IMG/VR virus record: IMGVR_UViG_3300050821_006051
Span: 1 to 41,477 of that record
Length of the DNA: 41,477 nucleotides
Reading direction: 5' to 3' (one strand)
From: a virus
How positions within the stretch are numbered: position 1 is the first letter of the stretch; each line of letters starts with the position of its first letter. Below the pieces are notes generated by a model. That model had not been told where the DNA came from. It worked only from the letters and a program-made list of their open reading frames with translations, and made no database searches. A program made the position numbers and the translations under genes. Shown here in pieces: positions 1 to 41,477 of this stretch.

Positions 1-93
1 GCGGCGGGGGCGGCGGCGGCGGGGTCGGCGGCGGGGTCGGCGGCGCGGTCGGCGGCGCGGTCGGCGGAGTCGGCGGCGTGGTCGGCGGCCTAC
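1..93 (+). repeat. GCG/TCG-rich coding tandem repeat (left end)
   Basis: Very GC-rich degenerate tandem repeat built on GGCGGCGNGGTC-type units, encoding Ala-Ala-X-Ser. It matches the repeat at 41384-41477 and marks the assembly junction. The base composition is far from that of the rest of the genome. Confidence 0.85.
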
Positions 94-141
94 GATAATT
101 TTGCTGACGAATTAATAAAAATCCTAAAGGGAACAAAATGA
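1..141 (+). CDS. C-terminal part of Ala/Ser-repeat protein (continues from 41084)
   Basis: Frame 1 is open from the first base and stops at 139-141, overlapping the ATG of the next gene. It encodes repeats of the type Ala-Ala-Arg/Gly/Glu/Trp-Ser followed by a unique tail (YDNFADELIKILKGTK). The same repeats end the gene that starts at 41084, so this is the far end of one gene split by opening a circular or redundant sequence. Joining the two ends directly does not keep the frame (394 + 141 bases), so the true repeat number is uncertain and some repeat was probably collapsed or truncated. A 24-base stretch is shared by both ends. Repeats of this kind are known in small phage proteins, some labelled 'putative immunity protein'. 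No function is proposed. Confidence 0.75.
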   Translation, partial: AAGAAAAGSAAGSAARSAARSAESAAWSAAYDNFADELIKILKGTK

Positions 142-1232
142 ATCTTGAAATCCATTGTTCAGTACTAGCTCGCCCTATGGTTTGTGCGGGATCTCTTTTC
201 TTCACCGACCTTATCCCTGATGAGTCCTCACCTCCAGCAATGGAGGGGACTGCGTTTGGTGAGTACGCAGAGAAACTTCTCACCTGCCAACCAATCGGCA
301 CGCACGCTAAAAATGGTGTCGCATTTGATGAGGACATGAAATTCTATGCGATGCCAATAGTCCAAAACATCGTCGACCGTGCGCAGACTGAAGTCTCATG
401 TGAGCAGAAATGTGATTGGATGACTAGATCTGGAATTTGGATCAGAGGTCAGTCAGACGCTACTTACACGATGGAAGGCAACACACTTTGCATTGATGAC
501 TTCAAATACGGTTGGGGACTTGTCGAGGCTCCCAAGAATTGGCAATTGTTAGGTTATGCAATTGGTGAAGTGATCAGACGTCAGATTGCATTTGAAACCA
601 TTAGAATGAGAATCTTTCAACCACGTCCGCACCACGAAGACGGACCAATTAGAGAATGGATTATTTCTTATGCGGAACTCCTTGGCTTCAAAGAAGAAAT
701 CGAAGCGCGCATGGACCAAATCAAAGCGGGAGAAAAATCTCTCGTCACCGGTCCTAAATGCAAATATTGTCCTGCGGCAGCTAGACATTGCCCTGCTCTC
801 AGTAAATCGTTCTATCGCGGAGTCGAAATCGCACATGAATTCATGCAAGACAATATCGACGAAAAAGAATTGTCATTCCAACTTGATCTTGTTGCGCGAG
901 TTACTGAGATTCTTAAAATCAAATCGGACTCTCTTACTGCACTAGCGGTCGATCGTATAAAGCAGGGGAAAATTATCCCCAATTACGTCAGTGAAGCTAA
1001 ATTAGGAGACAGAAAGTGGAAGAGCGGAATAACACCTGATGCAATCAAAGCGATGACTGGCAAGAATGTCATGCGTGAGGAGATGTTAAGTCCTGCACAG
1101 GCCGAGAAAGTCGGCGTACCAAAGGAGTTTATCGCAGCGCTGGTAGATAGGCACTTCGTTGGAAATAAGGTTTGTCGCAAAGATAGTACTAAACTTGGAA
1201 ACGCCATATTTGGCGGGGAGCAACCGAAATGA
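138..1232 (+). CDS. DUF2800/Cas4-like PD-(D/E)XK nuclease
   Basis: A 364-residue protein resembling the DUF2800 family of phage nucleases related to RecB/Cas4. The core motif is visible as DDFKYGWG followed by VEAPKNWQLLGYA (about residues 118-140), fitting the Asp...Asp-X-Lys and downstream Gln-X-X-X-Tyr motifs of this fold. Near residue 213 there is a Cys cluster (CKYCPAAARHC) typical of the 4Fe-4S or Zn site of Cas4-like nucleases. It probably processes DNA ends during replication or recombination. The start has a good ribosome site (AAAGGG, 6 bases before the ATG) and overlaps the stop of the preceding repeat gene. The 3' end overlaps the next gene by ATGA. Next to a DUF2815-like gene, as is common in phages. 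Confidence 0.8.
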   Translation: MNLEIHCSVLARPMVCAGSLFFTDLIPDESSPPAMEGTAFGEYAEKLLTCQPIGTHAKNGVAFDEDMKFYAMPIVQNIVDRAQTEVSCEQKCDWMTRSGIWIRGQSDATYTMEGNTLCIDDFKYGWGLVEAPKNWQLLGYAIGEVIRRQIAFETIRMRIFQPRPHHEDGPIREWIISYAELLGFKEEIEARMDQIKAGEKSLVTGPKCKYCPAAARHCPALSKSFYRGVEIAHEFMQDNIDEKELSFQLDLVARVTEILKIKSDSLTALAVDRIKQGKIIPNYVSEAKLGDRKWKSGITPDAIKAMTGKNVMREEMLSPAQAEKVGVPKEFIAALVDRHFVGNKVCRKDSTKLGNAIFGGEQPK

Positions 1233-1474
1233 GTAGATTTGATTATGTGAAATACGACGATCGCGCGATGAAAGATCAAGAAAATGCAAAGCATCTTGTC
1301 GCGCGATTAGAGCAAACAATCAATGCAGTTGAAAGTAAAGAAGCCGGGAGAGCTAAATCTCTCGCTTTGACTAAACTAGAAGAATGCTACATGTGGATCG
1401 GTAAAGCCGTTCGCGATGATCAAATCGCTCGCAACGGGACTGCATCGCTCCAAGAAGAAAGAAGGAACTCATGA
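1229..1474 (+). CDS. Acb2/Tad1-type hairpin protein, candidate anti-CBASS sponge
   Basis: An 81-residue protein whose C-terminal half (AKSLALTKLEECYMWIGKAV at about residues 43-62, followed by RDDQIARNG) closely resembles the conserved helix of the Acb2 (DUF7681) family, in which RxxSLALTKLEEAxMW is the hallmark. Acb2 proteins bind cyclic di- and trinucleotides and block CBASS defence. The two predicted helices of a helical hairpin (about residues 15-35 and 42-65) are visible. It overlaps both neighbours by ATGA, so it is translated with the nuclease and ssDNA-binding genes. The family assignment is from recognised motif similarity; nucleotide binding is inferred. Confidence 0.65.
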   Translation: MSRFDYVKYDDRAMKDQENAKHLVARLEQTINAVESKEAGRAKSLALTKLEECYMWIGKAVRDDQIARNGTASLQEERRNS

Positions 1475-2418
1475 GTAACGTATCTGAAGGTAAGTCAGTA
1501 ATGGTAACTGGACGAATTGTTTGGACATGTGGACGCACTGTCTTCGATGGCAAATTAAATGTCGATGACCGCACCAAGCTGCCGAAGCTAAACGCTAAAG
1601 GTGAGCAAACGCAGCAGTATGGCTTTGGTCTCGCTGTCGCTAAGACAGAGCTTGCACCGGGTAAGTCTGGTGAGCCTCTGTGGAATGCGATCCATGAGCA
1701 AGCGTTTGTGATTTATCCATCTCGTCAAATGCCTCCAGCGTTCGCTTGGAAGTACAAAGACGGTGATGGAGTGGATCATAACGGTGCACCTTTTAATACC
1801 CGTGAAGGTTACGGCGGTCATTTGATCTTTGCCTGCACCACTGGAATTCCAATAAAATTCTTCCGCTTTGAGAACGGCAATAACATTTTGACCAATGAGG
1901 GAATTAAGTGCGGAGACTATGTCAACGTACAGATAAACGTGGTCGCGCACGCTGCTGTCGGTCAAGGGAAGCCTGGAGTTTACCTCAACCCTAATGCGGT
2001 GCAGTTCCTCGGTTACGGTAAAGAGATTATCAACACTCCCTCTGGAGACCAGCTATTCGGCGTACAAGCTCCACCGCTGCCTCCAGGAGCAAGTGCTACC
2101 CCTTTAGCTCCACAGCCGGGAATGTTGGTGCCTCAAGCTCCTGTTGGTTATGCGGCTCCTCCGCAGCAGCCGACGGGATTTCCTGCTCCGAGTGCTCCAC
2201 AGCAATTCCAAGCACCGCAGGGTTATCCTGGGCCAGGTCCCTCGGCATCACCTGGTAGTCCACCGCCTCCAAGTAATTACGGAGTGATTCCTCCGGCTTT
2301 ACAGCCTCCTACACAGGGTTATGCACAGCCTGGAGTCCCCGCAGGTTATCCGCCAGCGCATCAGAACGGTGCGCCGCAGATGCCCGGAGGTTTCCCGCCT
2401 TATAATCCACCAAGATAA
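1471..2418 (+). CDS. DUF2815-like ssDNA-binding protein with Pro-rich tail
   Basis: A 315-residue protein. Residues 1 to about 190 look like the DUF2815/phage ssDNA-binding group, an OB-type protein commonly encoded beside DUF2800 nucleases. The N-terminal segment with VMVTGRIVWTCGRTVFDGK and the GEPLWNAIHEQA region fit this. Residues from about 195 to the end are low in complexity, rich in Pro, Gln, Gly and Ala, and probably disordered. The tail ends PPYNPPR and lacks the acidic tip of bacterial SSB. It likely coats ssDNA during replication or recombination with the polymerase encoded downstream. The start overlaps the preceding stop (ATGA), with AAGGAA upstream. Confidence 0.65.
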   Translation: MSNVSEGKSVMVTGRIVWTCGRTVFDGKLNVDDRTKLPKLNAKGEQTQQYGFGLAVAKTELAPGKSGEPLWNAIHEQAFVIYPSRQMPPAFAWKYKDGDGVDHNGAPFNTREGYGGHLIFACTTGIPIKFFRFENGNNILTNEGIKCGDYVNVQINVVAHAAVGQGKPGVYLNPNAVQFLGYGKEIINTPSGDQLFGVQAPPLPPGASATPLAPQPGMLVPQAPVGYAAPPQQPTGFPAPSAPQQFQAPQGYPGPGPSASPGSPPPPSNYGVIPPALQPPTQGYAQPGVPAGYPPAHQNGAPQMPGGFPPYNPPR

Positions 2419-2428
2419 AATGTCCCTA

Positions 2429-2460
2429 GGTGGCGCTTGTGACTGAGCGCTGCCGTTTTA
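2429..2460 (+). terminator. Stem-loop after the ssDNA-binding gene
   Basis: A 9-bp stem (2429-2437 with 2446-2454, two G-U pairs) and an 8-base loop, followed by GTTTT. It lies in the only sizeable gap of this operon, just before the ribosome site of the next gene. The short U run suggests a weak terminator, attenuator or mRNA-stabilising hairpin. Confidence 0.5.
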
Positions 2461-2478
2461 ACCAAGGAAAAACCAATT

Positions 2479-2712
2479 ATGAAAGCTTACATAGCTATCG
2501 AACCTCCAGTGATCATTCTCACCGAGGCGGATTTACAAGAGAGACTTAACAATGCTATCGCATCTGCAAAAACAATAGCTATTGAAGAGTTAGCGTGTGA
2601 TTTGATTTTAGCAGTCGCTTATCAAAACGCTTGGGAAGAATTTGTCGAGTCGTTCCCTGAGGGCTCGCCGATTCGCACAGCATTTGGAAGATTAAAGGTG
2701 CGAGATTTGTGA
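2479..2712 (+). CDS. Small protein before DNA polymerase
   Basis: A 77-residue protein not recognised as any family. It is acidic and mostly helical, with no signal peptide or membrane segment. AAGGA lies upstream in a leader that also carries TTAACCAAGG, a motif repeated in two other leaders of this genome. Its stop overlaps the GTG start of the polymerase gene (GTGA), so the two are probably translated together. Confidence 0.7.
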   Translation: MKAYIAIEPPVIILTEADLQERLNNAIASAKTIAIEELACDLILAVAYQNAWEEFVESFPEGSPIRTAFGRLKVRDL

Positions 2713-4661
2713 ATTTATATCTATGGGATTTGGAAACATTTAATAATTGTTATTACTTCACTGGTAAATTTCAGGGAAGTAATGAACATCAAGTCTATGA
2801 AATTTCAGAGAGAACTAATCAGCGCACCGAGCATTTATCTTGGTTATCCTATTTGCAGAATACCGGCTGTCACATGGTAGGATTCAATTCTCTCAACTTT
2901 GATTATCCAATTTTGCATGAGCTTTTGAACAATCCTTATACTTTTGGTTACACTACGGCTTATTTAATGGCTCAGAAAATCATTGGCTCGCAGTCGTACT
3001 GGCAAAATCCTCATGCTATTCGAATGAGTGATAGACTTATTCCGCAAATTGATTTGGTGAAAGTGAACCATTTTGATAATCCAGCAAGACGCTGCAGTTT
3101 AAAATCTCTTCAGTTCGCAATGCGAAGTGAATCAGTTGAAGATCTCCCTTATGATCCAAATATTCCACTTACTTATGATCAGATGGACAATCTTCGTGCC
3201 TACAACTTGCACGACGTGACTGAGACTGAGAAATTCCTCGGCAAGTGTCGCTCGCAAATCAACCTTCGCAAAGAGCTTCTCGACCAAGGTATTCTCTCAG
3301 GCGACGTGTTGAACTTCTCCGATGTTAAGATCGGCACAGAGTACCTCATTCGCAAAATTGGCAGAGCGAAATGTTTCGTTAAAGGCTCAACGCCAAGACA
3401 AACCCAAAGACAGTCCGTGGAGTTTAAAAATGTTATTCTTCCTAAAATCTCTTTTCGCACCGAGCCGTTTGAACAAGTCCTCGATTGGTTTAAGTCCCAA
3501 ACTTTATGGATCGGTAAGGAAGAAAAACCCAAGCTTGAAGCAAAACTTGCTGGTCTTGAATTCACATTTGGTCTCGGTGGATGTCACTCCTCTGTTGAAA
3601 ATAAACGATATGTCTCGACTGACACGCACGTTATCAAAGACATTGACGTCTCAGGAATGTACGTCGCGATTGCCGTCGCCAATGGTTTTTACCCGGAACA
3701 TCTCGGTCAGGATTTCACAATAGCCTACAAAGGTCTTCAGACCGATCGCAAGCAGTACGCTAAAGGTACTGTGATGAATTTGGTTTTGAAATTAGCAGGG
3801 AATGGTGTTTTTGGAAATAGCAATAATTCTTTCTCCCCGTTCTATGATCCGAAATACCAACTTTCTGTTACTCTCAATGGGCAGCTCCAGCTCCTTCAAT
3901 TGGTTGAAGTCTTGTCCCTCATCCCAGGTGTCGAAATTATTCAAGCCAACACCGACGGCATCACCGCATTGGTTCCTCGTGAACTCGAACATTTCTTTAA
4001 TCTATGGAAAAGTGAGTGGGAAATTGGAACTGGACTCAAACTTGAAGAAGTGGAGTATTCAACTGTCTGGCAGTCAGACGTAAATAATTTCTTGGCTATT
4101 GACAGCAAAGGGAACATAAAGCGCAAGGGTCGCTATTGGTATCCAATCACCGAAGACGACATGCACGGCGGCTCTGGCTCTAATTGGAACAAAGATTTCT
4201 CCAATATGTCAGCGCAAAAAGGTATCGAACAATGCCTTTTGACTGGTATCGCACCGGAAGACATTGTCTATTTAATCACCGATCCATTTGATTTTATGTT
4301 GCGATACAAAACTCCGTCTGGTTCTAAGGTCTTCATTGGCGAATATGAAATGTCTAAGACGGTTAGATATTACGTCTCTACCGAAGGTCAACCAATGAAG
4401 AAAATCACACCGGCTAAAGGTGTTGGTTTTAAGAGAAAGGCTAAACTCACCGACGCGTATTATGACAGCATTCTAGCTACGATACAAGACGGCGCCTGGG
4501 ACAGTAGGATACACACCAAAAATAAATCAGTCTATGAAGAAACAACGACATCAATTGAAAGCGGACGTCTAGTTAGGTGTTGCAATCATGCAGACGATTT
4601 TAATTGGCGTGACGTCGATTTTGATTTTTACGCGAAAGAGATTAGGAAATTATTGATATGA
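2709..4661 (+). CDS. Family B DNA polymerase with 3'-5' exonuclease
   Basis: A 650-residue replicative polymerase. The exonuclease domain shows Exo I (WDLETF, Asp7 and Glu9), Exo II (GFNSLNFDYPIL, Asp65) and Exo III (YNLHD, Tyr165 and Asp169), a DEDDy arrangement. The polymerase part shows motif A (DIDVSGMY, Asp313), motif B (KLAGNGVFGNSNN, Lys361) and motif C (NTDGI, Asp416), followed by KRKGRYW near 471. NTDG in place of the usual DTDS is typical of one group of phage family B enzymes. The GTG start overlaps the previous stop. No helicase, primase or sliding clamp gene was recognised, so the enzyme must borrow host factors or use unrecognised ones. Confidence 0.92.
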   Translation: MNLYLWDLETFNNCYYFTGKFQGSNEHQVYEISERTNQRTEHLSWLSYLQNTGCHMVGFNSLNFDYPILHELLNNPYTFGYTTAYLMAQKIIGSQSYWQNPHAIRMSDRLIPQIDLVKVNHFDNPARRCSLKSLQFAMRSESVEDLPYDPNIPLTYDQMDNLRAYNLHDVTETEKFLGKCRSQINLRKELLDQGILSGDVLNFSDVKIGTEYLIRKIGRAKCFVKGSTPRQTQRQSVEFKNVILPKISFRTEPFEQVLDWFKSQTLWIGKEEKPKLEAKLAGLEFTFGLGGCHSSVENKRYVSTDTHVIKDIDVSGMYVAIAVANGFYPEHLGQDFTIAYKGLQTDRKQYAKGTVMNLVLKLAGNGVFGNSNNSFSPFYDPKYQLSVTLNGQLQLLQLVEVLSLIPGVEIIQANTDGITALVPRELEHFFNLWKSEWEIGTGLKLEEVEYSTVWQSDVNNFLAIDSKGNIKRKGRYWYPITEDDMHGGSGSNWNKDFSNMSAQKGIEQCLLTGIAPEDIVYLITDPFDFMLRYKTPSGSKVFIGEYEMSKTVRYYVSTEGQPMKKITPAKGVGFKRKAKLTDAYYDSILATIQDGAWDSRIHTKNKSVYEETTTSIESGRLVRCCNHADDFNWRDVDFDFYAKEIRKLLI

Positions 4662-4906
4662 AAAATATGTTTAGTCCTACGGAAATGAAAGTGTTAAAAA
4701 TCCTCGGTCGAAAGAAAATGACGATCTCAGAGATCACGACTAAGTTGTGCGGTAAACATAAAAAGTCAATCAACGCTGGCAATATCGTCGCTTACTTTAT
4801 TAGACGTATCAATATGAAATGTAAGTTCCATAAATTAGATTGGTTTTTAAACGGCAAAGGTGCCGGGCGTTTAGGACGCACGGTCTGGAGGAGTAAGAAA
4901 GTATGA
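4658..4906 (+). CDS. Small winged-helix DNA-binding protein
   Basis: An 82-residue basic protein. Residues 5-60 (SPTEMKVLKILGRKKMTISEITTKL, then a basic helix around NIVAYFIRRI) have the pattern of a winged helix-turn-helix domain. It overlaps the polymerase and HU genes by ATGA at each end, so it belongs to the replication operon. It may be a transcription factor or an accessory DNA-binding protein. It is one of the few candidates for the protein that reads the operator motifs at 39056-39533. Confidence 0.65.
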   Translation: MKNMFSPTEMKVLKILGRKKMTISEITTKLCGKHKKSINAGNIVAYFIRRINMKCKFHKLDWFLNGKGAGRLGRTVWRSKKV

Positions 4907-5175
4907 ATAAGCAACAGTTGATCAATTTATTAAGCGATGCGGAGTCTACCACTAAAGCAGATGCAGAGCGAATGTTAAACTCTGTTCTCACTCTTATTAC
5001 GAGTGTCATAGCTTCTGGTGAAGAAATGAAACTCATTGGTTTTGGCACGTTTATCAGAGCTAAACGTAAGGCTCGCAATGGTAGGAATCCAAAGACTGGT
5101 GAACCGATGAAAATAGAAGCGTGCTATTATCCAAAATTCAGACCAGGTGAGAAATTTAAGGAAATTGTGAAATGA
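4903..5175 (+). CDS. HU/IHF-family DNA-binding protein
   Basis: A 90-residue protein with the full HU/IHF fold. The N-terminal helices (MNKQQLINLLSDAESTTKAD) are followed by the conserved IGFGTF turn and an arm with ARNGRNPKTGEPMKIEA, near the usual GRNPxTGE signature. HU proteins bend and compact DNA and assist replication initiation, recombination or packaging. The length is normal for the family. ATGA overlaps on both sides show coupling with the winged-helix gene and the membrane protein gene. Confidence 0.93.
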   Translation: MNKQQLINLLSDAESTTKADAERMLNSVLTLITSVIASGEEMKLIGFGTFIRAKRKARNGRNPKTGEPMKIEACYYPKFRPGEKFKEIVK

Positions 5176-6137
5176 TGGATGGCTCGCGTGATCTACAGCT
5201 TTTAATCTGCGGTCTTCTCTTTGCTATTATCATCCCGTTCTTTAGCAAAGTTCCGAAGGCGCTGTTGATCCCGCTCCTTTACTTCACGGTGCACGCGGCT
5301 TGGTTTGCGTTTAACCGTGATGCATTTGACCAAGACATCAATCCAATAACAAGACTCTCGATGCACATTAACGCACTGGAAGTCTTTGTCATGCTGATTT
5401 GTTTCCCTTTATTTATCTCACGTTTACCAATACTCATGAAGGCTTTCGTTCTCGGTGGAATTTATTGCATGATGCTCTTTGACTCAGCTCTTTTTGCATT
5501 TGGTCGCGGCGGTGTTTTATTTACTTGGCCTACATTCGAGTGTGCAATGATGGCTTGTTTCATTCCAGTGGTCTTTAGAGTGCGCTGGAAGCTGGCGGTT
5601 CCACTTCTCATTCCAATTATCGGACTGCACGCACTCACCGCCGCGACCTGCGCTCTTGTTGGGATGAGCACTTACCTTAAAAAGCGTTGGGCGGTTATTT
5701 TCATCCCTGTGATTTTAACTGTGTTGTTCATCATAAAGCCGTTCTTCACTTTAGCGTTAAGCGAGCGTTGGGAGATGTGGACCCAGTATTTCAATTGGTT
5801 CTCAATGATCCCTCATGCTTGGCTGACTGGTGTTGGACCGGGGTCATTTGAGGAATTAGGGCCATTGTTTAGAAGTGCGACGGCGCACCAATACGTGCTG
5901 ATGCACAATGATTATTTGCAGATTTTATTTGAAACTGGTGTCCCAGGACTCTTGATGTTCTTATGGGTTTGCGGATATTTATTATGGGCGACAAGGTTAA
6001 AGCTTGTTTACTTCTCTTCTCTCGTTGCCGTAATGCTTTGCATGTTGACGTATTTCCCCTTGCATTTCTTCACAAGCCAATTAATGTTACTTTTTTTAAT
6101 TGACGAGAGTTTATACAATGACCCAATTATTGATTGA
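5172..6137 (+). CDS. O-antigen ligase/polymerase-like membrane protein (Wzy_C/WaaL family)
   Basis: A 321-residue integral membrane protein with about nine to ten hydrophobic segments. The C-terminal half holds the family signature in order: SERWEMW (about 197-203), GVGPGSFEE (220-228), HNDYLQILFETGVPGL (245-260) and further membrane segments. These match the Wzy_C domain of O-antigen ligases and polymerases, including the conserved Arg and the periplasmic His. It would act in the inner membrane on undecaprenyl-linked glycans. It is shorter than usual cellular WaaL proteins (about 400 residues). In a phage it may alter the LPS of the infected cell and so exclude related phages. It overlaps the HU gene (ATGA) and the phosphatase gene. 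Confidence 0.82.
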   Translation: MMDGSRDLQLLICGLLFAIIIPFFSKVPKALLIPLLYFTVHAAWFAFNRDAFDQDINPITRLSMHINALEVFVMLICFPLFISRLPILMKAFVLGGIYCMMLFDSALFAFGRGGVLFTWPTFECAMMACFIPVVFRVRWKLAVPLLIPIIGLHALTAATCALVGMSTYLKKRWAVIFIPVILTVLFIIKPFFTLALSERWEMWTQYFNWFSMIPHAWLTGVGPGSFEELGPLFRSATAHQYVLMHNDYLQILFETGVPGLLMFLWVCGYLLWATRLKLVYFSSLVAVMLCMLTYFPLHFFTSQLMLLFLIDESLYNDPIID

Positions 6138-6561
6138 AATAGACGGCTCTGGACACACTCTAAGTCGTGGACCAAGACCTCGCACTAGTGACGACTTTGC
6201 TTCAATTAAAGCTGAGACGATTATCAACCTTGAAAAGGGATGGTTTGAATTCCTGCACGGAAGATCTTATCAAGAAGATATTTGGTGTGAGAAGAGAGGT
6301 AAGTCCATCTTTCATCTGCCGTTGAGTACCTTCCACGCTCCTACAGAATTTGAGGTCAGTGAGTTTTTACGAGGTGTAAGGCTTGCGATGGTTAACGGCT
6401 CGGTTTACTTTCACTGCGAGCACGGAGTGGACCGCACCGGTTTCATGGCCGCAGCGTATCGAATAAGATGTATGGGTTGGGCTAAAGCCGCTGCAGTTAG
6501 AGAGATGTTAGACTGCGGATTTAATATGTTCCTGTACGCGTCGTGGATTGGTAAACTCTAA
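6118..6561 (+). CDS. Cys-based (tyrosine/dual-specificity type) protein phosphatase
   Basis: A 147-residue protein with the phosphatase signature HCEHGVDRTG (His99, Cys100, Arg106), the Cys-X5-Arg P-loop of tyrosine and dual-specificity phosphatases. The segment before it (KSIFHLPLSTF) takes the place of the acid loop but shows no clear WPD-type Asp, so the general acid is uncertain. The size is close to small dual-specificity enzymes. The ATG at 6118 is chosen because it starts the conserved frame and overlaps the membrane protein gene by 20 bases. A substrate cannot be deduced. Position beside the O-antigen ligase-like gene allows a role in control of surface glycans or in a host signalling takeover. 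Confidence 0.85.
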   Translation: MTQLLIEIDGSGHTLSRGPRPRTSDDFASIKAETIINLEKGWFEFLHGRSYQEDIWCEKRGKSIFHLPLSTFHAPTEFEVSEFLRGVRLAMVNGSVYFHCEHGVDRTGFMAAAYRIRCMGWAKAAAVREMLDCGFNMFLYASWIGKL

Positions 6562-6800
6562 TGGAGCGTAAACCTTGGATCAAAATAATTTGTGCTGAGT
6601 GCGGTGTCGAGTACCAACTCCCGCCGTCGACGTATAACACTAGAATTAGAAAAGCTATTACCGGAAAACTTTATTGTTCAATAAAATGCATGGGTAAAGG
6701 AGTCAGTAAACGCCATGAGCAGAGAAGAAAAGATCAAGAAGCGGCGGGACTTTTGGGAAGCCAAGTTTCAGGAGTTCGACGCTCAAATGAAAATCAATAA
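6561..6800 (+). CDS. Small Zn-finger-like protein
   Basis: A 79-residue basic protein with CAEC (about 11-14) and CSIKC (about 39-43), a spacing that suits a small zinc ribbon similar to those near phage HNH proteins. No nuclease residues follow. TAATG overlap with the phosphatase gene. Its 3' part overlaps the next small gene by 86 bases in another frame. Confidence 0.6.
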   Translation: MERKPWIKIICAECGVEYQLPPSTYNTRIRKAITGKLYCSIKCMGKGVSKRHEQRRKDQEAAGLLGSQVSGVRRSNENQ

Positions 6801-6885
6801 CGAAGTTCTCGTGCGCAAAGCTATGAGAGAGGCCATTCAAATGGCCGACAAAGTCCTTGCTCTGAAAGGATCGCGGAAGGAATAG
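6715..6885 (+). CDS. Small charged helical protein
   Basis: A 56-residue protein (MSREEKIKKRRDFWEAKF...ALKGSRKE), highly charged and probably a single long helix. It begins inside the preceding Zn-finger-like gene, with AAAGGAG about 15 bases upstream, and ends at 6883-6885. It has good codon structure but no recognised family. A third reading frame open over this length with a tight junction to the next gene makes it likely to be real. Confidence 0.55.
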   Translation: MSREEKIKKRRDFWEAKFQEFDAQMKINNEVLVRKAMREAIQMADKVLALKGSRKE

Positions 6886-6887
6886 GC

Positions 6888-7061
6888 ATGGAAGACGCAA
6901 TTAAGATATTCAATATTCATAGCGAAGAATCGGCATGGGATTGGATAGCTAAAGCGAATCAAAAAGGCTGGGCGGTTAAATCTATCGTGGCAATTGGAAC
7001 ATCAAGTTTTATTGTTCACATGTCGCGACCACTGACTAAAGCAGCAAAGGGGCAAGAATGA
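6888..7061 (+). CDS. Small protein of unknown function
   Basis: A 57-residue protein starting 2 bases after the preceding stop, with GGAAGGA as ribosome site. The sequence (MEDAIKIFNIHSEESAWDWI...) suggests a compact alpha/beta fold with a central WAVKSIVAIG strand region. It overlaps the next gene by ATGA. No family recognised. Confidence 0.6.
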   Translation: MEDAIKIFNIHSEESAWDWIAKANQKGWAVKSIVAIGTSSFIVHMSRPLTKAAKGQE

Positions 7062-7294
7062 GACTTTCATCGCCAATTTATCGCGCGAAATTATTTCCAA
7101 CAAGGCTCGAATTTATTTGCCCATTCTGCGAAGGCGATGATCAACACAAGGCGGTGATTCGCTTTGGCGCGGGCGGTTGGGAATTTAAGGGGAATGGATT
7201 GGAAGGAATTTCCATCAGACCTAGCTACAAAAGCGAACGCAAAGGCTGTCGATTGCATGTGACAATAACCGATGGCGAAATGATTTTTTCATGA
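7058..7294 (+). CDS. DUF6527-like small protein
   Basis: A 78-residue protein. CPFC near residue 21, a GGWEF segment, SIRPSY and a terminal KGCRLHVTITDGEMIF follow the same order as in the small phage DUF6527 group (CPCG...W...SPS...C-X-H-X-X-I-X-X-G). The Cys and His residues may bind zinc. ATGA overlap with the upstream gene, with AGGGG in front. The family match is by eye and the function of the family is unknown. Confidence 0.6.
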   Translation: MRLSSPIYRAKLFPTRLEFICPFCEGDDQHKAVIRFGAGGWEFKGNGLEGISIRPSYKSERKGCRLHVTITDGEMIFS

Positions 7295-7303
7295 ACAGGC
7301 ATC

Positions 7304-7561
7304 ATGCCTCGTGAGCAGGTGGTTGGAATGATGGAAATTGACAGCATGGATTTAGGTAAGGCAACTGTGACATTGCCTCTCGATAAATTAGATTCAATGA
7401 GAGAGTTGATCCATTCCCTCAATGAGGATTTGGCCGATCTTCGGCGAATGATCAAAGATAATCTTGGAATGGACCACGATCAACTAGAAGAGCGCGACCG
7501 AGCGCGGAGAAGCGCTATGAATGAATCTGCAATCATGAACCATTTTATGAGGCCAAAATGA
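7304..7561 (+). CDS. Small coiled-coil protein
   Basis: An 85-residue acidic protein with a long helix (about residues 25-75) showing heptad-like Leu spacing (LDKLDSMRELIHSLNEDLADL). Starts at 7304 or at the Met-Met pair at 7328/7331 are both possible. The ATG at 7304 has AGG five bases upstream. The stop overlaps the next start by ATGA. Function unknown. Confidence 0.6.
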   Translation: MPREQVVGMMEIDSMDLGKATVTLPLDKLDSMRELIHSLNEDLADLRRMIKDNLGMDHDQLEERDRARRSAMNESAIMNHFMRPK

Positions 7562-7827
7562 GCGAGCAGTCCAATACAGCAAGCAGCCAAGCACAAAAAT
7601 GGGCCGACGAGCGCGAAGATTTAATGCGTGGTCATCAATATAACGAGCATTACAAAGACGGTCTTGTTGAAGGATACACAGAGGGGCTACTCGCTCGCGA
7701 CGAGGAAGTGAAGTTACTTCGGGCTCTCTTGAAAGAGTGGTTCGACGACGATTATGATGGATGTGACTTATTGGATCGCACAGCGCAGGCTCTGAAGGCG
7801 TGCGCGGGGAAGGAAACACATGAGTGA
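7558..7827 (+). CDS. Small accessory protein with shared C-terminal module
   Basis: An 89-residue acidic protein of no recognised family. Its C-terminal ALKACAGKE is encoded by a 24-base stretch (7788-7811) repeated exactly at 9123-9146 in another small gene, so the gene seems to have been built by exchange of pieces. The middle has GHQYNEHYKDGLVEGYTEG. ATGA overlap upstream and a short overlap downstream. Confidence 0.65.
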   Translation: MSEQSNTASSQAQKWADEREDLMRGHQYNEHYKDGLVEGYTEGLLARDEEVKLLRALLKEWFDDDYDGCDLLDRTAQALKACAGKETHE

Positions 7828-8161
7828 CTCTTATCAGCCAATTTACGATGCGGTCAGAAGTCGCATCTCAGGATGCAATGTCGGGCAAGCTGTTGAGCAG
7901 GTGTTGATCAATATTCCTGGCGACATTGCCAGATACGCTCAAAACTGTTTTTCAGAAATAGCGTGCTCAATGGCCTCGCCGAGCGTTGTTTACAAGCCGG
8001 AAATATATCAAGACGGCGATCACTGGTGTTGTTTATATGGCAAAGACATACAGAGCGGGGTCGTTGGATTTGGCAAAAGCCCGGCAGAGGCGTGCGCGGC
8101 GTTTGATCGCGCATGGCACACACCACTTGCTTTGCGGGCAGAAGGCCAGGGGGAGAAATAA
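7820..8161 (+). CDS. Small accessory protein (WxxLYGxxxxxGVxGFG type)
   Basis: A 113-residue protein. The segment GDHWCCLYGKDIQSGVVGFG followed by KSPAEACAAFDRAW is a pattern found in many small phage proteins of unknown function. No catalytic motif is seen. AAGGAA lies before the ATG at 7820. Its stop TAA shares one base with the next ATG (8161). Confidence 0.7.
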   Translation: MSDSYQPIYDAVRSRISGCNVGQAVEQVLINIPGDIARYAQNCFSEIACSMASPSVVYKPEIYQDGDHWCCLYGKDIQSGVVGFGKSPAEACAAFDRAWHTPLALRAEGQGEK

Positions 8162-8436
8162 TGCCAAAAGATTTTCCATCACAATATGAATGCCAAGATG
8201 ACCCGCGCAAAGAACTCGCCGAGGCGAAGGCTGAGATCGAGCGCCTTGGTCGGCATGTGCGATGTTTTGAAATGCGCATTGATAACTTACAAGCTGAAAA
8301 CGGGCGGCTGAAAGCCGTTCTTAAGTTCTGGGCCAATGAGTCTGAGTGGTGCAATGTTCCGGTTGAGTTTCAGATAAAGCGAGCGCGTGAACTGCTTGCT
8401 TCGTTGGCGTGCGATGTGGGAGACAAAAAGACATGA
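8161..8436 (+). CDS. Coiled-coil accessory protein
   Basis: A 91-residue protein. Residues 15-60 form a strongly predicted coiled coil (KELAEAKAEIERL...IDNLQAENGRLKAVLKFW). The DNA of the N-terminal part (8209-8237) is repeated with one mismatch at 8881-8909 in a later gene, so the two are partial paralogs. The ATG at 8161 is chosen for the GGGGGAGA site before it and the TAATG overlap; an earlier ATG in the same frame at 8113 would lie inside the previous gene. Function unknown. Confidence 0.65.
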   Translation: MPKDFPSQYECQDDPRKELAEAKAEIERLGRHVRCFEMRIDNLQAENGRLKAVLKFWANESEWCNVPVEFQIKRARELLASLACDVGDKKT

Positions 8437-8699
8437 AACCGAGAGAGTGGTGGATAGTAAAAAGATCAGGTGGTCTTAAGGTCTACAATACAAGCTTTAG
8501 CGACCTCGGCACGCCTAAAGATGACCAATATGCACACGTCCGCGAAGTCATTCCCGGCGAGGTCTCGATCACTAAAAATCAATTAATCGAAGCAATTGGA
8601 TTCGCATGGGATCAAGATGAAGAGAACGACACAATTATCAACTATGATGAACTTTGGAGTCGTCTTGCTTTGCGGAACACCGATCAGGGGACAAAATGA
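8433..8699 (+). CDS. Small accessory protein
   Basis: An 88-residue protein (MKPREWWIVKRSGGLKVYNT...). The start at 8433 has GGGAGA in front and an ATGA overlap with the previous gene, which is better than the in-frame ATG at 8409. The C-terminal half (ITKNQLIEAIGFAWDQDEENDTI) resembles segments of small phage proteins of unknown function. Confidence 0.65.
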   Translation: MKPREWWIVKRSGGLKVYNTSFSDLGTPKDDQYAHVREVIPGEVSITKNQLIEAIGFAWDQDEENDTIINYDELWSRLALRNTDQGTK

Positions 8700-8851
8700 A
8701 CCAAATGCAGCAATTTATTCGAGACATGGCGCCTTTCTTCACGTGGCCTGATGTCTTTTGTTGGCTGTTACTTCTCGGCTTTGGCGTCTGGAAAATGTTT
8801 GACCTTATCGGCGCCGCCGGCAGATGGGCTGAAAGACAGGTCAAAAAATGA
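8696..8851 (+). CDS. Small single-span membrane protein
   Basis: A 51-residue protein with one hydrophobic segment (about residues 15-40, FTWPDVFCWLLLLGFGVWKM) and a short basic end (RWAERQVKK), giving a likely inner-membrane span with the C-terminus in the cytoplasm. ATGA overlaps with both neighbours. Role unknown. Confidence 0.6.
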   Translation: MNQMQQFIRDMAPFFTWPDVFCWLLLLGFGVWKMFDLIGAAGRWAERQVKK

Positions 8852-9153
8852 GCGTCAGTCAAGTTGAGGTAAATTTAGCAAAAGAACTCGCCGAGGTGAA
8901 GGCTGAGATTGAGCAATTGGATGAACTATGTAATGCGAGACTCGGCGCTTTAAAAATGCAGCTTAAAGAAAACGAGCGGCTGAGAGAGGCTCTGGAATTT
9001 TACGCTGATCCAGAAACGTATTTTGCAATTGCGTTTCTCCCTGACCCGCCTTGTGGTCCGTTTATCCATGACACTGATGATGTTGAGCCAGGGAAACCTG
9101 GCGCAGTGGCTCGCAGAGCGCTGGCTCTGAAGGCGTGCGCGGGGAAAGAATGA
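8848..9153 (+). CDS. Coiled-coil accessory protein, mosaic of neighbouring genes
   Basis: A 101-residue protein. N-terminal coiled coil (KELAEVKAEIEQLDEL) matching the gene at 8161 in DNA, a middle segment (LREALEFYADPETYF...FIHDTDDVEPGKPGAVARRAL) familiar from small phage and prophage proteins, and an ALKACAGKE end matching the gene at 7558 in DNA. The last gene of the rightward unit before the convergence point. Confidence 0.7.
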   Translation: MSVSQVEVNLAKELAEVKAEIEQLDELCNARLGALKMQLKENERLREALEFYADPETYFAIAFLPDPPCGPFIHDTDDVEPGKPGAVARRALALKACAGKE

Positions 9154-9154
9154 A

Positions 9155-9172
9155 ACGACACGTTGGTGTCGT
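9155..9172. terminator. Perfect hairpin between convergent units
   Basis: A 7-bp perfect stem (9155-9161 with 9166-9172) and a 4-base loop just after the last rightward gene. No U run follows on either strand, so it is not a textbook intrinsic terminator, but its place at the junction of the two converging units suits a bidirectional stop or RNA-stability element. Confidence 0.4.
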
Positions 9173-9244
9173 CGAACTGCTCAGGAAGCGCTTGCTTCGT
9201 TGAACGCCGTTGTTGAAGAATACCGAGGCGGTGAAGATGGCTAG
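9173..9244 (+). pseudogene. Remnant of the C-terminus of a small accessory gene
   Basis: Frame 2 reads RTAQEALASLNAVVEEYRGG and then EDG and a stop at 9242-9244. This looks like the end of a small phage protein but has no start in frame. The 13 bases at 9190-9202 are identical to 8394-8406 in the gene at 8161 (LLASL segment). It is probably a leftover of gene shuffling in this region. Confidence 0.4.
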
Positions 9245-9903
9245 TACCTCGGCTCCTGCTTCGTCCGAGCAACCTGTGACACGGTGAACTGACCTGCGGT
9301 CACCGTGTAGAGCACTTCCATATAGTTAGCGACCAGATTGTCCTCACTCAAATAAATGCTTCCCGTCGCAACCGTGGCGCTATTTGTAGCGTCTCCAGTT
9401 GCCTTAATAGGGAGTGCTACGTAAATGGTGCCGTCATTACCAACAGCCAACGCTGCCGTTGCCGAGAGCGTTGTAGGTGTACTGGTCTGTGTGCCTGATC
9501 CGGTGCCGGTTATCGTAACGGCTGTTCCAGCTTTAGCATTTGCTAAACTTGACGCGAAGCTGAAAGTATTTGCGGTGAGAGGAATTGCGTAATAATTAGT
9601 CGATGTGGATAAACCTGTGGGTAGCGCACCGCCAGAGTTTGACACCTGCATTACCAGGCCGGTCAGGAAGCCATGTGCTGTCTGAGTGCAGATATTGGTG
9701 ACGGCACAAGTAAAGGTCGCGGCAGCGGGCGTCGTGTTCGTTATCGTGATCACATTCCCATAGCGCTGAGAGCGATCGATTGTCTGTGCTCCAACACCTT
9801 GCGTAAAGGCGACGCTCGCTGTGACTGCAGTAGCAGGAGTTGGGATCTGTGCGTGAACTAGACCACAGGTTAAAAGCGATAAGATTAATGCGACCAAGTT
9901 CAT
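9241..9903 (-). CDS. Exported tail-type/adhesin-like protein
   Basis: A 220-residue protein with a clear Sec signal peptide (MNLVALILSLLTCGLVHAQ, cleavage after Ala18). The mature part is Thr/Ala/Ser/Gly-rich beta structure. Residues about 72-145 (AHGFLTGLVMQVSNSGGALP, then the STNYYAI and ANTFSFA segments and a Gly-Thr run) match a common repeat domain of phage tail and baseplate proteins (HGLxTGDxVxxx...YYVIxxxxNTFxLA). SD AAGGAG lies 7 bases before the ATG. It is the last gene of the leftward unit. A signal peptide on such a protein is unusual because phage structural proteins normally stay in the cytoplasm. Confidence 0.7.
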   Translation of the reverse strand: MNLVALILSLLTCGLVHAQIPTPATAVTASVAFTQGVGAQTIDRSQRYGNVITITNTTPAAATFTCAVTNICTQTAHGFLTGLVMQVSNSGGALPTGLSTSTNYYAIPLTANTFSFASSLANAKAGTAVTITGTGSGTQTSTPTTLSATAALAVGNDGTIYVALPIKATGDATNSATVATGSIYLSEDNLVANYMEVLYTVTAGQFTVSQVARTKQEPRY

Positions 9904-9913
9904 AAGATTCTCC

Positions 9914-9994
9914 TTAGTGTTTTAAAGTGATGATGACACCAACGGCTGCGATGAGCCAGCAAACAATAACTAGCCAGACGTCTTTTCTGCGCAT
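9914..9994 (-). CDS. Tiny membrane protein (26 aa)
   Basis: Reads MRRKDVWLVIVCWLIAAVGV, then IITLKH and a stop. There is one membrane span after a positively charged start, and a GGAG site 9 bases before the ATG. It overlaps the end of the gene at 9970-10200 by 25 bases. Its place near the lysozyme-type gene allows a lysis role, such as holin regulator, but this is inference. Confidence 0.5.
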   Translation of the reverse strand: MRRKDVWLVIVCWLIAAVGVIITLKH

Positions 9995-10200
9995 CGTGAT
10001 TGCTCCAATGCAAGTTTCATTTTCGTCAATTTCTCTTCAGCTTTTGGGATCAATATCAGTAAGCATGCTGGACAAGTAACAATGTGAGGAACGCTGGTAA
10101 AACTTCGCTCAACGCTATTCATGTAAGGTACCCACTCGTCAGTGCAAAGCAATTGGAACGTAGGTCCACGGTATTTCTTGGTGCGATAATAATGAATCAT
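9970..10200 (-). CDS. Small Cys-containing protein
   Basis: A 76-residue protein with CPAC near residue 43 and an upstream Cys19, possibly a metal-binding pair. The start follows the endolysin stop directly (TAAATG), which indicates coupled translation. No family recognised. Confidence 0.6.
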   Translation of the reverse strand: MIHYYRTKKYRGPTFQLLCTDEWVPYMNSVERSFTSVPHIVTCPACLLILIPKAEEKLTKMKLALEQSRCAEKTSG

Positions 10201-10746
10201 TTAGATCCCGAATGTCTTTAAGATTGCAGCGACTCCTGCCTGATCACTTACCGCATCAGGATCGAAAACTCCATCGCTCACGTACTTACCTTTTTGATAT
10301 TGATCAGTATACGACCAGAGATACGGGCTCGGAATGTTTCGCGCTCTGTAACCCCAACCGTTGTATTCTTCCGCGTAGTAGAGTGCTGGACCAATGGTGA
10401 CGATATCGTTACTCCCATAAGCGTCAATCGCAGCGTCGGCCCACGAGTCGTAAGGTCCAACACCTGCAGGTACGTCAGTTGTCTTAATGGGATTTCCATT
10501 AGAGTCAAAAAGCGGATCGCCATTTTGTGGATAAGTTGAAAAGTCTTGACCACTCTCTAGCTCATTAAGCGCCGCTATCAACCACCACGGGAGACCCACT
10601 TGTGCCGCCACTTTATCGTAGATCGCTTTATTATCAAACGCTCGTTGTTTAATGTAAGCAAGATCACTCTCGTGACCGGGATTTATTTGAGCGACTCGAT
10701 AAAGATCTACGTAGTCGTCGTGCGGAAAAATATTGGCTTTAACCAT
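10201..10746 (-). CDS. Lysozyme-family endolysin (COG5526-like)
   Basis: A 181-residue protein resembling the COG5526 'lysozyme family' proteins. The order GLPWWLIAALNELESG (about 51-66), QNGDPLF (74-80), VPAG, then YYAEEYNGWGYR and SPYLWSYTDQYQKGKY is that of this family, in which a Glu near the first motif (Glu62 or Glu64 here) is the likely acid. It would cleave peptidoglycan at lysis. There is no signal peptide, so it would need a holin; the candidate at 13312 is in the same unit. SD GAGGAT lies before the ATG. Confidence 0.85.
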   Translation of the reverse strand: MVKANIFPHDDYVDLYRVAQINPGHESDLAYIKQRAFDNKAIYDKVAAQVGLPWWLIAALNELESGQDFSTYPQNGDPLFDSNGNPIKTTDVPAGVGPYDSWADAAIDAYGSNDIVTIGPALYYAEEYNGWGYRARNIPSPYLWSYTDQYQKGKYVSDGVFDPDAVSDQAGVAAILKTFGI

Positions 10747-10753
10747 TTTATCC

Positions 10754-11497
10754 TCAATTTAAAAGTAAGAAATCATACGCTAAATTACCATTCAATAAAT
10801 AATCCCAAGGTAGCGTGAAGTCACCGTGCATACCCCAGTCAGTACCCCATGAGTTTCGCATTTTCCAATATTGACCAATCACGTACCCGTAGCACACTAC
10901 TGCATGACCGCCTTCAATTGTGTCATCGGCAGTTGGCATCGGTACAAGACCGATTGCTGCAACCTGATCGGTCATCATTGAATTATAGACAGCCATGCCG
11001 ACTAGAAACGGAAATTTGTTAACAACCGTTAACATCATTTGACGAGCGACTTGAGGCACCTCATGGAATTGCTTTAAGAGATCGAGTTTGCCAGCCTTGT
11101 AGCAGTCAAACGGAGGTTTGGTTTCTATTTTGGTCGTATCAAAAGGCCACAGTTGTTCATTGCACGCTCCGTATTCTTCTATGGCTTTCGCTGTATCCGC
11201 TAAATTAGCGCAACCTTCATTCGGATCAGAATCACCTTCAAACGAACAAGTGTTAAACGCAATAAATAATCTAGAGAGATCAACTGGAGCGTGACCGTTT
11301 TTCGTATTGTCGTACTCCATACACGTCGCTGCGGCGTTGGCATAACAAGTGCCAGTTTGTCCTTGGTCTTTGACTGCCGATAATTCGAGGGTCATTTCAT
11401 TAGGGAGAATCGCATATGGAGAAAGTGTCAGAGCTGGACGCAGTGGTTTTGCGAAATGTCTCAGAGAGGGTCGTAAGTTTAAGATTCTCTTTTGCAT
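10754..11497 (-). CDS. Papain-like (C1 family) cysteine peptidase
   Basis: A 247-residue protein with all C1 peptidase landmarks: oxyanion Gln45 and catalytic Cys51 in VKDQGQTGTCYANAAATC, His198 in GGHAVVCYGY and Asn215 in YWKMRNSWGTDWG. The ATG at 11497 is chosen for its strong GGGAG site 6 bases upstream; the longer frame from 11533 lacks one. There is no obvious signal peptide and only a short N-terminal extension, so it may not need pro-peptide removal. It overlaps the end of the Zn-ribbon gene upstream. Its target (host envelope, host defence or virion protein) is unknown. Neighbouring lysis genes suggest late expression. Confidence 0.85.
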   Translation of the reverse strand: MQKRILNLRPSLRHFAKPLRPALTLSPYAILPNEMTLELSAVKDQGQTGTCYANAAATCMEYDNTKNGHAPVDLSRLFIAFNTCSFEGDSDPNEGCANLADTAKAIEEYGACNEQLWPFDTTKIETKPPFDCYKAGKLDLLKQFHEVPQVARQMMLTVVNKFPFLVGMAVYNSMMTDQVAAIGLVPMPTADDTIEGGHAVVCYGYVIGQYWKMRNSWGTDWGMHGDFTLPWDYLLNGNLAYDFLLLN

Positions 11498-11690
11498 GAT
11501 TCTCCCAAAATTGTTTAGCTCTATTGAGAGCATTTAATCTTAATTCTTTTGCAGCTTTTGCTCGTGAACTTCTCGCTTTATAAATCTCATCTTTCAATTC
11601 AGTAGGAAGCTTGCGCCAACATTTATCGCACGCATAACGGCGTCCGAAGATTCTCTTATCGCAAGCCGGACAATAAGGAGAATGGTTCAT
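11400..11690 (-). CDS. Zn-ribbon small protein
   Basis: A 96-residue basic protein with CPACDKRIFGRRYACDKCW (about 7-25), two CxxC pairs that should form a zinc ribbon, followed by a long helix with many Arg, Lys and Ala. Similar small proteins occur in many phages. The ATG at 11690 overlaps the previous stop (ATGA) and is preferred to 11738. The last 98 bases lie inside the start of the peptidase gene in another frame, an unusually long overlap. Confidence 0.65.
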   Translation of the reverse strand: MNHSPYCPACDKRIFGRRYACDKCWRKLPTELKDEIYKARSSRAKAAKELRLNALNRAKQFWENHAKENLKLTTLSETFRKTTASSSDTFSICDSP

Positions 11691-11908
11691 GTCTTTAGAT
11701 GCCAAGTCCCGCGAACACCAGGGGCGCCTTGCGAGCAATCCATTTTAATCACATCACCTTCGGAAAAGAATACACGAAGATTTAAAATCTGATTTCCGTT
11801 CGCGTCCAAACCTACAATCTTGGTGATTATTCCAGGACCAATGTTTGGGACGACACTCGCGTCAGCGTCAAAGTGCATGGTGTAAAGAACAATATCCCCT
11901 ACATTCAT
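11687..11908 (-). CDS. Small beta-barrel (SH3-like) protein
   Basis: A 73-residue protein (MNVGDIVLYTMHFDADASVV...GIITKIVGLDANG...LRVFF). The alternation of strands and VGDIVLY/GIITKI turns resembles small SH3-like phage proteins of unknown function. The ATG follows the stop of the glycosyltransferase gene directly, with GGAGG as ribosome site. Confidence 0.65.
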   Translation of the reverse strand: MNVGDIVLYTMHFDADASVVPNIGPGIITKIVGLDANGNQILNLRVFFSEGDVIKMDCSQGAPGVRGTWHLKT

Positions 11909-12733
11909 TTAATCCTCCGTTGGTTTATAAGGCTTGTAATGGTGATGACCATGATGATGGTGCCCGTGATGTCTACGGTGATGACGATGTCTACCGTACT
12001 TCAAATTTTCTGGCATGAAATAATCATGGCACGGACAAAAGGCTGGAGTTTTGCGTCCGTGCCAATTGACTCCTTGTTCAGGCTTTTCGAGAGAATCTAA
12101 ATGATAGACGAACATTTGAGGCAAAAGAATACGATTAGCGCGAGGCCATTGGATCGCAAACATCACATCGGAATGCTCCGAGCTTGCGCCGCTGCCAGGG
12201 TAAAATCTTTTCTGACTACGATGCCATAATTGAAAATAACCAATAGGTGTATAACCGTAATCTCCATGTAAAAGTCTTGCGCCAAAATCCAATTCAGGAT
12301 GAGCCCAAACATGACAGCCGTTTTGGAATTGTGGGACGAGAGAATCTTTTACTTTTTTCCACTTCTCCCAACCGTTCACGTTAAGCCTGTCGGCACCGTA
12401 GAGATTTTCAGCACTTGGTTTTGCAGCACCAAGAGTCCAGCGGAAGCGATGAGGTAAAATAACGTCAGCGTCCATTTGCAAAAGCCACTCATCATGTCTG
12501 CAGTGGTTAAGTGCTACGTTGATCCCGCGACCTTTGTTAAACTTATCGCCGTGCTCTGTAAACACGTCGGTGTCAACGCACACGACACCATAATAATTGC
12601 AAATATCTTTGGTTGCTTTGTCAGTCGGTGAAGTTACAACGACGACGTGGTCTAAATGCTGAAGATTCTCCGGCAGAGTATGTGCTAGAAAATCAGCGTG
12701 ATTTACACAAGTAATGACAGCTTCAATTCTCAC
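11909..12733 (-). CDS. GT-A type glycosyltransferase with His-rich tail
   Basis: A 274-residue protein. The N-terminal strand (MRIEAVITCVNHADFLAHTL), a sugar-nucleotide region and the DXD motif DAD (88-90, in WLLQMDADVILPHRF) fit a family 2-like GT-A glycosyltransferase. Further on, HSDVMFAIQWPR and the HGRKT segment may be acceptor or catalytic parts. The C-terminus has a run of 12 His in about 20 residues (HRHHRRHHGHHHHGHHH), a possible metal-binding tail. The GTG at 12733 is chosen because a terminator (12747-12781) lies between it and the longer in-frame ATG at 12820. It may modify phage or host surface glycans. Confidence 0.75.
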   Translation of the reverse strand: MRIEAVITCVNHADFLAHTLPENLQHLDHVVVVTSPTDKATKDICNYYGVVCVDTDVFTEHGDKFNKGRGINVALNHCRHDEWLLQMDADVILPHRFRWTLGAAKPSAENLYGADRLNVNGWEKWKKVKDSLVPQFQNGCHVWAHPELDFGARLLHGDYGYTPIGYFQLWHRSQKRFYPGSGASSEHSDVMFAIQWPRANRILLPQMFVYHLDSLEKPEQGVNWHGRKTPAFCPCHDYFMPENLKYGRHRHHRRHHGHHHHGHHHYKPYKPTED

Positions 12734-12746
12734 CAGGTCACGTCCT

Positions 12747-12781
12747 AAAAATAAAAAGCCAGCGCGGAATTGCAACTGGCT
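12747..12781 (-). terminator. Intrinsic terminator after the lipoprotein gene
   Basis: On the minus strand, a 6-bp stem (AGCCAG with CTGGCT, 12781-12776 with 12762-12757) is followed by a T-rich run (12756-12747). It lies 17 bases past the lipoprotein stop and before the glycosyltransferase start, so it should reduce expression of the distal genes. Confidence 0.7.
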
Positions 12782-12797
12782 ACGAAAGAGCCGAAAA

Positions 12798-13226
12798 TTA
12801 GAACGGTACAGCAGCAGCACACGCAGTCGCTAAGGCAGCACTTACACCGTCGCTAACCGAGACGGAGCAGCCCCAAGCCGCAGGGACGGCACCGTTGACG
12901 ATAGAATTGATAGCGTCGATTCCAATTGGACAAACCAAATCACCGACGATACCTTTCATTTTACCTTTACCTTTAAGCTCTTTCACTTGCGATTGTACCG
13001 AAGCAGTCGAGCAAATATTAATAGCGCTTAGTTTATTTGCGATGCTGGCTGAGATTGCTGCTTGGTTTGAACAGCTTAAGACTGTCGCGATGCTGGCTGC
13101 AAATGCTGTGTTCAGAGATGACTCAACCGCACAGCCGACTACTTGGATCGGATTGACCGGTGCCGCAGTCGTACATGAGACAAGTGACGCAAGTCCAAGA
13201 GCGCAAAGTACCAATAACATTCGCAT
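12798..13226 (-). CDS. Phage lipoprotein
   Basis: A 142-residue protein with a lipoprotein signal (MRMLLVLCALGLASLVSC, lipobox LVSC, lipidated Cys18). The mature part is Ala/Ser/Val-rich with several Cys residues and no known domain. It should sit in the inner or outer membrane of a Gram-negative host. Possible roles are superinfection exclusion, an unusual outer-membrane spanin partner, or a receptor mask. It lies just after the holin-like and tiny membrane genes. SD GGGGA is before the ATG. Confidence 0.7.
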   Translation of the reverse strand: MRMLLVLCALGLASLVSCTTAAPVNPIQVVGCAVESSLNTAFAASIATVLSCSNQAAISASIANKLSAINICSTASVQSQVKELKGKGKMKGIVGDLVCPIGIDAINSIVNGAVPAAWGCSVSVSDGVSAALATACAAAVPF

Positions 13227-13238
13227 AAATTCCCCTTT

Positions 13239-13310
13239 TTAGTATTTTATGAATGAACGAATAAAGAGTCCGACGAGATGCCAATAAATTGCAAGCAAAA
13301 TCTTTGTCAT
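13239..13310 (-). CDS. Tiny membrane protein (23 aa)
   Basis: Reads MTKILLAIYWHLVGLFIRSF, then IKY and a stop. It starts one base after the stop of the holin-like gene, with GGGAAG as ribosome site. The segment is hydrophobic with Arg and Lys at the ends, which suits a small membrane peptide that could modulate the holin. It is too short for a homology argument. Confidence 0.5.
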   Translation of the reverse strand: MTKILLAIYWHLVGLFIRSFIKY

Positions 13311-13311
13311 G

Positions 13312-13539
13312 TTACTTCCCAAAGAAAATCAGGACCGCGAAGGTAACTGCAGCATTAATAGCAATCACCCCGCCAGTCCAAAGGAATTTGAATTTTTTAA
13401 GGTTATCTATCTCGTCCATTAAATCCCTGTGGCGCGCTTCACTGCTGAGTTCGAGCTTATCAAATATCTCATCGATGCGGTTAAACTTTGCAGTCGTAGC
13501 ATCGATGAAAAAATCTACAACGTCTCTCCTGTCCGTCAT
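13312..13539 (-). CDS. Holin/XhlA-like membrane protein
   Basis: A 75-residue protein. Residues 1-50 form a charged coiled-coil helix (FFIDATTAKFNRIDEIFDKL...LMDEIDNLKKFK), and residues about 53-72 form a single membrane span ending FFGK. This build is like XhlA/haemolysin-type phage proteins that act with holins. It is the best candidate for releasing the cytoplasmic endolysin encoded at 10201-10746. SD AGGA is before the ATG. Confidence 0.6.
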   Translation of the reverse strand: MTDRRDVVDFFIDATTAKFNRIDEIFDKLELSSEARHRDLMDEIDNLKKFKFLWTGGVIAINAAVTFAVLIFFGK

Positions 13540-13563
13540 AAAGTCATCCTAGTTAAACAAAGC

Positions 13564-15375
13564 TTATTGGTAATGTTCAGTGATATACACGTAACCGCCG
13601 ACCCCTGCAGCTCCTGCTGAACCATTAGTTGAACCTGAATTTCCGCCGCCGCCGGTGCCGATCACATATGGGAAGGTCTGCGCTGCAGTCGGTATAATGA
13701 CGACTTTAGCGTAACCGCCAGCGCTGCCGCCTATGCCTCCATAAGTTCCAGCTGCTTGAGTTGCGCCGCCGCCTGCTCCACCAGAGCCGTAACCGGTACC
13801 CGTCACACCAATAGCATTTCCATCGCCGCCAATACCGCCTTGCCCTAGTGGAGTTGAGCCACCGTTACCACCTAAAGGAGAAGTCGCATTGGCGCCTATA
13901 GACCCAGCGCTTCCCCCTCCACCATTCATCAAAAGTTGAATTAGAAACGCGGACGACGCGGTTACTACAGGTGTACCGCCAAGGGGCGGTGTCAGGCCAA
14001 GACCTGCTCCGACACCGTTGTTGAGGAAAATATTTGCTCCAAACAGAGTGAATGTACCCGACGAACCAGCAGCACCAGCTCCTCCGCCAACACCTGTTCC
14101 GCCGCCTCCGCCTCCTGCCCCTCCACCTACACCATCAAATTCCAGCCAGAGGACGTTTGCTGGCGTCGTGTAGTTGTCATAGGAGACGTTAGCTGATGAG
14201 GTGATGTTGGCGCCGTAGGCCGACGTTGTTTTATTGCAATGGTTACCTGACGTCGCACCAGAAGAATAAGTTAGGGTTTGAGCGCCTGCACTCGGCGCAC
14301 TTGTTCCACTCATGATGATTTGCGTGGCGCTTGAGGTGACGCCATAGGCGACCGTGAACGAGTGTCCATTATTGGTGTAAACACAGCCGACACTCACCAC
14401 GTCGGCGAGGCCGGACACAGTGAACACGTAGCCTACGAGTGATGAACCGAAGCCGCCTGTACCGGTTCCTGTCGCAGTCGCGTAGCTGACTGTTGGTGCG
14501 GTTAAAATCGTGGTGTTTCCAGCTATGCTCCCTAGAGCAATAGTGCCTGATGTGGTGATTGATCCGCCAGTTAACGGCGCTGTGGTCGCGATACTGGTAA
14601 CGGTGCCGGTTCCGCCGAGACCTGCTTGAATAGCTCCATAAGTCCAATTCCAAGACGCGGTCCCAGTACCTCCAGAGGGATTGATGCAAGTAAGCACGAG
14701 CTGTGTATTGGCGGCCATCGCTTGGACTGTATTGCCACCTGAAGTTTTAACGGTTGTCGTATTGCTGGATTGGTTGATGATCGTAGTGGACCAAACATAA
14801 GTCGCACCGAGAGTCGTCGCGACCGGTAGATTGATCTGTTGCGCTGTCGAGCCTGTGATTCCTTGAACTTGAGCACTTCCAACAACGAGAGTAATTGGAG
14901 ACGCTGAAGAAATTGTACTTAGAAAGCCAGGTAAATAGTTATTGGCAGAAAAATTTAAACTCGCATCCCAACCTGCAGTCGTCGACGCAGCAGGTGTTGC
15001 GGTAGCGCCTGTCATCGCTTGAGTGATCGCACCATTGGCGATTGCAGTCCCGTTACCGGTAGAAGTCACTGGACCGGTAAGATTAGCGTTCGTCGTGACA
15101 GTGGCAGCAAGAGTCGCATTACCTGCCGTTAAACTCGCCGCTGTACCTGTCAAATTGGTAGCGACTCCTGACGCTGGAGTACCTAGAGCGGGTGCTACTA
15201 AAGTCTTATTACTTAGTGTGTCAGTGCTCGCTCTACCGACTAAAGTGTCAGTTGCCGCAGGCATGCTCCAAACTTTGGTTCTGTCTGGTGATTTAACCTG
15301 ATCGCCAATAAGCGGTGACGTCGCTTGTGCAACAGTTGAGAAAACCAATAGCAATAATATTAAATAATATTTCAT
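13564..15375 (-). CDS. Gly-rich adhesin/tail fibre-tip protein with signal peptide
   Basis: A 603-residue protein. It opens with a Sec signal peptide (MKYYLILLLLVFSTVAQA). Then come tail-fibre repeats (TDTLSNKTLVAPALGTPASG), Thr/Ala/Ser-rich beta segments, and a C-terminal Gly-rich domain from about residue 415 (GVGGGAGGGGGGTGVGGGAG and similar) ending GGYVYITEHYQ. Such Gly-rich domains form polyglycine-helix bundles that bind receptors in T4 gp38-like adhesins. The ATG at 15375 has GGAG in front and overlaps the fibre stop (ATGA); the frame is open a little further upstream. A signal peptide on a fibre-tip protein is unexpected. Confidence 0.75.
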   Translation of the reverse strand: MKYYLILLLLVFSTVAQATSPLIGDQVKSPDRTKVWSMPAATDTLVGRASTDTLSNKTLVAPALGTPASGVATNLTGTAASLTAGNATLAATVTTNANLTGPVTSTGNGTAIANGAITQAMTGATATPAASTTAGWDASLNFSANNYLPGFLSTISSASPITLVVGSAQVQGITGSTAQQINLPVATTLGATYVWSTTIINQSSNTTTVKTSGGNTVQAMAANTQLVLTCINPSGGTGTASWNWTYGAIQAGLGGTGTVTSIATTAPLTGGSITTSGTIALGSIAGNTTILTAPTVSYATATGTGTGGFGSSLVGYVFTVSGLADVVSVGCVYTNNGHSFTVAYGVTSSATQIIMSGTSAPSAGAQTLTYSSGATSGNHCNKTTSAYGANITSSANVSYDNYTTPANVLWLEFDGVGGGAGGGGGGTGVGGGAGAAGSSGTFTLFGANIFLNNGVGAGLGLTPPLGGTPVVTASSAFLIQLLMNGGGGSAGSIGANATSPLGGNGGSTPLGQGGIGGDGNAIGVTGTGYGSGGAGGGATQAAGTYGGIGGSAGGYAKVVIIPTAAQTFPYVIGTGGGGNSGSTNGSAGAAGVGGYVYITEHYQ

Positions 15376-16640
15376 ACTTCGCTCCAAACGCTTCCATCAT
15401 AAACAAACGTTGATTTTGATTTGTTAAAGAACCAAATCTCAGTTTTACCATCTTTTAATTCAAAGCCGTTACCGTCGACAATGCGTACGGTATTGGTATC
15501 GCTAGTTCCAATTAACGCGAGTTTCTGACCGACTTTGGAACCAGCTTGGATCTGAAGACCTGCGGCGCTGGTCAAGTCAATTGCTCCGCCGTTACCTTGT
15601 ATCCACTCGACGTTCTCATAAGCAGTGCCGAGAAATGGAATTCCTAAAGCGAGCGTCACACCATAGGGTCCGGCTTTGGTCGTCGATTGTAAATTGGGAG
15701 CGGCTACACTTGCCGCACTTGCTGCCGCTGCCGTTGCAGAAGCCGCTGCCGCTGTGGCACTCGCTGCACTTGCCGTAACGGCTCCGAGAATAGACGCTGC
15801 ACTCGCAGCGCTCGCTGTAGCGCTCGTAGCGCTCGCTGTAGCGCTCGTAGCTGCCGCATTTTGAGACACCAAAGCTGCTGCCGCACTGACCGCCGCCGCT
15901 GCTTGAGATGCTGCTGCAAGGACCTGACTAGCCGCCGCCGCTGCGGCAGAAGCTCCTGCACTAGAAGATGAAGCTGCACTTGCCGCTGCCGCTGTAGCAC
16001 TCAATGCTGCTGCTGTGGCAGAAGCGGCACTCGCGGTTGCACTAACTGCCGCTGCCGCTGCACTCGCTGCCGTGGTTGCAACCGCTGCGAAAGCATTGGC
16101 AAGATTGGTTAAAGTCGGCCATGTAGAGACTGGTGCAAAACCAGATCCGTCTGCTGCCGTAACGGGAACTTGACTCAGTGCTGTGTGCATCCCTGGAGGG
16201 AGCGTCGGGTTGAAAACTGTAGGGTCATCTGCGTCATGAAGTTTAACACTTCTCGTTACCAAATAAATAGCTCGGCAGATTGGTCCAGTAATGTAGTCGA
16301 GCGCTTGCTCAAAAAGTGAAAGAGTGAAATCAAATTTATTTTTAAAACTGTTAGGTTGCGTTGGTGCATCGTTGGCCAAAAGGAAAAGAAGAGTGTTCCC
16401 GCTTGCGAGGTTTGCTAAAAGTGTAACCGTACCGCCGCCATTGATCGGATCAAAGACAACACCGGAAACAAAGACACTGGTATCAGTTCCTCTAACACTT
16501 TGAAGTTGAATAAGACCTGTCGGGTCCATTTCAATTACCAGCAATTGATTCAGAGATTGGATAAGAAAATCAAACGTATAGATCGCTAGATTCCCTGCGC
16601 CTGTGTAGGAGTCTCTGACTTTATATGCTGGTATCGACAT
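15372..16640 (-). CDS. Tail fibre protein (T7 gp17-like N-terminus)
   Basis: A 422-residue protein. The N-terminal 150 residues (YKVRDSYTGAGNLAIYTFDF...NSFKNKFDFTLSLFEQALDYI) match the T7 tail fibre anchor domain that joins the tail. Residues about 180-325 are almost only Ala, Ser and Thr, expected to form a long trimeric coiled coil. A short C-terminal beta domain ends FVYDGSVWSEV. The coil is encoded by internally repetitive DNA, including two copies of a 21-base unit at 15808-15849. It probably carries the adhesin encoded next (ATGA overlap). Confidence 0.85.
   Translation of the reverse strand: MSIPAYKVRDSYTGAGNLAIYTFDFLIQSLNQLLVIEMDPTGLIQLQSVRGTDTSVFVSGVVFDPINGGGTVTLLANLASGNTLLFLLANDAPTQPNSFKNKFDFTLSLFEQALDYITGPICRAIYLVTRSVKLHDADDPTVFNPTLPPGMHTALSQVPVTAADGSGFAPVSTWPTLTNLANAFAAVATTAASAAAAAVSATASAASATAAALSATAAAASAASSSSAGASAAAAAASQVLAAASQAAAAVSAAAALVSQNAAATSATASATSATASAASAASILGAVTASAASATAAAASATAAAASAASVAAPNLQSTTKAGPYGVTLALGIPFLGTAYENVEWIQGNGGAIDLTSAAGLQIQAGSKVGQKLALIGTSDTNTVRIVDGNGFELKDGKTEIWFFNKSKSTFVYDGSVWSEV
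15808..15849. repeat. Two tandem copies of a 21-bp unit in the fibre gene
   Basis: The unit at 15808-15828 is repeated at 15829-15849. It encodes Ala/Ser/Thr coil residues in frame. Such repeats allow the shaft length to change by slippage. Confidence 0.7.
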
Positions 16641-16664
16641 TTGATAATCCTTTAGGCTTTAAGT

Positions 16665-19600
16665 TTATTTGTCAACGTGAGAAGGCGCTATTTGATTTCT
16701 CAGGACTTTGGCTTGATCAACGGCTTGTTGCATCTGAGTGTGACCGGTCTTTCTTTCTTCCCACATCTTTTTAATTTGTTCGTCTTCGGTAAGATCTTTT
16801 TGATCATCGTTTTTGGTTACGAATCGATCAAGCGTGTGCAAAAGACCATCGGCTACTTGCTTGCCGTTTGGCGCCAACGGTTGACCATTTTGATCAGCCT
16901 GGTCTATGTATTTGTAAATTTTTGCAGCAGTACCGACAGGGATACCTCCAAGAAATAAGCCTGTCGTACTCGCTAAAGCTTTTATTTGCGCAGGTTTAAT
17001 TGCATCTGCCGCTTCGCTAAAGTCATAGCCGTCTTTCATATTGGTGTACATATCGAGTCCGGCTTTACCGACAGTCATCATGTCGTTAATCGCGGCTAAA
17101 TGCAGAGTTGAAAGTTCAGCCGTTCCTTTTTTATCGTGCGCCCATTTGATACCATTGATTATATCTCTCACTCCTGGAACATGTTGCGCGAAGGCTTCTT
17201 CAGCTAAAGATGCGACACCTTTTGGAGATGCTACAAAACCCGGAATGCGCGATAATGTTTGACTCATTGAAAGCGATTGATCAGGATCGTCATCGTCTGT
17301 CTTAAGCGGATTGTTTCCGTGGACCCAACCTTTGTACATAAGACCGACCATCGAGAGAACCATAAGCCTTGCAGCACGGTCCCCAGCGTCTCTAAATGCC
17401 ACGCGAGAGCCTGCTGAGTCTCCAGATTGCGCCGCCTCAATTGACTTAGTCACATCAAAACCGATATTCCTAACACTTTGAAGATTGGAATTTAGAGAGT
17501 TCCTAGCGATGTTAAAGAACTGACCAAAGAGTCGCATCGGATAGGTTTTTTGAATCGAAGCTTTATCAAGACCGCCGCCTGCCATTGTAGAAGTAAAATT
17601 CATTTCAGCAGAGTAAGCTTTGGCAGCGGAATGCCTTTCGGCGTCTGTCATAGCGGTGACTTTTTCTATTGAATGACCTGGAGCTTCGCCTGCGATAAAT
17701 TGGTTATAAGCACCAATGGCGGAAACCATTTGCGTCGTTAAATTCGCAAGACCGATCGTCTTAGCAAAGATTTGTTTAATGGCGCCTTCTTGAAAATTCT
17801 TCGCGGCGTTGTAACCTTTATTTGCAAAGAGTCTTTTTTGCGGAAGCATTTCCATCAGCGCGTTAGATGTAAAGTCGTCAATCCCTTCACGATGTGATTC
17901 TATTGTCGGGCTAAGTTCGGCTGCGAATTTATACATTTCTCCGAAGTGTTGCCAATTCAAAGGGTTGGTTATTTTTGCTGCTGCAGCGATAAGATGTTTT
18001 CCGCCTGACGCAATTCCCATCTTATTGAGAACCTGCAAATAAGAACCAAAATGCATCAGAGTTGATGATACACTTCCGACCAAATAATCAACTGCTTTTG
18101 CACCCTCAATGGTTCGCAAGGTGCCGTTGACCCAACGGTGATGATCGGCGTCGAGCGCCATGTTAGTGGCCGAAATAGATTTTGTCGCTGCTGCGACTGC
18201 GTTGACTGCGGTCACATATTTGTCAGGTCCGACAATTGATTGAATGTCGTGAGCAATCGATTTGTCATTTAAAAGTGACATCGTATCGGCGACCGGCACG
18301 CGCATCGTTAAATCATAAATCACATGCTCCAAACCTGCCGCCAACATTCGCGGATCTAGGTTTACCTGCCACTTGGAGCCGACGCGGTCTTTAGTAAAAG
18401 GACTGGTCACAATACCGTCGTGTGTGCGATCGGCTTGATCAAACACGGCTCTGTCAGTTCCGGCTGCTTGGAATTGTTTTGCGGTGTTAACTCTTAGCGC
18501 TTCACCGCTCGTGTCGAGAAGATAATTAAGCGGCATGTGACCGCCTTCATAAGTCTGCCCATGAGCTTCAAATGACTTCGGAATTGTAAAATCTAAATCT
18601 CTTCCTGTCGTGGCTTTTTCGAGCGCTCCAATTCTTGGAACAAACGATTTAAAAATATTCCAGGTCCCTTGAGCCCAATCAAAAGCTTCCTTTGGTAATT
18701 CGCGCTCATAAACTTTTCTAAACGTATCTTCAGAGACATTGAAATTCTCTTTTGATTTAATGTTTTCTTGGTTTCCCATATGAAGGAGACCCATGAGAAG
18801 ATCTAGCTTGGTGAGATTGCCGTTTTTCAATCCCGGGACATTTTTAAATTCAGGAACATAAACTTTTTCAACTCCAAGAGTTTTAAATCCTGGACCGTAT
18901 GCTTTTGCGAGTCTGCGCTGCTCCTCTAGAACGGAAGCTGACAATTTAGTTGTCGCGGTGTCGCCCATTCCAGTGTTCTCGAATTTACCAATACCTCGCA
19001 AACGATGAACGAGAAGCTCAGACCATGGTCCTGCTAGAACTCCCTTGTCGAGTTCAAAAGCTATGAATTGCAAGTTCTTAACGGTCTGACCTGCTTTAGA
19101 GAGCCAGTTACCTATTTTCTCTTGAGGTGAAATTAGACCCTGACCTTTGTCGGCACGAGTCTCATCATAGGCCGGATGAGAAATAGCCAATTCATGAAAC
19201 GCGTCGGCCACTTGTGATGTCGTCTCACCGTCGTGAGCGTCGAGAAGTTTGTTTTTAAATTTAGCAGCGGTATAAACTTCACGCATTTTGTCAGCGAGAT
19301 AAAGATATTGTTCAGTCGTTAAATCTTTCGCTGAAGTTTGCGTCGTCAACCAAGACTTGACTTCATCTGGAATTTGAAAATCCCCTTTGGCTTGTGATGC
19401 CATTTTGTCTGCGAACTTGCGATACGAATCAGACTTCGATTGACCTTTTTGATTCTTATCGAAATTAAAGACATCAAGAATTTCATTGATTGCATTTTTA
19501 TAAAGTGCTCCGGCTTTATCCAACACTGCCTGCGAACGATCTGATTTAAGTGAAACGACAAAGTCTGTAGCCTTGTTTACTTTAGCTATAGCTATAGTCG

Positions 19601-22562
19601 TTTCTTTTGCGTTTTGCACGTTCTGCGCGGCATTCTGTTTTTGCGTGAAGGCTTCTTCCACTTTGTTATCTAAAATTGCATTTACTGCTAGACGCTGAGA
19701 TTTTCTCTCGCCAACTTTCCATTGGTTGATATTAAGATCTTTTACGGCAGTCGTATTAATTGTGTCTTTGGCTTTGATTTGAAGATCGTCAATAGTTGGA
19801 AGCGGCAGTGCAATGCGTTTGATTCCGGCTTTAACCGCACTCCAGGATTTATCCAATAACAATTTCATTTCAGCTAAATGATTGGCCGTCATCTTATTAT
19901 AGGCTTCTGAAATGGCCGTTTTATTCCAATCAGTCCAAGCTTCCGCGTGAGCTTCATCGCTAGGAAGACTTGCGTTCTTAGCGTGCTCAACTGACTGCTC
20001 TCTTGTTGGTGTCGATGAGAGAATACTAAGAAGCTCACCGATATCTTTTACTCCCATCGCAGTCGCAGCATCAGAACCAGAGACGCCGCCTTTGGCAAAA
20101 ACCTTACGAGCTTTAAGTGCCTCATCGCCTTTGAATTGATCCATAACTTCTTTAGGGACTGTTTTCGGATCAATTGAGAATATAGGTCGACCGCGTTTCG
20201 CTAGACTTTGCTGATTCTCACTCAATTCGCCGACTGGCTTATTACCGAGGAAATTTTCTACTACGTCGACATCCGTATTATGCTGTAACGAATGAAGCTC
20301 TCTTTGCTTTTCATCTTCTTGAGCGTTTTCGACAACTACGTCTTTTACCTGTTCACGCTCCGCGCTTGCATTTTCATTGATGGCTTTTACGACACCCTCT
20401 CTAGCTTCACGGCTTGCGGCATTTACTTTATCGACTTCAGATTTAGGGAGAACGCCTTCGATTTCTTTGGTGAAAGTAGGTTGATTTAAATAATCCGCTT
20501 CGTTGAAAATATCCTCATCTTTTATGCGAGCGTTAGGTTTAGCTTTTTTAAGTTCCTCAATGCGAGCTTGAGAATCATCGATAACTTTTTTACGCTTAAC
20601 GATTTGATCTTCAAGCTGTTGGCGCGTAACTTCTTTGTCATCGTTTAACTTAACTTTTTGTGTCTCATCGTTACCTTTAAATTCCTGAAGACTTTTCTCG
20701 TCGCTTTCGATTTGAGTTTTCTGAAAATCAATCGCTGTTTCATGTCCTTTGATTCTCTCGACTACTTGATCGCTGAGAGCGCTGTTTGGATCAACCTTAG
20801 CTTCGATTGCGCCGTTTGATGTCCCTGGAGCATTTTTCAATATCGTTTGTCGTTTAGCTTCGGCTTCACGGAAAGCATTCATGTACTCGTTAGCGCTTAA
20901 ACCTTCAGGCTCAACTTTGGCGAGACCGCTCATCTCCGGGTTTTCATCGACGAGATTTAAGAATTTATGAGTATCGATTTTCAAAGGTGAATTGGCTTCC
21001 GCAACTCCGTCGTCACCGAGGATTGCTCTAACTTTAGCTGCTTTATCTGGCGTTGAAGCCATTGCGGTCAGCTCTTCAGGGTTTACCCAAACGTGCGGTA
21101 TACCATGATCCTCGGCCACTTGCTGTCTGAAAGTGTCTAGCTGATGCGGGACGAGTTTTTTAATATTGGTGTCTTTGGACATCGCACTGATTTGAGCAAG
21201 TGCAATTTGGAGCGTTAGAGCCTGATTACCACGAGCATCGATAGGAAATTTCATTTGCTCGCCAACAAGATCGCTCGTATTTGAGGTCGCGTCATCTTTT
21301 GGTGTCAGAGGCGTTTCTTTAGGAAGAGTTTTACCTCGACCTAGAGTCTCGCCTTTAACCATTCCCATTACGTCGCCAGCCATCGTCATCGTTGGTGCCA
21401 TGAGTCCGCCGACAACAGCCGTCTCGGCGACGCGCGGCGCGTTCTTGTCCCATTCTCGCACTGCCGTTAGAAGCCCATTGATAAGACTTGATTGCGTACC
21501 GTCCCAAGATTTACCTGTCTCTTCTGAAACGATTTTAATGGCTTCTTGAGAGCCTCCACCAACCGCGCCGATCAACGATGACTGACCGAGAGTCTTAACG
21601 AGAGCGAGCATTGCGGAATTCTCAGGTGCGAGAAGTGCTTTCGTTGCTGTCCTCGGATTAAGAATATTTTTAAGCCAGGGGACAGTTTGAGCGATTCCGT
21701 AATGAGCACCAAGACCGACCGCAGCCATAAGGAAGCCGCCACCCTTAGCGATAGCTCGTTTGGTATCGTCTGGAATGTTTTGATTTATCTGTGATCCGCC
21801 TGGTCCTGCAATCGAAGAATTAGAAAGAGTCTGATAAATCTGACCGACCGATTGTCGATATTGATCCATCATTCCTGCAACGAGAGTTCCGTGTACAAAA
21901 CCTGTCGCTGCTCCACCAGGAGCCAAAGCTGCTGCACCTGCTGGACCGCCAAATAAAAGTCCCATAGCTCCAGCGCCGCCAGCTTCAACTGCACTAATAC
22001 TTCCAATGGTTTTATAGTTATCGAGCAGTCCATGGATGTAATCCCAAGACCCCGCAGCAACCTGAGACGGTACTGTTTGCAAAAACCCTTCACCGTCAGG
22101 ATTAAATTGCGTAAGAGACTTCTCAAGCCACATTTGCTTGATCTCTTCGTCTGGAGATAATTTTTCACCTTGAGCTTGCCTGTAATAATAATTATTTAAT
22201 TCTCGATTTATGTTTGAACCGCGAATAGCCATTGCTGCCTGTGGCCATAAACTTTCGATTGCGTTCAAATGATTGAGGTCGTTGCTCGGCGGACCTTTGT
22301 CTCCAAAACCTGTGTCTTCGCCTGCCGCATAAGGAGCTTTTAAAAGTGCCGCGTGCTCGCCAGATTGCGCTGCGAGTTGAGCGACTCTAGGCATGGCAGT
22401 AAAATTAACTGATTTATCAATTGCATCAGTTAACGTCGGACCCATGCTTTTGACTTGGTCTGGAGGGGTATCAGTAAATACTCCGAGATTGATATTTTTA
22501 GCCGCATCTGCTGCGCTAGAATCAGACACGTTCATTACTGGAGTTATATCTTGCTCGATCAT
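16665..22562 (-). CDS. Large internal virion protein (1965 aa)
   Basis: The longest gene. It encodes a huge protein without catalytic motifs that I recognise. It has a Gly/Ala-rich hydrophobic stretch (about 190-235), a long charged coiled-coil region (about 600-760, with runs of Lys, Glu and Gln), and hydrophobic segments near the end. In podoviruses the gene between the small internal proteins and the fibre encodes the large ejected protein (T7 gp16 role), which helps DNA cross the envelope. Start and upstream stop overlap by ATGA. No clear lytic transglycosylase motif was found in the N-terminus, unlike T7 gp16. Confidence 0.8.
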   Translation of the reverse strand: MIEQDITPVMNVSDSSAADAAKNINLGVFTDTPPDQVKSMGPTLTDAIDKSVNFTAMPRVAQLAAQSGEHAALLKAPYAAGEDTGFGDKGPPSNDLNHLNAIESLWPQAAMAIRGSNINRELNNYYYRQAQGEKLSPDEEIKQMWLEKSLTQFNPDGEGFLQTVPSQVAAGSWDYIHGLLDNYKTIGSISAVEAGGAGAMGLLFGGPAGAAALAPGGAATGFVHGTLVAGMMDQYRQSVGQIYQTLSNSSIAGPGGSQINQNIPDDTKRAIAKGGGFLMAAVGLGAHYGIAQTVPWLKNILNPRTATKALLAPENSAMLALVKTLGQSSLIGAVGGGSQEAIKIVSEETGKSWDGTQSSLINGLLTAVREWDKNAPRVAETAVVGGLMAPTMTMAGDVMGMVKGETLGRGKTLPKETPLTPKDDATSNTSDLVGEQMKFPIDARGNQALTLQIALAQISAMSKDTNIKKLVPHQLDTFRQQVAEDHGIPHVWVNPEELTAMASTPDKAAKVRAILGDDGVAEANSPLKIDTHKFLNLVDENPEMSGLAKVEPEGLSANEYMNAFREAEAKRQTILKNAPGTSNGAIEAKVDPNSALSDQVVERIKGHETAIDFQKTQIESDEKSLQEFKGNDETQKVKLNDDKEVTRQQLEDQIVKRKKVIDDSQARIEELKKAKPNARIKDEDIFNEADYLNQPTFTKEIEGVLPKSEVDKVNAASREAREGVVKAINENASAEREQVKDVVVENAQEDEKQRELHSLQHNTDVDVVENFLGNKPVGELSENQQSLAKRGRPIFSIDPKTVPKEVMDQFKGDEALKARKVFAKGGVSGSDAATAMGVKDIGELLSILSSTPTREQSVEHAKNASLPSDEAHAEAWTDWNKTAISEAYNKMTANHLAEMKLLLDKSWSAVKAGIKRIALPLPTIDDLQIKAKDTINTTAVKDLNINQWKVGERKSQRLAVNAILDNKVEEAFTQKQNAAQNVQNAKETTIAIAKVNKATDFVVSLKSDRSQAVLDKAGALYKNAINEILDVFNFDKNQKGQSKSDSYRKFADKMASQAKGDFQIPDEVKSWLTTQTSAKDLTTEQYLYLADKMREVYTAAKFKNKLLDAHDGETTSQVADAFHELAISHPAYDETRADKGQGLISPQEKIGNWLSKAGQTVKNLQFIAFELDKGVLAGPWSELLVHRLRGIGKFENTGMGDTATTKLSASVLEEQRRLAKAYGPGFKTLGVEKVYVPEFKNVPGLKNGNLTKLDLLMGLLHMGNQENIKSKENFNVSEDTFRKVYERELPKEAFDWAQGTWNIFKSFVPRIGALEKATTGRDLDFTIPKSFEAHGQTYEGGHMPLNYLLDTSGEALRVNTAKQFQAAGTDRAVFDQADRTHDGIVTSPFTKDRVGSKWQVNLDPRMLAAGLEHVIYDLTMRVPVADTMSLLNDKSIAHDIQSIVGPDKYVTAVNAVAAATKSISATNMALDADHHRWVNGTLRTIEGAKAVDYLVGSVSSTLMHFGSYLQVLNKMGIASGGKHLIAAAAKITNPLNWQHFGEMYKFAAELSPTIESHREGIDDFTSNALMEMLPQKRLFANKGYNAAKNFQEGAIKQIFAKTIGLANLTTQMVSAIGAYNQFIAGEAPGHSIEKVTAMTDAERHSAAKAYSAEMNFTSTMAGGGLDKASIQKTYPMRLFGQFFNIARNSLNSNLQSVRNIGFDVTKSIEAAQSGDSAGSRVAFRDAGDRAARLMVLSMVGLMYKGWVHGNNPLKTDDDDPDQSLSMSQTLSRIPGFVASPKGVASLAEEAFAQHVPGVRDIINGIKWAHDKKGTAELSTLHLAAINDMMTVGKAGLDMYTNMKDGYDFSEAADAIKPAQIKALASTTGLFLGGIPVGTAAKIYKYIDQADQNGQPLAPNGKQVADGLLHTLDRFVTKNDDQKDLTEDEQIKKMWEERKTGHTQMQQAVDQAKVLRNQIAPSHVDK

Positions 22563-24472
22563 TTTTTATTTTTCTTCGTATAGAAATCTGAGAGTTGAGC
22601 CGCATTTGGCGCAGTCGCTCCAGGATTAGCCAGTTCATAATCATTAAGTAATTTCGCTTTATCGGCAGTATTTAAAGAACTCCACGGAGAAGTATTTTGC
22701 GGCACAAGCGGTTTCAATGTTGTCGGAGCACCGATTGACGGCACTAGAGATCCTGGCGCGCCAAAAAAATTATCTAAAATTCCGCTATTTCCGGCTTGCT
22801 GTTTTTTGAGAACAGCCTGTGCGAGAAGTTCTTTCACCTTAGCGTCACGTTCTTGGAGTGTACTATTTTTCGGAATGACACCTTGTTGATTGGCCGTAGT
22901 AGAAAGATCATTGAAAAGAGCTTTACTTGACGGGGTTAAATCGTGAGTGCCTGGAGCGTATTTTATCAACCGCGAATTCATCGCTTGATCAAAAAGCATC
23001 TTATTAAAATTCGCGGTCCTAGCTCTTTGCTCACCGCTGGAATCTGCCGATTGACTTTGATATTGATGATCCATCATTGCGGCGAATTCTTTGTTTGCGC
23101 CGCCTTTCATGAGTTCAAAATCAGAAGGAGAAAGTTTAGATAAACCATCATCGCTTCGCAGAGCTTGCCAATAATTAGTAGCAGTTGAGATATTGGTTTC
23201 ATCCGGGCGTTCAATCATAGCCTTGAGAGCTTTTTTCTCAGCAGGATTTGTAATGTTGTCGTACGCACCTTTAAATTTAGGATCAAGCATCGCAGCTTCG
23301 AAATTCTTCGGCGTCGTGCCGGGATCGCCTTGCAAACTGCCGCTGAGTGTATCGTAGGCGCGATTGTAATTGTCTTTTGATCTGGCTGTTTTCATTTCTT
23401 CAATGTTGCGCGATTGATTGCCAAGTAAATCAATAGCTTTCATTTTGGCAGCGACTTGATTATCTCCACCTAGCAGTTTGTTGATCAACGGAATTTGTTG
23501 CTCTGGAGAAACTCTTTGCGCCTGTGCGAAAGCCTGCTGTGCTTGTTGAGTGACGTCAGCTTCTGTAATGGCTTTTTTAACTACCGGCGCATTCACTGGA
23601 TCAATTGAGTCTTTATAAAACTCCGCCATTTGTTTTGCTAAATTCAAAGACTCAGGAGTTCCGGTATCGGTCAAAACTTTTATGCCGTCTGTGACCGCAG
23701 CACTTTGACCTTGATTGATTTTCCATTGCGTAGCTTGACCAATCTTCACGCCGGTCATCACGCCGCCGACAGAGACCATCGTACCGTTGGGATCTGGGAG
23801 CACGCTGCCGTTACGAAGACCGGCCTCAACTATATGACTTGTTCTAACGGCGGCTTGATTTTGAAACTCAGCTAATGGGTTATCAGGGTTTGAAAGTGCT
23901 CCGACCATATTGCTCTGATCGAGTTTATCAGTCGCATCAGCTACATTATTCTGATAAGTCCCGTATTGTTTACCGTACTCAGCGAGACGTTTGTCATAGA
24001 GCATATTGTTAACTTGACTCAACATGTTTCGCGTATAAGCCAACGTCTCAGGATCAGCACCTTGGATTTTATTTCCCGCTCCATCAACCGGACTCGCCGC
24101 GAGATCCTGAAGTCTTTTATTCATTCGCTGATCGAAGTCAGCGTAAGCCTTGGTCGGGTCGCCCTGTTGGTTTATGAGCCCTAGCGTCGCCGCGCGCGCA
24201 GGTGTCCCATCAGAGCCGTCATTACCTGCATCACCGTAAATGCCGCGCTTGTACTCGGTCTCGAAAGTATTCTTTGTCGTGGTTGCGGTGAGAATCGACG
24301 CATTCTTTTTCATGAGCCGATACATGTTCGCGCCAGCATCGCCTGCGTCTGCAATCGCATTGGTGTTGGCTGCGACTGTAGGTTCAGGGTTTGCTATTGG
24401 TGAATCGATGCGTCCGGCAGGTGCCGGTTGCGCAGGATCAGTTCTTTGAAGCTCTGGTAATTGAACTGCCAT
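22559..24472 (-). CDS. Internal virion protein (T7 gp15-like position)
   Basis: A 637-residue soluble, mostly helical protein, rich in Ala, Asn, Gln and Asp. The start (AVQLPELQRTDPAQPAPAGR) resembles internal virion proteins of BPP-1-type podoviruses. No enzyme motif is seen. It is probably ejected with the large protein encoded next. AAGGA lies before the ATG. Confidence 0.75.
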   Translation of the reverse strand: MAVQLPELQRTDPAQPAPAGRIDSPIANPEPTVAANTNAIADAGDAGANMYRLMKKNASILTATTTKNTFETEYKRGIYGDAGNDGSDGTPARAATLGLINQQGDPTKAYADFDQRMNKRLQDLAASPVDGAGNKIQGADPETLAYTRNMLSQVNNMLYDKRLAEYGKQYGTYQNNVADATDKLDQSNMVGALSNPDNPLAEFQNQAAVRTSHIVEAGLRNGSVLPDPNGTMVSVGGVMTGVKIGQATQWKINQGQSAAVTDGIKVLTDTGTPESLNLAKQMAEFYKDSIDPVNAPVVKKAITEADVTQQAQQAFAQAQRVSPEQQIPLINKLLGGDNQVAAKMKAIDLLGNQSRNIEEMKTARSKDNYNRAYDTLSGSLQGDPGTTPKNFEAAMLDPKFKGAYDNITNPAEKKALKAMIERPDETNISTATNYWQALRSDDGLSKLSPSDFELMKGGANKEFAAMMDHQYQSQSADSSGEQRARTANFNKMLFDQAMNSRLIKYAPGTHDLTPSSKALFNDLSTTANQQGVIPKNSTLQERDAKVKELLAQAVLKKQQAGNSGILDNFFGAPGSLVPSIGAPTTLKPLVPQNTSPWSSLNTADKAKLLNDYELANPGATAPNAAQLSDFYTKKNKK

Positions 24473-24487
24473 ATATTTCCTTACGAA

Positions 24488-25075
24488 CTAAAAATCTGTG
24501 TTAACGCCAAGACTGTAGCCTCGGCTATTGCCTAGACTCGACGTATTATTTACATCCCCTGTGACATCCGTACTTTGAGTAGCATCGACTTTTTTATTCG
24601 AATTAGAATACCCACTAAGGCCAGTTTTAAGTCCACTAGCGATACCCTGAGTAATCGCACCTTGCGCTGCTATGCCGCCTTGGAGTGCTTGCATTGAGCC
24701 TTGGAGAATTGAATTTCTCGACTGTTGCTCAAACCCTAAAGCTTTAGCTCTTGCTTGGTTTTGAATATCAATCGTATTCATGACGCTCAAAACTTTCGTA
24801 TCGGCTTGAACTTGTCCCGCTGTGCCAAAATCAACATTCTCACCTTCGCCCGCAAGCTCTTCTCGCTGCGCTCCAATGGTTTTATCAACGACATCAGCAT
24901 ACCTAGAGACCTCGGTGTAACCCATTGTGGTTGCGTTGTAAGCGTCCAAATCCGCGTACTTAGCGTTGAGGTTCGCTTCTTGTTGATTGAGTGCGGCGTT
25001 CCCTTGGATGAGCGAAGCTTGCTGAAGGCTGCTGCCGACTTGAAACGCTCCGACTCCAACTGCTACCCAAGACAT
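24488..25075 (-). CDS. Internal virion protein (T7 gp14-like position)
   Basis: A 195-residue protein. The first 20 residues are mildly hydrophobic and Gly-rich (SWVAVGVGAFQVGSSLQQAS), followed by helices rich in Ala, Asn and Gln (QQEANLNAKYADLDAYNA) and a polar end. This pattern is typical of the small internal virion protein that forms the outer-membrane pore in podoviruses. GGAG lies before the ATG. It overlaps the previous gene by 13 bases. Confidence 0.75.
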   Translation of the reverse strand: MSWVAVGVGAFQVGSSLQQASLIQGNAALNQQEANLNAKYADLDAYNATTMGYTEVSRYADVVDKTIGAQREELAGEGENVDFGTAGQVQADTKVLSVMNTIDIQNQARAKALGFEQQSRNSILQGSMQALQGGIAAQGAITQGIASGLKTGLSGYSNSNKKVDATQSTDVTGDVNNTSSLGNSRGYSLGVNTDF

Positions 25076-25515
25076 ATTTTCTCCTCGACTTCGGAATAGT
25101 CTTTGGCAATGAATTCATGCTCAATCACCGTGAGATTGGTCTCAGCGGTGCCGTGAAACGTGGTCCAGATCGTATCCTCGTGCGCAAAAATAACTCTCTT
25201 GGCTCCAGGGGATGAGATGAAAGTAAATGGAGCTTTCACCTTTATATAACCGTCCACTGAAAGAACCGAGACCTCACCTGAGCTAATGACGTTCATAGTT
25301 TGGTGCTTGTGGATTTTCCCAATAATGACAGAACCTTTTTCGATTAAAATCTCTCGACCGTAAACTTTATGCGCATAAAAATGCCGAACTGGGATTTCCA
25401 ATTGCGGAAGTTTCGCCATGTAATCTTCAAGTGATTTGATCCAGTGGCGAAGCTCGACTTTGGAGAGAGTCTTGGCTTTATCAAAACTTATCGCTAGCAT
25501 TTCGTTTTTACTCAT
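25063..25515 (-). CDS. Cupin-like virion-module protein
   Basis: A 150-residue protein. The C-terminal two thirds (GKIHKHQTMNVISSGEVSVL, KAPFTFISSPGAKRVIFAHE, TIWTTFHGT) look like a cupin/jelly-roll beta barrel with two His in the HxH position and one later His. Proteins of this kind are commonly encoded between the tail tube and internal virion genes of podoviruses, with unknown role. It overlaps the tail tube B gene by ATGA. Confidence 0.65.
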   Translation of the reverse strand: MSKNEMLAISFDKAKTLSKVELRHWIKSLEDYMAKLPQLEIPVRHFYAHKVYGREILIEKGSVIIGKIHKHQTMNVISSGEVSVLSVDGYIKVKAPFTFISSPGAKRVIFAHEDTIWTTFHGTAETNLTVIEHEFIAKDYSEVEEKICLG

Positions 25516-28001
25516 CGTCTCAAATCCTCTACGTCTGGGATAATTGAGAGGATCTCAAAATGAAACGGATCAACTTGTCTGAGTGCTATTTTCCCATTTG
25601 ATTTCCAATCTCCGGGAATAGTCACCTCAACCCGTTTAGTCACTGGAGCTTGGTATCTGTTGCCGATAATCGGATTGGTGTCTTGATAATTGACATCGTA
25701 TTTAGCAATGTCTTGCATGCCTATTAATCCATTAGCGTTTCCAGTTCCGCCGTCGCCGCCTGAATAAGGGAAATCGTAACTGACATAAAGACCGCGAGAG
25801 TTTAATAATTTTACATACATTTTATTTACTATTTTAGATTCAAGGAAAACAGGTCGCCCGTCGATCGTGTCAATGTCGAGCGTCTTAACGTCCATGATAT
25901 AAGGGAGACCGACGTACATTATCGCAGCACTTAAACCTGTAGGGAGATTAAAGGCACCTGCTGTAACTGTCGTGACAGGGTAACTCTCAACATCGTTGTT
26001 AGGCGATGAAACCAAAAAGCCATCGACTATGACCGCAGGCTTAAGACCATTCAAATGTGTACAAACTAAAAGCGCAGAAGGCCAACTTGTGACCGTCGCA
26101 TATAAATTAAATCCGCTAGCTTGCGCTGATGGGAAAAGACAAGACGGTTGAACTGTAACTGAATTGCTACTCGCGCGAGCGGTGATCACCAAATCAACAG
26201 AAGTACCATCGGTAACATCAAAAAATCTAAATCTTGTCCCTACGACGCCGCTCAAATATCTGTGCCCATCAGTATTCTGTACTGCAGGGAACAAAGCAGA
26301 AGTACCACAAGTCAAAGTGAGCGGACCACTCCACGGTCCTGCCGCAACCGGAGTCAAAGCGAAAACATCCGTCCCTGCCAGATTAGAATTCAAAAGACCG
26401 TTGTAGATAGCGATTGAGTCCATAGCTGCGATCGGAGGATTTTTATCAGCCTCAGTGTTCACGGCTTTGACTGCCGCCGTTATATAACGAGCAACATTTA
26501 TCTCGACATTTCGTACACCGTTGTTGTTTACCAAGAAAAGAGTTTGTTCTGGTATTCCAGTTCCTGCGACCGCCTCGACTAGAAATTGCGAATCGCCACG
26601 AGTCCAAGCTTGCATCTTCTCTGCCGGATCGTAAGTGAGACTTCCGAATGTACCATCGTTGAACACGACCCAAAGAAGCGGAATCTCACCTGATTGAAAC
26701 GCCCAACTAACGACCTGACGACCTAGGAATAAATGGTTACTGTAGACGCTGATGTCTTCAGCCGAAAAAGTTCCCATTTGTAAAGACCAATTAAATGATC
26801 TAATCGCATTACTGCTAGCATCTAGAAAAAGTAAACCGCCAGAGGTTTTTATCGCTGGAAGATTTGGGGCAATGACCCAATTACCTTTTTGAATTAAAGC
26901 GGTATTACCTGGAGCAAGCGCTCCACCATTAGCGAATATCCCAACTCCCGTGAAAACCACAAGACCATTGAAATCTGCCATTCTTAGAATATTTGCAGTC
27001 CCTGATGAGCCTGCAAGAAATGCTAAAGTAGAAGCACCATTAAGAGGGTAGTCGACTGTGAAATTATTTTGATAACCCGGACGACTAGCGAATAAAGTTT
27101 CTAAATTAGCATTCCCACCTTCAGATAATATCAATCTCTGTTGGTAAACGATTCCTGTTTTAGAATTCATTCCACTAATCGATCCGACATCTGTAGAAAC
27201 AAGTGTCGGAGGAGAATGAGTGTAATCCGCAGCGCCACCATAATCAGTAAACGAAAATTGAGTGTTACCGCCTGAAATAGTGGGAATGGAAACAGAGCCT
27301 ACAAATCCATACGCTCCGGCTCCTGTCGGTCGCCTATAGACATTCATTGCAGTAATGCCGCCGACAGTCGCAGCTTGACCTTGAACCAAAAGACTCTGAC
27401 CTGCCGCTATCGGTAATAAAGCTCCGTCGATAGCATCACCAGAAGCTAGAGTTTCCTGACCGTTGACAATAAAAGTAACGACATAATCCACACCGTAACC
27501 AAAGGTGCCAGATCCAGAGTCAGCTATATTGAAAATAGTCGGAGGTGTAGGAAGTGCAAAGATGCCGGTTGCAAGAGCGCCAGTCGTCCAATTCATTTTT
27601 TGCGTAGCCACACCGCTATAAAATATATAAACAAATTGACCGCTGGTTTCGAAATGAACATTCGAATAATCAGTTAATGTTAGCGATTGAGAATTATCAG
27701 CGACTAAAGAATAAGAAAAAACGCCAGCGGAATTTACAATTGAGTAAGTGCGAACGTACCCGTAGCCAAGCTCAATCCAACAGCCGGAATTAGGCGGAGA
27801 ATAGATCATGACTTTTTTATTATCAGTTTTGGTCTTCACCAATTGTTGACGACCAGGACGGGAGACAATGCGACCTGATTTTCCAATCAACACGTTGCGA
27901 GCGGTATAAAGACCTGATTGGAATTTCTCCAGCGTGATCCGCTCTTGAAGTGCCGGATCTAATTCACCTGCTGAAAAACTAGCCTGAGTGTGTAAACCCA
28001 T
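25512..28001 (-). CDS. Tail tubular protein B (nozzle, gp12-like)
   Basis: An 829-residue beta-rich protein. The start (MGLHTQASFSAGELDPALQE...KFQSGLYTARNVLIGKSGR...SRPG) is the standard opening of the podovirus nozzle protein. The rest is a long beta-propeller-like sequence. It forms the distal tail tube together with tail tubular protein A. TAATG overlap with the gene for tail tubular protein A shows coupled translation. Confidence 0.92.
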   Translation of the reverse strand: MGLHTQASFSAGELDPALQERITLEKFQSGLYTARNVLIGKSGRIVSRPGRQQLVKTKTDNKKVMIYSPPNSGCWIELGYGYVRTYSIVNSAGVFSYSLVADNSQSLTLTDYSNVHFETSGQFVYIFYSGVATQKMNWTTGALATGIFALPTPPTIFNIADSGSGTFGYGVDYVVTFIVNGQETLASGDAIDGALLPIAAGQSLLVQGQAATVGGITAMNVYRRPTGAGAYGFVGSVSIPTISGGNTQFSFTDYGGAADYTHSPPTLVSTDVGSISGMNSKTGIVYQQRLILSEGGNANLETLFASRPGYQNNFTVDYPLNGASTLAFLAGSSGTANILRMADFNGLVVFTGVGIFANGGALAPGNTALIQKGNWVIAPNLPAIKTSGGLLFLDASSNAIRSFNWSLQMGTFSAEDISVYSNHLFLGRQVVSWAFQSGEIPLLWVVFNDGTFGSLTYDPAEKMQAWTRGDSQFLVEAVAGTGIPEQTLFLVNNNGVRNVEINVARYITAAVKAVNTEADKNPPIAAMDSIAIYNGLLNSNLAGTDVFALTPVAAGPWSGPLTLTCGTSALFPAVQNTDGHRYLSGVVGTRFRFFDVTDGTSVDLVITARASSNSVTVQPSCLFPSAQASGFNLYATVTSWPSALLVCTHLNGLKPAVIVDGFLVSSPNNDVESYPVTTVTAGAFNLPTGLSAAIMYVGLPYIMDVKTLDIDTIDGRPVFLESKIVNKMYVKLLNSRGLYVSYDFPYSGGDGGTGNANGLIGMQDIAKYDVNYQDTNPIIGNRYQAPVTKRVEVTIPGDWKSNGKIALRQVDPFHFEILSIIPDVEDLRR

Positions 28002-28621
28002 TAATAAAAACTCGTTCTTTCCAAAACAAATTCAGATTCGATTTGCTCGCTTACAAAATTGAAATTCTCTCTCGCGTCGAGAGCTTGTGCGTCAGCTTTG
28101 GTTTGAACGAATTTTTTCTCAATGGCTTGAATCAGTGCTGCAGCTCCCTTACCTGTCACCAGCGGTGCCGAGAGAATAGCTAGCCTTTGAGCCACGGCAA
28201 GAGCTGCCGTCGCAGGAAGCATGCTCTCAGAGATGCTATTGGGGATGTATTCGCCTATCGCGCAATCGTGGTTTGCGAAGATGACTCTTTGACCGTTAAA
28301 CACTCCAACGAGCTTCGGATGATGCGTTGCCTTACAATCGACTACGACGTGTGATTGGATGCGCCTAAAAAATACGCAATCTGCTGGATATTGATAGGCA
28401 TATTTCCAGTGTTTAATCGGACACGTTGCAACCAATGCAAGCACGGCTTGAGTCGAGGTCGCATTAAGATCCATCGTTTCGAGAGTTGACCAAAAAGCCA
28501 TGTTGTAATTAGTCAACAGGACTTTGGCTTCATTGGATGTGTCGGTGTCGGCATTAGTGATTCGACGGACGAGGAGAAGTTCATTTAGAGCTAAGTTAAA
28601 AATATCAGCTTTAGCGAACAT
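28001..28621 (-). CDS. Tail tubular protein A (adaptor, gp11-like)
   Basis: A 206-residue helical protein (DIFNLALNELLLVRRITNAD...LTNYNMAFWSTLETMDLNAT) that fits the podovirus gp11 adaptor, which joins portal to nozzle. It has the family's opening helices, the KYAYQYPADC segment and a C-terminal helix. GGGAG lies just before the ATG, in the 3' arm of a possible small hairpin (28628-28646) that might hide it. Confidence 0.88.
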   Translation of the reverse strand: MFAKADIFNLALNELLLVRRITNADTDTSNEAKVLLTNYNMAFWSTLETMDLNATSTQAVLALVATCPIKHWKYAYQYPADCVFFRRIQSHVVVDCKATHHPKLVGVFNGQRVIFANHDCAIGEYIPNSISESMLPATAALAVAQRLAILSAPLVTGKGAAALIQAIEKKFVQTKADAQALDARENFNFVSEQIESEFVLERTSFY

Positions 28622-28645
28622 TCTCCCGCCTTCCTTCAGCGGGCT

Positions 28646-28990
28646 TTATTTACCCGATCTGATTTTTTCTTTCGCCGCTGCTTGCAGCGCTTCGTGTTTT
28701 TTCTGAATGACAGGGTCTAAGCACCTCATCCAAAAACCTAAACGCGACATGTCTTTTATCTCAAACTCATCGCCCGGGGACAAACGATTCTGTTGATAAA
28801 AACCTTCCTGAATGGCGACAACTTTGATCCCTTGACCTCGACGAATGATTGGAGCTTCCATTCCTTCGCTTTGAGATCCACTAATGCCTGGAACTCCAGG
28901 GTTAGAATGATCAAAAATCGGAGACGGCATTTGCGGCGCTGATTCTTCTTCTGCGCTGGGTAGCGCAGGCATTCCACGATTGTTTTCCAA
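28646..28990 (-). CDS. Small virion-module protein
   Basis: A 114-residue protein. The N-terminal half is low in complexity (Pro, Ser, Glu, Gly). The C-terminal half (KVVAIQEGFYQQNRLSPGDE...LGFWM) matches a small domain common in podovirus structural operons (GFY...PGxxF...WM), between capsid and tail genes. The TTG start has GAGGAG 7 bases upstream; an ATG at 28972 is the alternative. Function unknown. Confidence 0.7.
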   Translation of the reverse strand: MENNRGMPALPSAEEESAPQMPSPIFDHSNPGVPGISGSQSEGMEAPIIRRGQGIKVVAIQEGFYQQNRLSPGDEFEIKDMSRLGFWMRCLDPVIQKKHEALQAAAKEKIRSGK

Positions 28991-29005
28991 AACTCAACTC
29001 CTCGG

Positions 29006-29443
29006 TTATACCAGCGCGTCCACGACTTTGGGAAACGAACGGTAGTATGGTAGCTCGTCCGCTGGCATCAGATAAACATCCAATGTCACCGTGGTCGTTC
29101 CGCCGGTAGCCGTATTTCTAAAACCGATATATCGTCGAGTCAAGCAACCGAGAGGGACCGGTAATTCAACGTGGGACCCCAAGAACAGCGCGGCGGCGAG
29201 AACCGTCACAGTATTCAAACTGTCCACGTTGACAGTCAAAGCCGCATCATCAGCTTGAATCAATTCCATCGTGTGCGTTGAGCCTGCGCCCGCTGCAACC
29301 GTTGGAATGAGCAAGAGTGAGTACCTGCGACCGATGCTCAGATCAGTAGCAGCGACTAACTTGTCATACGAGTTCGTCGACACAGTCGCGGCACCTGTGA
29401 AGGCTTGCGCAACCGACAATTGATTCTGAATATCAAATCTCAT
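29006..29443 (-). CDS. Bbp16-like capsid accessory/cement protein
   Basis: A 145-residue protein with a beta-rich sequence (RFDIQNQLSVAQAF...SYDKLVAATDLSIGRRYSLL...TRRYIGFRN...LDVYLMPADELP) that matches the Bbp16 family of BPP-1-type phages, which decorate the capsid. The ATG at 29443 is preferred to the in-frame GTG at 29449 because GGAGG lies 8 bases before it. It follows the major capsid gene, as in relatives. Confidence 0.85.
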   Translation of the reverse strand: MRFDIQNQLSVAQAFTGAATVSTNSYDKLVAATDLSIGRRYSLLLIPTVAAGAGSTHTMELIQADDAALTVNVDSLNTVTVLAAALFLGSHVELPVPLGCLTRRYIGFRNTATGGTTTVTLDVYLMPADELPYYRSFPKVVDALV

Positions 29444-29484
29444 ACCCACATTCCTCCAAACTAGAATTTTAAAACACCAGAACC

Positions 29485-29506
29485 AAAAAGCGCAGGCAAC
29501 CTGCGC
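29485..29506 (-). terminator. Intrinsic terminator after the major capsid gene
   Basis: On the minus strand, a perfect 7-bp GC-rich stem (GCGCAGG with CCTGCGC) with a 3-base loop is followed by TTTTT. It begins just past the capsid stop (29516-29518) and should make capsid mRNA more abundant than the tail mRNA downstream. Confidence 0.85.
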
Positions 29507-29515
29507 CTCTCGAAA

Positions 29516-30559
29516 TTAATAATTCTGATACGTAGAGTTCGTTACTTGAGACTCTGTGTTAAGCAGAGTGTCAGATCTACGAACCGGTCGACCTAAAAAC
29601 ATCAAAACTTGTTTTCCTTCGTAATTATCAAAAGTCAAACCTGCACCGGCAGTCACTTTAGAAAGTGCTTGCTTGTGGAGGAACGCTTCGATTGTACGGT
29701 TCACGTACCAAATACCTTTGCCGTTCTCAGGATTAAAGATCTTGTAAGAAGCAGAGATCATCAAATCGATCAGATCTGCCGCAGCGTTTCCGCTCTTCAG
29801 CAAAGTCACGTCGATATTGGCAATCCTAGCACCTTGACGATAATCCTTCACGACCAAACCGTGGTCGACTTCAAACTGCTCTTCGTAACCGTAGAACACG
29901 CCTGAGTTACCATTCTCATCGTTGGCCGTGATTTGAACGAGATTGCCGCCTTTGGAGCGATCAGTCCGTTTCAAACCTGCTTGGCTACCTGCCGGGTAAA
30001 TCCCGAACATGGAGCGCTCACCCCAGTGAAGGAGCAAGATAGAAGTGTTGTTTGAGTTTACACCGCCGCCATCAATGACCTGAGCCGAGGTCGGTTCAGT
30101 CGAGAGAGTGGTTGAGTAAATGTCCATGAAGCCTGCGACTTTTCGAGTCGAGGTCGTGGGCGAGCCATAAATGGCAAGTTTCGCATGCTCGATTGCAGCC
30201 GCTTGAATATGACCTTGCGCCTGATTCCAACGGTTGTAAGCGATGCGATCGATACCGCCGCGCTGTGCAACCATTGCGTCCATAACCGATTTCGATTCAA
30301 AGTGAGCCGTGGTAAACTTGCGCTCTTCAACGAGTGACTTGCTCGAAGGGATCGGCTGGTTGGCTTTGCGGTAGTAAACGCTAGGGAGGTTGGACCGGAT
30401 CTCTTCAACGTGACTTGTCCCCTCGTTCATTTGCATGTAGGGGATGTCGTTGAGCATCGGGTTCATTTGGAGGAGAACCTCGGCCACTTTGCCGATTTGC
30501 TTATTCTTTGATTTCGCAACATCAGCCAGTGTTAGGAGATACGCACCAAGAGCTGCCAT
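29516..30559 (-). CDS. Major capsid protein (Bbp17-like)
   Basis: A 347-residue protein of the HK97 fold, resembling the BPP-1 Bbp17 capsid protein. The start (ALGAYLLTLADVAKSKNKQI), LNDIPYMQMNEGTSHVEEIR, and the ending with KQVLMFLGRPVRRSD are typical of the family. No long scaffold-like N-terminal arm is present, and a separate scaffold gene lies upstream. GGAGG is before the ATG, and an intrinsic terminator follows the stop. Confidence 0.92.
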   Translation of the reverse strand: MAALGAYLLTLADVAKSKNKQIGKVAEVLLQMNPMLNDIPYMQMNEGTSHVEEIRSNLPSVYYRKANQPIPSSKSLVEERKFTTAHFESKSVMDAMVAQRGGIDRIAYNRWNQAQGHIQAAAIEHAKLAIYGSPTTSTRKVAGFMDIYSTTLSTEPTSAQVIDGGGVNSNNTSILLLHWGERSMFGIYPAGSQAGLKRTDRSKGGNLVQITANDENGNSGVFYGYEEQFEVDHGLVVKDYRQGARIANIDVTLLKSGNAAADLIDLMISASYKIFNPENGKGIWYVNRTIEAFLHKQALSKVTAGAGLTFDNYEGKQVLMFLGRPVRRSDTLLNTESQVTNSTYQNY

Positions 30560-30580
30560 TCAAATTCCTCCGTTTAATTT

Positions 30581-31393
30581 TTACTGATACATCTCTGGTA
30601 AAAAACCATATGGATCATCTTCTTTTTCGACTACTGGCGGTTTTATCGATTCTCCTAACGTCAACTTTTCAGTTCCGTAAAGAAGATCATACATCGCCAA
30701 CAAGTCTCGCATGACATAAGGAGGCAGCTTTGTCCCACGCTCCGTCAACATTTTTTTTGTATTCGGCATATTTTGTTGCAAAACTTTTTCTGCCTTATGG
30801 ACGTTAGACACGAAATTCTCACCGCCAAATTTTGGATCGGTTTTTAATTCTTGTTCCCAATCATCTCTCGTTTTCGCGGCTTGCTTCTCGACATTCTTCT
30901 GGAATTCGACTTTCTCATTCGCGCGAGAAGTAAGTTCTGCTTTACGATCGTCGAGCATTTCTTGTGCGGCCTCTTTTGTCACACCGTGTTTTTTTGCGTA
31001 AGTTAAAATCTTATTCGCTTCTTCAACCGGCAAGCCTTCAGTCTTGACCTCATAACCAAGTTCTATTTTAACGGGCGCAACCGGTGGAGTTACTACCGGT
31101 TCTTCTTTTACAACGGCGGGCTTAAGACCATATCCGCTGGCTGGCTCGATAGGTTTTTCTTCTGGTTTCTTCTCGACGGGCTTTGCTGCGGCGACTGGCG
31201 TTTTATCTCCCTCGGTCGCCTGGACTTTTTCGTAGCCGAGTTCGTCGTAGTTATCCCCTTCTCCTTCAGGCGCCGCACTAACCGCTGGAATGACCGGGAC
31301 CACTGCGGGTTTGGACTCAACTGCTGGCGCTCCACCACCGGCTGCTCCTTCGCTAAGTTGTTCCAATATTAGCATCTTGATAAATCTGGGCAT
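30581..31393 (-). CDS. Scaffolding protein
   Basis: A 270-residue acidic protein with a Pro/Val/Ala/Glu-rich first part (VESKPAVVPVIPAV and KPEEKPIEP) and a helical second part (NKILTYAKKHGVTKEAAQEM). Position directly before the capsid gene and the charged, helical make-up suit a scaffold. AAAGGA is before the ATG at 31393. It overlaps the Bbp19-like gene by 41 bases. Confidence 0.82.
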   Translation of the reverse strand: MPRFIKMLILEQLSEGAAGGGAPAVESKPAVVPVIPAVSAAPEGEGDNYDELGYEKVQATEGDKTPVAAAKPVEKKPEEKPIEPASGYGLKPAVVKEEPVVTPPVAPVKIELGYEVKTEGLPVEEANKILTYAKKHGVTKEAAQEMLDDRKAELTSRANEKVEFQKNVEKQAAKTRDDWEQELKTDPKFGGENFVSNVHKAEKVLQQNMPNTKKMLTERGTKLPPYVMRDLLAMYDLLYGTEKLTLGESIKPPVVEKEDDPYGFLPEMYQ

Positions 31394-31673
31394 ATCGTTC
31401 CTTTTCTATTTCCGCGAGCAAGGTTGCAGCAGCTACCGGATTGGCTTCCGATGCTAGCTTAAAAATGGAATTGCCTGCTCGCAAAAAACCAAGGCATTCC
31501 ATTAGTTCATTACCTTCCAAGCCGATTGCCGGAAGCTGTGTAACTTGAAATTGATTAAATAAATATTTGAAAAACCCTCGACCTTCTTTGGTCGAAAGTA
31601 CAGACCTGATATTCAAAAGAGCGTCCCGGTGTTCGAGGCGCTCTTTGATGTCTTCTTGAGATAGAGTTTCCAT
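31353..31673 (-). CDS. Bbp19-like protein
   Basis: A 106-residue helical protein (LNIRSVLSTKEGRGFFKYLFNQ...GLEGNELMECLGFLRAGNSIF...AATLLAEIEKERYA). This order matches the Bbp19 family of BPP-1-type phages. Its role is not established. TAATG overlap with the previous gene. Confidence 0.8.
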   Translation of the reverse strand: METLSQEDIKERLEHRDALLNIRSVLSTKEGRGFFKYLFNQFQVTQLPAIGLEGNELMECLGFLRAGNSIFKLASEANPVAAATLLAEIEKERYAQIYQDANIGTT

Positions 31674-32398
31674 TAATACGTGAAGGCTACAGGACCGGCG
31701 CCAGCGGTGAAAGTCGTAGGCGGTTGAATAGGACCCATTGTTCCAAAACCGACGCTTGTGATCGTACCTGATAAGCCTGCGAACTGACCGACTGCAGGGA
31801 TCGTATAGAACCTATCGGTTGTCCCGTTCATCATAAGTCCAATCCAGTAAACCTGCGGTCCTTTTACGTTAACAACTGCTGTAAATGGAACTTGTTGCCA
31901 TGCACTCGTACCAGAACATAAAGTCCCTGCAACAGCACTTTGCTTAAGTAAATTCCCAAAGCTGTCCCAAATTCCAACAACGTATTTATTGGTTCCACAA
32001 GTGCCCGCATTGTTAACAGCTACACCTGTGAGAGTCGCATTTATAGGGATAAAAACTTGCGAAAGATAAAGGGTCGTGGCGACAGGAGCCGTCGATGTAC
32101 CGGACGTCAGTGTCGGAGTAGGCCAAGTCGGAAAAGTCGTCATTGGTCCGGTGCCGCCAACTAACTGACCGATACCTCCGTTGAATGTCGCAGAACCTGA
32201 AACAGTCAGAGTGGTCACACTCGGAGAGCCGCTTACAGTCAGCGTTGCGCGGTCGTTGAATGTTTTTAAACAATTGGTCCCTGTGGAACAAATTATTCGA
32301 TCAACAGTGCCGAGTTTAGTCGTACCGTTGTAAATCTCCACTCCTGCAAATACAGGAAGCGCAAGGAGCATTGTGAAAAGTAATGTTGATAACCGCAT
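31673..32398 (-). CDS. Exported beta-rich protein in the head gene block
   Basis: A 241-residue protein with a Sec signal peptide (MRLSTLLFTMLLALPVFAG, cleavage after Ala18). The mature part is Thr/Ser/Gly-rich, with TLTVSGSPSVTTLTVSGSAT repeats and then a region (VIVGIWDSFGNLLKQS-like: KYVVGIWDSFGNLLKQSAV, QVYWIGLMMNG) resembling a jelly-roll decoration domain. It lies between the portal and Bbp19-like genes, where no exported protein is expected. AAGGAG is before the ATG. Confidence 0.7.
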   Translation of the reverse strand: MRLSTLLFTMLLALPVFAGVEIYNGTTKLGTVDRIICSTGTNCLKTFNDRATLTVSGSPSVTTLTVSGSATFNGGIGQLVGGTGPMTTFPTWPTPTLTSGTSTAPVATTLYLSQVFIPINATLTGVAVNNAGTCGTNKYVVGIWDSFGNLLKQSAVAGTLCSGTSAWQQVPFTAVVNVKGPQVYWIGLMMNGTTDRFYTIPAVGQFAGLSGTITSVGFGTMGPIQPPTTFTAGAGPVAFTY

Positions 32399-32412
32399 CT
32401 TAAAAATCTCCT

Positions 32413-34149
32413 TTATTGTTTCGCTGTCATTCCTGCATCTTTAGCGGCGCCCGCAACAGCCGGAAGAGTCTGCTCAAGCAGTTGTTGGCGCTGTTGTTGC
32501 ATCTGCGCTTGCTGCCTCATCGCATCGACTTTTCCTTGCGGATTATTCAAACCACTTGGCAAATATAGTCGATCCTCAAAAATATCCGCGAGCTTGTCAA
32601 CATTTACCTTGTCGGTGATTTTTTGCATCCCGGGAACTTGCGAGACCTGTTCGATCATCGCCATATACTGATTCACTGCCGGGAGATCGGCTGCCTTCAA
32701 CGCTTGCGCGAAAACAGAAATAAATTCTGTGCGCATGAATTGACCAGCTAATCCTGGAGGCGGGGGCGGAAGAAATGGATCTTCGTACAGGACGTAATCC
32801 ATTAAGAATTCAACCAACGGTAAGTTGTGCGACCAGTTCAAGGCTTGCAGCGTTGGACCAATAACCATTTGCTGCTCATGCACGACCGCAGTCGTCTCTG
32901 TCGCCGTACGAGTCTTTGGATTACGTGAGAGGTACATGAAATAATCAGAGTAGTAAAGTTTGTTTACCATCTCTCGTAAATCATCGACATCTTGAATTAT
33001 TCCCTGAATCGCAGGGTTGATCTCAAAAATACTCCGCAACCCGCCGCCCGGTTTTGCAGACGATGGATCAAGCGGCACATAAGCGTTGGCCGCTGTCGTG
33101 ATATACGATTTTCTTAAATTAGCTGGACCCTGCATCGGTGGACGCAGCATGTGCTCAAGAGCTTGATCTTTTCCGATCGCTTTTTTATTAAGCGATTTGA
33201 TCAAACCCATTGAGTCAGTAGTTGGTCCTTTTTCACCGTATTCGAAATTTCCATTCTTCTCAGAAGTCGCGATAATAAAAGGTTTGCGCCTGAAAGTAGA
33301 AACTTTTAAAAACACTTCTCGGTTGTCACTATCCTCAGGGTTTACCGTATCGGTCGCGAAGTCCTGACCCTCTTGGTAATACTGACCGCCGAGTCCACCT
33401 AACTCATAAGTTAGCGATACCCATTGTTTGTTTAACAAAACCTGTGGGCGACTCGGATCGAAATGCTCGTTCTCTTTTACAACTTGAACGATGTCGACCA
33501 TTTGCGTGTAGATGCCGTTATTGTACATGGTCTTAACACGAGTTGAAAAATTGCTCCAATCCCAATTACCGCTAGCGTCTTTTCGACCATATTGGTCAAC
33601 CAAAGCTTTAACGGTGAGAGAGATCTCACGAACCAAAACAACCGCATTCCCATATGCATCGTTGATGACGAAGTAAGATCCAGGGATCAAAACGTGAAAG
33701 AATAAACCCTTAGGAAGCTCGTCGATAAAGTAAGAGCCGGTATTTACAACCGCGTAATCACCATACAAAGTCCCATTGGCGTTATAAAAATTGGAAGTAC
33801 TCAAAACGATCTGCGTGCGTGACGTGAATTTCTCTAACCACAATTTATTAGCCGGTACCAAATTCAACTCAGGATCTTGTCCAAGGCACCGATACCAAGG
33901 TCTCGATGCAGACGTGTTACCTTCTTGAAAACCCGCTACGAAGCCTCTGTGTGCGATAATGTGAGTCGAATCGACTATGTGCTGGTTATTGCGTTGACCT
34001 TCAGTTTGCGAGAGCATCCAAGTCGCTCTGTGCGGAAGCGCCCAGCGCATTGATTCAAGCCAAGTAAACCTGACCTTATCAAAGAAATTCTTTGCTTGGT
34101 TTCTGAGATACTCGCACTGCGCTCTCTTGAAGATCATCCCATCTGTCAT
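32413..34149 (-). CDS. Portal protein (head-to-tail connector)
   Basis: A 578-residue protein. The start (KVRFTWLESMRWALPHRATW), the STHIIAHRGFVAGFQEGNTS segment and SRPWYRC are hallmarks of the podovirus portal protein (T7 gp8/BPP-1 type). The end has a Gln-rich helix (MRQQAQMQQQRQQLLEQ), as is usual. It forms the dodecameric ring for DNA entry. The start codon shares one base with the previous stop (TAATG). Confidence 0.93.
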   Translation of the reverse strand: MTDGMIFKRAQCEYLRNQAKNFFDKVRFTWLESMRWALPHRATWMLSQTEGQRNNQHIVDSTHIIAHRGFVAGFQEGNTSASRPWYRCLGQDPELNLVPANKLWLEKFTSRTQIVLSTSNFYNANGTLYGDYAVVNTGSYFIDELPKGLFFHVLIPGSYFVINDAYGNAVVLVREISLTVKALVDQYGRKDASGNWDWSNFSTRVKTMYNNGIYTQMVDIVQVVKENEHFDPSRPQVLLNKQWVSLTYELGGLGGQYYQEGQDFATDTVNPEDSDNREVFLKVSTFRRKPFIIATSEKNGNFEYGEKGPTTDSMGLIKSLNKKAIGKDQALEHMLRPPMQGPANLRKSYITTAANAYVPLDPSSAKPGGGLRSIFEINPAIQGIIQDVDDLREMVNKLYYSDYFMYLSRNPKTRTATETTAVVHEQQMVIGPTLQALNWSHNLPLVEFLMDYVLYEDPFLPPPPPGLAGQFMRTEFISVFAQALKAADLPAVNQYMAMIEQVSQVPGMQKITDKVNVDKLADIFEDRLYLPSGLNNPQGKVDAMRQQAQMQQQRQQLLEQTLPAVAGAAKDAGMTAKQ

Positions 34150-34580
34150 TACAACCCCAAGAAATTCTGCACATCAGCATTAGGGTTTGCGGTAAATCCA
34201 TTTAGAACGGCTTGGCTATTTGCGTTAGCTGCAGTTCGAATCGCTCCTGCTTGAGTCGAGGCTGCAATATCATTGGCTTTATTCTTAGCTTGAGTGTCCA
34301 ACACACTTTGCGCCTGTGCGGCGTCGGCTGCGTTTAATGCGGCTTCTGCTGCACCCTGTGCATCTCGACCTGCATTGCGACCTGTCAGTTGTCCAACACC
34401 TTCGTCGATAGCGTGCGTTTGACCGCCTTCATCTAGCATTCCAGTGGAGGAATTGTAACCTGCAGCACCTAACGTGACAGTCTGAAGACCGGCGTTGAAA
34501 AGCGTTCCAAGCAAATGTTGATGGACGGCATCTGCGATATTGCTCGGATCGAAGTTTGAGCCGCCTGCGTTAGAACTCAT
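34149..34580 (-). CDS. Small Ala-rich virion-module protein
   Basis: A 143-residue protein with a Gly/Ala/Asn/Gln-rich sequence and a helical middle (AQGAAEAALNAADAAQAQSV), not recognised. It is between the GNAT and portal genes, with ATGA and TAATG overlaps on each side, so it is co-translated. It may be a minor head component. Confidence 0.65.
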   Translation of the reverse strand: MSSNAGGSNFDPSNIADAVHQHLLGTLFNAGLQTVTLGAAGYNSSTGMLDEGGQTHAIDEGVGQLTGRNAGRDAQGAAEAALNAADAAQAQSVLDTQAKNKANDIAASTQAGAIRTAANANSQAVLNGFTANPNADVQNFLGL

Positions 34581-35035
34581 TTTACCTCGTATCTAAAATA
34601 CGTCTCAGCTTTTTTGAAACCCAGACGTTCCAATGAACGAGGTTTGATATTCGTTTTTTCAGCTATTGACATGTTGATATGCTGCGCGTTCTGCTTTCCA
34701 AATGTCAAGAAGTCCTGAACCAGTAAATAAGCCGCGCGACCGCTTCCTGGCTTAACGTAAAGCAAATCGCAAAATAATATTTTCACCAATGGATCAAAAT
34801 CAGAAGTGAACAATTTCGATAGCATGACGCCAACAGGTGTGCCTCGACGTCTGATCAACATGAATCTATGTCGTTCGCAATAAGCTCTTATATTAAAATT
34901 GCGCCAGTTGAATTTTCTATCGGCGTAAAGCTCACTCTCGGCTCGACCAACATCTTGACAGAAAAGTGCGGTATCTTTTTCAATGAGATCTTCTGCTCGC
35001 AACCGTTCAATCGTATAGATTCCGGTAGGTGACAT
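34577..35035 (-). CDS. GNAT-like acetyltransferase
   Basis: A 152-residue protein with the layout of a GNAT fold: a middle strand pair (FMLIRRRGTPVGVMLSKLF), an acetyl-CoA site region (LLYVKPGSGRAAYLLVQDFL, with GxGR-like loop), and an end (NIKPRSLERLGFKKAETYFR) typical of N-acyltransferases. BPP-1-type phages encode a similar protein between the large terminase and portal. Its substrate is unknown. It overlaps the terminase end by 29 bases. Confidence 0.78.
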   Translation of the reverse strand: MSPTGIYTIERLRAEDLIEKDTALFCQDVGRAESELYADRKFNWRNFNIRAYCERHRFMLIRRRGTPVGVMLSKLFTSDFDPLVKILFCDLLYVKPGSGRAAYLLVQDFLTFGKQNAQHINMSIAEKTNIKPRSLERLGFKKAETYFRYEVK

Positions 35036-36593
35036 CTTCTAAATCCTTATAAGGGTCATCGTGGGAAGGCATTATCCACGCTTCTGATCCTGTCACTCTA
35101 TCCTCACCGCCGCCAATAGAATTTTCTGGAAGACGTTCTGTGACCGGCATGGCCATCGTTAAAACAAAAGCGTCTGCAATATCAGGCGATTGACCGACTC
35201 TAGCTTTGATCTCAAGTTTGCTCTCACATTTTTTCTTATTGGTGATCTTATGTCTTCCACCTTTTGTCCAGCATAACTGTTTGGTTAAACCGTCTATCCA
35301 CGATGGATCTTTAGCATCAAGAATTCCACCTTTCATAAGGAAAGTATTAAACTCATAAAACATTTGCGCTCTAATATTGGCATACTCAGACTCTTTTGCT
35401 TCCGGTTTGTCGTTTGGAGAATTAGCAAATGATATTAATACCCATGAAGTTCTACCTGAGTTAGTAGCCAAAGTGTAGATGGCTGAACCTTCTCCTTGAT
35501 CGATAAAAACCGCATCGGCGCGAAGTTCTTTCTCCCAATGACATAACTTTGCGAAAGTTAACTGATGGGTTTCACCGGCAGCTTTATCTAGTTTATATTT
35601 TTCTAGTAAACAAGAATAATTCCCTTGTCGATAGGCGATACATGTCTCATCGCCTCCAGTCCAAGCAGCGTCACAGGTTAGAATGACCGGGAGCATGCTC
35701 ACTGATGTAACGTCAAAACCTTTCGCTCGTGACATCGCGGCCTGCACATTTTCCAAACTGATAATAGAATCTTTAGAAGTTTTTCGCGGAAGTCCTCGCA
35801 CTCGTGTGCGAAAATCATCATGGTCCTCATTGCCTCCGCACTCTTGAAGCCAGTCTTGAATTTGATTTTGATCTATGTGGTCAAGGGTGCGAGTATCGAT
35901 GCGACGTGAATGCCATAACGGTGAATTCATGTTTTGTTCAAATTTAGATTCAGGATCATCTGAGTTCGCAAATGCAAAGAACAATTTAATAGTGTCGGTT
36001 TCCGTAAAGGCGCCCGATGCGTATTGCCAAATTACTGCCGGTATCGAACTCGACTCTTCGAATATATAGAGGATTGCTCCGCCTTTATTGTGCAATCCTG
36101 AAATACTAGCCGGTCTTTGCTCATCCCACGTTACTAAATCGGTTCGCCAGCCTTCACTTAATTTATCGTTTTTAGCTTTAATACTGGTGCCAAATTTTTC
36201 AAAGAAATGATCATGAAACCTTGCGTGTCTAAACCATCTATCGACCTCAGGCCACACAATGCTGCGAAGCTGAGGGTCTGTGTTGGCTGTAATTCTGCAA
36301 CGCAATCTCTGCGTGTACATGAGTAGCATTAACATCATTGATCCAAATGCAGTTTTAGCAGCCCCGTTACCAGAGGATATGATGAGTCTGTAGGCGTCGT
36401 ACCGGGTAGTGGGATTCTTTAAGTGTGCGGAAATCTTATTCATCTCTTCTATTTGCCATCGATAAGGATTCATGTGTTCTAACGCATGACCTTTTTCGCC
36501 GAACGGGAAAACGAGATAGGCCAGTTTTACAAAGTCATATCTATTCTCGTCTATTAATTTAGAAAAAAGAGCAATATCTTCTTGTTCGCTCAC
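35007..36593 (-). CDS. terL: Terminase large subunit
   Basis: A 528-residue packaging motor. Walker A is SGNGAAKT (74-81). Walker B is ILYIFEE (174-180), where the usual Asp-Glu is Glu-Glu. The nuclease has Asp308 in LTCDAAWTG, Asp365 in AVFIDQGEGS and Asp471/474 in SPDIADAF. The GTG start overlaps the stop of the HNH gene (GTGA), so a homing gene has come to sit directly in front of it. The short ribosome site (GGA) suggests that translation depends on the gene before it. Confidence 0.93.
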   Translation of the reverse strand: MSEQEDIALFSKLIDENRYDFVKLAYLVFPFGEKGHALEHMNPYRWQIEEMNKISAHLKNPTTRYDAYRLIISSGNGAAKTAFGSMMLMLLMYTQRLRCRITANTDPQLRSIVWPEVDRWFRHARFHDHFFEKFGTSIKAKNDKLSEGWRTDLVTWDEQRPASISGLHNKGGAILYIFEESSSIPAVIWQYASGAFTETDTIKLFFAFANSDDPESKFEQNMNSPLWHSRRIDTRTLDHIDQNQIQDWLQECGGNEDHDDFRTRVRGLPRKTSKDSIISLENVQAAMSRAKGFDVTSVSMLPVILTCDAAWTGGDETCIAYRQGNYSCLLEKYKLDKAAGETHQLTFAKLCHWEKELRADAVFIDQGEGSAIYTLATNSGRTSWVLISFANSPNDKPEAKESEYANIRAQMFYEFNTFLMKGGILDAKDPSWIDGLTKQLCWTKGGRHKITNKKKCESKLEIKARVGQSPDIADAFVLTMAMPVTERLPENSIGGGEDRVTGSEAWIMPSHDDPYKDLEDVTYRNLYD

Positions 36594-37072
36594 AAAGGTA
36601 GTTTCCTAAACATTTCAAAATGTTTTATTTTATAAGCGTCGTGCGCTTCTTGTTCTGAATTGAATCGTCCAATAAATTTAGTTTTACCTTCTAATTTTAT
36701 TTGAGCTTTCCAATTTCCTCGCGATTTATCCCAGGTGCATCCAATTAACTTACCGGTGCGGTGAATTTTATAATTTTGACAATTTTCTCGATTAGTTACA
36801 GCGCGAAGGTTTTCTATTTTATTATTTGAAAAATCACCGTCTATATGGTCGACCTGCTCAGGATAATATCCTTTTTCAATAAACCAAATGAGTCTATGAA
36901 TTCGATATAATTTCCAATTTACCTTTACCGATATATAGTCGGTTTTGTCTTTCTTTCCTGCTATTTTCCCTAAGCAGCGAAATCTCACAGTGGCATTCCA
37001 GTGATTTTTCCAAATCAAAACTCCGCGCTCTCTATCGTAATCGAAATAATATAAAATCTCTTCTCTCGTCAC
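36590..37072 (-). CDS. HNH homing endonuclease with AP2 DNA-binding domain
   Basis: A 160-residue protein. HNH core: IHRLIWF (His59), VDHIDGD (Asp75, His76) and NNKIENLR with ENCQN. An AP2 domain follows (about 110-155: GCTWDKSRGNWKAQIKLEGK, then IGRFNSEQEAHDAY). The GTG start at 37072 is chosen for AAAGGG upstream, just past the stop of the preceding gene. The DNA is richer in A and T than its neighbours. It is probably a self-propagating insertion in front of the large terminase gene. Confidence 0.88.
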   Translation of the reverse strand: MTREEILYYFDYDRERGVLIWKNHWNATVRFRCLGKIAGKKDKTDYISVKVNWKLYRIHRLIWFIEKGYYPEQVDHIDGDFSNNKIENLRAVTNRENCQNYKIHRTGKLIGCTWDKSRGNWKAQIKLEGKTKFIGRFNSEQEAHDAYKIKHFEMFRKLPL

Positions 37073-37076
37073 GTGC

Positions 37077-37286
37077 TCAACCCTTTGAGGCTCGATCAAG
37101 TAACACAGCTTTACCCAACTCGAGCCAACCAAGCGCCTCGACGATCTCCAACGCGCCTGAACCGATGACCTCAGCGACGCCGTCGTCTCTGACGCCAACT
37201 ATGACAACCTGCTCGTAGCCTTTTGCACTGTCGCAGGTCTCTTCTATAGTATGCGGGAGGGGATGTAGAGAAGTGACATTGCTCAT
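37077..37286 (-). CDS. Small phage protein
   Basis: A 69-residue protein (QVVIVGVRDDGVAEVIGSGA...LEIVEALGWLELGKAVLL), a small beta-beta-alpha unit found in many phages without known role. ATGA overlap with the upstream 42-residue gene. Confidence 0.65.
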   Translation of the reverse strand: MSNVTSLHPLPHTIEETCDSAKGYEQVVIVGVRDDGVAEVIGSGALEIVEALGWLELGKAVLLDRASKG

Positions 37287-37411
37287 TGTGCCTCCAATAC
37301 TCTCAAGTCATTTGCGGCATCACTAATTGCATGCCAGTCCTCTATTTTAAATTTCTCCCTAATGTACTCAAGGAGCGCTCGCTTCTGTCGTTTGTACTCC
37401 TCTGAACTCAT
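37283..37411 (-). CDS. Small phage protein (42 aa)
   Basis: Reads MSSEEYKRQKRALLEYIREK, then FKIEDWHAISDAANDLRVLE and AQ. The EDWHAxxDAANDLRxL pattern is frequent in short phage proteins near terminase genes. ATGA overlaps with both neighbours confirm the frame. Confidence 0.7.
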   Translation of the reverse strand: MSSEEYKRQKRALLEYIREKFKIEDWHAISDAANDLRVLEAQ

Positions 37412-37683
37412 TGTGCCACTACCTTCTCACTGGTGATATTGACCTGATAGCGCACGTGCACTCTGCTACCGTCTCTACCATCTCCAAATAGTGTTTTGCT
37501 AAACTCGGTGACTTGTCCAGGACCTTCTAAGCTGTTCATTTGCAGGAAGACCAATGTCCTGACAAACTCCCGCAAGTAGTCGTTACTCAACGCATCCTGA
37601 AGGACTGAGTCCGGGATGTACCTTCTCGCCAACGTCTCCAACTCGTTCCCGCTGATCCGCACTCTCTCTTTTATTATTGACAT
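37408..37683 (-). CDS. Small protein, copy B of a paralogous pair
   Basis: A 91-residue protein (ELETLARRYIPDSVLQDALS...REFVRTLVFLQMNSLEG). It can be aligned along its length with the gene just upstream, so the two arose by tandem duplication. The ATG has GGTGG in front and lies inside the 3' part of the upstream copy. Function unknown; perhaps a terminase or packaging accessory from its position. Confidence 0.7.
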   Translation of the reverse strand: MSIIKERVRISGNELETLARRYIPDSVLQDALSNDYLREFVRTLVFLQMNSLEGPGQVTEFSKTLFGDGRDGSRVHVRYQVNITSEKVVAQ

Positions 37684-37936
37684 CCACCAACCTACTTGTG
37701 AGTTTTATTTCATAGTCTACTTGCATAATTTGACCGCTCTTATTGACTCCCGTCAAGAACTGTCCATAGTCTGCCACTTGCTCACTCTCTAACATATGAA
37801 GTTGGTAGAACACCAACTCTCTAATAAAGTCTCTAAACACAGGGACTTTAATCATCTTGTTTAAATAACTATTAGGTATGTGCTTTTTAGCTAAAGCTTT
37901 GATCTCTAGCATGCTGTGAGTCTTAGGTCTCTCCAT
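37583..37936 (-). CDS. Small protein, copy A of a paralogous pair with overprinted tail
   Basis: A 117-residue protein. Residues 1-83 (EIKALAKKHIPNSYLNKMIK...RDFIRELVFYQLHMLE...DYEIKLTSR) align with copy B. The last 34 residues come from the start of copy B read in another frame, over a 101-base overlap. The duplicate thus either lost its original stop or evolved a new tail. The start overlaps the terminase small subunit stop by 14 bases, with GGTGG upstream. Confidence 0.65.
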   Translation of the reverse strand: MERPKTHSMLEIKALAKKHIPNSYLNKMIKVPVFRDFIRELVFYQLHMLESEQVADYGQFLTGVNKSGQIMQVDYEIKLTSRLVDVNNKRESADQRERVGDVGEKVHPGLSPSGCVE

Positions 37937-38711
37937 TCTCCACCTTTCCTGTGATCTCCAATACCTCTAATGATACGCTTGCTTCTTTCAATTGCGCCAC
38001 ATGGTCCTCGGCTCTCTTAGACGATGATAGCAGCACGGCCGCCATATTACTGGTGACATCGTGTTCGACAACTTTTGTTTCCTTTAATATATTCTTCTCT
38101 CGTCCCAATAGTTGATGCGCTTGCATCTTATCGCACAACTCAATCTCGATGATCTCACCTATTATAGTCTTCATCCCATTGGGGTCTTCACCAAATATAT
38201 TCTTTACTTTGAATTTCTTAATGGCTCGCCTAGCCTCTGGATTGATCTCACTCATTTTATTTTTGTAGCTGCCGTCAGGACGCTCAAACTCCACAGGGTC
38301 CAATGACGAGACTTCCTTTATCCTCTCTATGACCTCATGGGCGTCGTAGCCGTACTTCATTACACTCTTCTCGGTCAGCTTCATGACACAATTATAAATA
38401 TCAGGTCTGTTCATCAAATGCTGACCGGCTTGAGGCGCTAGACCGGCATCGCGGGCTGATTGTGCTTTGTTACGGCAACGCATGTAGTTGGAGATAAAGC
38501 GGAGGATATTAGGGTCCATGCGGTGCTCTGGGAGGAGAGAGGACTGTAGGATGATAGAAGTCTCATCTTCTGTGAGAGAGCCGTCTGGTGTCTCTATAGG
38601 AGGAGGGTTTGGAGGCTTCGCAGGTCGGGGAGTACGGTTGTTAGGCTCCAATACTCGCACTTCTGAGGGCGGTATGGGAGGACATCCGGGAGGTGGGGGA
38701 AAATGTTTCAT
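37923..38711 (-). CDS. Terminase small subunit (putative)
   Basis: A 262-residue protein. A Pro-rich start (HFPPPPGCPPIPPSEVRVLE) precedes a DNA-binding helix-turn-helix region (about 65-105: RFISNYMRCRNKAQSARDAG...RPDIYNCVMKL) and a C-terminal part with SSLDPVEFERPDGS and INPEARRAIKKF, typical of phage TerS. It recognises packaging sites and recruits the large subunit. The ATG at 38711 is used; an in-frame GTG lies at 38717. Neither has a strong ribosome site. It is the first gene of the leftward unit. Confidence 0.78.
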   Translation of the reverse strand: MKHFPPPPGCPPIPPSEVRVLEPNNRTPRPAKPPNPPPIETPDGSLTEDETSIILQSSLLPEHRMDPNILRFISNYMRCRNKAQSARDAGLAPQAGQHLMNRPDIYNCVMKLTEKSVMKYGYDAHEVIERIKEVSSLDPVEFERPDGSYKNKMSEINPEARRAIKKFKVKNIFGEDPNGMKTIIGEIIEIELCDKMQAHQLLGREKNILKETKVVEHDVTSNMAAVLLSSSKRAEDHVAQLKEASVSLEVLEITGKVENGET

Positions 38712-39017
38712 ATCCACTAAGGCAGCATTTTGAAGGAGATGAGGTCAAGTGTGCGGTTATATTAACGCAGTGTGTCAGACGGGAGGTAGATTGCCTCTGG
38801 CGATACGATACCGTGGGATGCGCCAAGAGGAGCATGTACTCATGCGACGGAGCGTTTAAAGTTCATGCTAGTTGCAAAGGAACGTCCGCTAGGACTAGAG
38901 GAGGATTCACCGCAGTCGTTGAAGTTGTACGGCTCCGCACGTTTCGTTAAAAGGGATCTAAAATCCAATTCTATACGATGTCAAGCACAATGATAAATAA
39001 ATACTGTGAGGATTGAG

Positions 39018-39057
39018 GTGCCACTACGCAGTGGGTACCTGCTTAATATGCAGGCAC
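39018..39057 (+). other. Two-hairpin (three-way-junction-like) element
   Basis: Two perfect 5-bp stems, 39021-39025 with 39030-39034 and 39038-39042 with 39050-39054, enclosed by a 3-bp stem (39018-39020 with 39055-39057). An AT-rich tract follows. It might be an RNA structure, an origin signal or a recognition site for packaging. It overlaps the minus-strand candidate promoter. Confidence 0.4.
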
Positions 39058-39071
39058 ACTGTAAATATCAA
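39043..39071 (-). promoter_or_regulatory. Candidate promoter for the leftward unit
   Basis: On the minus strand, TTGATA (39071-39066) is followed after 17 bases by TATTAA (39048-39043). An ACACTGTAA copy (39056-39064) lies in the spacer. It is about 330 bases before the terminase small subunit gene. The match to the sigma-70 consensus is good but not perfect. A weaker alternative, TTGACA with TTAGAT, is nearer (about 38980). Confidence 0.5.
39056..39064 (+). promoter_or_regulatory. Operator-like motif copy 1 (ACACTGTAA)
   Basis: Eight of nine bases match the ACACTGTAT motif. It lies in the spacer of the leftward candidate promoter. Confidence 0.45.
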
Positions 39072-39141
39072 TAAAAATTTTAAAAAAAATTGCACACGTT
39101 TGGGAGATGGCCTTCTTAGTTTTCCCGCATGCGTCACGTTT

Positions 39142-39169
39142 TTGACCCACCCTCCTTGGTCAATTTTTT
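39142..39169 (+). terminator. Terminator-like hairpin in the control region
   Basis: TTGACC (39142-39147) pairs with GGTCAA (39158-39163), followed by TTTTTT (39164-39169). The loop is 10 bases. It would stop rightward transcripts before they reach the downstream operators, but the stem is short. Confidence 0.45.
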
Positions 39170-39219
39170 GCAACTATAGTCTTAGTTGGTCATCTCGATT
39201 GTAGTCGATTTAGCAATAC

Positions 39220-39228
39220 ACACTGTAT
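39220..39228 (+). promoter_or_regulatory. Operator-like motif copy 2 (ACACTGTAT)
   Basis: Exact motif copy, inverted relative to copies 3 and 4, with 38 bases between the centres of copies 2 and 3. Confidence 0.55.
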
Positions 39229-39257
39229 TTATAGCGCGTGAGGCACCCTAAAAGCTC

Positions 39258-39266
39258 ATACAGTGT
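39258..39266 (-). promoter_or_regulatory. Operator-like motif copy 3
   Basis: Exact motif on the minus strand (ATACAGTGT on plus), 15 bases centre to centre from copy 4. Confidence 0.55.
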
Positions 39267-39272
39267 GTTTAA

Positions 39273-39283
39273 ATACAGTGTAT
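39273..39283 (-). promoter_or_regulatory. Operator-like motif copy 4, palindromic
   Basis: ATACAGTGTAT, an odd palindrome with arms ATACA and TGTAT, the likely full form of the site. Confidence 0.55.
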
Positions 39284-39300
39284 GTGCTTAATAATGTGGC

Positions 39301-39331
39301 AATGACGCGACGCTTTTTATTAAATGACGCG
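39301..39331. repeat. Direct repeat AATGACGCG
   Basis: AATGACGCG at 39301-39309 and again at 39323-39331, 22 bases apart (about two helical turns), both followed by a G/C-rich CGC or CCGC stretch. A possible protein-binding pair or iteron. Confidence 0.4.
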
Positions 39332-39361
39332 CCGCACACCAATATTGACTTTAAAGCTTTT

Positions 39362-39407
39362 CCATGGTAACTAATGTACATGATATACACATGATCAATC
39401 ACATGGT
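39362..39407. repeat. Iterated ACATG(A/G)T motif
   Basis: CCATGGT at 39362-39368, ACATGAT at 39378-39384 and 39389-39395 and ACATGGT at 39401-39407. The last three are spaced 11-12 bases, close to one helical turn, like iterons. Confidence 0.35.
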
Positions 39408-39500
39408 TATGCGTACTCGTCCCTCATAACTTTGATTGTCAGCGACAAAGTAAGCACATTAGTTAAATCGCCGCGCCGACATTCCACTGTAAAATAACCA

Positions 39501-39533
39501 TTGACATCTCACACACTGTATAATACACTGTAT
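39501..39533 (+). promoter_or_regulatory. Candidate repressed promoter of the rightward unit
   Basis: TTGACA (39501-39506), 17 bases, then TACACT (39524-39529). Two operator-like motifs overlap it: copy 5 at 39513-39521 in the spacer and copy 6 at 39525-39533 (palindromic ATACACTGTAT from 39523) over the -10. This is the usual arrangement of a repressor-controlled phage early promoter. The gene at 39576 starts about 45 bases further on. Confidence 0.65.
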
Positions 39534-39575
39534 ATGTAGTTGCAACCAAGCAACCACGTTAACCAAGGACCTCAC

Positions 39576-39731
39576 ATGCTCCGGAATTTCGAAGTCTATC
39601 TAGTGGCCGCACTATTAATCACCCTATTAGTTCTCATCATCGACATGGGAATCAAACTCGCGCCCGTCCATACTCAAGTCGAGTCTATGGTCCTACAAAA
39701 CGCATCTAATATCCCAACGGTGCAACCATGA
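39576..39731 (+). CDS. Small single-span membrane protein
   Basis: A 51-residue protein with one membrane span (about residues 7-27: VYLVAALLITLLVLIIDMGI) and a short polar end. The ATG at 39576 has AAGGA 7 bases upstream. It is the first gene of the rightward unit. The stop overlaps the next start (ATGA). As an early membrane protein it could serve superinfection exclusion, but no evidence beyond position exists. Confidence 0.65.
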   Translation: MLRNFEVYLVAALLITLLVLIIDMGIKLAPVHTQVESMVLQNASNIPTVQP

Positions 39732-40321
39732 GCTCACGCACACCACGTACAATCGCTGAGATCATCGAAGCCTATAACAATGAAGGTCTCTCAGCCGAAG
39801 AGTACAATACCGAGAATGAAGACTGTTCACTGGCCGAGTTTTGTCAATCCTTTGGCTATCATGAGTCTAACATCAACCAAGTGATCCGCGATGCCGACTT
39901 AGCTGATGAGACCAAAGCGCTGTTAACTGCACATGTATCTAAACATGGCTCGCGTGAGACGTTTAATCTATTAGCGAAGCATTGTGAGCTCAAGTGTGTC
40001 GGCATATATACTCAAACAAACGAAGTGTATTCAGTACAGATCGGTGAGATTGAACATCAGCCCGACGATAAACTAATCGAAGCCTATCTAAAGTTATCAC
40101 CTAAGAGTCAAGAGAAGGTTCGTAAAGCTTGTGACTGGCATATATCAGACTCAAGTTGTAAAGGTTGGCTTTACATCGGATGCGACTATGAGCGATGGGT
40201 GATGGTATGCGATGAGGACTCGCTACTAGGTGACTTGCCGACTAAGGGACATCTCACATCATACGATGGGACCGGATGCATAACTCGCCGGTCCCGTGCC
40301 AAGCTTAGTCTCGTATCATAA
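39728..40321 (+). CDS. Unknown early protein, possible DNA-binding
   Basis: A 197-residue protein of no recognised family. Residues about 33-60 (SLAEFCQSFGYHESNINQVI) look like a helix-turn-helix pattern, though weakly. The rest contains several Cys and Trp (KACDWHISDSSCKGWLYIGC). ATGA overlap with the upstream gene. Its position directly after the operator-controlled promoter fits an autoregulator, which is inferred only. Confidence 0.55.
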   Translation: MSSRTPRTIAEIIEAYNNEGLSAEEYNTENEDCSLAEFCQSFGYHESNINQVIRDADLADETKALLTAHVSKHGSRETFNLLAKHCELKCVGIYTQTNEVYSVQIGEIEHQPDDKLIEAYLKLSPKSQEKVRKACDWHISDSSCKGWLYIGCDYERWVMVCDEDSLLGDLPTKGHLTSYDGTGCITRRSRAKLSLVS

Positions 40322-40379
40322 GGTTAACTGATGAGACGTTAGATCGTCGAAACGTGGTCTCAACCGCCACGTATTAACC
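40322..40379 (+). ncRNA. Type I hammerhead ribozyme
   Basis: All parts are present in order. Stem I is GGTTAA (40322-40327) with TTAACC (40374-40379), 6 bp. The core CTGATGA is at 40328-40334. Stem II is GACG (40335-40338) with CGTC (40345-40348) and a 6-base loop. GAAA is at 40349-40352. Stem III is A40352-U40372 plus CGTGG (40353-40357) with CCACG (40367-40371) and a 9-base loop. The cleavage triplet is GTA, with A40373 the base before the expected cut. Every pair is Watson-Crick. It sits between two rightward genes, 20 bases before the ATG at 40400, so cleavage would leave a 26-base leader with a 5'-hydroxyl and AGAAGGA as ribosome site. Confidence 0.9.
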
Positions 40380-40399
40380 AAACCAGAAGGATATAAACC

Positions 40400-40618
40400 A
40401 TGTCGTACAATGAGTACACACGATCATTTGAGACTGAAATAGGCCGTATAGATATAGTCTATATGGGACCTGAAGAGACACAAGTATGGGTAAACGGATC
40501 ACGCGTCCTAATGCCTTCCCATGTCTTGAAACAAACCACTACAACCATCGTTCGTAAAGTGTGCGCGCTATATAAGAGCGCTGCATTGACTGGTGTTCGC
40601 ATCGGCGGTGTACGATGA
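40400..40618 (+). CDS. Small early protein downstream of the ribozyme
   Basis: A 72-residue protein (FETEIGRIDIVYMGPEETQVW...) of no known family, with a likely beta-hairpin start. Its leader follows the hammerhead ribozyme, so its mRNA would begin at 40374 after self-cleavage. SD AGAAGGA lies before the ATG. It overlaps the next gene by ATGA. Confidence 0.65.
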   Translation: MSYNEYTRSFETEIGRIDIVYMGPEETQVWVNGSRVLMPSHVLKQTTTTIVRKVCALYKSAALTGVRIGGVR

Positions 40619-40923
40619 CACTAGATCAATTTATAACCGAAGAACGACTTGGTATGTATCAAGACTTGCAAACCATAATTATTGACCTCACGCATGAGAT
40701 GCGCACCGATCCAAAGCTATATACCGAGCATGGTTGCGATGAGCCGAGTATCGACATACGACTTTGTATTGACGCTCACAATGACTCATTCACTTGGTGC
40801 TTTCGCACTGGCGACTCAAGCTATGACCAACGGCATACGACCTATTGTGCGGCATCATCGATACAATTAGACACTGGTACAGATGAGTTACTAAACCAAC
40901 TAATAGGAGACATTGAGTCATGA
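40615..40923 (+). CDS. Small acidic early protein
   Basis: A 102-residue acidic protein (TLDQFITEERLGMYQDLQTI...PSIDIRLCIDAHNDSFTWCF) with Cys at several positions, of no recognised family. It is coupled by ATGA to both neighbours. Confidence 0.65.
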   Translation: MTLDQFITEERLGMYQDLQTIIIDLTHEMRTDPKLYTEHGCDEPSIDIRLCIDAHNDSFTWCFRTGDSSYDQRHTTYCAASSIQLDTGTDELLNQLIGDIES

Positions 40924-41087
40924 TCACAATGACAGAATACACTATTGGAATGGTATGTATATACGTTGTTTATTTACTTGTCGCCGCATTGATTCACATC
41001 ATTAGTTGTGGGTATATATCAATGGATTGGGCTCAAATAATAACAATCGCAATCGGTACCACATGGTACATAAGGAATGTCTTATGA
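40920..41087 (+). CDS. Small two-span membrane protein
   Basis: A 55-residue protein with a hydrophobic segment at about 9-30 (IGMVCIYVVYLLVAALIHII) and a second, weaker one at 39-50. ATGA overlap on both sides confirms the frame. Likely in the inner membrane; role unknown. Confidence 0.6.
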   Translation: MITMTEYTIGMVCIYVVYLLVAALIHIISCGYISMDWAQIITIAIGTTWYIRNVL

Positions 41088-41477
41088 AAAAACTAACGTA
41101 CCACCACATCAAAGCATTTAATCCGTGTTACGATCCGATTAAACACATACCATTGACTTATAACGGAACACTGACGGCGATTTTAAAGTTAAAAACCGTC
41201 CCCGCTAAAGACCGACTTTGGGCCGTGGTGCGCTCACCGCTCATGACTGACATGCAGCTAAAACTCTACGGGTTGGCTTGTGCGCGTATGTGCGAGGCTA
41301 ACTCAACGGACCCGCGAGTTAAGGCTTGCAATGATACCGTCGAGGCATTCCTAAAAGGTAAAGCAACTAAAGAAGAGCTTGAGTCGGCGCGGTCGGCGGC
41401 GCGGTCGGCGGCGCGGTCGGCGGCGGGGTCGGCGGCGGAGTCGGCGCGGTCGGCGGCGGAGTCGGCGGCGTGGTCGG
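41084..41477 (+). CDS. N-terminal part of Ala/Ser-repeat protein (continues at position 1)
   Basis: At least 131 residues before the window end. The unique part (KKLTYHHIKAFNPCYDPIKH...TNDTVEAFLKGKATKEELES-like region with ARMCEANSTDPRVKACNDTV) resembles small phage proteins that carry ARSAAWSAA repeats, sometimes called 'putative immunity protein'. The ARSAA-type repeats begin at about 41384. It overlaps the previous gene by ATGA. The end of the gene is at 1-141. Confidence 0.75.
   Translation, partial: MKKLTYHHIKAFNPCYDPIKHIPLTYNGTLTAILKLKTVPAKDRLWAVVRSPLMTDMQLKLYGLACARMCEANSTDPRVKACNDTVEAFLKGKATKEELESARSAARSAARSAAGSAAESARSAAESAAWS
41384..41477 (+). repeat. GCG/TCG-rich coding tandem repeat (right end)
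   Basis: Same kind of units as at 1-93. The last 24 bases recur exactly inside the first 93 bases of the window, which shows that the ends belong together. The frame relation is off by one base, so the repeat number is not reliable. Confidence 0.85.

Follow-up and report, generated by a model that had tools for sequence, protein, structure and literature searches.

A conserved array of odd palindromes between the early and late operons of an uncultured phage, a probable operator array

The described systems closest to the locus analysed here are the lambda-type operators OL and OR with the proteins CI and Cro, the operators of MqsA/HigA-type HTH antitoxins, the operators of the ribbon-helix-helix proteins Arc and CopG, and the parS site of Vibrio cholerae chromosome II. 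Lambda carries two triplets of 17-bp operators, whereas the phage clade described below carries 3-20 short odd palindromes. MqsA operators differ in sequence from the sites of this clade. For ribbon-helix-helix dimers (Arc, CopG, MetJ) a short symmetric core in one groove and a spacing of about one helical turn are typical, and the DNA-binding domains of response regulators usually read direct repeats rather than palindromes. A literature search for the site returned only a table of Vibrio parS sites, in which the core TACANTGTA of V. cholerae chromosome II parS is common to the sites described here (PMC7022226).

The window is a whole linear IMG/VR record of 41,477 bp from an uncultured virus of bacteria. 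Late genes (capsid, portal, terminase) run leftward from terS at 38717, replication genes (exonuclease, single-strand binding protein, DNA polymerase) run rightward from 138, and small early genes, also rightward, occupy 39576 to the contig end. The terminase is approximately 34% identical to those of epsilon15-like phages, and no DNA-level relative of the window was found among named phages. The coordinates of the features are listed in Table 1.

An earlier reading of the window made from its letters only (the sequence-only reading) had reported a cluster of a 9-bp motif at 39056-39533 and had taken the odd palindrome ATACA-N-TGTAT as the full site, and both observations were borne out. Exact copies of ACACTGTAT occur 5 times in this interval and nowhere else in the contig, and with one mismatch allowed the whole 41,477 bp has 8 matches, all inside this interval. 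The symmetric unit is the odd palindrome, which is perfect at 39273 and 39523 and carries one mismatch at 39218, 39258 and 39511; outside the control region, a single stray at 25815 was found at 0-1 mismatch. For both ACACTGTAT and ATACA-N-TGTAT the mismatch counts over the whole window are ordinary in number and unusual in their clustering. The 852-bp non-coding region contains 6 copies of the core ACA-N-TGT (expectation 0.48 by the region's own base-pair statistics, P 1e-5) versus 2 in the remaining 40.6 kb, and hence the motif is not equally common elsewhere in the genome, which the same reading had named as a point to check. The string CACTGTA is absent outside the control region versus 2.8 copies expected, a difference that is not significant.

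Table 1. Features of the window and their coordinates
Feature	Position	Strand	Evidence or remark
Non-coding control region, 852 bp	38718..39569	.	Splits leftward late operon (terS first) from rightward early operon; ORF list, TerS Pfam, same region adjoins terS in relatives
Terminase small subunit, first late gene	37923..38717	-	Pfam Terminase_2, E=1.6e-11
Small membrane-type protein of 51 aa (from ATG), first early gene	39576..39731	+	ORF list; no family
Second early gene, 197 aa, candidate regulator of the sequence-only reading	39728..40321	+	No homologue found
Small winged-helix protein gene downstream of DNA polymerase, conserved; alternative regulator	4658..4906	+	AlphaFold2 model
Early promoter candidate TTGACA-17-TACACT	39501..39529	+	TTGACA at 39501, TACACT at 39524-39529; 10/12 matches
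Site 1, GCACACTGTAA, degenerate with intact ACA-N-TGT core	39054..39064	+	In spacer of weak leftward candidate promoter 39071-39043 (promoter by reading only)
Site 2, ACACACTGTAT	39218..39228	+	Motif search
Site 3, ATACAGTGTGT	39258..39268	+	Motif search
Site 4, ATACAGTGTAT, perfect palindrome	39273..39283	+	Motif search
Possible degenerate copy TTCCACTGTAA, 3 mismatches, uncertain	39482..39492	+	Just upstream of -35
Site 5, ACACACTGTAT	39511..39521	+	In early-promoter spacer
Site 6, ATACACTGTAT, perfect palindrome	39523..39533	+	Over -10; its centre lies 12 bp from that of site 5, as in site pairs of relatives
Second recurring element, two copies of AATGACGCGnCGC	39301..39335 (39301-39313, 39323-39335)	+	Also in control regions of L011, L013, G001 and G019

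The early promoter candidate was the best of three found by a promoter scan in 38500-39800, and its spacer and -10 box are covered by sites 5 and 6, which lie 12 bp apart, as the sequence-only reading had described for its rightward promoter. The leftward candidate promoter (TTGATA at 39071-39066, 17 bp, TATTAA at 39048-39043) also reads as described, with the first copy in its spacer, although it is weak and absent from the scan list. The reading as an operator cluster on divergent promoters is supported, and the case is strengthened by the conservation in relatives. Similar promoter overlaps were seen there as single cases in the contigs L011, G016 and G019, and over all relatives the overlap of sites with a strong -35/-10 pair was only slightly above background (P 0.02 at 4/6, P 0.10 at 5/6). 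It is not claimed that every site lies on a promoter; over all sites of the relatives, strong -35 boxes upstream were only marginally enriched.

Two further repeats were observed in the control region. The second recurring element has the form ACGCGnCGC, often after AATG or GATA; one subgroup of relatives also carries it in the control region (L011 at 2498 and 2674, L013 at 1714, G001 at 1158, G019 at 30395), and it is rare elsewhere. Three copies of TAGTTGCAA lie in the window control region (38869, 39168-39176 on the minus strand, and 39537) and none elsewhere in the contig; this string is not conserved in the relatives' control regions.

Relatives were found with terminase profiles, which yielded approximately 35 contigs of uncultured phages, epsilon15-like podoviruses with terminases 57-68% identical. 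A DNA polymerase scan and a terminase scan of bacterial genomes found nothing, a direct search of viral contigs for the 39728 protein and the 23-bp site pair was likewise empty, and a capsid scan gave one contig in a MAG (L165) which does not cover the control region. The motif had been picked in the window, and L011 and L013 were the first relatives in which it was noticed; the remaining contigs played no part in its choice. Over ten control regions including the window, ACA-N-TGT was observed 92 times versus 6.2 expected and led all 64 odd 7-bp palindromes, the runner-up being TTT.AAA with 39 versus 13.9, so that the sequence-only reading's second check, conservation in related phages, also came out in favour of the motif. 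In contig-wide comparisons, it ranked first of the 64 by local cluster in G014, G016, G019, G010, L011, L102 and L121. Nine of the ten control regions had 3.4-8.5 copies per kb, as against 0-0.55 per kb outside the region in each contig; the control region of G005 has a weak cluster of 3 copies (1.5 per kb, P 0.03). Up to 21 core copies were counted upstream of terminase (L118). As background, a 1.2-Mb bacterial MAG contains 283 copies, approximately 0.24 per kb. No cluster was found in 81 more distant loci, and since none of their 1.5-kb stretches held more than 3 cores, the array belongs to the clade of the window.

The sites of G019 and G016 precede the early operon, a small operon for secreted proteins and terS, and some sites of G014 and G018 lie also inside early genes. 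In relatives (L011 2955-3774, L013 2197-3187, G016 12736-13441, G019 30718-31190) the secreted-protein operon separates the early from the late promoters, and the window lacks it; the L011 and L013 proteins are cysteine-rich, with the pattern YC.PGKSYACG..CIS.

Flank spelling is largely the same across the sites of one genome and changes from genome to genome. It is mostly ATACA-N-TGTAT in the window, G001, L011 and G019, AAACA-N-TGTTT in L013, and (T/G)AACA-N-TGTT(A/C) in G014 and G018, which have operators of the type AACANTGTT in common, and G016 has C at -2. The centre base is C or G in all six window sites and always A or T in G001, L013, G018 and G019; the window alone is restricted to C/G centres. 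Variation within genomes at the centre base, -1 and -2 was in each case below that in all 5,000 label shuffles. The genomes with the AACA-N-TGTT type lie in a terminase clade with 100/98 support. Ten site pairs at 12 bp were found in five contigs. Such genome-specific spelling would be expected of a dedicated protein that co-evolves with its sites.

The sequence-only reading had noted that no repressor was recognised, which is true of the contig and misleading for the phage. Between control region and exonuclease the relatives carry a helicase, a nuclease, a primase and many small genes, of which approximately 8 kb is absent in the window (a distance of about 10 kb in G019 versus about 2 kb), and this stretch encodes two DNA-binding proteins in relatives. 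The lack of a repressor thus appears to be largely explained by an incomplete contig. The window ends at 41380-41477 in a simple in-frame repeat of the GCGGCGGGGTCGGCG type within an early gene, and the G014 contig (46342-46530 and 1-180) also breaks in an early gene at a simple repeat, of the GDGYG type; breaks at such repeats probably explain the missing stretch. As separate observations on the relatives' early genes, the helicase ORF of G001 (7638-10289) has 883 aa versus approximately 555 in relatives, with an insert that starts with CLGKGTPVLMYDGQVKSVEEIKV after the Walker motif and looks like an intein, and a VATDGHRLI-like segment in ORFs of G016 (14465-15019), G001 (2073-2606) and G005 (29272-29859) gives these the look of small sliding-clamp-type proteins.

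The two DNA-binding proteins are encoded by adjacent genes in six relatives (G001, G005, G014, G016, G018, G019), and the window phage presumably carries the pair in its missing stretch. The first (RHH-wH) has a ribbon-helix-helix N-terminus, and its AlphaFold model, of moderate quality (pLDDT 72, poor N-terminus), places a winged helix behind it; in G019 (27146-27850) and homologues long C-terminal helices follow in the predicted model. RHH_3 is above the Pfam cut-off in one member (G019), the G001 protein matches an Arc-like phrog, matches to CopG/ORF56 are weak, and most members have no PHROGs family. The second (Xre) is a Cro/C1 HTH protein of 68-85 aa that matches the HTH_3, MqsA and HigA families and is closest to MqsA and HigA (HigA-2 by profile). 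In G019 its gene lies at 26777-26983, on the minus strand like the RHH-wH gene. A Cro-like HTH protein of this kind is present in the early operon of seven relatives and not in the incomplete window contig; the seventh, G017, has the Xre gene and no RHH gene was found in it, its contig not covering the control region.

It is highly probable that the window array is a set of phage operators, and the chances are about even that these are read by the HTH protein (Cro/MqsA-type Xre), alone or with a partner. The operator would be the odd palindrome with the core ACA-N-TGT, flanked in the window as ATACA-C/G-TGTAT and read by a phage-encoded DNA-binding regulator. Protein bound at the two copies over the early-promoter spacer and -10 would block RNA polymerase, and through the central copies and those towards the late genes the same protein could also act on the late promoter. 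The regulator would be the Cro/MqsA-type HTH protein from the end of the early operon, possibly with the RHH-wH protein encoded just before it, and once enough of it had accumulated its own early promoter would be turned off and the hand-over to the late genes helped. We infer protein binding, cooperativity, repression as opposed to activation and a role in timing from sequence comparison.

All three DNA-binding proteins occur together in complete relatives, so that co-occurrence cannot choose between them. Xre is favoured by a comparison of G014 with G018: their operators are alike and the recognition-helix letters of both Xre proteins are TIQAVNLWL though these proteins are approximately 60% identical, while the N-terminal strands of the first-gene proteins are very different and the predicted recognition helices of the 4658-type proteins differ as well. 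Against Xre, a conventional HTH dimer would have little room on a 7-bp core at 12-bp spacing, a geometry better suited to ribbon-helix-helix dimers. On this account the RHH-wH protein might bind alone, with dimers in single major grooves cooperating at the 12-bp spacing, which fits the symmetric core, the near-one-turn spacing, the family matches given above and the presence of the gene, with Xre adjoining, in 6/6 complete relatives carrying the early stretch. This is kept as a rival, an unlikely one, because the strand residues do not track operator type; the moderate quality of the model and the failure to find the gene in G017 also count against it. The winged-helix protein at 4658, one of the sequence-only reading's candidates, is a lower-placed alternative that we consider improbable as the regulator. 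It is the only conserved candidate present in the window (in 8/8 near-complete relatives) and has a confident winged-helix model (AlphaFold2 pLDDT 88, H-H-H-E-E), but its gene sits behind DNA polymerase in the replication module, and most of the protein's nearest structural neighbours in the PDB are winged helices, for example ArlR (weak, E 0.07), the closest structural likeness being to a response-regulator DNA-binding domain. The reading's other candidate, the 39728 gene, is a poor one, with no homologue in the contigs of 12 relatives.

Binding by a host protein, which the reading had also allowed, would agree with the absence of a visible regulator in the contig and with the use of host factors by phages; the genome-specific spelling and the lack of clustering of ACA-N-TGT in the 81 more distant phage loci make it very improbable. 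Among known host boxes, the LexA-type CTGT-N8-ACAG (E. coli) has one window match at 29220 and the BlaI/CopY box TACAnnTGTA, with a 2-bp spacer, one chance match at 13966, neither in the control region. It is quite improbable that the array is a centromere or a set of replication-origin iterons. The G016 array has steps of about 30 bp, and the core is shared with the parS site NTTTACANTGTAAAN of V. cholerae chromosome II (PMC7022226), but the full parS2 spelling TTTACANTGTAAA occurs in one of 165 loci, ParB_N was found in none of nine records, and ParA gave nothing above cut-off, the AAA_31 matches lying below it and inside a primase-type gene. Moreover, sites 5 and 6 lie on a promoter and the control region has no DnaA-box cluster.

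The genetic switch seen in the layout by the sequence-only reading is not supported as one of lysogeny type, and its statement that no CI-like repressor or integrase was recognised holds by profile: integrase and resolvase (PF00589, PF00239) and the S24 repressor (PF00717, controls positive) were found in 0/9 records, some of them incomplete. Since integrase, resolvase, S24 repressor, ParA and ParB were not detectable in the relatives, the array is probably an early/late timing control rather than a lysogeny switch. As a wider and rather doubtful conjecture, the RHH-wH and Cro/MqsA-type pair might jointly read an array over the early, accessory and late promoters, with as many as 20 odd palindromes, across a clade of uncultured, apparently lytic podoviruses, with spelling types that are possibly mutually incompatible; if so, these would be repressor-based exclusion types among related lytic phages. 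The array itself, judged by its letters, is real, conserved and functional-looking, and phage operator arrays are of an ordinary kind; its layout and its occurrence in apparently lysogeny-free phages are what appears unusual. An unexplained motif of one contig has become a control element common to at least 10 uncultured phages with testable regulators named, and its natural spelling variation is a ready experiment on the co-change of regulator and operator in apparently non-lysogenising phages.

Compared with known systems, the locus resembles lambda-type OL/OR in having several operators on divergent promoters, with an operator over -10, and, in the window's relatives, an early operon that encodes a small Cro-type HTH protein; it differs in that the relatives have no integrase or S24 repressor and their Cro-like gene is found at the early operon's end instead of between the promoters. 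The likeness to MqsA/HigA-type antitoxins lies in the sequence-profile matches of the relatives' Xre proteins, for which, unlike in those systems, no toxin partner was recognised. With Arc/CopG the clade has in common short symmetric sites in close pairs and a conserved ribbon-helix-helix gene, although the domain is here fused to a predicted winged helix and its binding is putative. From V. cholerae chromosome II parS it differs in the flanks and in having neither ParA nor ParB. With promoter-covering sites, a position conserved in relatives and genome-specific spelling, the locus has the features of an operator array for a dedicated phage regulator, whose binding is putative.

What the first reader, a model, noticed from the sequence alone, without database searches (positions are those of the whole stretch)
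40322..40379. Canonical type I hammerhead ribozyme in an early phage leader
The sequence folds into a complete hammerhead with all core bases (CTGATGA, GAAA, GTA triplet), perfect stems I (6 bp), II (4 bp) and III (6 bp including the A-U pair next to the cut). Hammerhead ribozymes are known from some phage genomes, but a self-cleaving RNA that splits an early operon just before a ribosome site suggests mRNA processing or differential stability of the two parts. Cleavage would free a 26-base leader with a 5'-hydroxyl that is poorly recognised by some decay enzymes.
Basis: partly seen in the sequence, partly recalled or inferred. Interest (0 to 1): 0.93.

Follow-up and report, generated by a model that had tools for sequence, protein, structure and literature searches.

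The report
Self-cutting RNA between two phage genes
A 58-base stretch between two genes of an uncultured bacterial virus encodes a complete hammerhead ribozyme, an RNA that should cut itself and split the shared message just before the second gene; it belongs to a known but poorly understood group that we find, almost identically placed, at gene boundaries in about a hundred other viral sequences.

Summary
Window 40322-40379 is a complete type I hammerhead: stem I 6 bp, stem II 4 bp, stem III 6 bp plus a G-U pair, intact CTGATGA and GAAA core, GTA triplet, predicted cut 40373/40374. It is not chance: a covariance model built from 30 other phage hammerheads, without the window, scores it 52.6 bits (E 3.3e-10), and no comparable site arose in 400 simulated windows. 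Rfam reports nothing, but Rfam's hammerhead models also stay below their cut-offs on obvious copies.

It lies between two genes, not in an operon leader. It starts one base after a stop codon, and the cut falls 26 bases before the next ATG. That placement is a rule: among 171 dereplicated hammerheads, the upstream stop sits at -12..+5 of the core in 138, and the cut-to-ATG distance has median 23 (interquartile 21-26). Some operons carry 5-9 copies, nearly all at gene boundaries.

Best explanation: self-cleavage cuts the polycistronic early mRNA into separately ended messages (inferred, not measured). Clustered phage hammerheads and this processing idea were published in 2011 (PMC3088659), so this is a new member of a known kind; the tight stop/cut/ATG geometry is the less familiar part.

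The parts
40322..40379 (+). Complete type I hammerhead ribozyme
   Evidence: Read directly; covariance model R1, built without the window, 52.6 bits, E 3.3e-10; descriptor
40322..40327 (+). Stem I, 5' strand GGTTAA (pairs with 40374-40379 TTAACC)
   Evidence: Sequence
40328..40334 (+). Core CTGATGA (C3-A9)
   Evidence: Sequence; 145 of 171 relatives have the same letters
40335..40348 (+). Stem II GACG/CGTC with 6-nt loop TTAGAT
   Evidence: Sequence; relatives usually have a 5-nt TNAAT-type loop
40349..40352 (+). Core GAAA (G12, A13, A14, A15.1)
   Evidence: Sequence
40352..40372 (+). Stem III, 6 bp plus one G-U pair, 7-nt loop CTCAACC
   Evidence: Sequence and minimum-energy fold
40371..40373 (+). 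Cleavage triplet GTA; predicted cut between 40373 and 40374
   Evidence: Hammerhead NUH rule; 27 of 171 relatives have GTA, 131 GTC. Cleavage itself not tested
40374..40399 (+). 26-nt leader left on the downstream RNA after the cut, with Shine-Dalgarno-like AGAAGGA at 40385-40391
   Evidence: Sequence; relatives: median 23 nt, IQR 21-26
39728..40321 (+). Upstream 197-aa ORF of unknown function; TAA stop at 40319-40321 touches stem I
   Evidence: ORF list; no significant family match
39576..39731 (+). 51-aa ORF, probable membrane protein, first of the operon, overlaps the next ORF by 4 nt
   Evidence: Translation
40400..40618 (+). Downstream 72-aa ORF of unknown function, first gene of the released message
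   Evidence: ORF list; no family match
39501..39529 (+). Sigma70-like promoter candidate of the operon (TTGACA-17-TACACT, 10 of 12)
   Evidence: Consensus scan; not more than chance numbers overall, so only a candidate

Best explanation
The feature is a type I hammerhead ribozyme at a gene boundary of a phage polycistronic early mRNA. Shown by sequence and comparison: the complete motif, its membership in a covarying phage hammerhead group, and its fixed geometry (stop codon flush with stem I, cut 26 nt before the next ATG). Inferred: once transcribed, it cuts itself between 40373 and 40374. The upstream message (51-aa and 197-aa ORFs) is left ending in stem-loops II and III with a 2',3'-cyclic phosphate. 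The downstream message starts with a 5'-OH and a short 26-nt leader holding the ribosome-binding site. In effect RNA processing does the work of a terminator plus an internal promoter, so the two parts of one transcript can have separate 5' and 3' ends, and probably separate lifetimes.
For: Complete core and stems; independent covariance score 52.6 bits, E 3.3e-10; no comparable site in 400 simulated windows. 171 dereplicated relatives: upstream stop at -12..+5 of C3 in 138; cut-to-ATG median 23 nt, IQR 21-26, in 162; opposite-strand control has 3 at 14-32 nt against 146. The cut-to-ATG distance holds for hammerheads the search pattern did not match. Operons with 5-9 copies, nearly all at junctions of small ORFs. 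In the window the neighbouring junctions are 4-nt overlaps, while this 78-nt gap is exactly ribozyme plus ribosome-binding site. Comparable prophage arrays cleave in vitro and in E. coli (PMC3088659).
Against: No cleavage or transcript data for this phage. Stem II has a competing pairing with the core (native stem II probability 0.39; stem I 0.29 with 20-nt flanks), though 42% of relatives are no better with flanks. The window has a single copy, so it splits the operon only once. The flanking genes have no relatives in the collections searched, so conservation of this junction could not be tested.
Confidence: 0.7

Rival explanations
1. Translation-gated ribozyme: a ribosome terminating at the upstream stop, which lies in or against stem I, covers stem I and the core and holds the ribozyme unfolded. 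Cleavage then happens only when the upstream gene is not being translated, which links processing to translation.
For: Stop within -12..+5 of C3 in 138 of 171 relatives, often inside stem I (-3, 54 cases) or the core (+1, 28 cases); in the window the stop touches stem I.
Against: Compact phage genomes would give the same geometry, and the motif itself contains stops in two frames (TAA in stem I, TGA in the core), so an upstream ORF running into it ends there anyway. Hammerheads without TAA in stem I show looser placement (9 of 14 located stops at -12..+1). Nothing measured.
Confidence: 0.18
2. Degenerate or inactive hammerhead, or a passenger sequence element, with no effect on the phage.
For: Single copy in this genome; competing fold of stem II; GTA rather than the commoner GTC triplet; 6-nt instead of 5-nt loop II.
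Against: All core positions and all three stems are intact; a decaying ribozyme would show core losses. GTA occurs in 27 of 171 relatives and in the Pelagibacter phage copies.
Confidence: 0.09
3. An ordinary mRNA hairpin: an intrinsic terminator, attenuator or ribosome-site-masking structure that resembles a hammerhead by accident.
For: It is a structured stretch just before a ribosome-binding site.
Against: No T-run and no terminator-like site in the region; the Shine-Dalgarno-like sequence lies outside the structure; chance match excluded.
Confidence: 0.03

Closest known systems
Prophage/phage hammerhead ribozymes in clusters flanking genes (Perreault et al. 2011, PMC3088659)
   Same: Canonical hammerhead in phage transcripts, at boundaries of small genes; [quoted passage not shown]
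   Different: The window has one copy. The paper passages read here do not state the stop-codon-flush placement or the narrow cut-to-ATG distance.
HHphage of haloviruses HF1/HF2 (PMC3088659)
   Same: Phage hammerhead a few bases (13 nt) upstream of the start codon of an early-region gene.
   Different: That one is a variant core linked by the authors to high salt; the window's core is canonical.
Pelagibacter phage HTVC019P/HTVC131P/Jormungand and Flavobacterium elemo phage hammerheads (found here)
   Same: Type I, 45.9-51.6 bits with the same model; unannotated, or lying under a hypothetical protein, in GenBank.
   Different: In the Pelagibacter phages the ribozyme lies upstream of MarR, integrase and RNA polymerase genes with a longer annotated gap; the window's phage is not closely related to any phage record by its portal-like protein (below 60% identity to all, 25-28% in the listed rows).
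Rfam RF00163 Hammerhead_1 and RF00008 Hammerhead_3
   Same: Same core and three-way junction.
   Different: The window is not detected by either model, nor are most clear phage copies at cut-off.

Membership tests
Hammerhead ribozyme, type I | Core CUGANGA ... GAAA with NUH cleavage triplet | tested here: met
   CTGATGA, GAAA, GTA
Hammerhead ribozyme, type I | Three stems meeting at the core, stems II and III closed by loops, stem I open | tested here: met
   6/4/6(+G-U) bp; minimum-energy fold agrees
Hammerhead ribozyme, type I | Significant score with a covariance model of the family | tested here: met
   R1, window excluded from training: 52.6 bits, E 3.3e-10
Hammerhead ribozyme, type I | Reaches the curated cut-off of Rfam hammerhead models | tested here: not met
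   No hit. Treated as lack of sensitivity, not as a defining failure, because clear multi-copy phage hammerheads also fail it
Hammerhead ribozyme, type I | Loop II / stem I tertiary contact | tested here: inconclusive
   Conserved A on both sides of stem I is present; loop II is a 6-nt variant of the usual 5-nt loop
Hammerhead ribozyme, type I | Self-cleavage at H17 | not testable with these tools
   Needs an in vitro assay
Phage gene-boundary hammerheads (Perreault 2011 kind) | Lies between consecutive same-strand phage genes | tested here: met
   Stop 40319-21, ATG 40400; phage genes
Phage gene-boundary hammerheads (Perreault 2011 kind) | Stop flush with stem I and cut about 18-32 nt before ATG, as in the relatives found here | tested here: met
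   Stop adjacent, cut-to-ATG 26 nt; relatives median 23
Phage gene-boundary hammerheads (Perreault 2011 kind) | Several copies in one operon (common, not obligatory) | tested here: not met
   Single copy in the window

The most novel reading that the evidence does not exclude
Phage gene-boundary hammerheads are ribosome-sensing processing switches: the terminating ribosome on the stop codon built into or against stem I delays cleavage, and the fixed cut-to-AUG distance (about 23 nt) makes a standard 5'-OH leader. Processing and stability of each gene's mRNA would then be tied to translation of its neighbour, across many unrelated phages.
Probability: 0.18. Interest if true: 0.8.

Novelty: new member of a known kind. 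Interest (0 to 1): 0.5.

Why it matters
What bacterial and phage hammerheads do has been described as an open question (PMC6155905). The fixed placement seen here (stop codon flush with stem I, cut about 23 nt before the next ATG, up to 9 copies per operon) turns the general processing idea into specific predictions. A cultured Flavobacterium phage and several cultured Pelagibacter phages carry members and could be tested. It also shows that standard Rfam annotation misses this group.

Tried and rejected
Rfam at gathering score and at E<=10: no hammerhead; explained by model insensitivity. The snoRNA match (RF00536, 19.4 bits against a cut-off of 43) is chance. DNA and protein searches for relatives of the window's flanking genes and DNA polymerase found none, so this junction could not be compared between relatives. 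BLAST hits of a hammerhead query to Streptomyces phages cover only part of stems II/III and the model finds no hammerhead there. The other short spaced junction of the operon (2419-2478) was checked for a second hammerhead: none. Terminator reading rejected: no terminator-like site. The search pattern was suspected of creating the geometry; hammerheads not matched by the pattern, and those without TAA in stem I, show nearly the same cut-to-ATG distance, though in the latter set only 9 of 14 located stops lie at -12..+1. One Pfam call failed on a wrong frame and one paper search on a disallowed word.

Full report
What is there. Reading 40322-40379 base by base gives GGTTAA-CTGATGA-GACG-TTAGAT-CGTC-GAAA-CGTGGT-CTCAACC-GCCACG-TA-TTAACC. 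In hammerhead numbering this is stem I (6 bp), C3-A9, stem II (4 bp, 6-nt loop), G12-A14, A15.1, stem III (6 bp plus one G-U pair), G16.2 U16.1 A17, stem I. The order and the open stem I make it type I; the cut is expected between 40373 and 40374. The minimum-energy fold is the hammerhead, but stability by itself is not striking (z = -1.7), and the core can pair with the 3' strand of stem II, which competes.

Is it chance? The window holds a single match to the hammerhead descriptor. In 400 simulated windows with the same dinucleotide make-up the relaxed descriptor fired twice in total and never with stems of 6/4/6. A covariance model (R1) built from 30 phage hammerheads, the window not among them, scores the site 52.6 bits, E 3.3e-10; the next best site in the window has 14.4 bits. 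R1's E-values are rough because its calibration was shortened. Rfam 15 reports nothing. That silence is not informative, because the Rfam models score clear multi-copy phage hammerheads only about 12-36 bits, below their cut-offs of 34 and 48.5, and report none at cut-off in 15 loci, most of them with clear hammerheads.

Relatives. Of 143 distinct matches, 106 form stems II and III strictly although the pattern did not ask for pairing there; many of the rest are hammerheads with one irregularity. With bystanders in the same loci there are 196 hammerheads in 116 sequences, 171 after dereplication. In an alignment of 30 of them, 12 of 15 pairs change on both sides; these were selected as paired, so the covariation counts and the 100% pairing should be read with that in mind. 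A's immediately flanking stem I on both sides (161 and 143 of 171) and a TNAAT-type stem II loop recur and probably mark a tertiary contact; the window has both A's and a 6-nt variant loop. Cultured phages with a member include Pelagibacter phages HTVC019P, HTVC131P and Jormungand EXVC012P and a Flavobacterium elemo phage.

Placement. In the window the ribozyme begins the base after the TAA of a 197-aa ORF, and its cut lies 26 nt before the ATG of a 72-aa ORF with AGAAGGA ahead of it. The neighbouring junctions are ATGA overlaps; this 78-nt gap is exactly ribozyme plus ribosome-binding site. Across the 171 hammerheads the upstream stop is at -12..+5 of C3 in 138, and the cut-to-ATG distance is 23 (IQR 21-26) in the 162 that have a start within 100 nt; on the opposite strand only 44 have such an ATG and only 3 at 14-32 nt. 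The distance holds for the 55 that the search pattern did not match (median 24; 40 of 46 located stops at -12..+1). For the 18 whose stem I lacks TAA at the stop position the distance is similar (median 26) but stop placement is looser, 9 of 14. Some genomes carry 5-9 copies, nearly all at gene junctions and separated by one to a few small ORFs; the ORF calls there are mechanical.

Operon. The two ends of the contig carry the same SAA-repeat-type coding sequence, so the record is probably a circularly permuted or circular genome broken inside a repeat; the join was not proved. If so, the rightward operon from about 39,540 runs on into 1-9,153 with exonuclease, ssDNA-binding and DNA polymerase genes. 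A sigma70-like site lies at 39501-39529. 'Early' is therefore plausible but inferred.

Mechanism. The likeliest reading is self-cleavage of the polycistronic mRNA at a gene boundary. The type I layout leaves both hairpins on the upstream RNA, as a 3' end with a cyclic phosphate, and gives the downstream RNA a short 5'-OH leader with its ribosome-binding site. The motif and the geometry are shown; cleavage, the chemistry of the ends and any change in stability are inferred from established hammerhead chemistry and from published cleavage of comparable prophage arrays (PMC3088659). A more adventurous reading, that the ribosome on the stop codon gates cleavage, fits the geometry but is equally explained by genome compactness and by the stop codons that the motif itself contains.

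What is known. Perreault et al. 2011 reported hundreds of bacterial hammerheads, many near prophage-type genes, clusters flanking single genes, the processing hypothesis, cleavage in vitro and in E. coli, and a phage hammerhead 13 nt before an early gene. A 2017 review lists the role of prokaryotic hammerheads as open (PMC6155905). The window is therefore a new member of a known kind. The abundance, the stop/cut/ATG rule and the Rfam blind spot are the added value; I found no paper stating that rule in the open-access library searched, which lacks most subscription journals, and supplements were not read.

Noticed in passing
L004 (IMGVR_UViG_3300028025_003604): 5496-5575, 6300-6378, 6740-6815, 7032-7110: Other gene gaps of a hammerhead-punctuated phage operon hold a second repeated element (mostly CCCCCGARCT..., a paired three-way-junction-like body, then CTMATYAAAA just before the next ATG) in the place where hammerheads sit. 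No Rfam match and no copy of the two-site pattern in IMG/VR; it could be another self-cleaving or processing element.
   Followed up: partly
L004 3859-3911; MT497067.1 19043-19099 (minus strand): Below-cut-off matches to the type III model RF00008 (26.4 and 36.3 bits) suggest that these two phages also carry type III hammerheads besides type I.
   Followed up: partly
L038, L041, L049, L067, L072, L086, L093, L106, L110, L117, L135 (list): A recurrent variant core CTGATGA-T-GG...CC-GAAA: one extra T between A9 and stem II, with all stems otherwise intact. Seen in more than ten distinct matches; activity unknown.
   Followed up: no
window 1-90 and 41380-41477: Both contig ends lie in the same type of SAA-repeat coding sequence, so the record was probably broken inside a repeat of a circular or permuted genome, and the rightward operon continues from 41477 to 1.
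   Followed up: partly
window 39218-39285 and 39510-39533: Repeated and inverted ACACTGTAT/ATACAGTGT motifs around the divergent promoter region look like repressor operators.
   Followed up: no
window 2419-2478: The other short spaced junction of the operon carries a 10-bp hairpin followed by GTTTTAACCAAGGA; not a hammerhead. TTAACCAA precedes three rightward genes, at 2458, 39559 and 40374.
   Followed up: partly
L138, L139, L145, L146 (Pelagibacter phages): Type I hammerheads with a GTA triplet lie upstream of MarR-integrase-RNA polymerase genes, resembling the ardA/marR/integrase context described for Agrobacterium in PMC3088659; unannotated or under a hypothetical protein in GenBank.
   Followed up: partly
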